DNA of 40,824 nt from Candidatus Halobeggiatoa sp. HSG11 (lineage in GTDB: Bacteria; Pseudomonadota; Gammaproteobacteria; Beggiatoales; Beggiatoaceae), in the NCBI GenBank assembly GCA_030378105.1, contig JAUCGL010000023.1, positions 1-40,824 of the forward strand, in the 5' to 3' direction. This document shows, one piece after another, positions 1 through 40,824 of this stretch; within the stretch, counting starts at the first letter, position 1; each line of letters opens with the position of its first letter. The translations under genes and the position numbers were made by a program. Below the pieces are notes generated by a model, which ran no database searches, had not been told where the DNA came from, and saw only the letters and a list, made by a program, of their open reading frames with translations.

Positions 1-99
1 GGGATTGTTTTGAGTTTAAGAACTTTAGTTCTCACTAATGGCAGATGGAAACAATTTTGGGATAAAATCAATCAATATGGTTTACCTTTAATTGCTTAA
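1..99 (+). CDS. C-terminal end of an unrecognised protein (5' end outside window)
   Basis: Frame 1 is open from the first base to a TAA at 97-99 and encodes 32 residues ending ...WDKINQYGLPLIA. The composition looks protein-like (several Trp, Leu and Lys), but I do not recognise the family from so short a tail. The next coding-like stretches are fragments of unrelated genes, so this may also be a remnant. Confidence 0.35.
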   Translation, partial: GIVLSLRTLVLTNGRWKQFWDKINQYGLPLIA

Positions 100-110
100 A
101 TTTATACATT

Positions 111-308
111 AAATGGAGGTCATACTCACTTGGTAGTGATATTGTCGGTGAAGTATTAGCTGATAAAGATGGTGGTATTATAGATATTTTTGCAGATGAG
201 ATAACATTAGATGGCTATGGGAGTTATTCATATATTTCTTCTAGTTCTCGTGGAATTGGACATGGGGGAAATATCAATTTATCTGCTAGAAAATTAGATT
301 CATATTGA
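111..308 (+). pseudogene. Fragment of a filamentous-haemagglutinin-like beta-helix adhesin
   Basis: The frame ending at TGA 306-308 reads GSDIVGEVLADKDGGIIDIF, followed by a stretch ending GHGGNINLSARKL. The alternation of GG-x-I-x-I and GG-x-I-x-L-x-A strands is typical of the right-handed beta-helix of two-partner-secretion exoproteins of the haemagglutinin type. There is no in-frame ATG, signal peptide or TPS domain, and stops lie just upstream, so this is a broken piece. It butts against an aceF fragment at about 300. Family assignment rests on repeat style only. Confidence 0.5.
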
Positions 309-444
309 TGGTGAATTTATGCCTTGTTTGATGTTGCCGTTGTCACTGTCTTATGATCATCGGGTGATTGATGGTGCTGATGGTGCAAGGTTTACTCAGT
401 ATTTGCGATTTATTTTGGAGGATGTGAGGAGGTTGTTGTTGTAG
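301..444 (+). pseudogene. aceF: 3' end of a dihydrolipoamide acyltransferase (E2) gene, aceF type
   Basis: The frame encodes [20 protein letters not shown], then [11 protein letters not shown] and a tail ending in RRLLL before TAG at 442-444. The [13 protein letters not shown] signature is the catalytic His motif of the E2 acyltransferase domain of pyruvate and other 2-oxoacid dehydrogenase complexes, and the L-M-L-P-L-S-L-S-Y context is that of AceF. Only about the last 49 codons remain: the frame is closed upstream by TAG at 295-297, and the preceding DNA is adhesin-like. The lipoyl domains, the E1/E3-binding domain and most of the catalytic domain are absent, so this is a displaced gene end. 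Confidence 0.8.
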
Positions 445-495
445 TTATTATAGGTATGGTGGGCAACGGTTAAGTACTTATTATACCAAAATATT

Positions 496-573
496 TCCTA
501 GTTCCCAACATCCTCGTTTATCTCGTTCCCAACGTCTTCGTTGGGAATGTCTACCATACCGCTCTGCGGTATT
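496..573. repeat. Dispersed intergenic repeat (CCTCGTTGGGAA / ACCGCTCTGCGGTAT family)
   Basis: This contains two partial copies of the TTCCCAACgTCcTCGTTGGGAA palindrome followed by TACCATACCGCTCTGCGGTA. Related copies lie at 2267-2322, 2519-2563, 2969-3002 (fragment), 15830-15910 (diverged), and on the opposite strand at 18286-18343 and 20012-20070. The family is made of small palindromes with no coding capacity and always lies between genes. Confidence 0.8.
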
Positions 574-615
574 CATTTTGGTTTAAATCGTGGCAAAGCC
601 ACTTAAATTAAGTTC

Positions 616-703
616 GTAGAGTGTATAAGTGAAACGTCATACACCAATTGTAGAAGCATAATTATTTCAAATGGTACATGACGCTATCACTTATGTACCC
701 TAC
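616..703. mobile_element. MITE-like inverted-repeat element, 88 bp
   Basis: The left arm at 616-645 (GTAGAGTGTATAAGTGAAAC...) pairs with the right arm at 673-703, whose complement begins GTAGGGTACATAAGTGATAG. The arms are about 30 bp, near-identical and separated by 27 bp. There is no coding capacity. It lies immediately upstream of the point where cas2 homology begins, so its insertion may have removed or displaced the cas2 5' end. Similar GTAGGGTGC-type palindromes are common in repeat-rich bacteria such as cyanobacteria and large sulfur bacteria. Confidence 0.7.
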
Positions 704-739
704 AATTAGTCAAATATATGCAGCTTACGAGTTAAAATT

Positions 740-952
740 TTGTTGAGATATGGTAATCGGGTGCAATATTCGGTGTTTGAGGTTATGTTAAAATCTCAAA
801 ATGAGTTAAATGTTTTGCTTAATAAGTTGCGAAAAATTGCTGATGAAAACACTGATATTCGATTATATAAGTTGTGTGAAAATTGTCGTGAGGCTTCGTG
901 TGATTTAAATGGTGAGCGGATTGCTCGGATGCCGGCGGTGGTTATTGTTTAG
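740..952 (+). pseudogene. cas2: cas2, N-terminally truncated CRISPR adaptation protein
   Basis: The frame encodes LLRYGNRVQYSVFEVMLKSQ and continues through DIRLYKLCENC to PAVVIV. This matches the Cas2 core: Y-G-x-R-V-Q-Y-S-V-F-E, then D-x-I-R-x-Y-x-L-C-x-x-C, ending in a V-x-I-V strand. Cas2 is the non-catalytic partner of Cas1 in spacer integration. Full Cas2 is about 90-100 residues. Here the first ~20-25 residues, including the first beta-strand with the conserved Asp (usual Y-D-I/V), are missing; the only possible start is TTG, and a stop lies at 707-709. An inverted-repeat element sits at 616-703 just upstream. No cas1 or effector cas gene is in the window. The array lies 500 bp downstream on the same strand, the normal cas2-leader-array order. 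Confidence 0.85.
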
Positions 953-954
953 TT

Positions 955-1060
955 GTCAGAATCAGAATTCGCAGAATTAAAAAATTAACAGAATAAAACC
1001 CAAAATGGCTTAACAAACTATTCTGAAAATTCTATAATCCTGTTAATTCTGATTCAGAAA
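955..1060. repeat. Dispersed inverted repeat (TGTCAGAATCAGAATT...ATTCTGATTCAGA family)
   Basis: The start GTCAGAATCAGAATTCGCAG is roughly inverted at the end (CCTGTTAATTCTGATTCAGA). Family relatives are at 15769-15815 and 22874-22930. It lies between the cas2 remnant and the CRISPR leader promoter and has no coding capacity. Confidence 0.7.
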
Positions 1061-1067
1061 AAAATAT

Positions 1068-1096
1068 TTGACAAATTAAATTAAATTTATTATAAT
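1068..1096 (+). promoter_or_regulatory. Consensus sigma-70 promoter of the CRISPR leader
   Basis: A perfect TTGACA at 1068-1073 and a perfect TATAAT at 1091-1096 are separated by exactly 17 bp. Transcription would start near 1103 and run towards the array, whose first repeat begins at 1457. Because no other gene lies between, this is the likely pre-crRNA promoter, giving a leader transcript of about 350 nt. Confidence 0.75.
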
Positions 1097-1117
1097 TATT
1101 GCCTATGAATAACATCA

Positions 1118-1456
1118 GCCGATCAGGCATTATAATGATGTTCTTTAACAATTTGAATTTTATGAAGTTTATTGTAAGTTATTGATTTTAAAGGTATCGG
1201 AGTCAGCTATGGTAAAAAGTTGGTTAAAAGTAATAAATATCATATTTATGATTTAAATCAAAGCGTTACTTTACAAAGACTTATAAATAGTAAGGTGTTG
1301 TCGCTCCGAACATAATTAAATCAATTATTTATACTAAATTTAGTAATAAAAAAATGGTGAAAATAGCTATATTACCTTATTAAAAATGAGGTTATTAAGG
1401 GGTCGCTCCGATTTGCTTTTTAAGCCATTGATTTTAAAAGTGGGAAAATACCCGCT
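1118..1456 (+). promoter_or_regulatory. CRISPR leader with internal duplicated motifs
   Basis: This is the AT-rich non-coding stretch between the promoter and repeat 1. It starts with a 12-bp copy of the repeat core, GCCGATCAGGCA, at 1118-1129. It then has GTTCTTTAACAATTTG near 1140. GTCGCTCCGA appears twice (1300-1309 and 1402-1411), and ATTGATTTTAAAxGT twice (1181-1195 and 1427-1441), the second just before repeat 1. A small GTGGGAAAATACCCGC hairpin abuts the array. Such motifs may be integration or anchoring sites; that role is inferred. Confidence 0.6.
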
Positions 1457-2194
1457 CTTTCATGGAAGTTCGCCGATCAGGCAATTGAAACTCTGTGCGT
1501 TACATAAATCATAGTTACTCGATTCTTTCATGGAAGTTCGCCGATCAGGCAATTGAAACGTTGTATTAGGAACAATAATAAAAATACTCACTATTCTTTC
1601 ATGGAAGTTCGCCGATCAGGCAATTGAAACTAAGATTACAAAACTTCAAATACTTTAAATTCCAAAACTTTCATGGAAGTTCGCCGATCAGGCAATTGAA
1701 ACAAAACTGGAAATGTTATAGCCACTGTATAACCAATACTTTCATGGAAGTTCGCCGATCAGGCAATTGAAACTTTGTAGACATTCTATCTCCCAATCCA
1801 TAAACATCACCTTTCATGGAAGTTCGCCGATCAGGCAATTGAAACTGTTTCTGGACTGATGGTAAAGCTATATGTTTTGCTTTCATGGAAGTTCGCCGAT
1901 CAGGCAATTGAAACTTGTATAATATCGGAAGGTATACTAAACGCTATAACTTTCATGGAAGTTCGCCGATCAGGCAATTGAAACACTTTCCATTTCACTT
2001 CATAGTCGGGAAAATGGTCTTTCATGGAAGTTCGCCGATCAGGCAATTGAAACGATAATGTAGCACAAATGTATTACCAGAAAAAATCTTTCATGGAAGT
2101 TCGCCGATCAGGCAATTGAAACCTTATAATTATATCCTCCAACAATAAATCTAGCAATTTCCTTTCATGGAAGTTCGCCGATCAGGCAATTGAA
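1457..2194 (+). CRISPR. CRISPR array, 11 repeats of 35 bp and 10 spacers
   Basis: The repeat begins CTTTCATGGAAGTTCG and ends CAGGCAATTGAAAC. Repeat starts are 1457, 1525, 1596, 1668, 1739, 1811, 1880, 1950, 2019, 2088 and 2162. Ten repeats look identical. The last (2162-2194) matches until GCAATTGAA and then diverges, marking the leader-distal end. Spacers are all different and 33-39 bp long, a spread more like type III or some type I systems than the fixed 32 bp of I-E/I-F. The ATTGAAAC 3' end and the promoter on the left give transcription on the plus strand. No Cas effector is in the window; the only cas gene is the broken cas2. Subtype cannot be fixed from the repeat alone. Confidence 0.98.
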
Positions 2195-2207
2195 TATATA
2201 TAAGACC

Positions 2208-2240
2208 AGACCTGACAGGTTTTTAAAACCTGTCAGGTCT
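2208..2240 (+). terminator. Terminator-like palindrome at the end of the CRISPR array
   Basis: The stem AGACCTGACAGGTTTT pairs with AAAACCTGTCAGGTCT and is followed by TTTTG, the form of a rho-independent terminator. The palindrome also belongs to a dispersed family, with a half-size relative at 20083-20097. It is flanked by a 9-bp direct duplication, GCAATTGAA, at 2186-2194 (end of the last CRISPR repeat) and 2251-2259. Confidence 0.65.
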
Positions 2241-2266
2241 TTTTGTTTGAGCAATTGAACATCTTT

Positions 2267-2563
2267 CCCTAGTTCCCAACATCCTCGTTGGGAATTTCTA
2301 CTATACCGCTCTGTGGTATTCCTTTTCTCGTTCCAACGCACCAGCGTTGGAATGCAGGATACACCGCACTAGCGGTGCGAAGAAATTAGCATATTAATTT
2401 TCTAGATTCACTGTATAATCTTGTACATTAATTTGACCGTATATTTTTTATATATACGCACCGCCAGTGCGGTGTTTCTGCATTCCAACGCTGGTGCATT
2501 GGAACGAGGGAACGAGAGAACATCCTCGTTGGGAATTCCTACCATACTGCTCTGCGGTATTTC
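2267..2563. repeat. Composite intergenic repeat with ~52-bp inverted arms
   Basis: The arms at 2327-2379 (CTCGTTCCAACGCACCAGCG...) and 2457-2508 are near-perfect reverse complements, containing GCATTCCAACGCTGGTG and CACCGC-type sub-palindromes. They are flanked in direct orientation by two copies of the CCTCGTTGGGAA/CTCTGcGGTAT repeat (2267-2322 and 2519-2563). The whole block looks like several short repeats inserted beside one another. ORFs that cross it on both strands are translations of the palindromes. Confidence 0.75.
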
Positions 2564-2630
2564 TGTCTTTAGAACCGAGATAAATGAATATGAGCCAAAA
2601 ATTTCTAACAATAATTAGAAGGAAAATTTA

Positions 2631-2969
2631 ATGAAAAACAAAGAACAATTAATAAAAGACCTTGGAATCGATGTAAATTTTGTAAAACCTTGTTCTTCCA
2701 ATTGTTGCCATTATGGTGAAGGATGTGCATTAGGATATCCTATTTATGCAGAATTTAACGGATTTGGAAGTTTTGGTAGAATTTATGAAAATGATGTGGA
2801 TGATATTAAGATGATGTATTCAAAAGATTTTTATGAATATTGGAGATCAAAAAATCCAAATATTAACAAAAAGTATATTCCTTGCTTTCATATTGGTTGC
2901 TCGTGTGAACGATGCAATAAACTTGATGATATTCAATTTATGTCTCGATGGATGCGAGATAACCATTAA
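2631..2969 (+). CDS. Small Cys-rich hypothetical protein
   Basis: This encodes 112 residues from an ATG preceded by AGAAGGA at good spacing. I do not recognise the family. It is notably rich in Cys for a cytoplasmic protein: C-S-S-N-C-C and a further Cys near residues 21-32, and a C-terminal cluster C-F-H-I-G-C-S-C-E-R-C. The cluster could bind zinc or an iron-sulfur cluster, but no known motif is matched. There is no signal peptide or membrane segment. The gene is isolated between dispersed repeats and a convergent toxin-antitoxin pair. Confidence 0.65.
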   Translation: MKNKEQLIKDLGIDVNFVKPCSSNCCHYGEGCALGYPIYAEFNGFGSFGRIYENDVDDIKMMYSKDFYEYWRSKNPNINKKYIPCFHIGCSCERCNKLDDIQFMSRWMRDNH

Positions 2970-3002
2970 TTCCCTAGTTCTAACGTCCTCGTTAGTAGGA
3001 AA
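2969..3002. repeat. Fragment of the CCTCGTTGGGAA dispersed repeat
   Basis: TTCCCTAGTTCTAACGTCCT followed by CGTTAGTAGGAA is a degenerate copy of the family described at 496-573. It starts at the stop codon of the Cys-rich gene. Confidence 0.55.
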
Positions 3003-3050
3003 GGTATGGTGGGTAATGATAAGTTACCTACTATATTATATTATTTGATT

Positions 3051-3326
3051 TCACATTTTTTTAAGTAGTTGGGCATGTGTTCCCAACCTTGCCAAACGAA
3101 CATATTCTTCATCCAATGAATAAATAACGAGAACATCACCGCCAATATGAAATTCTCTGAAATCTGACCATTCACCACTTAATTTGTGATCTTTTGCTTC
3201 TTTGGGCAACTGTTCACCTTTTAGCAAACTAGCAATATAAACAAATAGTTTTGTGGCTTGCTGGTCAGTTAGTTTAAATTTTCTAGAATCTTTGATGAAT
3301 AGTTTATGTCTGTCAAGTTTTTTCAT
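3051..3326 (-). CDS. yafQ: YafQ-family (RelE superfamily) mRNA-interferase toxin
   Basis: This 91-residue protein matches the YafQ branch of type II toxins, which cleave mRNA on the ribosome. The C-terminal half K-D-H-K-L-S-G-E-W-S-D-F-R-E-F-H, then G-D-V-L-V-I-Y, then L-x-R-L-G-T-H-A-Q-L-L follows the family pattern. His47, His60, Asp64 and His84 sit where the catalytic residues of E. coli YafQ are (His50, His63, Asp67, His87), so it looks active. Its start overlaps the 3' end of the upstream antitoxin gene by 14 bp, implying translational coupling. Confidence 0.9.
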   Translation of the reverse strand: MKKLDRHKLFIKDSRKFKLTDQQATKLFVYIASLLKGEQLPKEAKDHKLSGEWSDFREFHIGGDVLVIYSLDEEYVRLARLGTHAQLLKKM

Positions 3327-3579
3327 TAAATCCCATTTCAGCTTTTAATTCATCTAATGAAACTTTTTTAGTATTTTTATTTTCCCGAATGTCATTAATT
3401 GCCTTTCTAGTTTCTTTATTTGGAAGATTGACTTTAAATGGTAATCCTTGTTGAGCAACAATCATACTGGTAAATATATTAACAGCTTCAGTAAAATTCA
3501 TTCCAAGTTCATCAAGTATTTCTTTGGCTTCTTCAAGTTTAACTGCATCAATGCGTAGACTTGTTTGTACTTTTTGCAT
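3313..3579 (-). CDS. dinJ: DinJ/RelB-family antitoxin
   Basis: This 88-residue protein is a DinJ/RelB antitoxin. It has an N-terminal ribbon-helix-helix DNA-binding segment (K-V-Q-T-S-L-R-I-D, then L-G-M-N-F-T-E-A-V-N-I-F) and a charged C-terminal region that would wrap the toxin. The ATG is preceded by AAGGAG. It is the first gene of a two-gene operon with yafQ. A perfect palindrome upstream (3611-3628) is the probable autoregulatory operator. Confidence 0.9.
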   Translation of the reverse strand: MQKVQTSLRIDAVKLEEAKEILDELGMNFTEAVNIFTSMIVAQQGLPFKVNLPNKETRKAINDIRENKNTKKVSLDELKAEMGFNEKT

Positions 3580-3610
3580 TTTATATTACTCCTTAAATAT
3601 TATATAATTA

Positions 3611-3628
3611 TATACAATTTGTTGTATA
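3611..3628. promoter_or_regulatory. Palindromic operator of the dinJ-yafQ operon
   Basis: TATACAA-TTTG-TTGTATA is a perfect 7-4-7 inverted repeat 32 bp upstream of the dinJ ATG. It overlaps TATAAT-like sequence on the minus strand. DinJ-YafQ complexes repress their own promoter through palindromes, so this is the natural candidate site; binding is inferred. Confidence 0.6.
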
Positions 3629-3989
3629 AATACAATTACATTCAATTTCATTACAAGTTTAAGAATTAAAATATTTTCCCAAAAAAAATCACAAAATATT
3701 ATCAACATTATACCCTTTTTATGAAAATAGGTTTAACTCATAAATCACTTAATTGGAGATTTTTGCTGACAGTACCCATATCTAGTTAAATAATTGATTT
3801 AATAAGAACTGCATTGATTTGTAGGGACTACCTAATATTTTAATATTCTGACAAGAAAATCCATTTACTTAAAGGATAAAGGAAATATTTAAAAGTTGCA
3901 TTAAGGTTTAAATAAAATTAAACTGATAAGAAAATGGACATAATTTTTATTCTTAAATACTTTTTAAACATAGCCTTAAACTTAACAAT
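3629..3989. other. AT-rich intergenic region between dinJ and the pyrE-mutL run
   Basis: No gene, known RNA or clear hairpin is visible. It should contain the promoter of the downstream plus-strand run, but no strong TTGACA/TATAAT pair stands out. Confidence 0.4.
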
Positions 3990-4331
3990 ATGACCACTAA
4001 TCGACAAGATTTTAATAACTGTACTGCTTCAGTGTTACAATTATTATATGAAAAATTTCCCAATGAAGTTGATGTTATGATAGAAGATTTAACTGAAGAT
4101 AAAGAGTTAAACGATAATTATTTTGCAACTATGCGTTTTTTACGTCGTGAAAATTTAATATACTATCAAGAACTGGATTTTAGTAACTTTAAAAGAACTG
4201 TATTGACAGCTAAAGGTTTAAGCATCCTAGATACAACTCCAGATGATATTGACATCAACTTAGCTCAACAGCTCATTAATTCAGATAAAATAGCTATTAT
4301 CGTTCAAAATATAATAAAATTAGCCACTTAA
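3990..4331 (+). CDS. Winged-helix-like hypothetical protein upstream of pyrE
   Basis: This 113-residue soluble protein is of unknown family. The segment with [15 protein letters not shown] followed by R-T-V-L-T-A-K-G-L reads like the recognition helix and wing of a winged helix domain, in which a short hydrophobic strand and L-T-x-K-G-L are common. It ends 4 bp before the pyrE ATG, so it is probably cotranscribed with pyrE-mutL. A regulatory role is a guess. Confidence 0.6.
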
Positions 4332-4335
4332 AACT

Positions 4336-4971
4336 ATGCAAACTTACCAACAAGATTTTTTGGAATTCGCTATCCAACAAAAAGTATTACGTTTTGGAGA
4401 TTTCACTTTGAAATCAGGCCGTATAAGTCCATATTTTTTTAATATTGGATTGTTTAATACCGGTTCTGCTCTTGCTCAACTTGGGCGTTTTTATGCTAAG
4501 GCCATCTGTGCCAATAATACTGATTTTGATATGTTATTTGGCCCTGCTTACAAAGGTATACCAATAGTTACCACAACCGCAATTGCATTATCCGAATATC
4601 ATCAAATGCACGTACCTTATTGTTTTAACCGCAAAGAGGCTAAAGATCATGGTGAAGGGGGGACAGTTGTCGGCAGTCATTTAAGTGGTAAAGTTCTATT
4701 AATTGATGATGTTATAAGTGCTGGAACTGCTATTCGGGAAGCTGTCGAAATAATTAAAGCTAATGGAGCTGAATTAGTTGGAATTGTGGTAGCTTTGAAC
4801 CGTCAAGAGCGTGGCAAGACCAAAATCTCTGCAATTCGAGAAATTGAACAAAATTATGGAATTAAAATAACTAGCATTGTTAATTTAGATGATTTGATGA
4901 GCTTTCTTGATCAATACGATCCCAAAATATTAGCAAAAGTTAAAGAATATCGGTTGCAGTATGGAGAATAA
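4336..4971 (+). CDS. pyrE: Orotate phosphoribosyltransferase
   Basis: PyrE converts orotate and PRPP to orotidine 5'-monophosphate in de novo pyrimidine synthesis. The 211 residues match the usual length of the gammaproteobacterial enzyme. It opens with [24 protein letters not shown], has the F-G-P-A-Y-K-G-I-P loop, and carries the PRPP-binding motif [13 protein letters not shown] with the acidic pair at Asp124-Asp125. The last codons overlap the mutL start by 11 bp, indicating cotranscription. Confidence 0.97.
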
Positions 4972-6772
4972 TATCCCTTCTATTCAGCTACTTCCAACTT
5001 TAATAGCTAATCAAATTGCAGCTGGAGAAGTTGTTGAACGGCCAGCTTCGGTGGTTAAAGAGTTATTGGAGAATAGTTTAGATGCTAAAGCTGATTATAT
5101 TGAAATTGAGATTGAACAGGGTGGAATTGCGTTAATACGGGTACGAGACAATGGTTTTGGGATTCGTAACACTGAGCTATCTGTTGCTTTAAATCGTCAT
5201 TCCACCAGTAAAATAAGAGATTTAGATGATTTGGAACATATTAATAGCCTTGGTTTTCGTGGCGAAGCTTTGGCTAGTATCGCTTCCATTTCTCGACTGA
5301 TATTAAGCTCTCATTTTCACGATGAAGAAAGAGGTTATTGTATTCGTTTGCATAACATAAATACCTCTTTAACTCCAGAACCAGTGGCTCATCCAATAGG
5401 AACTACTGTAGAAATTCGGGATTTATTTTATAATGTTCCAGCTCGGCGAAAATTTTTACGTACAGATAAAACAGAATTTAATCATATAAATGAAACTGTT
5501 AAACGCTTATCATTAAGTCGCTTCGATGTTGGTTTTAAATTGACTCATAACCGCAAATCATTAATGACTTTGAAAGCTGCTTTGACTGAAGAGGAACAGT
5601 TACAAAGGGTTACCATGTTATGTGGTTCTGAATTTATTGAACATGTACTGAAAATTGATAGAGATTCAGGTGAAATAAAATTATCTGGTTGGATAACACA
5701 GCCAACTTATTCTCGCAGTCAACCGGATATGCAGTATTTTTTTGTGAATGGGCGAATTGTACGAGATAAATTGATAAGTCATGCTATACGTCAAGCTTAT
5801 GAAGATGTATTGTATTCAGGCCGTCATCCAAGTTATGTATTGTATTTAAAGATAAATCCCACTGAAATAGATGTCAATGTGCATCCGAACAAAAATGAAG
5901 TACGGTTTATCCAAACTGGTTTAGTCCATGGTTTTTTAGTGGCAACTTTGCAAGATTATTTAGCTACTACTTCTCCTATTAATCCAGATGATTCACAATC
6001 ACAAGATTTACCATCAGAAGCATATCCAGAACCTTATTTTAATAAGCATCCTAATTTTTCCTCAATTCATCCTTCGCCATCTACTAGCCAAATTCATGAA
6101 ACCACTCAATTTTATCAGGCTTTAAAACCTGATTTATCTGGTAATGAATTTGATAATAAGATGGAAACAACTCAAGATGTTGAACCAATTCCGCCTTTAG
6201 GTTATGCTCTGGCTCAATTGCATGGGATTTATATTTTGGCTGAAAATGCTACTGGCTTGGTATTGGTTGATATGCACGCTGCTCATGAACGAATAACTTA
6301 TGAAAAGTTGAAAACTGCTTGGCAGTTGCAGGAGGCAAATGGACAAACTTTGTTAATTCCAATAACAATGACAGTTAGTGAAACGGAGGCAGAACAGGCA
6401 GAGCAGTATTTGGAATTGTTTGAACAGTTGGGTTTTGAAATAAGTCGAGCTGGCCCAGAAGCATTAACTGTGCGTCAGGTCCCAACTTTGTTGATTGATT
6501 CGGATATAGTGAAATTAGTTGGTGATGTGTTGGCGGATTTATCACAGTTCGGAACCAGTTCTCGACTGCAAGAGCATGAATTGGAAATTTTGGCTACTTC
6601 GGCTTGTCATAATTCAGTGCGAGCCAATCGTCATTTGACTGTTAGTGAAATGAATGGTTTGTTGCGAGATATGGAAGTGACTGAACGTAGTAATCAATGT
6701 AATCATGGTCGCCCAACTTGGGTTCAACTGAATTTGAAAGAGTTGGATAATTTGTTTTTGCGTGGTAGGTAA
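4961..6772 (+). CDS. mutL: DNA mismatch repair protein MutL (endonuclease type)
   Basis: MutL couples MutS mismatch recognition to strand removal. The 603 residues begin with a GHKL ATPase domain: Glu34 and Asn38 in [16 protein letters not shown] at 63-68, and G-F-R-G-E-A-L at 98-104. A variable linker spans about 335-415. The C-terminal dimerisation domain has [12 protein letters not shown] starting at Asp437, which fits the nuclease motif D-x-H-A-x2-E-x4-E, plus A-C-H-N-S-V-R at 548 and C-N-H-G-R-P at 580, the other metal-site motifs. It should therefore nick DNA itself, as in bacteria without MutH. It sits between pyrE (overlapping) and an HD-domain gene 7 bp downstream. Confidence 0.97.
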
Positions 6773-6779
6773 GGGGCTA

Positions 6780-7310
6780 ATGAAACAATCAGAAATAAAT
6801 TTTAAAAAACTCTGGAAAATTGTAACTAAAAATAAAGTAAGAATCAATTCACATATTCATGGTCCAGAACATTGGGCGAGAGTGGAACGAAATGGATTGT
6901 ATATATGTGAAAAAAATGGTGCGGATAAAGAAATTATTAAACTATTTGCTCTGTTTCACGATAGTATGAGGTTAAATGATGGTCGTGATATTGAACATGG
7001 ATTACGAGGAGCTGAATATGCAAAATCATTGTTAAACAAAGAGTACGAGTTGGCAGAAGATAAATTTGAATTGTTATATTATGCTTGTCAATATCATTCA
7101 ATACGTAGACCAACTGAGGATAAGACTATTGGTACATGTTGGGATGCTGATAGGTTAGACTTAAGAAGAGTTGGTATTAAGCCCGATGAAAAATATTTAT
7201 ATTCTGATGCTGCTAAAATTGTTGCTAGAGAACAGAAATGGAATGAATTAAATACATTTAAGGTAACTTTTCCCTTAACTTCCTTCTTTAAAAAATGGTG
7301 GAACTTATAG
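6780..7310 (+). CDS. HD-domain protein, probable phosphohydrolase
   Basis: I place the start at ATG 6780 (176 residues) because AAGGGG lies just upstream; an earlier GTG at 6762 would overlap mutL. The HD-type metal ligands are visible: His in H-I-H-G-P-E-H-W, the His-Asp pair in F-A-L-F-H-D-S-M-R, and an Asp in C-W-D-A-D-R-L-D-L. Such proteins act as metal-dependent phosphohydrolases, often on nucleotides; the substrate is unknown. It follows mutL by 7 bp and is likely the last gene of that run. Confidence 0.8.
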   Translation: MKQSEINFKKLWKIVTKNKVRINSHIHGPEHWARVERNGLYICEKNGADKEIIKLFALFHDSMRLNDGRDIEHGLRGAEYAKSLLNKEYELAEDKFELLYYACQYHSIRRPTEDKTIGTCWDADRLDLRRVGIKPDEKYLYSDAAKIVAREQKWNELNTFKVTFPLTSFFKKWWNL

Positions 7311-7399
7311 CACCGTAAGGTGGTAACGTATTTTTGTTGCTTGTAGTACATCATCAAGAGTTTTATGATAAGCATTGTTAATATTTCACCAACTCAGTT

Positions 7400-8902
7400 T
7401 TAAATCTGTCCACAATTCAATTCAGACTGTTCTAACCATAATTGTTGAGCGTGATGTTGAGATAAGTTAAATGCTCGCCAATCTTTCTTGGTTTGTAAAA
7501 CGGGAAGTTTATTCAAAGATGTCCATAATTGACAACGCTGTTTTTCTTCAATATATGGCAAGTTTGCTAATATCGTTGGGACAGCATCGGTACTCAGAGA
7601 ACTTAAATAAGCAGCATCAAAACGTTGTTGAGCTTGTAAACGTGCGAAATTAAACTTAGTTATTTGAGCATCAGGGTTAATGATATGCAATAAAGCTATG
7701 AAAAACATGCCACTTACGATTGCTCCAAAAATAAATTGAGTTCTTTTACCATGTAATACAGTTAAACTGAACCAGACAAATAATATTATTAGCCACAACA
7801 TAAAAATACTGGTATAAAAACGTAGCTCGGTAAATCCATAAACGCTTGTGTATAAATACATTCTATGTGCTGCTGAAGCCGCTATAATCATGGTCATAAT
7901 TATCATTATTACGGATAAAAGCTGGTAAAGCCTTCTTTCAAATTTATTATACGGTTGATATAACCAATGAGTAAAAAGTAATAATATTATTACTAGTAAA
8001 GTTACTGCTACTAGCTGTATGAAACCACGCCGTGCATAATTAGAATAAGTTGGCCCATCTAAAGATTGAATTAAAGCATCTCCACCAAAAAAATAAGTAA
8101 ACTGGATTATAATAAAACTTAAAAACAATAAATTCACGGCTCCTAGTGTAATTCCGGTTTCAATACAACCAAGTCGCCAAATTGGTAAATATAACTTTTC
8201 TACATTTTTGTTAATACTGTTAACAAATATAGTTCCACGCAATATTGCTATAGAAAACCAGCAACATATAATAAATATAGCTCCAAAACGTAACACAGAC
8301 TCTTCGTTTAATTCCCAGTTTAATGAGTTAAAAACAGCTTGTTCAAATCTAGCATCGGAAGCAATGAGTAATAATCCAAAAACTAACAACATTGGTGTAG
8401 TTACCATTAGTCCTCTTAAAATGGAATTTATATTATCACCCCAATGATTTTTAACTTCATTCCAATGTATATCTTCACGTATAAGGTCACGATAACTACT
8501 TATGCCATATTCTATGGATAATAAAAAATCCTGGAATATTTGAGAAATTTCAAGATAACGTAGTTTGGGTCTAGTGGCTGTGTTAAAAGCAAGACTGATT
8601 GTTAACATTAATCCTAAATAACTCAAACTATTAAGTACTAAAGAGTCACGCCAAGTTAAAGCTAAGGCAAAAAATACCCCACTTGCCATTAAAGTATATT
8701 CACGATATCCAACATAAAGATGAGCTAGGTTTCTAACAATTAATATAAAAGCTATAAGCAATAAGCTAAATAGAGTAACATTGATTCCCCAAGCCTTGCT
8801 ATTAAATAAAAATATTCCTGCTACTCCCATTAATAAACTAATTATTAAAATAATCAGGCCAATTACTGTTTGATCGGTTATTTCATTTTTTAAATAGTTC
8901 AT
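7400..8902 (-). CDS. DUF4173-like polytopic membrane protein
   Basis: This 500-residue integral membrane protein has about eleven to twelve hydrophobic helices over residues 15-430 and a soluble C-terminal tail. The segment H-R-M-Y-L-Y-T-S-V-Y-G-F-T-E-L-R-F-Y-T-S is characteristic of the DUF4153/DUF4173 group, in which Y-G-L-T-x-x-R is conserved. Function of the family is unknown. It is convergent with the HD gene and lies downstream of the giant sensor gene, separated by ~130 bp, so it may have its own promoter. No clear ribosome-binding site is visible before the ATG. Confidence 0.75.
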   Translation of the reverse strand: MNYLKNEITDQTVIGLIILIISLLMGVAGIFLFNSKAWGINVTLFSLLLIAFILIVRNLAHLYVGYREYTLMASGVFFALALTWRDSLVLNSLSYLGLMLTISLAFNTATRPKLRYLEISQIFQDFLLSIEYGISSYRDLIREDIHWNEVKNHWGDNINSILRGLMVTTPMLLVFGLLLIASDARFEQAVFNSLNWELNEESVLRFGAIFIICCWFSIAILRGTIFVNSINKNVEKLYLPIWRLGCIETGITLGAVNLLFLSFIIIQFTYFFGGDALIQSLDGPTYSNYARRGFIQLVAVTLLVIILLLFTHWLYQPYNKFERRLYQLLSVIMIIMTMIIAASAAHRMYLYTSVYGFTELRFYTSIFMLWLIILFVWFSLTVLHGKRTQFIFGAIVSGMFFIALLHIINPDAQITKFNFARLQAQQRFDAAYLSSLSTDAVPTILANLPYIEEKQRCQLWTSLNKLPVLQTKKDWRAFNLSQHHAQQLWLEQSELNCGQI

Positions 8903-9029
8903 ATAATTAAATTTTGTTAATTTTTAAAGTTTGGTTTATTTAACTGAGTTTATCGCAGAGAGCTTTTATATTCTACCGATTTTATCAATAGCTAAAATCT
9001 ATGGAATGCTTAATAATTACAATATTATT

Positions 9030-12000
9030 TTAAATATCAAACATGTCCATTCTTAAAAATTCTTCTATTGTTTCAGCATCTTTAGGTTTAGAGAAAAAAT
9101 AACCCTGCACATTATGACAATTAGCTGCTTTCAACATAGTAACTTGAGTTTTGTTTTCAGTTCCTTCAGCAACTATCCTTAAATCAAATGACTTGCCTAA
9201 TGCTATAATAGCGTTAACAATTTGTGCAGATTTAGCAGAGGCATCAATATTTTGAATAAAGCTTTTATCAATTTTTAAGGCATCTATAGGAAATTGTTGT
9301 AAATAACTTAAAGAAGAGTAACCAGTGCCAAAATCATCAATATATAATAATATATCTAAGTTTTTTAAATCATTAAGAATTTTTAATGCTGTTTTTGGAT
9401 TTTGCATCATGGCATTTTCAGTGATTTCAATTCTACAAGTATCTGGTTTTATATTATATTTATCTATAATATCTTGAATTTGATAAATTAAATCTGGTTG
9501 TTTGAGTTGTACTGGAGAAACATTAATATTCATTCCTAGATTAGAATGAGCAGTAAATTGCTGTTGCCAGCTACTAAGTTGTATACAGGCAGTTTCAAAT
9601 ACCCACAAACCAAGCTCTTTAATTAAACCTGTCTCCTCTGCCAATGGAATAAATGAATCAGGAGTTATTAAACCTTGTTGTGGATGCTGCCAGCGTACTA
9701 ATGCTTCAAAACCTATCAATTTATGAGTTTCCAAGGATATTATTGGTTGATAATATACCATTAACTCATCTCGCTCCAAAGCTTTGCGTAAATCTCCTTC
9801 CATTTTAAGCATATTAACGATTGTAGTCCGCATCCAAGGCTGAAAAATAACTGATTTATCACCACCTTGTTTTTTAGCTTCATACATAGCTGTATCGGCA
9901 TCTCGTAACATTTCATCAGCAGTTTTATATTCCGAATTGCTTAACGCTATTCCGATACTAGCAGTTGTATTAAATGTTTCATCTTTTAAAGGATAAGGTT
10001 GACTTAATTTGTATAAAATATTGCTAATATTCTGTTCCAAAGTTTGTAAATCTGGAATGTTTTTAAATATTAACGCAAATTCATCACCACCAAATCGTGC
10101 TACTATATTATCATCGGTGACTTCTTTACTTAAACGTTCTGCAATATCGGTAAGCAATCGATCACCAACTAAATGTCCCATACTGTCATTAACAATCTTA
10201 AATCGGTCTAAATCAACAAATAATACGGCAAACACAGCATCATCTTGGGCAATTGCATCAGTTAAACTGTCAGTAAAAGAGGTTCGATTCAATAAACCAG
10301 TCAATTGATCATGAGTAGCATCATAACGTAATTTCTCTTCTGTTTGTTTACGTTCGGTTATATTTTCTATTATACCTTCATAATACTTAATTTCATTTTC
10401 ATTGTTACGCACCACATGTACAGTTTCTTTAACCCAAATTATAGTTCCATTTTTACAACGAGCTTGATATTCAAAATCTTGAACATTGGAATTAGTAGCT
10501 AATAATTCGATAAATTCTATTCGTCTTTGTGGTTCAAAATATAATTGTTTACCAATATCAATTATTTCTGTATACATTTGTTCCGCAGATTCATAGCCAA
10601 ACATACTTATACAGGCTGGATTAACACTTAAATAATGCCCATCAAGAGTACATTGAAAAATCCCTTCTATAGCATTTTCAAAGATATTGCGATATTTTTG
10701 CTCTGCCTCTAATCGATCTTGTTTCAATTGTAAAATATTAAGGTGAGTTTTGATCCGAGCTAACAGTTCATCTTTGGAAACCGGTTTAGTTAAATAATCA
10801 TTGGCCCCACTTTCTAATCCTACCACTAAATCTGCTACTTGATTTTTAGCAGTTAATAAAATAATAGGTAATTCATCAGCTTGCCATTGTGTTCTGATTT
10901 TTTGGGTAACTTCATAACCACTCATATGTGGCATCATAACATCTAACAAAATAATATCTGGTTTTTCTTGTTTTAAATATTCTAAAGCTTCAATACCAGA
11001 ATCAACTTGATGTAGGGAGTAATTGTGTAACGACAGATAATTAATTAAAACTTGTCTATTCACCTGTTCATCATCAACAATTAAAATACTAAATTCTGAT
11101 TGTAAATCGTTATTTGTTATTTCTATATCATCATTTGTTAATTGATGACTGATAACTGACAATTGAGAAGTATTTGTTTGTTCTGAAACTTTCTCTTTAG
11201 AAATAGGTAAACTAAAACTAAATGTTGAACCAACTCCTACTTCTGATTTAACTGTCATTTGACCATGATGCAAATTAATTAACTGTTGAGTCACTGCTAA
11301 ACCAAGCCCAGTACCGCCGTAAATACGAGCAGTAGAACCATCCGCTTGAGCAAAAGCTTCAAAGATTCGTTCTATCTTTTCTTCAGGAATACCAATACCA
11401 GTATCGGAAACACTGATTACTAGTTTAACATTTTCTACTATTTCTGCCGATACTCTAATAATTCCAGCATCAGTAAATTTAATAGCATTACCCACCAGAT
11501 TATATAAAATTTGCTGTAAACGATTTTCGTCAGCATTAATAGGTGGCAAATTGGCCGGAATCTTATTGATAAGTTGTACTTGTTTATTACCAATAAGAGG
11601 TTGACTCAAAGCTAAAACCACTTCAGCAATAGTTCGAGTATCGACAGCCTTAAGTTGTAAATCAAACTCTTGTTTTTTCAATTTAGAAAAATCCAAAATA
11701 TCATTAACCAAATTAAGTAAACGTAACCCACTAGAAACAATCATACTTAAATTAGTATTAGTTTGCTTACTTAATTGACCAGTTGCTCCATCAACTAAAG
11801 ATTCAGCAATACCAATAATACCATTAAGAGGGGTGCGTAATTCATGAGAAGTATTGGCCAAAAACTCATCTTTCACCCTATCAGCTTCTTTTAATTGGGC
11901 AGCGATTTCTTTTTCTCGTTCGAGTTCTAATTGTTTTTCCCATAATTTACGTTTTTGTGATTGTACATAACTTATAATAATGGTTAAAACTATTAAAACA

Positions 12001-14387
12001 TATAAAATGTAAGCCCACCAAGTTTTCCAAGGTGGTGGTAATATTGTTATTTTAATTGATTTGCCAGTTTCATTCCAAATTCCATCATTATTACTACCTT
12101 TAACTCTAAAAGTATAAACTCCATGTGGTACATTAGTATAATACGCTGCTCTACGTTTATTAACTTGATTCCAGTCATTTTCAAAACCTTCTAGCTTATA
12201 GGCATATTGATTTTTAGTAGTTTGTAGAAAATTTAATGCTGCAAATTGAAATGAAAAAAATGATTGTTCGTAAGATAAAGTTATTTCTTTAGTTAGATTA
12301 ATATCTTGTTGTAAAGGTGAATCAGCTCCTAAATTTATTGATTTATTAAAAATTTTGAAATCTGTTATAACAATTGGAGGAACATACAAATTATCTTCTA
12401 TTTGCTGTGGATAAAAACTATTAAACCCTTTTATTCCACCAAAAAACAATTCTCCAGTTCTACTTTTATGATGAGCTTTATTAAATTCATTACTTTGCAA
12501 ACCATCTAACACATCGTAATTTTTAAATTTTTCTGTAGTAGGATTAAATTTGGATAAGCCTTTGTTAGAAGAAAGCCATAAATTACCAGTTTCACCCTCT
12601 AAAATACCATACACTACATTATTTGCTAATCCATCTATTTCTTGATAGGTTTTAAAACTTTCTAAGTTACGATCAAATTTATTTAAACCATTGCCTAAAG
12701 TACCAATCCATAAAGTTTTAGCTTTATCTTCATATATAGTTGATACTTCATTATGACTTAATGAATAAGTATCTTGTTCATCATGTTGATAACGAGTAAA
12801 ATTGTTTTGTTGATGATTAAATTTATTTAACCCTTTTCCTTGTGTACCAATCCATAAAATGTCAAAACTATCTTCATAAATTGAAGATACATAATTACTA
12901 CTTAAACTATTAATATCTTTCGAATCATGTCTATAATGACTAAATTTGTTTTTTCGGTCAAACTTATTTAAACCATTTCGGGTTCCAATCCACAAAACAT
13001 TATTATGATCTTCGTAAATAGTTGAAACCCAGTTATCACTTAAACTATTTGGATTTTCAGGTTGGTTTTTATAATTGGTAAATTGTTTGCGATCAAATCG
13101 ATTTAATCCACCACGAGAAGTACCAAACCACATAATTCCAGCATTATCTTCATAGATTGTTATGACTTCATTGTCACTCAAACTGTTAGGATTATTTTTA
13201 TCATGCTGATAATGAGTTACGGTTTTTCTATCAAGAGAAAATTTATTTAATCCATTTTCAGTAGTACCAACCCATAACATACCCTGCTTATCTTCATAAA
13301 TAGATAATACATGATTACTGTTTAAACTTTGTAAATTTTTAGGGTCATTAAAATAATGAATAAATTTATTTTGATTATAATTAAATTGATTAACTCCACC
13401 AGCATTAGTACCAACCCACATGGTATCTGCCCGATCTCGATAAATTGAAGTAATAATGTTACTACTTAAACTATTAGGATTTTGTGGATTATGTTTAAAA
13501 TGTAAAAATTTATCTTGTTTAAAATTATACAAGTTTAATCCACCACCATCAGTTGCAATCCATAAATTATTTTTAATATCTACCTTCAAATTCCATATAG
13601 CTCGACTACTTAAACCATTAATATTATTAGAATCATAGAAATAACTGGTAAAAGTTTCCTGTTGTCGATTAAACTTATGTAAACCACCTAAAGTTCCAAT
13701 CCATAAAGTTTCTTTTGAACTTTCATAAATAGAACTTATAATATTATTTAAATCATCTGTTTTTTGTGCTGGTAAATAACATTTAAATTTACCCTGTTCA
13801 AATTTATTTAAACCTCCACCATTAGTTCCTATCCATAATACCCCTTGGCTATCTTCATAAATTGACCAAACTGAGTCATGGCTTAAACTATTTGGATCGT
13901 TTGGGTCGTGCAAATAGTGGGTAAATTTATGACCATCAAATTTATTTAAACCTCCACCATTAGTTCCTATCCATAATATCCCTTGGCTATCTTCATAAAT
14001 TGACCAAACCATGTTATTGCTTAAACTATTTGGATTATTTGGGTCATGCAAATAACTAGTAAATTTATGCCGATCAAATTTATTTAATCCATTGCCAGTT
14101 CCAATCCATAATATTCCTTGATTATCCTCGTAGATGCTAAATATTTCATTATGGCTTAAGGTGTCAGGAACTTTTGGGTCATGTCGATAAACGGTAAAAG
14201 TATAACCATCAAATTTATTTAATCCGTCTTGAGTTCCAAACCATATAAAACCTTGTTTATCTTGTAAAATAGCATTAACTGTACTTTGAGACAAACCTTC
14301 ATCAAGAGAAAAATTTTGAAATTTAAGTTCTTGAGCTAATAAATTTGTAATTGAAAAAATAAATATGATAATAATAAATATTTTCAT
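9030..14387 (-). CDS. Giant hybrid sensor: propeller-Y_Y_Y-HisKA-HATPase-REC-PAS-GGDEF-EAL
   Basis: This 1785-residue protein starts with a signal peptide (1-19). Residues ~20-690 hold over a dozen ~46-50-residue two-component propeller repeats (S-I-Y-E-D-x-x-G-x-L-W-I-G-T-x-x-G-L-N-K-F), then a Y_Y_Y domain (~740-800) and one membrane helix (~805-825). The cytoplasmic part has HisKA with His848 in S-H-E-L-R-T-P, a HATPase (N-A-I-K-F, D-T-G-I-G-I, G-G-T-G-L-G-L-A), a receiver with Asp1149, a PAS domain, G-G-D-E-F at 1433-1437 and E-A-L at 1561-1563 with downstream D-D-F-G-T-G-Y-S-S. Both c-di-GMP motifs look intact. It should sense a periplasmic or carbohydrate-like ligand and couple phosphorylation to c-di-GMP synthesis or breakdown. 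Neighbouring propeller repeats are almost identical in DNA (138-bp period near 13811-14000), suggesting recent duplication. Confidence 0.93.
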   Translation of the reverse strand: MKIFIIIIFIFSITNLLAQELKFQNFSLDEGLSQSTVNAILQDKQGFIWFGTQDGLNKFDGYTFTVYRHDPKVPDTLSHNEIFSIYEDNQGILWIGTGNGLNKFDRHKFTSYLHDPNNPNSLSNNMVWSIYEDSQGILWIGTNGGGLNKFDGHKFTHYLHDPNDPNSLSHDSVWSIYEDSQGVLWIGTNGGGLNKFEQGKFKCYLPAQKTDDLNNIISSIYESSKETLWIGTLGGLHKFNRQQETFTSYFYDSNNINGLSSRAIWNLKVDIKNNLWIATDGGGLNLYNFKQDKFLHFKHNPQNPNSLSSNIITSIYRDRADTMWVGTNAGGVNQFNYNQNKFIHYFNDPKNLQSLNSNHVLSIYEDKQGMLWVGTTENGLNKFSLDRKTVTHYQHDKNNPNSLSDNEVITIYEDNAGIMWFGTSRGGLNRFDRKQFTNYKNQPENPNSLSDNWVSTIYEDHNNVLWIGTRNGLNKFDRKNKFSHYRHDSKDINSLSSNYVSSIYEDSFDILWIGTQGKGLNKFNHQQNNFTRYQHDEQDTYSLSHNEVSTIYEDKAKTLWIGTLGNGLNKFDRNLESFKTYQEIDGLANNVVYGILEGETGNLWLSSNKGLSKFNPTTEKFKNYDVLDGLQSNEFNKAHHKSRTGELFFGGIKGFNSFYPQQIEDNLYVPPIVITDFKIFNKSINLGADSPLQQDINLTKEITLSYEQSFFSFQFAALNFLQTTKNQYAYKLEGFENDWNQVNKRRAAYYTNVPHGVYTFRVKGSNNDGIWNETGKSIKITILPPPWKTWWAYILYVLIVLTIIISYVQSQKRKLWEKQLELEREKEIAAQLKEADRVKDEFLANTSHELRTPLNGIIGIAESLVDGATGQLSKQTNTNLSMIVSSGLRLLNLVNDILDFSKLKKQEFDLQLKAVDTRTIAEVVLALSQPLIGNKQVQLINKIPANLPPINADENRLQQILYNLVGNAIKFTDAGIIRVSAEIVENVKLVISVSDTGIGIPEEKIERIFEAFAQADGSTARIYGGTGLGLAVTQQLINLHHGQMTVKSEVGVGSTFSFSLPISKEKVSEQTNTSQLSVISHQLTNDDIEITNNDLQSEFSILIVDDEQVNRQVLINYLSLHNYSLHQVDSGIEALEYLKQEKPDIILLDVMMPHMSGYEVTQKIRTQWQADELPIILLTAKNQVADLVVGLESGANDYLTKPVSKDELLARIKTHLNILQLKQDRLEAEQKYRNIFENAIEGIFQCTLDGHYLSVNPACISMFGYESAEQMYTEIIDIGKQLYFEPQRRIEFIELLATNSNVQDFEYQARCKNGTIIWVKETVHVVRNNENEIKYYEGIIENITERKQTEEKLRYDATHDQLTGLLNRTSFTDSLTDAIAQDDAVFAVLFVDLDRFKIVNDSMGHLVGDRLLTDIAERLSKEVTDDNIVARFGGDEFALIFKNIPDLQTLEQNISNILYKLSQPYPLKDETFNTTASIGIALSNSEYKTADEMLRDADTAMYEAKKQGGDKSVIFQPWMRTTIVNMLKMEGDLRKALERDELMVYYQPIISLETHKLIGFEALVRWQHPQQGLITPDSFIPLAEETGLIKELGLWVFETACIQLSSWQQQFTAHSNLGMNINVSPVQLKQPDLIYQIQDIIDKYNIKPDTCRIEITENAMMQNPKTALKILNDLKNLDILLYIDDFGTGYSSLSYLQQFPIDALKIDKSFIQNIDASAKSAQIVNAIIALGKSFDLRIVAEGTENKTQVTMLKAANCHNVQGYFFSKPKDAETIEEFLRMDMFDI
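13801..14060 (-). repeat. Recently duplicated propeller-repeat units, period 138 bp
   Basis: The stretch starting AACCTCCACCATTAGTTCCT at 13811 recurs at 13949 with few changes, through ATCTTCATAAATTGACCAAA. The 138-bp period is 46 codons, one propeller blade, so the sensor appears to have gained a blade recently. Confidence 0.75.
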
Positions 14388-14601
14388 TGTTTTTTATAAA
14401 GATGTTATGCTAAATTATTATACAGGTTGTCATTATGATTTATTTTTCAAAGAATGGATTGTAACTTGAGAAAATTGTCTATATATAAAATGACAGGTTT
14501 TATAAATAAGTGAGACGGCAACCGTCTTAATTCTATTAATTAGTAGAGATACTAAATTTTTAGATGTGTGAAATGGTAGGAATAATATAGGAGAATGTCC
14601 C

Positions 14602-14826
14602 ATGTTATTATCACGCACTTGTATTTTTGGATTAATAATTATTTTTAGTTCTGTCATCACATATGATTTTACTAAATATGTTACATTCGGTTATCAAACA
14701 ATAGAGCTTGCGGCAAAAACCGATCCTCGTCGGCAAAATACTCCTATAAAGGAAGGAGATGCCAATGCAAGTGATAAAGAAAAGAAAAAGGAGAAAAAGA
14801 AGAAAAAAAATCAACAATCAGTTTGA
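14602..14826 (+). CDS. Small exported or membrane-anchored Lys-rich protein
   Basis: This 74-residue protein has AGGAG 13 bp before the ATG. A hydrophobic segment at residues 7-20 is signal-peptide-like, followed by I-E-L-A-A-K-T-D-P-R-R at 34-44 and a strongly charged tail with runs of Lys and Glu. The family is unrecognised. The I-x-L-A-x-K-x-D-x-R-R motif recurs in the convergent secreted protein at 14972-15523, suggesting related export, processing or interaction. A reading on the opposite strand (14632-14817) is less likely. Confidence 0.5.
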   Translation: MLLSRTCIFGLIIIFSSVITYDFTKYVTFGYQTIELAAKTDPRRQNTPIKEGDANASDKEKKKEKKKKKNQQSV

Positions 14827-14861
14827 ATTCTTATTTGGAATAATCAAATGTTGATATTTGA

Positions 14862-14946
14862 TAGTCCTGCATAAAGTAGTGAATGTTCTAAAAACTCTTT
14901 AAGTATTAAAGACCTAATAGATTAATCACTATATATTACAGGACTA
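14862..14946 (-). mobile_element. MITE-like element, TAGTCCT family, copy 1
   Basis: The ends TAGTCCTGCATAAAGTAGTG and CACTATATATTACAGGACTA are inverted repeats. On the minus strand it aligns with copies at 22936-23025 and 36166-36346, including the CACTACTTTAT-GGACTA end. It has no coding capacity and sits between two convergent small genes. Confidence 0.7.
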
Positions 14947-14971
14947 GTAAAATCTTCCTTTTCTACATATT

Positions 14972-15523
14972 TTAAGCGTCTTGTTCCTCAGACTTAATTT
15001 CTTGTTTATTAAGGAACATTTCTGCTTGTTGAGTACAGCCTTTTTCTTTCATCCACTCTATTTGTTGAGTAATTTTCGATAGTTCGGATGGTATCATGTT
15101 TAAAATCACTGAATAAGTGTTGACACCATTACGGTTACTGAGTCTAATTGAATAGTTAGTTTCAGTTGTTAGTGGTACTTCTTCTATTGGCCAAGGTATA
15201 GTTGTATCAGAAATTTGCCACCGTTTGGTGATTTCCTGTTGAGTTGCAAGATTTTTTACTGTTATAAAGTTTGACCCTTCAGTACGTTTAACTGGAGGTA
15301 ACCATAAAATAACATCTTCAGGATTAGCATAACAAAAAGAATCTATTTTACACATACCCATTGCCCAAATACTAGGTGGAGTACCACAACCCATACCACG
15401 CCTACGAGTATCAAACTTCTCTGCCAACTGAATTGGTTCCTGAGAGTACTGAGTGGATTCAGATGCAGTTGCGTTATTGAAACTAAATAACAAAATAAAT
15501 ATTAATAACATAATATTTTCCAA
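14972..15523 (-). CDS. Secreted protein of unknown function
   Basis: This 183-residue protein has a clear N-terminal signal peptide (M-E-N-I-M-L-L-I-F-I-L-L-F-S-F, cleavage near A-T-A-S). About ten residues after the signal comes I-Q-L-A-E-K-F-D-T-R-R-R, then a Gly/Cys-rich stretch (G-M-G-C-G-T-P, M-C-K-I-D-S-F-C) that could form a disulfide. The middle is probably beta-rich, and the C-terminus is charged and helical. I do not recognise the family. It converges with the small Lys-rich gene that shares the post-signal motif. Confidence 0.7.
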   Translation of the reverse strand: MENIMLLIFILLFSFNNATASESTQYSQEPIQLAEKFDTRRRGMGCGTPPSIWAMGMCKIDSFCYANPEDVILWLPPVKRTEGSNFITVKNLATQQEITKRWQISDTTIPWPIEEVPLTTETNYSIRLSNRNGVNTYSVILNMIPSELSKITQQIEWMKEKGCTQQAEMFLNKQEIKSEEQDA

Positions 15524-15962
15524 GAAATTGTTTTTAATCTGTACTTTAAAATATAGTTTTTCAGATTTTTAATCCTGATGGTTTTAACTGTATAATTAAA
15601 GCATAAATTTAATAGCTATTTGAGTGTACCAACTCATATATAATATTATCATAATATTATTGTTTGAGCTACTTTATTAATTCTCTTATATATCCATAAT
15701 GTTTCTAACCTTAACTAACTGTATGTTATAATTATTATATTATTCCATCCTGTAAATTCAGGCTAATTGTCTGAATCAGAATTCACAGAATTATAGAATT
15801 TCCAGAATTAAAATCCATAAACCAAATTCCCTCGTTCCTAACATCCACGTTGGAAATATTTTCTGCAACGCAGAGCATCCCCAAGAATTCCTATCCCAGA
15901 GGTTGGAAACTAGCAAGTAAATCCAAAAAAATTAGCTTTCCAACTTGTAAACAAGGAAAACC
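15524..15962. other. Intergenic region with two dispersed repeats upstream of hsdR
   Basis: After ~240 bp of AT-rich sequence with no recognisable gene, a TGTCTGAATCAGAATTCACA-type repeat lies at 15769-15815. A diverged copy of the CCTCGTTGGGAA/CTCTGCGGTAT family lies at about 15830-15910. An AAGGAA ribosome-binding site precedes the hsdR ATG. Confidence 0.6.
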
Positions 15963-18284
15963 ATGAATTATTTATCAGAAGCAGATGTTAGAGCTAAATT
16001 TATCACCCCAGCGATTTTACAAGCTGGTTGGGATGAGCAAACTCAGATTGTCCGGGAAAAATACTTTACTGACGGACGTATTGATGTAAGAGGTAATATG
16101 ACTTCTCGGATAGAAGGAAAATTTGCTGATTATATTCTGTATTATAAGCCCAATATACCAGTTGCAATTATTGAAGCCAAAGACACTAAACATAGTCTAA
16201 AATCAGGAATTCAACAAGCCTTAGATTATTCCGATATTCTTGATATACCTTGTGTTTTTAGTAGTAATGGCAGTGGCTTTTATTTTCATGATAAAACTAA
16301 TTTTGATGGACAAATTGAACGAGAATTTAGTTTAAATGAATTTCCTAGCCCAGATGAACTATGGGAAAAATATAAATTATACAAAGGTATAACTACTAAA
16401 GAAGTAGAAACCGTTGCAGCCCAGAATTATTTTATAGATATTTCTGGTCGTAAAGCTCGTTATTATCAGCAAATTGCAATTAATCGAACTGTGGAAGCAG
16501 TGGCCAAAAATCAGCAACGGATTATTTTAGTTATGGCAACCGGAACTGGTAAAACTTATACCGCATTTCAAATTATTTACCGATTGTGGAAAAGTGGCCT
16601 AAAAAAACGAATTCTGTTTTTAGCTGATAGAACAGCGTTAATTGATCAAACTCTCACGGGTGATTTTAAGCATTTTAAAGAAGCTATGACCGTGATCAAA
16701 AATAAGCAAGTGGATACTGCGTATAATATTTATTTGGCTTTATATCAAGGTTTATCAGACAGTAAAACTGAAGATGCGTATAAACAATTTAGTCGTGGCT
16801 TTTTTGATCTGGTTATCATTGATGAGTGCCATCGGGGGAGTGCTAAAGAGGATAGCAAATGGCGAGAAATTTTGGCCTATTTTGACCAAGCAACCCATAT
16901 TGGTTTAACCGCAACTCCAAAGGAAACAAAGAAAATTTCTAATCAAGATTACTTTGGTAAACCAATTTATACCTATTCGCTGAAACAGGGGATTGATGAT
17001 GGTTTTTTAGCTCCGTATAAGGTCATTAAGGTTACATTGGATATTGATGTTGAAGGTTGGCGACCACCGACTGGTTATAAAGATAAAGCTGGTAATTTAG
17101 TTGAAGATCGGATTTATAATCGGCTTGATTTTGATAAAAATATTGTGGTTGAAGAAAGAAGACGGTTAGTTGCTAATAAAATTACTGAATTTTTGCGAAC
17201 TGATCGGTTTGCTAAGTCCATTGTATTTTGTGTTGATATTGAACATGCTGAAGGAATGCGGGCAGCGTTAATTAATGCTAATGCTGATTTAGTGGCTGAA
17301 AATAGTAAATATATCATGCAGATTACCGGTGATAATATGGAAGGTAAACGTGAATTAGATAATTTTATTAATCCAAATGAAGTTTATCCGGTGATTGCCA
17401 CAACTTCAAAATTAATGACTACTGGGATTGATGCTCAAACTTGTAAGTTAATTGTTTTAGATAGCAATATTGCTTCTATGACTGAATTTAAGCAAATTAT
17501 CGGTAGAGGTACACGAGTTAATGAAGAGCATGGTAAACGCTATTTTACAATTATGGATTTTAGAAATGTTACTAATCTGTTTGCTGATCCAGAATTTGAT
17601 GGAGAACCAGTTGTAGTTAAAGATTTTACAGAAAATGATGATTTATCTAGTTTTACAGAAGAATTTGAAATACATGAAGAAAAAGCTCCGTATTCAGTTG
17701 AAGATGATGATATAGAAAAGCGTAAAAAAATAGTTGTTAATGGTATATTAGTTACGGTTATTAATGAACGAGTACAATATTTAGATGCTGATGGTAAATT
17801 AATTACTGAAGATTTTAAGGATTATACTAAAAATAATGTTTGTAAAAATTATGCTACTTTGAAAGATTTTTTGCGTAGTTGGGATATTGCTGATAAAAAA
17901 GCTGCAATTATTCAGGAATTGGAAACCAAAGGAGTATTTTTTGATTTATTACAAGAAGAAGTGGGTAAGGAGTTTGATCCATTTGATTTAATTTGTCATG
18001 TTGCTTATGAACAGCCGCCATTGACTCGTAAGGAGCGAGTTAAACAGGTGAAAAAACGTCATTATTTTGCTAAATATAATGAATCAGCTCAAGCGGTTAT
18101 TAATAGTTTGCTGGAAAAATATATGAATGATGATTTAACCACGATAGAAAATATGGAAGTTTTGAAACTTGAGCCATTAAATCAACATGGTTCACCGTTG
18201 GAGATTATTAAGTTATTTGGTGGTAAGAAAAAATATTTGCAGGTTATAGCGGAGATTGAGCAGGAATTGTATAAGGTGGCTTAA
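15963..18284 (+). CDS. hsdR: Type I restriction enzyme, R (endonuclease/translocase) subunit
   Basis: HsdR translocates and cuts unmethylated DNA in complex with HsdM and HsdS. In 773 residues it has the N-terminal nuclease fold, Asp56 in F-A-D-Y and E-A-K at 71-73 (a PD-(D/E)xK site). Then comes Walker A A-T-G-T-G-K-T near 192-198, D-E-C-H starting at 287, T-A-T-P, and a helicase C domain with Q-I-I-G-R-G-T-R. The C-terminal part resembles the EcoEI R-subunit domain. The start is supported by AAGGAA nine bases upstream. The partner hsdM lies 1.8 kb downstream, with hipBA and two dispersed repeats in between, so the R gene is split from M and S. Confidence 0.96.
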   Translation: MNYLSEADVRAKFITPAILQAGWDEQTQIVREKYFTDGRIDVRGNMTSRIEGKFADYILYYKPNIPVAIIEAKDTKHSLKSGIQQALDYSDILDIPCVFSSNGSGFYFHDKTNFDGQIEREFSLNEFPSPDELWEKYKLYKGITTKEVETVAAQNYFIDISGRKARYYQQIAINRTVEAVAKNQQRIILVMATGTGKTYTAFQIIYRLWKSGLKKRILFLADRTALIDQTLTGDFKHFKEAMTVIKNKQVDTAYNIYLALYQGLSDSKTEDAYKQFSRGFFDLVIIDECHRGSAKEDSKWREILAYFDQATHIGLTATPKETKKISNQDYFGKPIYTYSLKQGIDDGFLAPYKVIKVTLDIDVEGWRPPTGYKDKAGNLVEDRIYNRLDFDKNIVVEERRRLVANKITEFLRTDRFAKSIVFCVDIEHAEGMRAALINANADLVAENSKYIMQITGDNMEGKRELDNFINPNEVYPVIATTSKLMTTGIDAQTCKLIVLDSNIASMTEFKQIIGRGTRVNEEHGKRYFTIMDFRNVTNLFADPEFDGEPVVVKDFTENDDLSSFTEEFEIHEEKAPYSVEDDDIEKRKKIVVNGILVTVINERVQYLDADGKLITEDFKDYTKNNVCKNYATLKDFLRSWDIADKKAAIIQELETKGVFFDLLQEEVGKEFDPFDLICHVAYEQPPLTRKERVKQVKKRHYFAKYNESAQAVINSLLEKYMNDDLTTIENMEVLKLEPLNQHGSPLEIIKLFGGKKKYLQVIAEIEQELYKVA

Positions 18285-18285
18285 A

Positions 18286-18343
18286 AGGAATACCGCAGAG
18301 CGGTATGGTAAGAATTCCTAACGAGGACGTTGGGAACTAGGTA
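18286..18343 (-). repeat. Dispersed repeat, left flank of hipBA
   Basis: This copy of the CCTCGTTGGGAA family is in reverse orientation (GGAATACCGCAGAGCGGTAT...GTTGGGAACTAGGTAT). It is matched in the same orientation by 20012-20070, with roughly nine mismatches over 58 bp by eye. The two copies bracket the hipBA genes. Confidence 0.75.
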
Positions 18344-18439
18344 TATTTCTAGGTGACTAGATAATAGATTTTTGACAAAATTCAAAATGGATACTATAAT
18401 ATTCATTATTATTTTTTTTGAAAAGAATAGTATTCATTA

Positions 18440-18748
18440 ATGACAGAACGAAGACAAGCAATCATTTTTCCTCGACAGCAAAATATTCTTAAAAATTTGG
18501 GGGAAAATATCAAATTAGCACGTAAAAGACGCACATTAACACAGCAACAAATTTCAGAACGGACTGGCCTTAGTCGAGTTACCATTCGTAAAATTGAAAC
18601 TGGCGATGCTGGTGTTTCTATTGGACATTATTTAGTTGTTTTGTCTGTATTAAATTTAGCTAATGATTTAACTTTGGTTGCTAAGGATGATGAGTTTGGT
18701 CGGCGGCTTCAGGATGCAAAATTATTAGCTGGTCGAACCAAAAAATAA
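18440..18748 (+). CDS. hipB: HipB-type antitoxin (XRE helix-turn-helix)
   Basis: This 102-residue protein carries an XRE-type helix-turn-helix at about 25-75: L-G-E-N-I-K-L-A-R-K-R-R, then T-Q-Q-Q-I-S-E-R-T-G-L-S-R-V-T-I-R-K-I-E-T-G. It is immediately followed by hipA (ATG 1 bp after its stop), the standard HipBA arrangement, in which HipB neutralises HipA and represses the operon. Its position inside a type I restriction locus is unusual. Confidence 0.9.
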   Translation: MTERRQAIIFPRQQNILKNLGENIKLARKRRTLTQQQISERTGLSRVTIRKIETGDAGVSIGHYLVVLSVLNLANDLTLVAKDDEFGRRLQDAKLLAGRTKK

Positions 18749-18749
18749 T

Positions 18750-20000
18750 ATGGAAACAAATGTCTGGGTTTATGCAAATTGGAGTTTTCCTGATGCTAAG
18801 GGTTTGCAACAAGCATTTTTAGTTGGAAAATTGACTTCTTCACTGATACGGAATAAAGAATCATTCAGCTTTGACTATTCACCAGAATGGTTAAATTCTC
18901 CCTATAAATTATCCATTGATCCTGAATTACAATTATTTTCTGGTCGTCAATTCAGTGATGAAAATAAAAATTTTCGGATTTTTCTTGATTCTTGTCCTGA
19001 TCGTTGGGGACGGTTATTAATGAAACGTCGAGAAGCTGTACTAGCTCATGAGGAACAACGTAAACCCAAATTATTGAATGAAATTGATTATTTGCTTGGT
19101 GTTCATGATCAGTATCGGATGGGAGGATTACGTTTTAAGCTTGAGCCATCTGGGCCTTTTTTAGACAATAATGAGTGGTTTGCTGCACCACCAATGAGTA
19201 ATTTACATGAATTAGAATATGCAGTTACTCAAATTGAAGGTGATCATTCAAATGATGAAGAGTATAAAAAATGGTTATTTATGCTTATGTCTCCCGGTTC
19301 ATCACTGGGTGGAGCTAGACCAAAAGCTTCTGTGATTAATGATGATGGTTCTTTGTGGATTGCTAAATTCCCTAATCGATTTGATGATTACGATGTAGGT
19401 GCATGGGAATATGTACTTTATCAATTGGCATTAGATGCTGGAATTAATATGGCAGAATCAAGGATAATGCGTTTTAAGCATCACCATATTTTTTTAACCA
19501 AACGTTTTGATAGAGACAAAAAAAAGCGTTTACATTTTACTTCTGCTATGACCCAACTTGGTTATTATGATAGTGATTATGAAGCTAGTTATTTGGAGCT
19601 TGCCGAGTTTCTCAGCAACAAAGGTGGACAGACAAAACTTGATCTTGAACAGTTGTGGCGGCGGATTATTTTTAACATTGCTGTCTCTAATACCGATGAT
19701 CATTTGCGTAATCATGGTTTTATTTTGGCTAAATCAGGTTGGCTGTTGTCACCAGCTTATGATTTGAATCCGGTGGTATCTGCACATGGATTACATCTCA
19801 ATATAACAGATAATGACAATAGTCTTGATTTTGATTTAGCTATGGAAGTTATTGACTTTTTTCAGATAAAATCACCATTGGCAAAAAGAATATTAATAGA
19901 AGTAAAAAAAACTGTTAGTAATTGGTCAGCAAAAGCAACAAATATTGGAATTAGTAGAAGTGAGCAAGAGCGTATGGAACCGGCGTTTCAATATAGGTGA
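18750..20000 (+). CDS. hipA: HipA-family serine/threonine kinase toxin
   Basis: HipA kinases phosphorylate a translation component (glutamyl-tRNA synthetase in E. coli) and cause growth arrest. The 416 residues have the G-G-A-R-P-K-A loop at 187-193, the catalytic N-T-D-D-H-L-R-N segment at 314-321 (Asp316, Asn321) and metal-binding A-Y-D-L-N-P with Asp338, so the kinase looks intact. The hipB gene is directly upstream. The pair lies between hsdR and hsdM and is flanked by direct dispersed repeats at 18286-18343 and 20012-20070, suggesting it is a cassette. The target is not deducible. Confidence 0.93.
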   Translation: METNVWVYANWSFPDAKGLQQAFLVGKLTSSLIRNKESFSFDYSPEWLNSPYKLSIDPELQLFSGRQFSDENKNFRIFLDSCPDRWGRLLMKRREAVLAHEEQRKPKLLNEIDYLLGVHDQYRMGGLRFKLEPSGPFLDNNEWFAAPPMSNLHELEYAVTQIEGDHSNDEEYKKWLFMLMSPGSSLGGARPKASVINDDGSLWIAKFPNRFDDYDVGAWEYVLYQLALDAGINMAESRIMRFKHHHIFLTKRFDRDKKKRLHFTSAMTQLGYYDSDYEASYLELAEFLSNKGGQTKLDLEQLWRRIIFNIAVSNTDDHLRNHGFILAKSGWLLSPAYDLNPVVSAHGLHLNITDNDNSLDFDLAMEVIDFFQIKSPLAKRILIEVKKTVSNWSAKATNIGISRSEQERMEPAFQYR

Positions 20001-20011
20001 TATAATTTAAA

Positions 20012-20070
20012 GAGGAATACCATAGAGCGGTTTGGTAGGAATTCTCAACGGGGATGTTGGGAGCTAGGTA
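20012..20070 (-). repeat. Dispersed repeat, right flank of hipBA
   Basis: This is the same family and orientation as 18286-18343. It is followed at 20083-20097 by AGACCTGACAGGTCT, half of the palindrome also found at the end of the CRISPR array. Both lie just upstream of hsdM. Confidence 0.75.
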
Positions 20071-20114
20071 TCGCAAGAAACCAGACCTGACAGGTCTTAA
20101 TCAAGGAATTAAAA

Positions 20115-21533
20115 ATGAGTAATATCAATGCAGTAATTACTAATATTAGAAATATCATGCGGCAGGATCGGGGGATTTCTGGCGATGCTCAACGGTTGGA
20201 GCAGTTGGGCTGGATGTTATTTCTTAAAATTATAGATGATAAGGATCAGGAGTTAGAGTTGCTGAAGGATGATTATGTTTCGGTGATTCCTGATGATTTA
20301 CAATGGCGGAGTTGGGCGGCAGATAAAGAAGGTATTACCGGTGAGGAGTTAATTAAGTTTGTGGAAGCTGATTTGTTTCCGACTTTGAGGAAATTGACTG
20401 AAACTAATTTTGAGCAATTAGCTAAGATAGTTCAAGAAGTTTTTGATGGCAATAATAATTATATGAAATCCGGTTATGAAATGCGGAAGGTTATCAATAA
20501 GCTGAATGAGATTGATTTTAATAAGTCGAAGGATAAACAGGTGTTTGGGGAGATTTATGAGCGGATTTTGACTGAATTGCGGGATGCTGGAAATAAGGGG
20601 GAATATTATACGCCTCGGGCTATTACTAAGTTTATGACGCAAATGACTAATCCAAAGTTGAAAGATAAGGTATTAGACCCAGCTTGTGGGACTGGTGGTT
20701 TTTTGACGGCTGCGATTGATCATGTTAGGGGTAAATATGTTAAGACTGTGAAGCATGAGCAAATATTGCAGGAAAGTATTTTTGGTTGGGAGTTGAAGCC
20801 GGTGGCTTATGTGTTGGGGCTGACTAATTTGATTTTGCATGATATTGATGTGCCTGATTATCATTATATTGATAGTTTGAAGACGGAGTATAATGGGATT
20901 AAGAATAAGGATCGGGTTGAGGTGATTTTGGCTAATCCGCCGTTTGGTGCGAGTGTTGCGGATGGGGTTGAGAGTAATTTTCCAGCTAGTTTTCGGTGTA
21001 AGGAAAGTGCGGATTTGTTTGTGGTGTTGATGATGCAGTTGTTGAAAGAGAATGGGCGGGCTGCGATTGTGTTGCCGGATGGTTCGATAACTGGGGATGG
21101 GGTGAAGGCTAGGATTCGGGAGCGGTTGTTGACTTCTTGTAATTTGCATACGATTGTAAGGTTGCCACAGACTGCGTTTTTTCCGGCTGCGGTGAGTACG
21201 AATTTGTTGTTTTTTGAGAAGGGTAAGCCGACTGAGGAGGTTTGGTTTTATCAGCATAAGTTGCCGGATGGTCAGAAGAGTTATTCTAAGACTAAGCCGA
21301 TTCGGTTTGAGGAGTTTGAGCCGTTGGTTGCTTGGTGGGGTGATCGGAAGGAGTCGGATTTGGCTTGGAAGCTTAGGGTTGAGGATTTGGTGAATTGGGA
21401 TTTGGATATAAAGAATCCGCATGTTGAGGAGGAGGAACATGAGTATAGTTCGGTGGAATTGTTGGGTATGTTGCATGATTCTTTTAGGGAGAGTGATAAG
21501 ATTTTGGGTCAGTTGAAGAAGGGGTTGAAGTGA
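20115..21533 (+). CDS. hsdM: Type I restriction-modification DNA methyltransferase (M subunit)
   Basis: HsdM makes N6-methyladenine at the site chosen by HsdS. The 472 residues include the N-terminal HsdM domain, the AdoMet-binding D-P-A-C-G-T-G-G-F starting at Asp188 and the catalytic N-P-P-F-G at 274-278. An AAGGAA lies upstream of the ATG. The TGA overlaps the hsdS ATG by one base, so the two are translationally coupled. The second half (about 20600-21530) is strikingly G/T-rich on the coding strand, with TTG, GGG, CGG and GTG codons, unlike hsdS or hipA next to it, which produces a long meaningless reading frame on the opposite strand. Confidence 0.97.
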   Translation: MSNINAVITNIRNIMRQDRGISGDAQRLEQLGWMLFLKIIDDKDQELELLKDDYVSVIPDDLQWRSWAADKEGITGEELIKFVEADLFPTLRKLTETNFEQLAKIVQEVFDGNNNYMKSGYEMRKVINKLNEIDFNKSKDKQVFGEIYERILTELRDAGNKGEYYTPRAITKFMTQMTNPKLKDKVLDPACGTGGFLTAAIDHVRGKYVKTVKHEQILQESIFGWELKPVAYVLGLTNLILHDIDVPDYHYIDSLKTEYNGIKNKDRVEVILANPPFGASVADGVESNFPASFRCKESADLFVVLMMQLLKENGRAAIVLPDGSITGDGVKARIRERLLTSCNLHTIVRLPQTAFFPAAVSTNLLFFEKGKPTEEVWFYQHKLPDGQKSYSKTKPIRFEEFEPLVAWWGDRKESDLAWKLRVEDLVNWDLDIKNPHVEEEEHEYSSVELLGMLHDSFRESDKILGQLKKGLK

Positions 21534-22873
21534 TGAGTGAGTGGAAAAAAGTTAAAATCGGGGATATTTCTGAATATAAAAAGGAATTTATTGTTATTGA
21601 TGATGATATTGAATATAAAAGATGTCGAGTACAATTACATCAAAGAGGAATCGTATTACGAGATAAAATAAATGGTTCTGCTATTAAAACAAAAAAACAA
21701 AGATTGTGTAAATCAGGTGATTTTATTGTTGCTGAAATGGATGCTAAATTTGGTGGTTACGGAATTATACCTGATAATTTACATGATGCAATTGTAAGTA
21801 GTCATTATTACTTATTTAAATTAGAAAAAACAAAAATTTCAATAGATTACATGAATGCTTTGTTAGAAACAAATATTATACAATCACAGATAAAAGCAAG
21901 AGGAACAACTAATTATTCATCTATTAGGCCAAAAAATGTTTTAAATTATGAAATACCTCTACCTAATATGAACACACAGTTGAAAATAGTACATCTATTT
22001 AATCAACATAAAAAAACACATATATCTTTATCCTCAGAAATAACCAACCAACAAACCCTACTAAAAAAACTACATCAAGCCATTTTACAAGAAGCTATTC
22101 AAGGTAAATTAACAGTTGATTGGCGTAAGAAAAATCCTGATGTTGAACCAGCTTCTGAACTACTCAAACGCATTCAAGCTGAAAAGGAAACTTTAATTGC
22201 TGAGAAGAAAATCAAAAAGCAAAAACCTTTGCCTCCGATTAAAGCTGAAGAAATTCCTTTTGGATTGCCGAAAGGGTGGGTTTGGTGTAGATTGGGGGAA
22301 TTAGTTGAATCTTATCAAAATGGAATATCAAAACGTGGTGGTGGTAATGGTGTTGACATCGTTGTCTTGCGACTAGCTGATATAAAAAACTATTCAATAT
22401 ATTTTGATAATACTCGTAGTTTAACTTTAGACACAAAGGAACTTGATAAATTTAAAATTGAAGATGACGATATTCTTGTGACAAGAGTCAATGGGAGTGT
22501 GGATATTGTTGGAAACTTCAACTATTGTAATAATATATCATTAAAAAATATTACTTATTGCGATCATTTAATCAGAATGAGAGTATTTTTTAAGGAAATT
22601 ATTGCAAGTTATCTTTTTTTTGTCGAGAAGACTTTCTTAATCCGTGAGCAAGTCAAAAGTAAATTTAAAACAACAGCAGGACAAAAAACAATTAATCAAG
22701 GACATCTTTCTAACTTTTTTATTCCACTACCCCCACTCCCAGAACAAAAAGCCATAGTAGCCAAAGTAGAAAAACTCCTTGCCCACTGTGACCAACTAGA
22801 ACAACAAATCAACCAATCCCAAACTAACTCCCAACAACTTATGCAAGCTGTACTGAGAGAAGCATTTGAATAA
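21533..22873 (+). CDS. hsdS: Type I restriction-modification specificity subunit
   Basis: HsdS recognises the bipartite DNA target for both methylation and cleavage. With the ATG at 21533 it has 446 residues and two target-recognition domains (about 1-155 and 240-395). Each is followed by a conserved helical spacer: L-L-K-K-L-H-Q-A-I-L-Q-E-A-I-Q-G-K-L in the middle and P-L-P-P-L-P-E-Q-K-A-I-V then L-L-x-H-C-D-Q-L-E-Q-Q-I at the end. The first recognition domain is notably A-rich compared with the rest, consistent with domain exchange. It overlaps the hsdM stop (TGATG). Confidence 0.95.
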   Translation: MSEWKKVKIGDISEYKKEFIVIDDDIEYKRCRVQLHQRGIVLRDKINGSAIKTKKQRLCKSGDFIVAEMDAKFGGYGIIPDNLHDAIVSSHYYLFKLEKTKISIDYMNALLETNIIQSQIKARGTTNYSSIRPKNVLNYEIPLPNMNTQLKIVHLFNQHKKTHISLSSEITNQQTLLKKLHQAILQEAIQGKLTVDWRKKNPDVEPASELLKRIQAEKETLIAEKKIKKQKPLPPIKAEEIPFGLPKGWVWCRLGELVESYQNGISKRGGGNGVDIVVLRLADIKNYSIYFDNTRSLTLDTKELDKFKIEDDDILVTRVNGSVDIVGNFNYCNNISLKNITYCDHLIRMRVFFKEIIASYLFFVEKTFLIREQVKSKFKTTAGQKTINQGHLSNFFIPLPPLPEQKAIVAKVEKLLAHCDQLEQQINQSQTNSQQLMQAVLREAFE

Positions 22874-22930
22874 CTGTCAGAATCAGGATTAACAGGATGG
22901 AACAGAATTAGCTTGTGATTTTATCCTGAA
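22874..22930. repeat. Dispersed repeat, TGTCAGAATCAGGATT family
   Basis: It begins in the hsdS stop region with CTGTCAGAATCAGGATTAAC and ends near ATCCTGAAAATCC. Relatives are at 955-1060 and 15769-15815. Confidence 0.6.
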
Positions 22931-22935
22931 AATCC

Positions 22936-23025
22936 GGTAGTCCTCCAATATGTAGTGTTAAACCTGATAGGTATTTGAGACCTAGCAGGTTTTTTGGAGT
23001 CATCACTACTTTATGGAGGACTACC
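22936..23025 (+). mobile_element. MITE-like element, TAGTCCT family, copy 2 (uninterrupted)
   Basis: The ends GGTAGTCCTCCAATATGTAG and CACTACTTTATGGAGGACTA (then CC) are inverted repeats of about 22 bp. Inside is a smaller palindrome, AACCTGATAGGT...ACCTAGCAGGTT. It sits at the end of a decayed secreted-protein gene, whose frame runs right up to it. Confidence 0.8.
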
Positions 23026-24217
23026 AATTTCTCTACCAGCAGAAATTGCACCTTCGCTCAATCCAGTTATCTGCAACAGATAATCATCACCACCAAAGAT
23101 AACAACGTCTTCGTCAGTAGTGATTGTAGTGTTGCCTTAAATTTCTATCGTTTCTGGTTCGACATAAACAGAATTACCTTTTAAACGTGCATTTTGGATT
23201 ATAGCACCATCAACCAGTAGATTTAGGTCTCCTCCTCCTTCTAATTTTAATATTTCCTCCAACAGATATGCTTTTTTGAAAGGTCTTTGCATTGCTACTA
23301 TCAATAATATATGTAGAACCATTTCCAGCTTTGATAGTACCTTCGTTAAGTACAGTTCCACCAAGAACACCAGCAGCTTTTTCCATCAACCTGATAGACG
23401 AACCAGAATTTGCAGACGCATTTGCACCTATTACATTACCTTCCTTAAAGTTTGCAAAGACATCTGTAAATTCTATTTTGAGATCACCATTAACATCAGA
23501 ACTTAACGTGCCATAATTGCATAACGATTTAACTTTCACCGTCATCCCAGAAGAAACTGTAATATCACCATAGACAAAAACTCTATTAGTATCGAAATCA
23601 TTAGCATTAACAGGCCATTTATTTGAGCTTGATGGATATGTTTTATCACATGTTAATGGATTTGGTGGAGTTGCTATACCACCACAAATGATTTTACGAA
23701 CTGTAGCATCATTTATATCACATGCGTCTTCTACAACACTTGGTATTGGTGGAGCAGTAGTAAAATTGGGAAATGGAAAGTCTATTCCAGAAGCAGGAAT
23801 GGAAACACCACTAACAGTCCAAGCAATATTATTCCCTGAAACGGTAATCTCTAATGCATCAGTTTCATTTGCCCATTGAACTTGAGTAGCTTTCAATACT
23901 GCTGAGTCTACAAACTGCCAAACTTTATAATCACCATCCGGCAAAATTTTAGAATAATTACCACCTATAACTGGTGTTGAAAATGGTGATAAACCTGGAC
24001 TGTTTAAAGGCTGAAAGACAATAAAGCCATCTACATCGTATTTAGGCTCTAAGTCCACATTTTCTGGTTGTGTAGCTATTGATCCGTCTATAAATCTGAC
24101 ACCTTGTAACGTGGCAGCCAAACTACTAGCCTGCACAATATTTCCTGCCAACAAAGCAAGACCAACAGCCTTAGCTAAAATAGCTTTTTGATGTTTTTTA
24201 GTATAAAATGGATACAT
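23026..24217 (-). pseudogene. Decayed secreted beta-helix-like protein gene
   Basis: From ATG 24217 (GGAG upstream) the frame gives 335 residues with a signal peptide (about 1-34, V-Q-A-S-S-L-A) and a C-terminal part rich in G-x-I-x-V and N-x-G-T-I beta-helix-like turns. That frame ends at 23210 in a tail of consecutive Arg. In the -1/+1 frame the protein-like reading continues as L-E-G-G-G-D-L-N-L-L-V-D-G to V-E-P-E-T-I-E-I, then TAA, then in the same frame G-N-T-T-I-T-T-D-E-D-V-V-I-F-G-G-D-D up to the MITE at 23025. A frameshift near 23245, a nonsense codon and a repeat insertion therefore break the gene. The family is unknown; a surface or secreted role is inferred from the signal peptide. 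Confidence 0.75.
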
Positions 24218-24361
24218 TTTATTTACTACTCCTCTTTAAAGATAAGTAAATTTAGAAAGTATAGAAGCTACGGATTTAGAGAGTCTGTAGCCTCTTCTTC
24301 CAATATTTATTGAGAAATACTTTATGCTCACAGTATTAAATACAATCAACAATTTGTCAAA

Positions 24362-24643
24362 CTAAATTACCCCCCCCCTAACCTCATCAATTAAGACATA
24401 ACAACTAGGCAAATTACCCTTCTCCTTACTACTACGAAGTTTAACTCGAATATACTTCTTCTCCTTCAATTTTTTTAAGGCTCGTTGTACCGTAGAACGA
24501 GTGTAACCTGATATTTTAACAAGAGTTTTAATACTGACAATACACCGGTTTCTTGTCGATAACTTTCGCAAGCTATCCAAAACATCCTGTAAAGAACCTG
24601 ACAAATCAGAAATAAGAGAAGTATTTTTTACTTGAATTGGCAT
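24362..24643 (-). CDS. Small winged-helix DNA-binding protein
   Basis: This 93-residue protein has a helix-turn-helix at about 40-75: I-V-S-I-K-T-L-V-K-I-S-G-Y-T-R-S-T-V-Q-R-A-L, followed by L-K-E-K-K-Y-I-R-V-K as the wing. GAGG lies upstream of the ATG. The last codons contain a run of nine G (plus-strand C run at 24370-24378), in which loss of one base would create an immediate TAA. Similar winged helices occur in replication initiators and in transcription regulators. A possible short ORF ends 15 bp upstream, and iteron-like repeats lie ~350 bp upstream. Confidence 0.65.
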   Translation of the reverse strand: MPIQVKNTSLISDLSGSLQDVLDSLRKLSTRNRCIVSIKTLVKISGYTRSTVQRALKKLKEKKYIRVKLRSSKEKGNLPSCYVLIDEVRGGVI

Positions 24644-24658
24644 AGAAATAGCCTCATT

Positions 24659-24823
24659 TTATTTGTTAGAAGTACCAATTTTTTGTTGACTCATAATAGT
24701 GATAATTATTATTAAATTGAAATCTTTAGACGGGTCAATCAATTTAATTAAGTAGTTGGCATTAATTTGGCGCTTCACTTCCCAATCAGCAAAATCCAAA
24801 CGTAGTTTTTCATTAAATTGAAT
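24659..24823 (-). other. Possible small ORF or gene remnant upstream of the winged-helix gene
   Basis: The frame between TAA 24824-24826 and TAA 24659-24661 encodes 54 residues, including E-K-L-R-L-D-F-A-D-W-E-V-K-R-Q-I-N-A-N-Y and ending in S-Q-Q-K-I-G-T-S-N-K. It has protein-like composition but no early ATG; TTG or GTG would be needed. It is either a short cotranscribed ORF or the 3' end of a lost gene. Family unrecognised. Confidence 0.3.
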
Positions 24824-24987
24824 TTATATATGGTAGATAAAACATAGATTATTACTTTAAAATTAAAAATTTGGTCTTTTCAATTAAAGTTTAATTTATA
24901 TCAGCATTATTGCTATACTGTACAAATATTATGCCAGTTTTTAACATATTGATATATAATGATTTGATAAAAACGGCTCAAAAAAAT

Positions 24988-25111
24988 GTGCTGAAAATCA
25001 GCAGGTCGTAAAAAATAAAAATCGTGGAACGCCGCAGTTTTGGTCTGTATGTTATTGATTTTAAACAACGTGCTGAAAATCAACAGGTAGGTGCTGAAAA
25101 TCAGCAGGTCG
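24988..25111. repeat. Three iteron-like direct repeats of ~20 bp
   Basis: GTGCTGAAAATCAGCAGGTC occurs at 24988, in variant form (GTGCTGAAAATCAACAGGTA) at 25070, and again at 25091. The last two are adjacent with a 21-bp period. Each contains the palindrome GCTGA-AAA-TCAGC (degenerate in the middle copy). They lie upstream of the minus-strand winged-helix gene and could be protein-binding sites. Confidence 0.7.
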
Positions 25112-25184
25112 GGCAATTATTTGATTTAAAATAAAAAGTAACCAACGCTTAAATCATGCCAATTCCATAACATATTGATTTATA

Positions 25185-25327
25185 TCTCGTTCCCACATGC
25201 CATGTGGTAACACCATAACACCGCGCCGGCAGTGCGTATCAAATAGCATAATCTCAATATATCAGTTAAGATCATAGATAAACTCGCACCGCTGGTGCAT
25301 TCCCACATAGCATGTGAGAACGAAATA
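25185..25327. repeat. Inverted dispersed repeat (CTCGTTCCCACATG family)
   Basis: The left part TCTCGTTCCCACATGCCATG...GTGCG and the right part CGCACCGCTGGTGCATTCCC...GAGAACGA are reverse complements. The GTGCG/CGCACCGC sub-block also occurs in the composite repeat at 2327-2508. Nothing codes here. Confidence 0.65.
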
Positions 25328-25390
25328 CAAACTAAGTAGGGGATTAGGTGTTTTGGTTGCCAACCCAACTAACATTTATCCTTAATTTAT

Positions 25391-25915
25391 TTAATGCCGA
25401 GAATTGAAATTTTCTGGAATAGCCACTAATTTTAATGAACCTAACTGGCGTTCTAACGGAAAATAAGCATATTTATACTCAAACTTAGCAATTGTCCAAT
25501 CACCTCGTTGCTTAATAAGAGTCACCAATGCCGCAAACTTACCCCCCTGAAAATTGCCACTTACTTGATAACAAACAACAACATGTAGCCATGAAGACTC
25601 CGAATGGAACAGACCACCATAAGCACCATGATAATTTAACAACTTGCCTAATCGAGTAAAAACAACATTAATTTTTTGTAATTTAGTGTTAGTCAATTTC
25701 TTTTGCATTCTATTACTTGTATAATTCAAAAACTCAGTTTCATCCCACTCAGAAAATAGATTTAACATTGCTACATTAACAAACTCTCTTGTTTCTGCGT
25801 GCATTTGTCTTAAACTGAAAATACTATATCCAACCCCTGCTACAATTGACACAATTAATAATATAGTAAAACCAGTTTTGCTTGAAAAAAAATTATGAAA
25901 GTGCATAATGTCCAA
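25391..25915 (-). CDS. Membrane-anchored hypothetical protein divergent from ycjX
   Basis: This protein of up to 174 residues has a single N-terminal membrane helix (about 15-35, T-I-L-L-I-V-S-I-V-A-G-V-G-Y) and a soluble domain on the far side. The domain ends in a beta-rich part, Q-V-S-G-N-F-Q-G-G-K-F-A-A-L then W-T-I-A-K-F-E-Y, reminiscent of NTF2-like or DUF4019-type lipoprotein domains; that resemblance is weak. A second ATG nine bases in is equally possible. The start codons of this gene and ycjX are 15 bp apart, so they share a very short divergent control region. Confidence 0.65.
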   Translation of the reverse strand: MDIMHFHNFFSSKTGFTILLIVSIVAGVGYSIFSLRQMHAETREFVNVAMLNLFSEWDETEFLNYTSNRMQKKLTNTKLQKINVVFTRLGKLLNYHGAYGGLFHSESSWLHVVVCYQVSGNFQGGKFAALVTLIKQRGDWTIAKFEYKYAYFPLERQLGSLKLVAIPENFNSRH

Positions 25916-25930
25916 AAATAATATAACAAT

Positions 25931-27361
25931 ATGAATAAATGGTTGCCAAATTTTTCCCCACCAAAAAACTTTGAAGAAAGAGTTAATCGTTCCTTAGATA
26001 GACAGGTTAAATTAGCTGTTACCGGCTTAAGTCGCAGTGGTAAAACAGTTTTTATCACCTCGTTAGTCCATCAACTATTACATGGTTTAGAAGGAGTACA
26101 TTTACCGTTTTTTCAGATGGTAAGTAGTGGCGGCTTGCGTGGAGCCAAAATTATGCCACAACCAGACATCCACATTCCATCATTTCGTTATGACCGAGCC
26201 ATTGAACAACTATGCGGAGACCCTCCAACATGGCCAAAACGCACTAATGGTATAAGCGAAATAAGATTAGCTATTCGATATTTGTCTAATAATCCGATGA
26301 AAAAACGTATTGCCCCAATCAATACCTTATATGTAGATATTGTTGACTATCCGGGTGAATGGTTATTGGATTTACCATTACTTGAGTTAACGTATGAACA
26401 ATGGTCAGAACAAATAGCACGCTTATGTGAGACTGAACCACGTTTATCATTATCTCAAAAATGGCGAACTTTTTTAAATGGTCTTGATCTAACCAGTGAA
26501 GTTAACGAAAAAATTTTACGTAAGTTAAGTAAACTTTATACAGAATTTTTACATCAATGTAAAGAGCCACAATATGGATTAAATTTATTACAACCGGGAC
26601 GCTTTATCATGCCCGGGGACGGTTTAACCAATAATGATGCTTTAAGAACTTCACCTTTATTAGAATTTTGCCCAGTATTAGAGTTGCCAAAAAAAACTGC
26701 TAAAGAAAATAGTATTTATACAGAGATGAAAAGACGCTATAACTCTTATAAAGAACATGTAGTTAAAAAGTTTTATCAAGATTATTTTGTCAGCTTTGAT
26801 CGTCAAATTGTACTTGTTGATGTGTTAAATACTTTTAATTCAGGGTATGATAGCTTTGTTGATATGCGTGATTCTTTAAATATGGTACTGGAAAGTTTTA
26901 ATTATGGTAAATCTGGAATAATAAACAAGCTATTTGGCTTAAAAATTGATAAAATACTATTTGCTGCAACTAAAGCTGATCATGTAACTCCTAATCAGCT
27001 ACCAAATTTAGAACATTTTTTACAGAATATGTTAGCTGCTTCACATAACAATGCAGCTTTTGAAGGAGTGCATACTGATACTTTGGCTTTGTCGGCGGTT
27101 AAATGTACGCAAGCTGCTTACACGAACTTTCAAGGTCAACGAGTTTCTTGTATCAAAGGTGTGCCTTTAAGTACCGAAAAACCAGTGGCATTATTTCCCG
27201 GTGAAATCCCAGTGGAAGTGCCAATGCCAGAAGAATGGGTTGAAGGACGTTTTAATTTTATAGAATTTAAACCCCCGCGTTTAGCGAATGTGCATGGTGG
27301 AGGATTACCACATATTCGGCTAGATCGGGCTCTTGAATTTTTGCTTGGAGACAAATTTTAA
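25931..27361 (+). CDS. ycjX: YcjX-family P-loop ATPase/GTPase (DUF463)
   Basis: This 476-residue protein has the Walker A motif G-L-S-R-S-G-K-T at about 33-40, D-Y-P-G-E-W-L-L (the Walker B/G3-like D-x-P-G) and the A-A-T-K-A-D-H-V base-recognition segment near 345. These identify the YcjX family of stress-associated P-loop proteins. The stop directly abuts the ATG of the ycjF-like gene, the conserved gammaproteobacterial pair. Exact function is unknown; envelope-stress (phage-shock-linked) association is known in enterobacteria. Confidence 0.93.
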   Translation: MNKWLPNFSPPKNFEERVNRSLDRQVKLAVTGLSRSGKTVFITSLVHQLLHGLEGVHLPFFQMVSSGGLRGAKIMPQPDIHIPSFRYDRAIEQLCGDPPTWPKRTNGISEIRLAIRYLSNNPMKKRIAPINTLYVDIVDYPGEWLLDLPLLELTYEQWSEQIARLCETEPRLSLSQKWRTFLNGLDLTSEVNEKILRKLSKLYTEFLHQCKEPQYGLNLLQPGRFIMPGDGLTNNDALRTSPLLEFCPVLELPKKTAKENSIYTEMKRRYNSYKEHVVKKFYQDYFVSFDRQIVLVDVLNTFNSGYDSFVDMRDSLNMVLESFNYGKSGIINKLFGLKIDKILFAATKADHVTPNQLPNLEHFLQNMLAASHNNAAFEGVHTDTLALSAVKCTQAAYTNFQGQRVSCIKGVPLSTEKPVALFPGEIPVEVPMPEEWVEGRFNFIEFKPPRLANVHGGGLPHIRLDRALEFLLGDKF

Positions 27362-28414
27362 ATGACTAGCTGGACCAAACCAATTTTTTTTGAATTAGAT
27401 AAGATAGAAACTATTGCCGAAGAAGAGGCTGCAATAACTTTAGATTATGCACCATCAATTATTTTGCCGGAGGATTCTAAACTAGAAATAGATAATACTT
27501 TACCAGTCCATGAATCAGAAATTCAGCAGAATAATCATGAAATTCAAGCTTTAACCAACTCTCCTTGGTTATGGTTATTGGGGGCTTTAAGTTCTCTATT
27601 GCTATTAATGTTACTGGACAATACCTATCAATTTATAGCCCAACAATATGAGAATAGTTATATACTTGGCAATTTATTTCTTAGTTTAGTTATGATTATA
27701 ACAGGAGCAACATTAACTTTAAGTTGGCGTTCTTATCAAAAAATCCATAGATTACAAACTGTTGCAAAATTACAACAGGAAGGTGAACAGTTAATGACTA
27801 ATGATGGTTACGGCAATGCCATGCGTTATGTCAATAAAATAACTCAGTTTTATAATTATCGTCCAGAAATTAAAACTCGTTTAGAGCATTTTTACTTGAC
27901 CATAAGTGATAGTCATCATGATCGAGAGGTATGTGATTTATTTTCCGATTTTGTGCTGAAAGATATTGATCAGCAAGCTTATAAAATTGTAACTAAACGT
28001 TCTCAAGAAACTGCCTTATGGGTTATGATAAGCCAAATAGTTTTATTGGATACCGTGCTTACCTTATGGCGAAATGCTCGTATGATTCGAGATGTTGCGG
28101 AATTATATGGAGCTAAACCGGGATTTTTAGGTTCTTTCAAGCTAGTAGGTACAGTCATGCAGAGTTTGATTTATGCGGGAGTAAGTGAAATGGCTGCTGA
28201 TAATGTTGCAGAAATAGTTGGCGGTTCAGTATTATCAATCATGTCAGCCCAAGTTGCTCAAGGTTTAGGAAGTGGTTTACTAACCGCAAGAGTTGGGATG
28301 TATGCCATGCAAGCTTGCCGACCTTTACCATTCGTTGATGAAAACAAACCTAAAATAAAAGATATACGGCGTGAAATTGTTGCCTCTTTGAAGGGAGCGG
28401 TTGAAAAACCATAA
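27362..28414 (+). CDS. ycjF: YcjF-family membrane protein (DUF697)
   Basis: This 350-residue protein has two membrane helices at about 75-90 and 103-123 and a C-terminal DUF697 domain: R-N-A-R-M-I-R-D-V-A-E-L-Y-G, then G-S-V-L-S-I-M-S-A-Q-V-A-Q-G-L-G-S-G-L-L-T-A-R-V-G. It follows ycjX with no gap. YcjF-like proteins accompany YcjX and are inner-membrane proteins of unknown role. The N-terminal ~70 residues are acidic and probably unstructured. Confidence 0.9.
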   Translation: MTSWTKPIFFELDKIETIAEEEAAITLDYAPSIILPEDSKLEIDNTLPVHESEIQQNNHEIQALTNSPWLWLLGALSSLLLLMLLDNTYQFIAQQYENSYILGNLFLSLVMIITGATLTLSWRSYQKIHRLQTVAKLQQEGEQLMTNDGYGNAMRYVNKITQFYNYRPEIKTRLEHFYLTISDSHHDREVCDLFSDFVLKDIDQQAYKIVTKRSQETALWVMISQIVLLDTVLTLWRNARMIRDVAELYGAKPGFLGSFKLVGTVMQSLIYAGVSEMAADNVAEIVGGSVLSIMSAQVAQGLGSGLLTARVGMYAMQACRPLPFVDENKPKIKDIRREIVASLKGAVEKP

Positions 28415-28587
28415 CACTTAAAGTTTGTTCAAAATATTAAGAGACTAACAACTTAAAGTATTGTACAGTTTCTTCATATTTTTGAACCTCATACAAGTCG
28501 TGAATTTTATTCAGCCAGCAAAAATTTTGGAAATCTTATCAGGTCTTTTACTTTCCAACGAAAATACTAAGCAATCAATTGCTCAAG

Positions 28588-29328
28588 CTACTTTATCCAT
28601 ATCTTCAACAAATGACTGATTAATTCACCTAAATAGATTAAAAAATCAGTACTCATTTTCAACTGAAAACGTGTAGCATTATGACTACCCATAGCTAATA
28701 AACCATAAGGTTCAGGATTAGCCAAAAGTGGAATTAACACTGCTGAAGCAATATTGCCATCTGGAAATAAATAGTCGGTTTGCTCTTTAGAAAGCTGTCC
28801 ACAAATGGGCTTGTTATTTTTCAAAAAACTATCAAACAAACTGAATATTTGGGCATCAAAATTTACAAATTCTTGATATTCAAATTGACTAACTGTAAAA
28901 CACCTAACAATAACTACATCAGTATCAAATTCATCACATAATAGACTATACAAAGTTTGAAAAAACTCTTCTATTCCATTGATGCTTATCAACGTTATAA
29001 TTAAATTTTGGATCTGTCGATTTAATTTTTCATTTTCCTGAGCGATTTTAATGAGTTCTTCTAATTTAATTCGTAAACGCTCATTTTCCTCATATGAAGT
29101 TTTTAATAAATTTTGTTGTAATGAAGGAATTGTAGAAACTTCTGTTAATTTATTTTGTAAACATTGATTTTCTTCTTGTGAAGCATATAATTTTTGTTCT
29201 AATAATGATATTATACTATCTTTTTGTGCCATTGATGTTGTTAATAAATTTTCATGGTTAGAAAACTCAGGGGACAAAGCATTTTCTGGAAGCATTTCAA
29301 TTTGTTTTAATAAATTATTTTCAGACAT
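28588..29328 (-). CDS. DUF484-family GAF-like protein
   Basis: I take the ATG at 29328 (246 residues); the TTG four codons earlier is less likely. Residues 1-110 form a long coiled coil (repeated E-N-x-x-L-x-x-K). The rest is a GAF-like domain ending P-Y-G-L-L-A-M-G-S-H-N-A-T-R-F, then T-D-F-L-I-Y-L-G-E-L-I-S-H-L-L, the DUF484 signature. In many Proteobacteria DUF484 lies next to xerC and dapF; neither is here. Function is unknown. It converges with ycjF across ~170 bp with nothing recognisable. Confidence 0.85.
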   Translation of the reverse strand: MSENNLLKQIEMLPENALSPEFSNHENLLTTSMAQKDSIISLLEQKLYASQEENQCLQNKLTEVSTIPSLQQNLLKTSYEENERLRIKLEELIKIAQENEKLNRQIQNLIITLISINGIEEFFQTLYSLLCDEFDTDVVIVRCFTVSQFEYQEFVNFDAQIFSLFDSFLKNNKPICGQLSKEQTDYLFPDGNIASAVLIPLLANPEPYGLLAMGSHNATRFQLKMSTDFLIYLGELISHLLKIWIK

Positions 29329-29937
29329 AAATATAATCAACTGTGCATATTACACAAATAATAACATTAATATCAAAAATATCCAAGATTTATCAAATCA
29401 AAAATTTAAACTTATAAATCATTGATATATAACGGTGCTAAGTAATTACAAATCACTTCCATAAATATAATTCAGTTTTAAATCTATAATGTCAACAGTT
29501 ACCAAACATTTCATAAGAGTTATACTCAAAAAATTATTTCAATGAGTGCGAGATATTTGAAATTATGTTTGTTAAAAAGTGAAAAATCAGCGACAATATA
29601 AGTAGTGAGAATGATTAAAAATGTTGAGATACTTTTGCCAGTTTGAAAAAAAACATGTAGAAAATATCACAATTATCTGAACTGATTCTTCAGGCTTCTA
29701 GTTGTGAGTTATAAGTAGTTACTATAATTTATTTTAAATAACTGAATTTATCAATGCGTTAAGTCCTAACCTAGTATTTTTTCAAATCGTTCCCAATTTC
29801 TTATGTTGGTATCCATCTGAAAACTTCTCTATTATAAAGTTCCAAATCTTTAATAAGCTTTTAAGATTGTCGAATTATAAATATCTTGAAATTCAAACCT
29901 TTACAACTTAAAAAATATTTCCAGATGAATATTACTC
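29329..29937. other. AT-rich intergenic region upstream of the phosphorelay operon
   Basis: No ORF with a plausible start, RNA gene or known motif is visible. It continues into the 162-bp inverted-repeat element at 29938-30099. Confidence 0.4.
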
Positions 29938-30099
29938 AACTATCAAGTTTTTTAAAAATATTATTGAATTAAGAGATGCAAGCATTGCGTCTCTACAAAT
30001 CTACTAATTTTTTAACTATCATAAATCTTTAATAAAAATTTATATGTAGAAACGCAATGCTTGTGTCTATATTCAGAACCAAATAAAAACTTGATAGTT
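29938..30099. mobile_element. 162-bp symmetrical inverted-repeat element
   Basis: The outer arms AACTATCAAGTTTTT (29938-29952) and AAAAACTTGATAGTT (30085-30099) are perfect 15-bp inverted repeats. Inside, AGAGATGCAAGCATTGCGTC (from 29972) pairs with the block at 30045-30068. The nested symmetry and lack of coding capacity fit a MITE. It ends 57 bp before the response-regulator ATG. Confidence 0.65.
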
Positions 30100-30156
30100 T
30101 AGTTATAAATGTTTAAACTTCAACAAAACTCATTAATATAATTACTTAGGTGACTT

Positions 30157-30552
30157 ATGGAAAGCAAAGCTATTTTATGCGTAGATGATGAAACGATAGT
30201 ATTGGAGAGTTTGGTAGAACAGTTAGAAAAAAAGTTAGGTGAAGAATATGTATATGAAACTGCTGAAACTGCTGAAGAAGGTTTTGAAGTTATTGAAGAA
30301 TTGGTAGATGAAAATGTTGATGTATTAATAATTGTGTCTGATTGGCTTATGCCGGGTATGAAAGGTGATGAATTTCTTATTAAAGTTCATGCTAAATACC
30401 CTAATATTGTTACAGTTATGCTCACTGGTCAAGCTGATGATTCTGCAATTGAACGAGCTAAAAAATCAGCCAACTTACACGCTTGTGTATTTAAACCTTG
30501 GGTAGAAGAAGAATTAGTGAACACTATCAAAACAGGTCTAAAAAAACTATGA
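30157..30552 (+). CDS. Single-domain response regulator
   Basis: These 131 residues form one receiver domain: acidic pair in L-C-V-D-D-E, phosphoacceptor Asp62 in V-S-D-W-L-M-P-G, Thr in V-M-L-T-G-Q, and Lys in F-K-P-W. No output domain is present, as in CheY or Spo0F-type shuttles. AGGTGA precedes the ATG. The TGA overlaps the next gene's ATG (ATGA), so it is translationally coupled to the hybrid kinase, whose own N-terminal receiver is clearly its paralogue. Confidence 0.93.
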
Positions 30553-32861
30553 ACAATCAGGTTATTTTATGTATTGATGACGAAAATATAGTATTGGAAG
30601 CATTGACGGAACAATTACAACATCGGCTTGGTGATTACTATGATATTGAAACCGCTGAAAGTGGTGAAGAAGCTTTAGATTTATTAGATGAATTGCTTTT
30701 GGAGCATATTGAGGTGCCAATAGCAATTGTTGACTATTTAATGCCGGGTATAAAAGGTGATGAAGTGATGCGGCAATTACACCTTAAATCGCCAACAACT
30801 TTAACTATTTTATTATCCGGACATGTTGGTAATGAGGAAATGAAATATACCATCAACCGAGGTAATTTACATCGTTATATTGCCAAGCCTTGGGATAAGG
30901 ATCAACTATTTTTAATAATTAACGAAGCGATAGAATTATTTAGCAATGAAAAACTGATTCAAAAACATCAAGTTGAAATTGAACAATTAAATTCATCATT
31001 AGAACAAAAAGTGATTGATAGAACTAAAGAATTAGAAGAAAAAAATAAACAATTAAGTTATGAAATAGCAGAACGTAAGTTAATAGAATCAGAATTGCAT
31101 CAGGCAAAGGAAACCGCAGAAACTGCAAACTATGCAAAAAGTGAATTTGTAGCGAACATGAGCCATGAAATTCGCACTCCAATGAATGCTATTATTGGTT
31201 TAACTCGGTTAGCTTTAAAAACAGACCTTAACACTAAACAACAAGATTATCTATTAAAAATAAAATCTTCTTCGCAAAATTTACTAGATATTATTAATGA
31301 TGTACTTGATTTTTCCAAAGTTGAAGCTGGTAAATTAGAATTAGAAACTGTATTATTCTCTTTACATACAGTGTTGCAAGAAATATCAGATTTATTGAGT
31401 GCTAAAATTGAAAGTAAAAATTTAATCTTTTTTTTAAAATTAAATGAAGAAGTTCCTAATTATATTATTGGCGATCCTCTTCGACTTAAACAAATTCTGA
31501 TTAACCTAATTAATAATGCAATTAAATTTACCCTGTCAGGTACTATAACCTTAAATATTAAGCCATCTCAATTTGAAAATGGGCGAATTAAATTACATTT
31601 TGCAATTCAAGATACTGGAGTCGGTATTTCAACCGAAGTAATTCCGGGTTTATTTGATGCTTTTATTCAAGCTAATGGTTCAACCACTCGTAAATTTGGT
31701 GGAACTGGTTTAGGATTGACAATATGTAAACAATTAACCACTATGATGCAAGGTAATATATGGGCAGACTCTAAATTAAACGTTGGTAGTACTTTTAATT
31801 TTACCGCTTGGTTTGAAATACCAACTGAATTAAATATTCCATCTCCTGCCATAACCACAACAACAGTTCAAAACTTAAGTGGCATCCAAATTTTATTAGT
31901 AGAAGATAACTTAATAAATCAGCAGATTGTCCAAGAAATGATAGAGGCTGAAGGAGTATCTGTCAGCATTGCAAATAATGGTAAAGAAGCATTAACAATG
32001 GTTGAAGTCAATAACTTTGATGCGATATTGATGGATATTCAAATGCCAGAAATGGATGGTTATGAAGCCACTAAATTAATAAGAAAACAACATCATAAAA
32101 TTCCAATAATTGCTATGACTGCCAATGCTATGACTGGTGATCGGGAAAAATGTTTAGCTGCTGGTATGGATGATTATATAAGTAAACCTATTGATGATAA
32201 CTTGCTATTTTCAGTTTTAGAAAAATGGATGGCTAAAACTATTAATAAAACTAATTCAATCATTACCACAGATTTAAACGGATTGACATTAGTTGGGATT
32301 AACACTGTTAATGGCTTAAAAAGATTAGGTGGCAATCAACAACTTTACCAACAATTGTTACGTGAATTTTATAATAATAACAAAAATATTGTAAAAAAAG
32401 TAAACCAAGCAATTGAACAAAATGAACTTGAAAATGTTATAACTTTAATTCATACTATAAGCGGTACGGCTGGTAACTTGGGCATTGATGATTTACATAA
32501 AGCGGCAAAAAATATGGAGACAATGCTTAGAGTAAAAAATTCAATTACCCCTGAATTATTAGAACAATTTTCAACAGATGTAGCAGATACCATGCAAGTT
32601 TTATCTGATATAAACGTTGATGAACAAGAGTTTACTCAAACAAATGCTGATATATTGTTAATATTATTACCAAAATTAACTGTATTATTACAAAATGGTA
32701 GTTTTCAAGCAGTTGATTTACTTCCTAAAATAAGAAATAATTTAGGCGAAGATTTACAAGATTTTTATTATAACTTAGAGCAACATATTAATAATTTTGA
32801 ATTTAATGATGCCCAAAATATTGTGACTAAACTAACAACTATACTCAATGCAAGTAACTAA
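30549..32861 (+). CDS. Hybrid histidine kinase REC-HisKA-HATPase-REC-HPt
   Basis: I place the start at ATG 30549 (770 residues), overlapping the previous stop. The order is: N-terminal receiver with Asp62, a coiled coil (~140-185), HisKA with His206 in [10 protein letters not shown], HATPase (N-N-A-I-K-F-T, D-T-G-V-G-I, G-G-T-G-L-G-L), a second receiver with Asp496 in [11 protein letters not shown], and an HPt domain with His635 in [12 protein letters not shown]. There is no membrane segment or sensory domain, so the input is probably phosphorylation of the N-terminal receiver or a partner. This is a complete His-Asp-His relay in one protein, with neighbours able to receive or supply phosphate. 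Confidence 0.94.
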
Positions 32862-32866
32862 ACTAT

Positions 32867-33991
32867 ATGATTAAAAATAGAATATTGATTGTTGACGATG
32901 AACCGGTCAATCTAAGAGCTTTAGGAAATATTTTAAAAGATCATTATGAAGTAATTATTGCCAAAAATGGTAAATCTGCATTAAACATGGCCAATATTGA
33001 ACCAGTGCCAGATTTAATCCTGTTAGACATAATAATGCCAGTTATAGATGGATATGAAGTATGTCGGCAGTTAAAACAGAATCCAATAACTCAACATATT
33101 CCAATTATTTTTGTTTCAGCTATGGATAGTGAAACAGATGAAACTAAAGGATTGGAACTAGGTGCTGTTGATTATATTGCCAAACCCATCAGCCCTTCAA
33201 TAGTGTCTGCTAGGGTTAAAACTCAATTAAAATTGATGTCGGCTTATAAAAAATTAACCAATGCTAACAAAGAATTAGAACAAAAAAATATAGCCTTAGA
33301 AGAGATGGCGGTGTTACGTGAAAATGTTGGTCATATAACTCGCCATGATTTAAAAAATCCGCTTAATGGCATTATAAGTGCAACATCACTGTTGATGGAT
33401 GAATCAGAAGATGAATTGCACCAAAATATTTTGGCCAATATTGAAATGGCTAGTTATCAAATGTTGGATATGATAAATAGTTCTCTTGATTTGTATAAAA
33501 TGGAAATTGGGAATTATAATTACCATCCAGATCGAGTCAATATAACAGCTATTTTAAACAAAATTATTTCCGAAACCAAAGTTCATATGGACACTGTCAA
33601 TATAACTACGGATATTCAAGTAAATGGCAAAATTTTAACAGAAAACCAAAGTTTTTATATTCAAGGGGAATATTTATTATGTTACTCCATGTTGGCAAAT
33701 TTATTTAAAAATGCTATGGAAGCATCCTCAAGTGATTCTATTATCACAATTTTTCTTGATAATAAAGAGAATGGTATTATTAAAATTTGCAATCAAGGAG
33801 TTGTACCAATAGATATTAGGCCTAAATTTTTTGATAAATTTGTAACTATGGGTAAAAGTAATGGTACTGGTTTAGGCACATATTCTGCTAAATTAATGGC
33901 TGAAACTCAATCTGGTAGTATTCAGTTTGATACATCAGATGAAACAAATACAACTATCTTAACTGTTCAATTACCAAATGTTGATACTTAA
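32867..33991 (+). CDS. Soluble receiver-histidine kinase (REC-HK)
   Basis: This 374-residue protein starts with a receiver (Asp54 in L-L-D-I-I-M-P) and continues through a coiled coil to a histidine kinase with the H-D-L-K-N-P-L type box (His160) and a HATPase (N-L-F-K-N-A-M-E-A-S, G-K-S-N-G-T-G-L-G-T-Y). There is no membrane segment. It begins 5 bp after the hybrid kinase stop and completes a three-gene operon. The H-D-L-K/R-x-P kinase type often works with receiver-only partners. Output is unknown; no DNA-binding or cyclase domain is in the operon. Confidence 0.92.
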   Translation: MIKNRILIVDDEPVNLRALGNILKDHYEVIIAKNGKSALNMANIEPVPDLILLDIIMPVIDGYEVCRQLKQNPITQHIPIIFVSAMDSETDETKGLELGAVDYIAKPISPSIVSARVKTQLKLMSAYKKLTNANKELEQKNIALEEMAVLRENVGHITRHDLKNPLNGIISATSLLMDESEDELHQNILANIEMASYQMLDMINSSLDLYKMEIGNYNYHPDRVNITAILNKIISETKVHMDTVNITTDIQVNGKILTENQSFYIQGEYLLCYSMLANLFKNAMEASSSDSIITIFLDNKENGIIKICNQGVVPIDIRPKFFDKFVTMGKSNGTGLGTYSAKLMAETQSGSIQFDTSDETNTTILTVQLPNVDT

Positions 33992-34030
33992 GGAACGTGT
34001 ATTAAATAATATACATTTTCTTATGATTTT

Positions 34031-34080
34031 CGGAGTACAAGGTCCCCTTGTTTCAACTTGCAAGGAGACCTTGCCACTCC
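34031..34080 (+). repeat. Dispersed 50-bp repeat (CGGAGTACAAGG family), copy 1
   Basis: CGGAGTACAAGGTCCCCTTG ... CCTTGCCACTCC recurs on the opposite strand at 37904-37953 with few differences. It contains the pairs CAAGG/CCTTG and GGAGT/ACTCC, so it can fold on itself. It lies between the kinase operon and the ferredoxin-like gene. An AT-rich stretch after it (about 34102-34136) resembles 39255-39285. Confidence 0.75.
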
Positions 34081-34163
34081 ATTAAAAACTACAACCTATT
34101 TCATTAAGAATTAAGCATTCATAATTAAGAATTGATTGCTATTTGATTATTTTGGATAAAACC

Positions 34164-34781
34164 ATGAGCAAAACATTAGTTAATGTTAATATCAACGGAG
34201 AACAAATAGAAGCACCAGCTTCATTTTCTGTTATTCAAGCATTTTGGCACGCTGGTCATACCAGAGTAGAAGGTATAGGCTGTTTAGAGGGAGTTTGTGG
34301 TTCTTGTCGGATTATGGTACGCAAAGCAAATAGTAAAGAAGTGCGTATGCAATTAGCTTGTCAAACCTTTGTTGAAGAAGGTATGCAAATTATTTTCATG
34401 GAATTCCCTTCCCCCACCCATCACTCTTACCAACTAACCGATATAAAAAATTCTTGGGAAGTGCAAAGTAAATTTCACCAAATCTTTCCAGAAACAAGCA
34501 ATTGCAGAAAATGTGGTGGTTGCACTGAATCATGTCCAAAAGGGATTCAAGTTCAACATGGCGTGGAATTAGCAGGAGAAGGTAAGTTTAGAGAAGCCGG
34601 AGAATTATTTATTGAATGTGTGATGTGCAACTTATGTATGACTGCTTGTCCAGAACATATTGCTCCGAATCATGTTGGTTTATTTTGCCGTCGAACAATG
34701 GCTTATTTTCATATTCGTCCTTCTAATTTAATCAGCCGTTTAGAAGAAATACGAAAAGATGAATTGCAGGTTATAATTTAA
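34164..34781 (+). CDS. Fusion iron-sulfur protein: [2Fe-2S] ferredoxin plus two [4Fe-4S] motifs
   Basis: With the ATG at 34164 there are 205 residues. The N-terminal ferredoxin domain has C40-x4-C45-x2-C48 and C66 for [2Fe-2S]. The C-terminal part has two C-x2-C-x2-C-x3-C-P motifs (C114-C124 and C152-C162) for two clusters of the HdrC/SdhB-like alpha-helical type. This resembles the iron-sulfur subunit of succinate dehydrogenase/fumarate reductase or related flavin-linked oxidoreductases, but is shorter than the usual ~230-250 residues and has a four-Cys second cluster. No flavoprotein or membrane-anchor gene is adjacent. An electron-transfer role is secure; the partner is unknown. Confidence 0.85.
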   Translation: MSKTLVNVNINGEQIEAPASFSVIQAFWHAGHTRVEGIGCLEGVCGSCRIMVRKANSKEVRMQLACQTFVEEGMQIIFMEFPSPTHHSYQLTDIKNSWEVQSKFHQIFPETSNCRKCGGCTESCPKGIQVQHGVELAGEGKFREAGELFIECVMCNLCMTACPEHIAPNHVGLFCRRTMAYFHIRPSNLISRLEEIRKDELQVII

Positions 34782-34845
34782 ATATATAATCCATTTATAA
34801 CATATCCATGTGACTTAAATTATTGTTCTTAAGCTTAAATAAAAA

Positions 34846-35445
34846 ATGGAATGTAAAAAAATTATGTTGAATTTGAGTAAATATGTACAGTGTATTTTTT
34901 TAATACTATTGCTTGCTAGTTGTACTTCCAATAAAGCAATCAAAAATTTAGAACGCGAATATCGTGGTCTAAAAAATGACCAAGGTTTGTTGACTAAAAG
35001 AGTGGAGGCCATTAACAAATCAAGAAAGAAAGATAAACAAAAAATTCAGGAATTATCTGCTCTTATTATTCAATTGGAAAATACTGAAAAAGAAAGAAAT
35101 GAACTTAATCTGCGGTTGACTAAAAGGCTTGCTAAGTTGCAAGAAAAACTGTTGTCAGTTCAAAACGAATATCATGACAAGATTGAACTATCGAAAAAAC
35201 AACAAGATAAGATAAATACCAAAATATCGAAAAAGTTACAAAGTATTAAAGCTCATGGTAAAGCATTATCAGCAAATGATAAGAAAATTTATCAAGTATT
35301 AGAAGAGTTAAGCTTGCATGTAGACAAAAAATTTCAAGAAGTAGATAACAAATTTCTAGAATTTGCGGCTAAAATTGCTGAGGTTATGGTTGATATATCA
35401 CAAATCAAAAAGCTAATTTTAGATAATTATAAGCTGGGGGATTAA
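34846..35445 (+). CDS. Coiled-coil lipoprotein
   Basis: This protein of up to 199 residues (or 193 from ATG 34864) has a lipobox L-L-L-A-S-C in the N-terminal hydrophobic segment, predicting a lipid-anchored envelope protein. After the Cys the whole chain is charged and heptad-like, with repeated K-x-x-Q-E-L and E-K-x-x-N-E-L, and looks like one long coiled coil. The family is not recognised. Its stop is one base from the ATG of the next gene, so the two are cotranscribed. Confidence 0.75.
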   Translation: MECKKIMLNLSKYVQCIFLILLLASCTSNKAIKNLEREYRGLKNDQGLLTKRVEAINKSRKKDKQKIQELSALIIQLENTEKERNELNLRLTKRLAKLQEKLLSVQNEYHDKIELSKKQQDKINTKISKKLQSIKAHGKALSANDKKIYQVLEELSLHVDKKFQEVDNKFLEFAAKIAEVMVDISQIKKLILDNYKLGD

Positions 35446-35446
35446 C

Positions 35447-36145
35447 ATGGATAAAAAAATTGTTGTGGGTTTGGCAGGAGTTATCATGGCAATTGTAGGG
35501 GCAGTTATTTATAAATATCAAACTGTTGCTATAGTTACGCCAACAGCTATTAAGACTAATTATTCAACTCCAGAAATACCTTTGGAAACAAATAAAACAG
35601 TAGTGATTCCATATATACCATCTACAGAAAATACTGTTAAGCCAGTAGATATTGCTAATGAAAATGTTGAATCAAATGAAGTCTCTTCAGAACAAAAAAT
35701 AGCCTCAAATCTTCAATTTAAGGTCAAAAATAATATTGAAAATACAACTATAATTCCAGATATTGAACCAATTTCAAATAAAGTCCATAGTACTCCCAGT
35801 TCTGCTACAGATATTGTTTCTGGTCTTGATTTACAAAATATCCCCAATAGTGATGCTAAAAGTAATCTGCCTGATTTGACAATTAAACATGCCCCTTCTG
35901 AAGATTATATTAAACGTAAACATGCTGTTTTACTTAAGTTAAAACCAATTCAGGAAGAATATGAACAAGTTGACAGAGAATGGCAAAAGTTGGCAAGACA
36001 TATTGATATATCTTCTTATGAAGAAATTGAAATAGCTTGGGATAATCTTGTTGTGGAAAAACAGGTTGATTATAATGATAAAAACCTTGATAAAGATTGG
36101 GAAACATTGCTTAAACAGATGAAAACTAAGAAAACTTCTTATTAA
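35447..36145 (+). CDS. Membrane-anchored protein with disordered linker
   Basis: This 232-residue protein has one N-terminal membrane helix (5-23, V-V-G-L-A-G-V-I-M-A-I-V-G-A-V-I-Y). A Thr/Pro/Asn/Ser-rich linker (about 28-155) likely spans the periplasm, and a charged helical C-terminal domain covers about 160-232. The family is unrecognised. GGGG lies upstream of the ATG. It is paired with the coiled-coil lipoprotein gene, so the two may form an envelope-spanning unit; that is inference. Confidence 0.7.
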   Translation: MDKKIVVGLAGVIMAIVGAVIYKYQTVAIVTPTAIKTNYSTPEIPLETNKTVVIPYIPSTENTVKPVDIANENVESNEVSSEQKIASNLQFKVKNNIENTTIIPDIEPISNKVHSTPSSATDIVSGLDLQNIPNSDAKSNLPDLTIKHAPSEDYIKRKHAVLLKLKPIQEEYEQVDREWQKLARHIDISSYEEIEIAWDNLVVEKQVDYNDKNLDKDWETLLKQMKTKKTSY

Positions 36146-36165
36146 GTAATTTTGCTGAAAAATTG

Positions 36166-36346
36166 AGTAGTCCTACAATATATAGCGTTAAACCTGCTAG
36201 GTATTTGAGACCTATAGACATTCATAAAAATACATTCGTGTGAAATCTGCGAGGTTTTGGAAATCTCGTAGGTTTTAAGTGAAATTATTTATCTGAAAAA
36301 GTATAGCAGGTTTTTTGGAGTAATCACTATTTTATTTAGGACTACC
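36166..36346 (+). mobile_element. MITE-like element, TAGTCCT family, copy 3, with a nested insertion
   Basis: The outer parts (AGTAGTCCTACAATATATAG...TATTTGAGACCT and AGCAGGTTTTTTGGAGTAAT...AGGACTACC) match copy 2 at 22936-23025. Between them an extra 84 bp (36218-36301) is flanked by TATAG at 36213-36217 and 36302-36306, the appearance of a target-site duplication. The insert carries a CTGCGAG...CTCGTAG hairpin. Confidence 0.8.
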
Positions 36347-37858
<1,512 letters not shown>

Positions 37859-37903
37859 ATTTAATTCGTAGTTATTTTTTTGTTTTCAATAAAGTTGCAA
37901 TAA

Positions 37904-37953
37904 GGAGTTGCAAGGTTCACTTGCAAGTTGAGACAAGGGAACCTTGTACTCCG
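37904..37953 (-). repeat. Dispersed 50-bp repeat (CGGAGTACAAGG family), copy 2
   Basis: The reverse complement of 34031-34080 with few changes: GGAGTTGCAAGGTTCACTTG ... CCTTGTACTCCG. It lies between serS and the deacetylase-family gene. A 68-codon frame running across it (37921-38127) is not a gene. Confidence 0.75.
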
Positions 37954-38039
37954 AAAAGTATTAAGAATGCCGTATATTATTTTATGCACATCTCTTCAAA
38001 AGTAAAAATAATATTCTTCAAACCAGTAGAGGTTAATAT

Positions 38040-38978
38040 ATGTCTGCTTATATTCATCATTCCGACTGTTTACTACATGATATGGGTAGTGGACATCCAG
38101 AAAGGCCGGCCAGAGTTATCGCTATAGAAGAACAGATACGAGTTGCTAAACTAATGGATTTATTGCATCGTTATGAGGCTCCATTAGCTACTCAAGAGCA
38201 ACTTGCAAGAGTTCATAACAAAGAATATATTGATACTGTTTTAACTTTTCAGGGAGATTACACCTATCTTGATCCGGACACCTTACTTACTGCCCAGACT
38301 CCGCAAGCCGCTTTACGTGCTGCTGGAGCATTAGTCCACGCTACTGATTTAGTTTTAACTGACCAGCATAAAATAGCTTTTTGTAATGTCCGTCCACCCG
38401 GCCATCATGCTTTATCAGATCGAGCGATGGGATTTTGTTTTTTTAATAATGTTGCAGTTGGTGCTGCTCATGCTATTGAAAAATATGGTTTGAAAAGAGT
38501 CGCAATTTTAGATTTTGACGTGCATCATGGTAATGGTACTGAAGAAATTTTCCGTTCCAATCCAAAAGTAATGCTTTGCTCTACCTTCCAACATCCATTT
38601 TATCCCGGTTCTGGAGCAGATACGACAAGTGATCATATAATTAATGTGCCACTTGCAGCAGGTACTGGTGGAGTTGAATTTCGTGAGGCCGTAACAGAAT
38701 ATTGGTTGCCAGCCTTAGATGAATTTGAACCTCAATTAGTATTTATTTCGGCCGGCTTTGATGCACATCAAGCTGATGACATTTCTTATGTAAACTTATT
38801 AGAAACAGATTATACTTGGATAACTCAAAAAGCTGTAGCAATAGCGAATGAATATGCCGAAGGCCGCATTATATCTACTTTAGAAGGTGGTTATGAATTA
38901 CAATCTTTAAGTAATAGTGTAGTGGCTCATTTAAAAGTATTATTAAATGACCTTGTTATTAGTTCCGTTTTCTGTTAA
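38040..38978 (+). CDS. Histone deacetylase / acetoin utilisation family amidohydrolase
   Basis: This 312-residue zinc hydrolase of the arginase-deacetylase superfamily removes acyl groups from lysines or polyamine-like substrates. Visible are H-P-E-R-P near the N-terminus, R-P-P-G-H-H-A with the catalytic His pair, G-F-C-F-F-N-N-V-A, the zinc ligands in D-F-D-V-H-H-G-N-G-T, S-A-G-F-D-A-H, and E-G-G-Y. All are intact. Length is typical of bacterial single-domain members. It lies 39 bp before rpmB. The physiological substrate cannot be told. Confidence 0.93.
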   Translation: MSAYIHHSDCLLHDMGSGHPERPARVIAIEEQIRVAKLMDLLHRYEAPLATQEQLARVHNKEYIDTVLTFQGDYTYLDPDTLLTAQTPQAALRAAGALVHATDLVLTDQHKIAFCNVRPPGHHALSDRAMGFCFFNNVAVGAAHAIEKYGLKRVAILDFDVHHGNGTEEIFRSNPKVMLCSTFQHPFYPGSGADTTSDHIINVPLAAGTGGVEFREAVTEYWLPALDEFEPQLVFISAGFDAHQADDISYVNLLETDYTWITQKAVAIANEYAEGRIISTLEGGYELQSLSNSVVAHLKVLLNDLVISSVFC

Positions 38979-39017
38979 TAATAGTAGGTTTAAATATTTC
39001 AATAGGATTAATTTTAA

Positions 39018-39254
39018 ATGGCTAAAGTTTGTCAAGTAACTGGAAAGCGTCCAGTTAGTGGGAATAACGTTTCCCATGCCCATAATAAAACCAAACGACG
39101 GTTTTTACCAAATTTGCATATTCATCGTTTCTGGGTAGCCAGTGAAAATCGTTGGGTTAAGTTACGCCTTAGCACTAAAGGAATGCGTATCATTGATAAA
39201 TTAGGTATTGACGCAGTATTAGCAAATATGCGGCAACGTGGTGTTAAAGTGTAA
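39018..39254 (+). CDS. rpmB: Ribosomal protein bL28
   Basis: This 78-residue basic protein of the large ribosomal subunit has the family start [11 protein letters not shown], then [14 protein letters not shown]-x-P-N-L. Length and sequence are normal. In many Gammaproteobacteria rpmG (bL33) follows directly; here the next gene is on the opposite strand, so rpmG must be elsewhere. Confidence 0.98.
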
Positions 39255-39283
39255 TTCTTAATTCTTAATTATGAATTGTTAAT

Positions 39284-40372
39284 TTACAACCCTTTCTTCA
39301 TAGTTTCTACTAGACTATCATTTTTTAAAGCTATTATTTGATAAACTGTAACTTCTTGACTTTTACCTTTAAATTTAATTGGAGGTAAAGGTTGAGCAGT
39401 GACTTTATCTTCAACATGCTTAAAGGTATCAGTACCAATTAATACTTCATCGGGTCGAGCATGGCTGCAAATACGTGAAGCAACATTGACGGTATCACCT
39501 ATCGCAGTATATTGATAGTGCCACTGAGCCCCAATATTGCCTATAATTGCTTTACCAGTATTAATCCCAACTCCAAAATGTAAAACTGGAATATCATCAT
39601 CACGCTCTTCCTGATAGAGAGCAGCCATAGTTTGGATGGTTAAACCTGCTTGGGCAGCACGGTAAGCATGGTCTGATTGTTCATTTGGTGCATTAAAAAT
39701 TGCCATCACCGCATCGCCAATAAAATTAACAACAACTCCACCAGCTTCAGCAATAGCAGTTGTTGCAATATCAAGATAAATATGAAGCATATTAATAGTT
39801 TGATTTGGAGTGAGTTTTTCGCTGGTGCTTGTATAATTACGCAAATCAGCAAACAAGGTAGTTATTTCTCGTTCTTCACCTCCTAATTTTGGCACTAACC
39901 GATCTTCCATCAATGCTTTGCCAACTTCTCGTGGCACATAATATTGTAAAATATATTCTATTCGTTGATTAGTTTCAATTAAAGTATGTCTGGTCAAACT
40001 AAGTTCATTACGCTGTTGAGTCAAAGCTTGTTGAGTTGTTGCTACTACAGTTGTGTTAGTTATTATAATTAAAAGTTGTGATTGTTCATGGGATAATATA
40101 GTTAAATCAAGGTATAGCAAATCGTCATTTGGTAAAGTACGATTTAAATTTTCTAATTTAAACTGTGGTAATATTCCAGTCAGAACATCCTGCAATATAT
40201 CTTCACATCCACACAGTTCTGGGATAGCATCTGTTGCTAATTCCGATAGGTTAAGCTCATCAACAAATACAGAATATTCACCACCATATTCTGTTATCAA
40301 AAATTTATTATCTGTTATTAAAAAACCAATTTTTTTTTCACTGAGTAGTAATTGCAACAGTGATTTATGCAT
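39284..40372 (-). CDS. Class III adenylate/guanylate cyclase-like protein
   Basis: This 362-residue soluble protein has an N-terminal PAS-like region (about 1-115), a coiled-coil linker (about 115-150), and a class III cyclase domain (about 165-350). The domain has the first metal Asp in F-A-D-L-R-N-Y-T and G-D in N-F-I-G-D-A-V-M-A-I-F (Asp220). It also has I-G-D-T-V-N-V-A-S-R-I with the transition-state Asn and Arg. The usual purine-selecting Lys in the K-F-x-G-D segment is Asn216 here, so nucleotide specificity or activity may differ. No membrane helix is seen. It converges with rpmB across ~30 bp of AT-rich repeat-like sequence. Confidence 0.88.
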   Translation of the reverse strand: MHKSLLQLLLSEKKIGFLITDNKFLITEYGGEYSVFVDELNLSELATDAIPELCGCEDILQDVLTGILPQFKLENLNRTLPNDDLLYLDLTILSHEQSQLLIIITNTTVVATTQQALTQQRNELSLTRHTLIETNQRIEYILQYYVPREVGKALMEDRLVPKLGGEEREITTLFADLRNYTSTSEKLTPNQTINMLHIYLDIATTAIAEAGGVVVNFIGDAVMAIFNAPNEQSDHAYRAAQAGLTIQTMAALYQEERDDDIPVLHFGVGINTGKAIIGNIGAQWHYQYTAIGDTVNVASRICSHARPDEVLIGTDTFKHVEDKVTAQPLPPIKFKGKSQEVTVYQIIALKNDSLVETMKKGL

Positions 40373-40694
40373 TTAGGTCTCCAAATTGGTGCTTAAGATT
40401 ATTCCAAAAAAATCATAATTTACTAAATATTAAAATTTCAGCTAGATTATAGTTTATCATAAGTAGGACTTACGCATTGACAAGACAAACATTTAATGAA
40501 ACTATTTAAATATCGAAATATCGTTCCCAAACAGGATTTCTCATCGTTATACATTAAGTCCCAAGCCACAAATGTAGAGTGGATAGAATGAAATCTACCA
40601 TTTGCGTTAAGGGCAACCATAAAGGATTGCCCCTACGTTAAATGATGATTTGTAGGGGTTATTTATTGTGGTTACCTCAATCAATTTCCTTAAC
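40373..40694. repeat. Intergenic region with dispersed repeats beside folK
   Basis: It contains AAGTAGGACTTACGCATTGA (from ~40462). It also has the block GCGTTAAGGGCAACCATAAA...GGATTGCCCCTACGTTAAAT (about 40605-40645) with inverted GGGCAA/TTGCCC parts, and TTTGTAGGGGTTATTTATTG next to the folK stop. None codes for protein. Confidence 0.6.
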
Positions 40695-40824
40695 TTATAG
40701 GACAAACATACGATTATATAGTTCAGGATGTGGCAGGGTTAATTTTTTTGTATGTAATTGCTTATTATCATACATTAATATGTCCAAATCTAAAACTCGT
40801 GCTTGCCAACGTTTTCCATTTCTG
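40695..40824 (-). CDS. folK: folK, HPPK, 3' portion; apparently lacks its normal C-terminus
   Basis: Running in from the right edge, the minus frame reads K-R-W-Q-A-R-V-L-D-L-D-I-L-M-Y-D-N, then L-T-L-P-H-P-E-L-Y-N-R-M-F-V-L and TAA at 40695-40697. R-x-L-D-L-D-I-L and P-H-P-x-L-x-x-R-x-F-V-L are the signatures of 6-hydroxymethyl-7,8-dihydropterin pyrophosphokinase in folate synthesis, with both magnesium-binding Asp residues. The family normally continues P-L-x-E-I-A-P and 20-40 further residues; here the frame stops right after F-V-L and repeat sequence follows. It may be a truncated but working enzyme or a damaged gene; the N-terminus is outside the window. Confidence 0.75.
   Translation of the reverse strand, partial: RNGKRWQARVLDLDILMYDNKQLHTKKLTLPHPELYNRMFVL

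Follow-up and report, generated by a model that had tools for sequence, protein, structure and literature searches.

The window (the whole stretch of DNA analysed, 40,824 nucleotides, contig C143 of a 5.2-Mb source genome in 326 contigs) carries a toxin-antitoxin module, hipBA, inside one type I restriction system, in the interval between hsdR and hsdM. Our main reading, to which we assign a probability of roughly 0.6, is that hipBA was gained in one piece, bounded on the right by the repeat at 20012-20069, with members of a dispersed repeat family as the most likely sites of the recombination or rearrangement involved; it would serve to keep the locus, possibly with a part in back-up defence.

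The restriction locus and its hipBA module

The features of the locus, together with the further repeat copies of the window, were as follows:

15683..25399, no strand assigned, region with the hsd-hipBA order, lying between conserved left and right flanks of congeners
15963..18284, + strand, hsdR, 773 aa, type I restriction subunit of the EcoAI/FtnUII family
18284..18342, + strand, left repeat copy, 62.6 bits, directly 3' of the hsdR stop codon
18372..18400, + strand, predicted sigma-70-type promoter, TTGACA-17-TATAAT, 12/12 consensus by sequence match
18440..18748, + strand, hipB, 102 aa, helix-turn-helix (HTH) antitoxin, HTH_3 match
18750..20000, + strand, hipA, 416 aa, HipA-family kinase toxin, HipA_C match at 1.5e-51
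20012..20069, + strand, right repeat copy, 50.2 bits, somewhat decayed
20115..21533, + strand, hsdM, 472 aa, N6 adenine methyltransferase subunit, type I family match
21530..22873, + strand, hsdS, 447 aa, specificity subunit, type I family match
520-578, 2268-2325 and 2519-2561, repeat copies near a CRISPR-like array

The gene order was hsdR-hipB-hipA-hsdM-hsdS, and all five reading frames were open and shared one direction. The reading frames and the family matches agreed that hsdR and hsdM are split by a complete HipB-HipA system, as the first-pass annotation had described. HsdR matched the NCBIfam EcoAI/FtnUII model NF046051 with 1130.5 bits over 768 of 768 positions. With full-length HsdR, HsdM and HsdS encoded together, the locus is by sequence a complete type IB (EcoAI-family) system, and its activity is predicted.

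Comparison with congeners placed the locus between two conserved flanks. The left-flank homology ended at 15515-15682 and the right-flank homology began at 25400-25921, on different contigs. Among the five genomes of the genus, some of which are incomplete, the hsd-hipBA order of 15683..25399 was seen in the source genome alone. Pieces of this region matched elsewhere, among them the hipA 3' end and the open reading frame at 24362-24643. Two more dispersed repeat families with many genome copies were seen on its right side, at 22936-23027 and 25183-25327.

Within the module, hipB lay directly 5' of hipA in the same direction, with a 1-nt gap. HipB scored 46.5 bits against the couple_hipB model, under the cut-off of 71.65, and the N-terminal HipA domain of HipA scored slightly below its cut-off. 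In a 25-sequence alignment, residues S185, G187, G188, A189, P191, K192, D316, N321 and D338 of HipA were invariant. We take the roles of the loop and catalytic residues from the alignment with E. coli HipA and from general knowledge of HipA, and on this assignment the kinase signature is complete, with its Ser/Gly-rich loop and its catalytic and Mg-binding residues. An inactive HipA kinase, which the first-pass annotation had named as evidence against its proposal, is thus not what the sequence indicates. The predicted HipA model (pLDDT 89.4) matched E. coli HipA (3dnu) over its whole length (Z 29.1, rmsd 3.2, 349 aligned residues) and also S. oneidensis HipA over its whole length (Z 28.3). 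The promoter match upstream of hipB lay between the left repeat and hipB, the window containing just one other site of this kind, and candidate operator-like inverted repeats were seen by eye 5' of hipB both here and in relatives. From these sequence features, hipBA looks like a working operon with its own transcription. No Rfam match at gathering scores was found in the hsd-hipBA locus.

hsdR-hsdM intervals and hipBA surroundings in other genomes

Of the order's 42 genomes, four (G041, G014, G002 and G030) had a close hsdR-hsdM pair of the same type at one place. These four hsd loci, with 47-62% protein identity, belonged to other genera and were not an orthologous site. Their hsdR-hsdM gaps measured ~27, ~6, ~701 and ~232 nt, respectively, and none of the four contained hipBA or a copy of the dispersed ~58-bp repeat. 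The G002 gap held an IS200-like transposase gene (L054:3791-4243), which suggests that the gap tolerates insertions. The content of the gap varies: it holds this gene in G002, while G030 has tandem repeats there and the window has hipBA. Divergent hsd genes were left out of the comparison, namely those of G012 (HsdR and HsdM on different contigs) and G029 (hsdR, hsdS and hsdM together), as were a second G041 set, G019 and G001 (HsdM only) and the source genome's C296 and C25. No hsd locus of this type was found in congeners, G012 having only divergent HsdR and HsdM matches. The first-pass annotation had suggested looking among relatives for a site that lacks hipBA and bears a single repeat; gaps without hipBA were found, in these four genomes of other genera, but a gap with a single repeat was not among them.

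We then considered the surroundings of hipA itself. The seven nearest HipA relatives among 84,980 species genomes were 60-83% identical over their best segments, and a HipB with 59-65% identity preceded hipA in 6 of the 7. No match to HsdR, HsdM or HsdS of the locus was detected in these seven hipA loci (4.8-13.2 kb each). A broader set of 40 other hipA loci comprised 39 loci, which account for 40 of 45 listed matches, and the record of Pseudomaricurvus alkylphenolicus, one of the seven nearest relatives, with flanks of at most ~10 kb (several contigs were short). With type I queries covering some of the type I families, hsd genes were close to hipA in 2 of the 40 (L186 and L166), a weak HsdR-like match (24%) in L175 being left out, and hipBA lay between hsdR and hsdM in none. 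The order in P. alkylphenolicus was hsdM, hsdS, DUF4268, Abi_2, hsdR, function-unassigned reading frames and hipBA, so that hipBA stood outside (3' of) the hsdMSR locus, whose HsdR belongs to another family. In G669, hipBA lay ~4 kb from hsdR, the sole type I gene detected there. A broadly conserved hsdR-hipBA-hsdM order without the repeats, which would have spoken against the original proposal, was not seen in the loci examined.

A conserved partnership between hsd genes and hipBA was rejected after a scan of 396 Pseudomonadota genomes. Among the matches listed (at least 150 for HipA_C, at least 150 for HsdM_N and 110 for EcoEI_R_C), hipA lay within 10 kb of an hsd match only here, and the next hipA-hsd distances were 10.7, 11.9 and 12.0 kb. 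For 9 plasmid regions (from 9 of 777 matching records, with an incomplete gene table), the annotation showed no type I genes within a distance of at most 8 kb from hipBA; one of these regions had two hipBA pairs next to a DNA methyltransferase. No published description of hipBA between hsdR and hsdM was found in the open-licence PMC literature. Because none of the 4 related gaps and none of the 40 hipA loci show hipBA there, we conclude from these sequence comparisons that hipBA was probably gained at the hsdR-hsdM gap. A phage origin of hipBA was rejected, as 50,697 phage records contained no close HipA (5 weak matches). A pattern scan of viral contigs detected no relative, and two repeat patterns had no exact counterpart there.

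The flanking repeats and the probable gain of hipBA

The first-pass annotation had placed copies of a ~58-bp repeat in the same orientation at both ends of hipBA, and the repeat model and BLASTN agreed on this. The model was built from 34 copies, both hipBA-flanking copies among them; in an independent check by BLASTN with a congener copy, 18280-18343 was matched at 91% (E 7e-19) and the other match extended through 20070. The presence of the flanking repeats is not chance. A search for ungapped repeats did not group the two copies into one direct family. The left copy folded as two hairpins (z -4.47), while the right copy kept the second hairpin and had lost the first (z -1.30). We take the core of the second hairpin, CCCAAC...GTTGGG, to resemble attC boxes; an integron attC was rejected, as an attC would form one long stem and the left copy folds into two separate hairpins. 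An assembly error at the flanking repeats is unlikely, since the copies are short and differ at ~19% of positions.

The repeat belongs to a dispersed family. At least 42 matches were found in the 5.2-Mb genome (40 of 88 candidates scored), 5 copies lay in the window, and the family matched 13 of the 42 genomes of the order. Intergenic repeats of other kinds in Beggiatoaceae are the subject of a published study (PMC4679880). Among 48 copies, which came from loci picked for containing copies, 44 lay outside open reading frames of at least 70 aa and 4 lay within frames of 70-92 aa; of the 37 copies situated between genes of one direction, 22 were oriented like those genes. Neighbouring pairs within 4 kb in the loci examined numbered 7 on the same strand (the hipBA pair included) and 5 on opposite strands, compared with 0.7-2.9 same-strand pairs expected (all pairs, for 44-88 randomly placed copies); the copies therefore cluster, and the pair is not peculiar to hipBA. 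The two hipBA-flanking copies were 81% alike, whereas the median likeness among 41 long copies of the family, those of congeners counted in, was 88%, and 80% of copy pairs were at least as similar as they were. On this likeness, a fresh duplication of the flanking repeats was rejected.

Same-strand pairs were also seen around other genes. On C127, copies stood on both sides of hsdM in another type I locus without hipBA, and on C194 a pair bracketed a ribonucleotide reductase gene. With such pairs elsewhere and with their unremarkable likeness, the two hipBA-flanking copies as such define no cassette; the pairing is weak evidence for one and is not specific to hipBA. The C127 locus (L075:3900-11815) is a second type I locus of the source genome, with the order hsdR-hsdS-repeat-hsdM-repeat. 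In the window, a CRISPR-like array of eleven repeats (1445-2197) was likewise bracketed by same-strand family copies. No cas genes were found among the five Pfam-tested reading frames of 2631-8902, which corresponded to a phosphoribosyltransferase, MutL, an HD domain, DUF4153 and one frame without a Pfam match.

The aspect that deserves following is homology that ends at the edge of the repeat. Congener G011 shared with the window the last 125 hipA residues, at 83% identity, together with the 3' spacer and the adjoining repeat, with 88% identity over 448 columns for the hipA 3' end and repeat. The homology stopped 1 bp past the repeat, and the 5' part of hipA was absent, being cut inside the gene. 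Neither flank of the G011 fragment matched the hsd-hipBA locus of the window, and the gene 5' of the fragment had its counterpart in contig C293 of the source genome. Between the two hipA sequences, dN was 0.07 and dS was 0.28 over 122 codons. A second case was found within the source genome, where a DUF559 nuclease-like gene and its repeat were duplicated (L062:357-1634 on C6 and L065:2415-3671 on C158). This block showed 86.5% identity over 1258 columns, upstream region included, with unrelated sequence on both sides, and its end coincided with the repeat's 3' edge (offset 0); it was the only further gene-sized block containing the repeat in an all-versus-all comparison of 40 repeat-bearing loci. 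In both blocks the gene lay on the 5' side of the repeat and the block ended at +1 or 0 bp, while the opposite ends had no repeat copy and were not alike. Ten shorter non-self blocks with a copy (130-222 columns, mostly nested intergenic repeats) were divided: in 5 the end lay 1-12 bp beyond the 3' edge, and the other 5 extended 88-159 bp beyond it. The repeat thus seems to mark joints between gene units in the source genome, and these edge junctions are most simply read as traces of recombination or breakage at dispersed copies. The repeat is the more transferable lead, since its outer edge terminates two distinct gene units within a single genus.

These results bear in different ways on the proposal that hipBA is a cassette gained by recombination between the repeats. 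Its first part, the gain, was supported by the 4 related gaps and by the G011 context, while an exchange from repeat to repeat is possible. Such recombination is supported by the two gene-sized blocks, hipA and DUF559, ending within 1 bp of the outer edge of the repeat. Against it stand the same-strand pairs around other genes, the ordinary likeness of the two hipBA copies, the repeat at one end only of the DUF559 unit and the overrun of 88-159 bp in half of the shorter blocks. As the DUF559 unit is one-ended and the G011 hipA is cut inside the gene, a simple two-repeat exchange does not explain both. The gene-sized blocks are also few (n=2), and the repeat pair at hipBA may be coincidental. 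The repeats could indeed be bystanders, hipBA having come another way and two-hairpin copies having inserted independently on either side, which we consider unlikely though far from negligible. The mainly intergenic position of the copies (44 of 48) would fit, as would the pairs around the C127 hsdM, the ribonucleotide reductase gene and the CRISPR-like array, and the two hipBA copies are not sister copies; with 22 of 37 copies in gene orientation, two alike-oriented copies are therefore unremarkable. However, the junction between hipA and the repeat is common to a congener in which everything past the repeat differs, and the DUF559 case shows the same edge pattern to the base.

We see a slight chance that mobile gene units carry the repeat as their own terminal element and were moved by an enzyme such as a recombinase of the IS200/IS605 or integron type, as opposed to general recombination. 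The two hairpins of the element, the position of both gene-sized blocks 5' of the repeat with ends at its 3' edge (+1 and 0) and the IS200-like transposase gene in the equivalent gap of G002 are consistent with it, but the subset of window reading frames tested contained no transposase or integrase, the other ends of the hipA and DUF559 units are not alike, and several copies adjoin ordinary genes. Very improbable is the reading of hipBA as an old functional part of the restriction system, as PrrC is in EcoprrI. The module is intact, co-directional and tightly packed, and hipBA does occur near type I genes in P. alkylphenolicus and G669; yet it was found in none of the order's 4 related loci, stands outside hsdMSR with its other HsdR family in the former, is ~4 kb from a lone hsdR in the latter, and has no other examined case between hsdR and hsdM. 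The arrival of hipBA as a unit ending at the right repeat, 20012-20069, is the reading that we prefer, and recombination or rearrangement at dispersed intergenic two-hairpin repeats would most likely be the route.

Proposed function and comparison with known systems

In the mechanism we propose, HipB would keep HipA inactive and would repress the shared promoter. If the locus were lost or the antitoxin supply failed, for example during host shut-down by a phage, the HipA kinase would be set free, would phosphorylate a host target and would stop growth. In studied HipA proteins, this target is a tRNA synthetase. Such growth arrest would favour cells that retain the locus and could serve as a back-up defence. 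By analogy, we favour locus keeping with possible back-up defence, and these roles are plausible because published precedents exist for island keeping (CN-32 HipAB) and for nested phage-defence modules.

The window module resembles the HipBA family of E. coli in its HTH antitoxin gene directly 5' of a two-domain HipA kinase and in the whole-length fold match, but its HipA has 17-21% structure-aligned identity to solved HipA proteins. In Shewanella putrefaciens CN-32, hipBA of the island GI21/CGI48 lies close to hsdM, hsdS and hsdR (PMC8978831), and HipAB was reported to help island retention after excision (PMC12016545). The CN-32 hipBA lies past hsdR, beside the right attachment site, whereas that of the window lies between hsdR and hsdM, and the CN-32 island encodes an integrase (PMC8978831). 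DarTG2 is embedded in a type I locus of EPEC, within an island active against phages, at a site termed a potential recombination hotspot; it is likewise a toxin-antitoxin module nested in an hsd locus, but it differs in its toxin, in its position in the hsdS-hsdR gap and in its regulator RptR (PMC12255303). PrrC of EcoprrI is a growth-stopping protein encoded in a type I operon, which acts upon infection by restriction-resistant phage; it is held by the restriction complex itself, whereas the window hipBA has its own antitoxin gene and a predicted promoter (PMC3874165). The HipA-like protein HipAD is a further published case of phage defence. Type I loci with a toxin-antitoxin module nested in them or lying next to them are already known (PMC12255303, PMC8978831), and the present locus adds hipBA in the hsdR-hsdM gap to such genes.

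A more far-reaching reading, to which we give a small chance, combines a two-hairpin intergenic repeat that, in this bacterial group, forms the mobile right-hand end of defence-gene units with a placement of hsdM and hsdS behind the HipB-controlled promoter. The latter was considered because the best promoter match in the hipA-hsdM interval reached at most 9/12 and no forward terminator-like site was found there. If the repeat were such a mobile end, cassette-like units would spread defence genes (hipBA and the DUF559 nuclease-like gene); if the promoter arrangement held, growth arrest and DNA methylation would both depend on how much antitoxin is present. On plasmid pGLOV01 of Trichlorobacter lovleyi (L117), two tandem hipBA pairs were observed directly after a large DNA methyltransferase gene.
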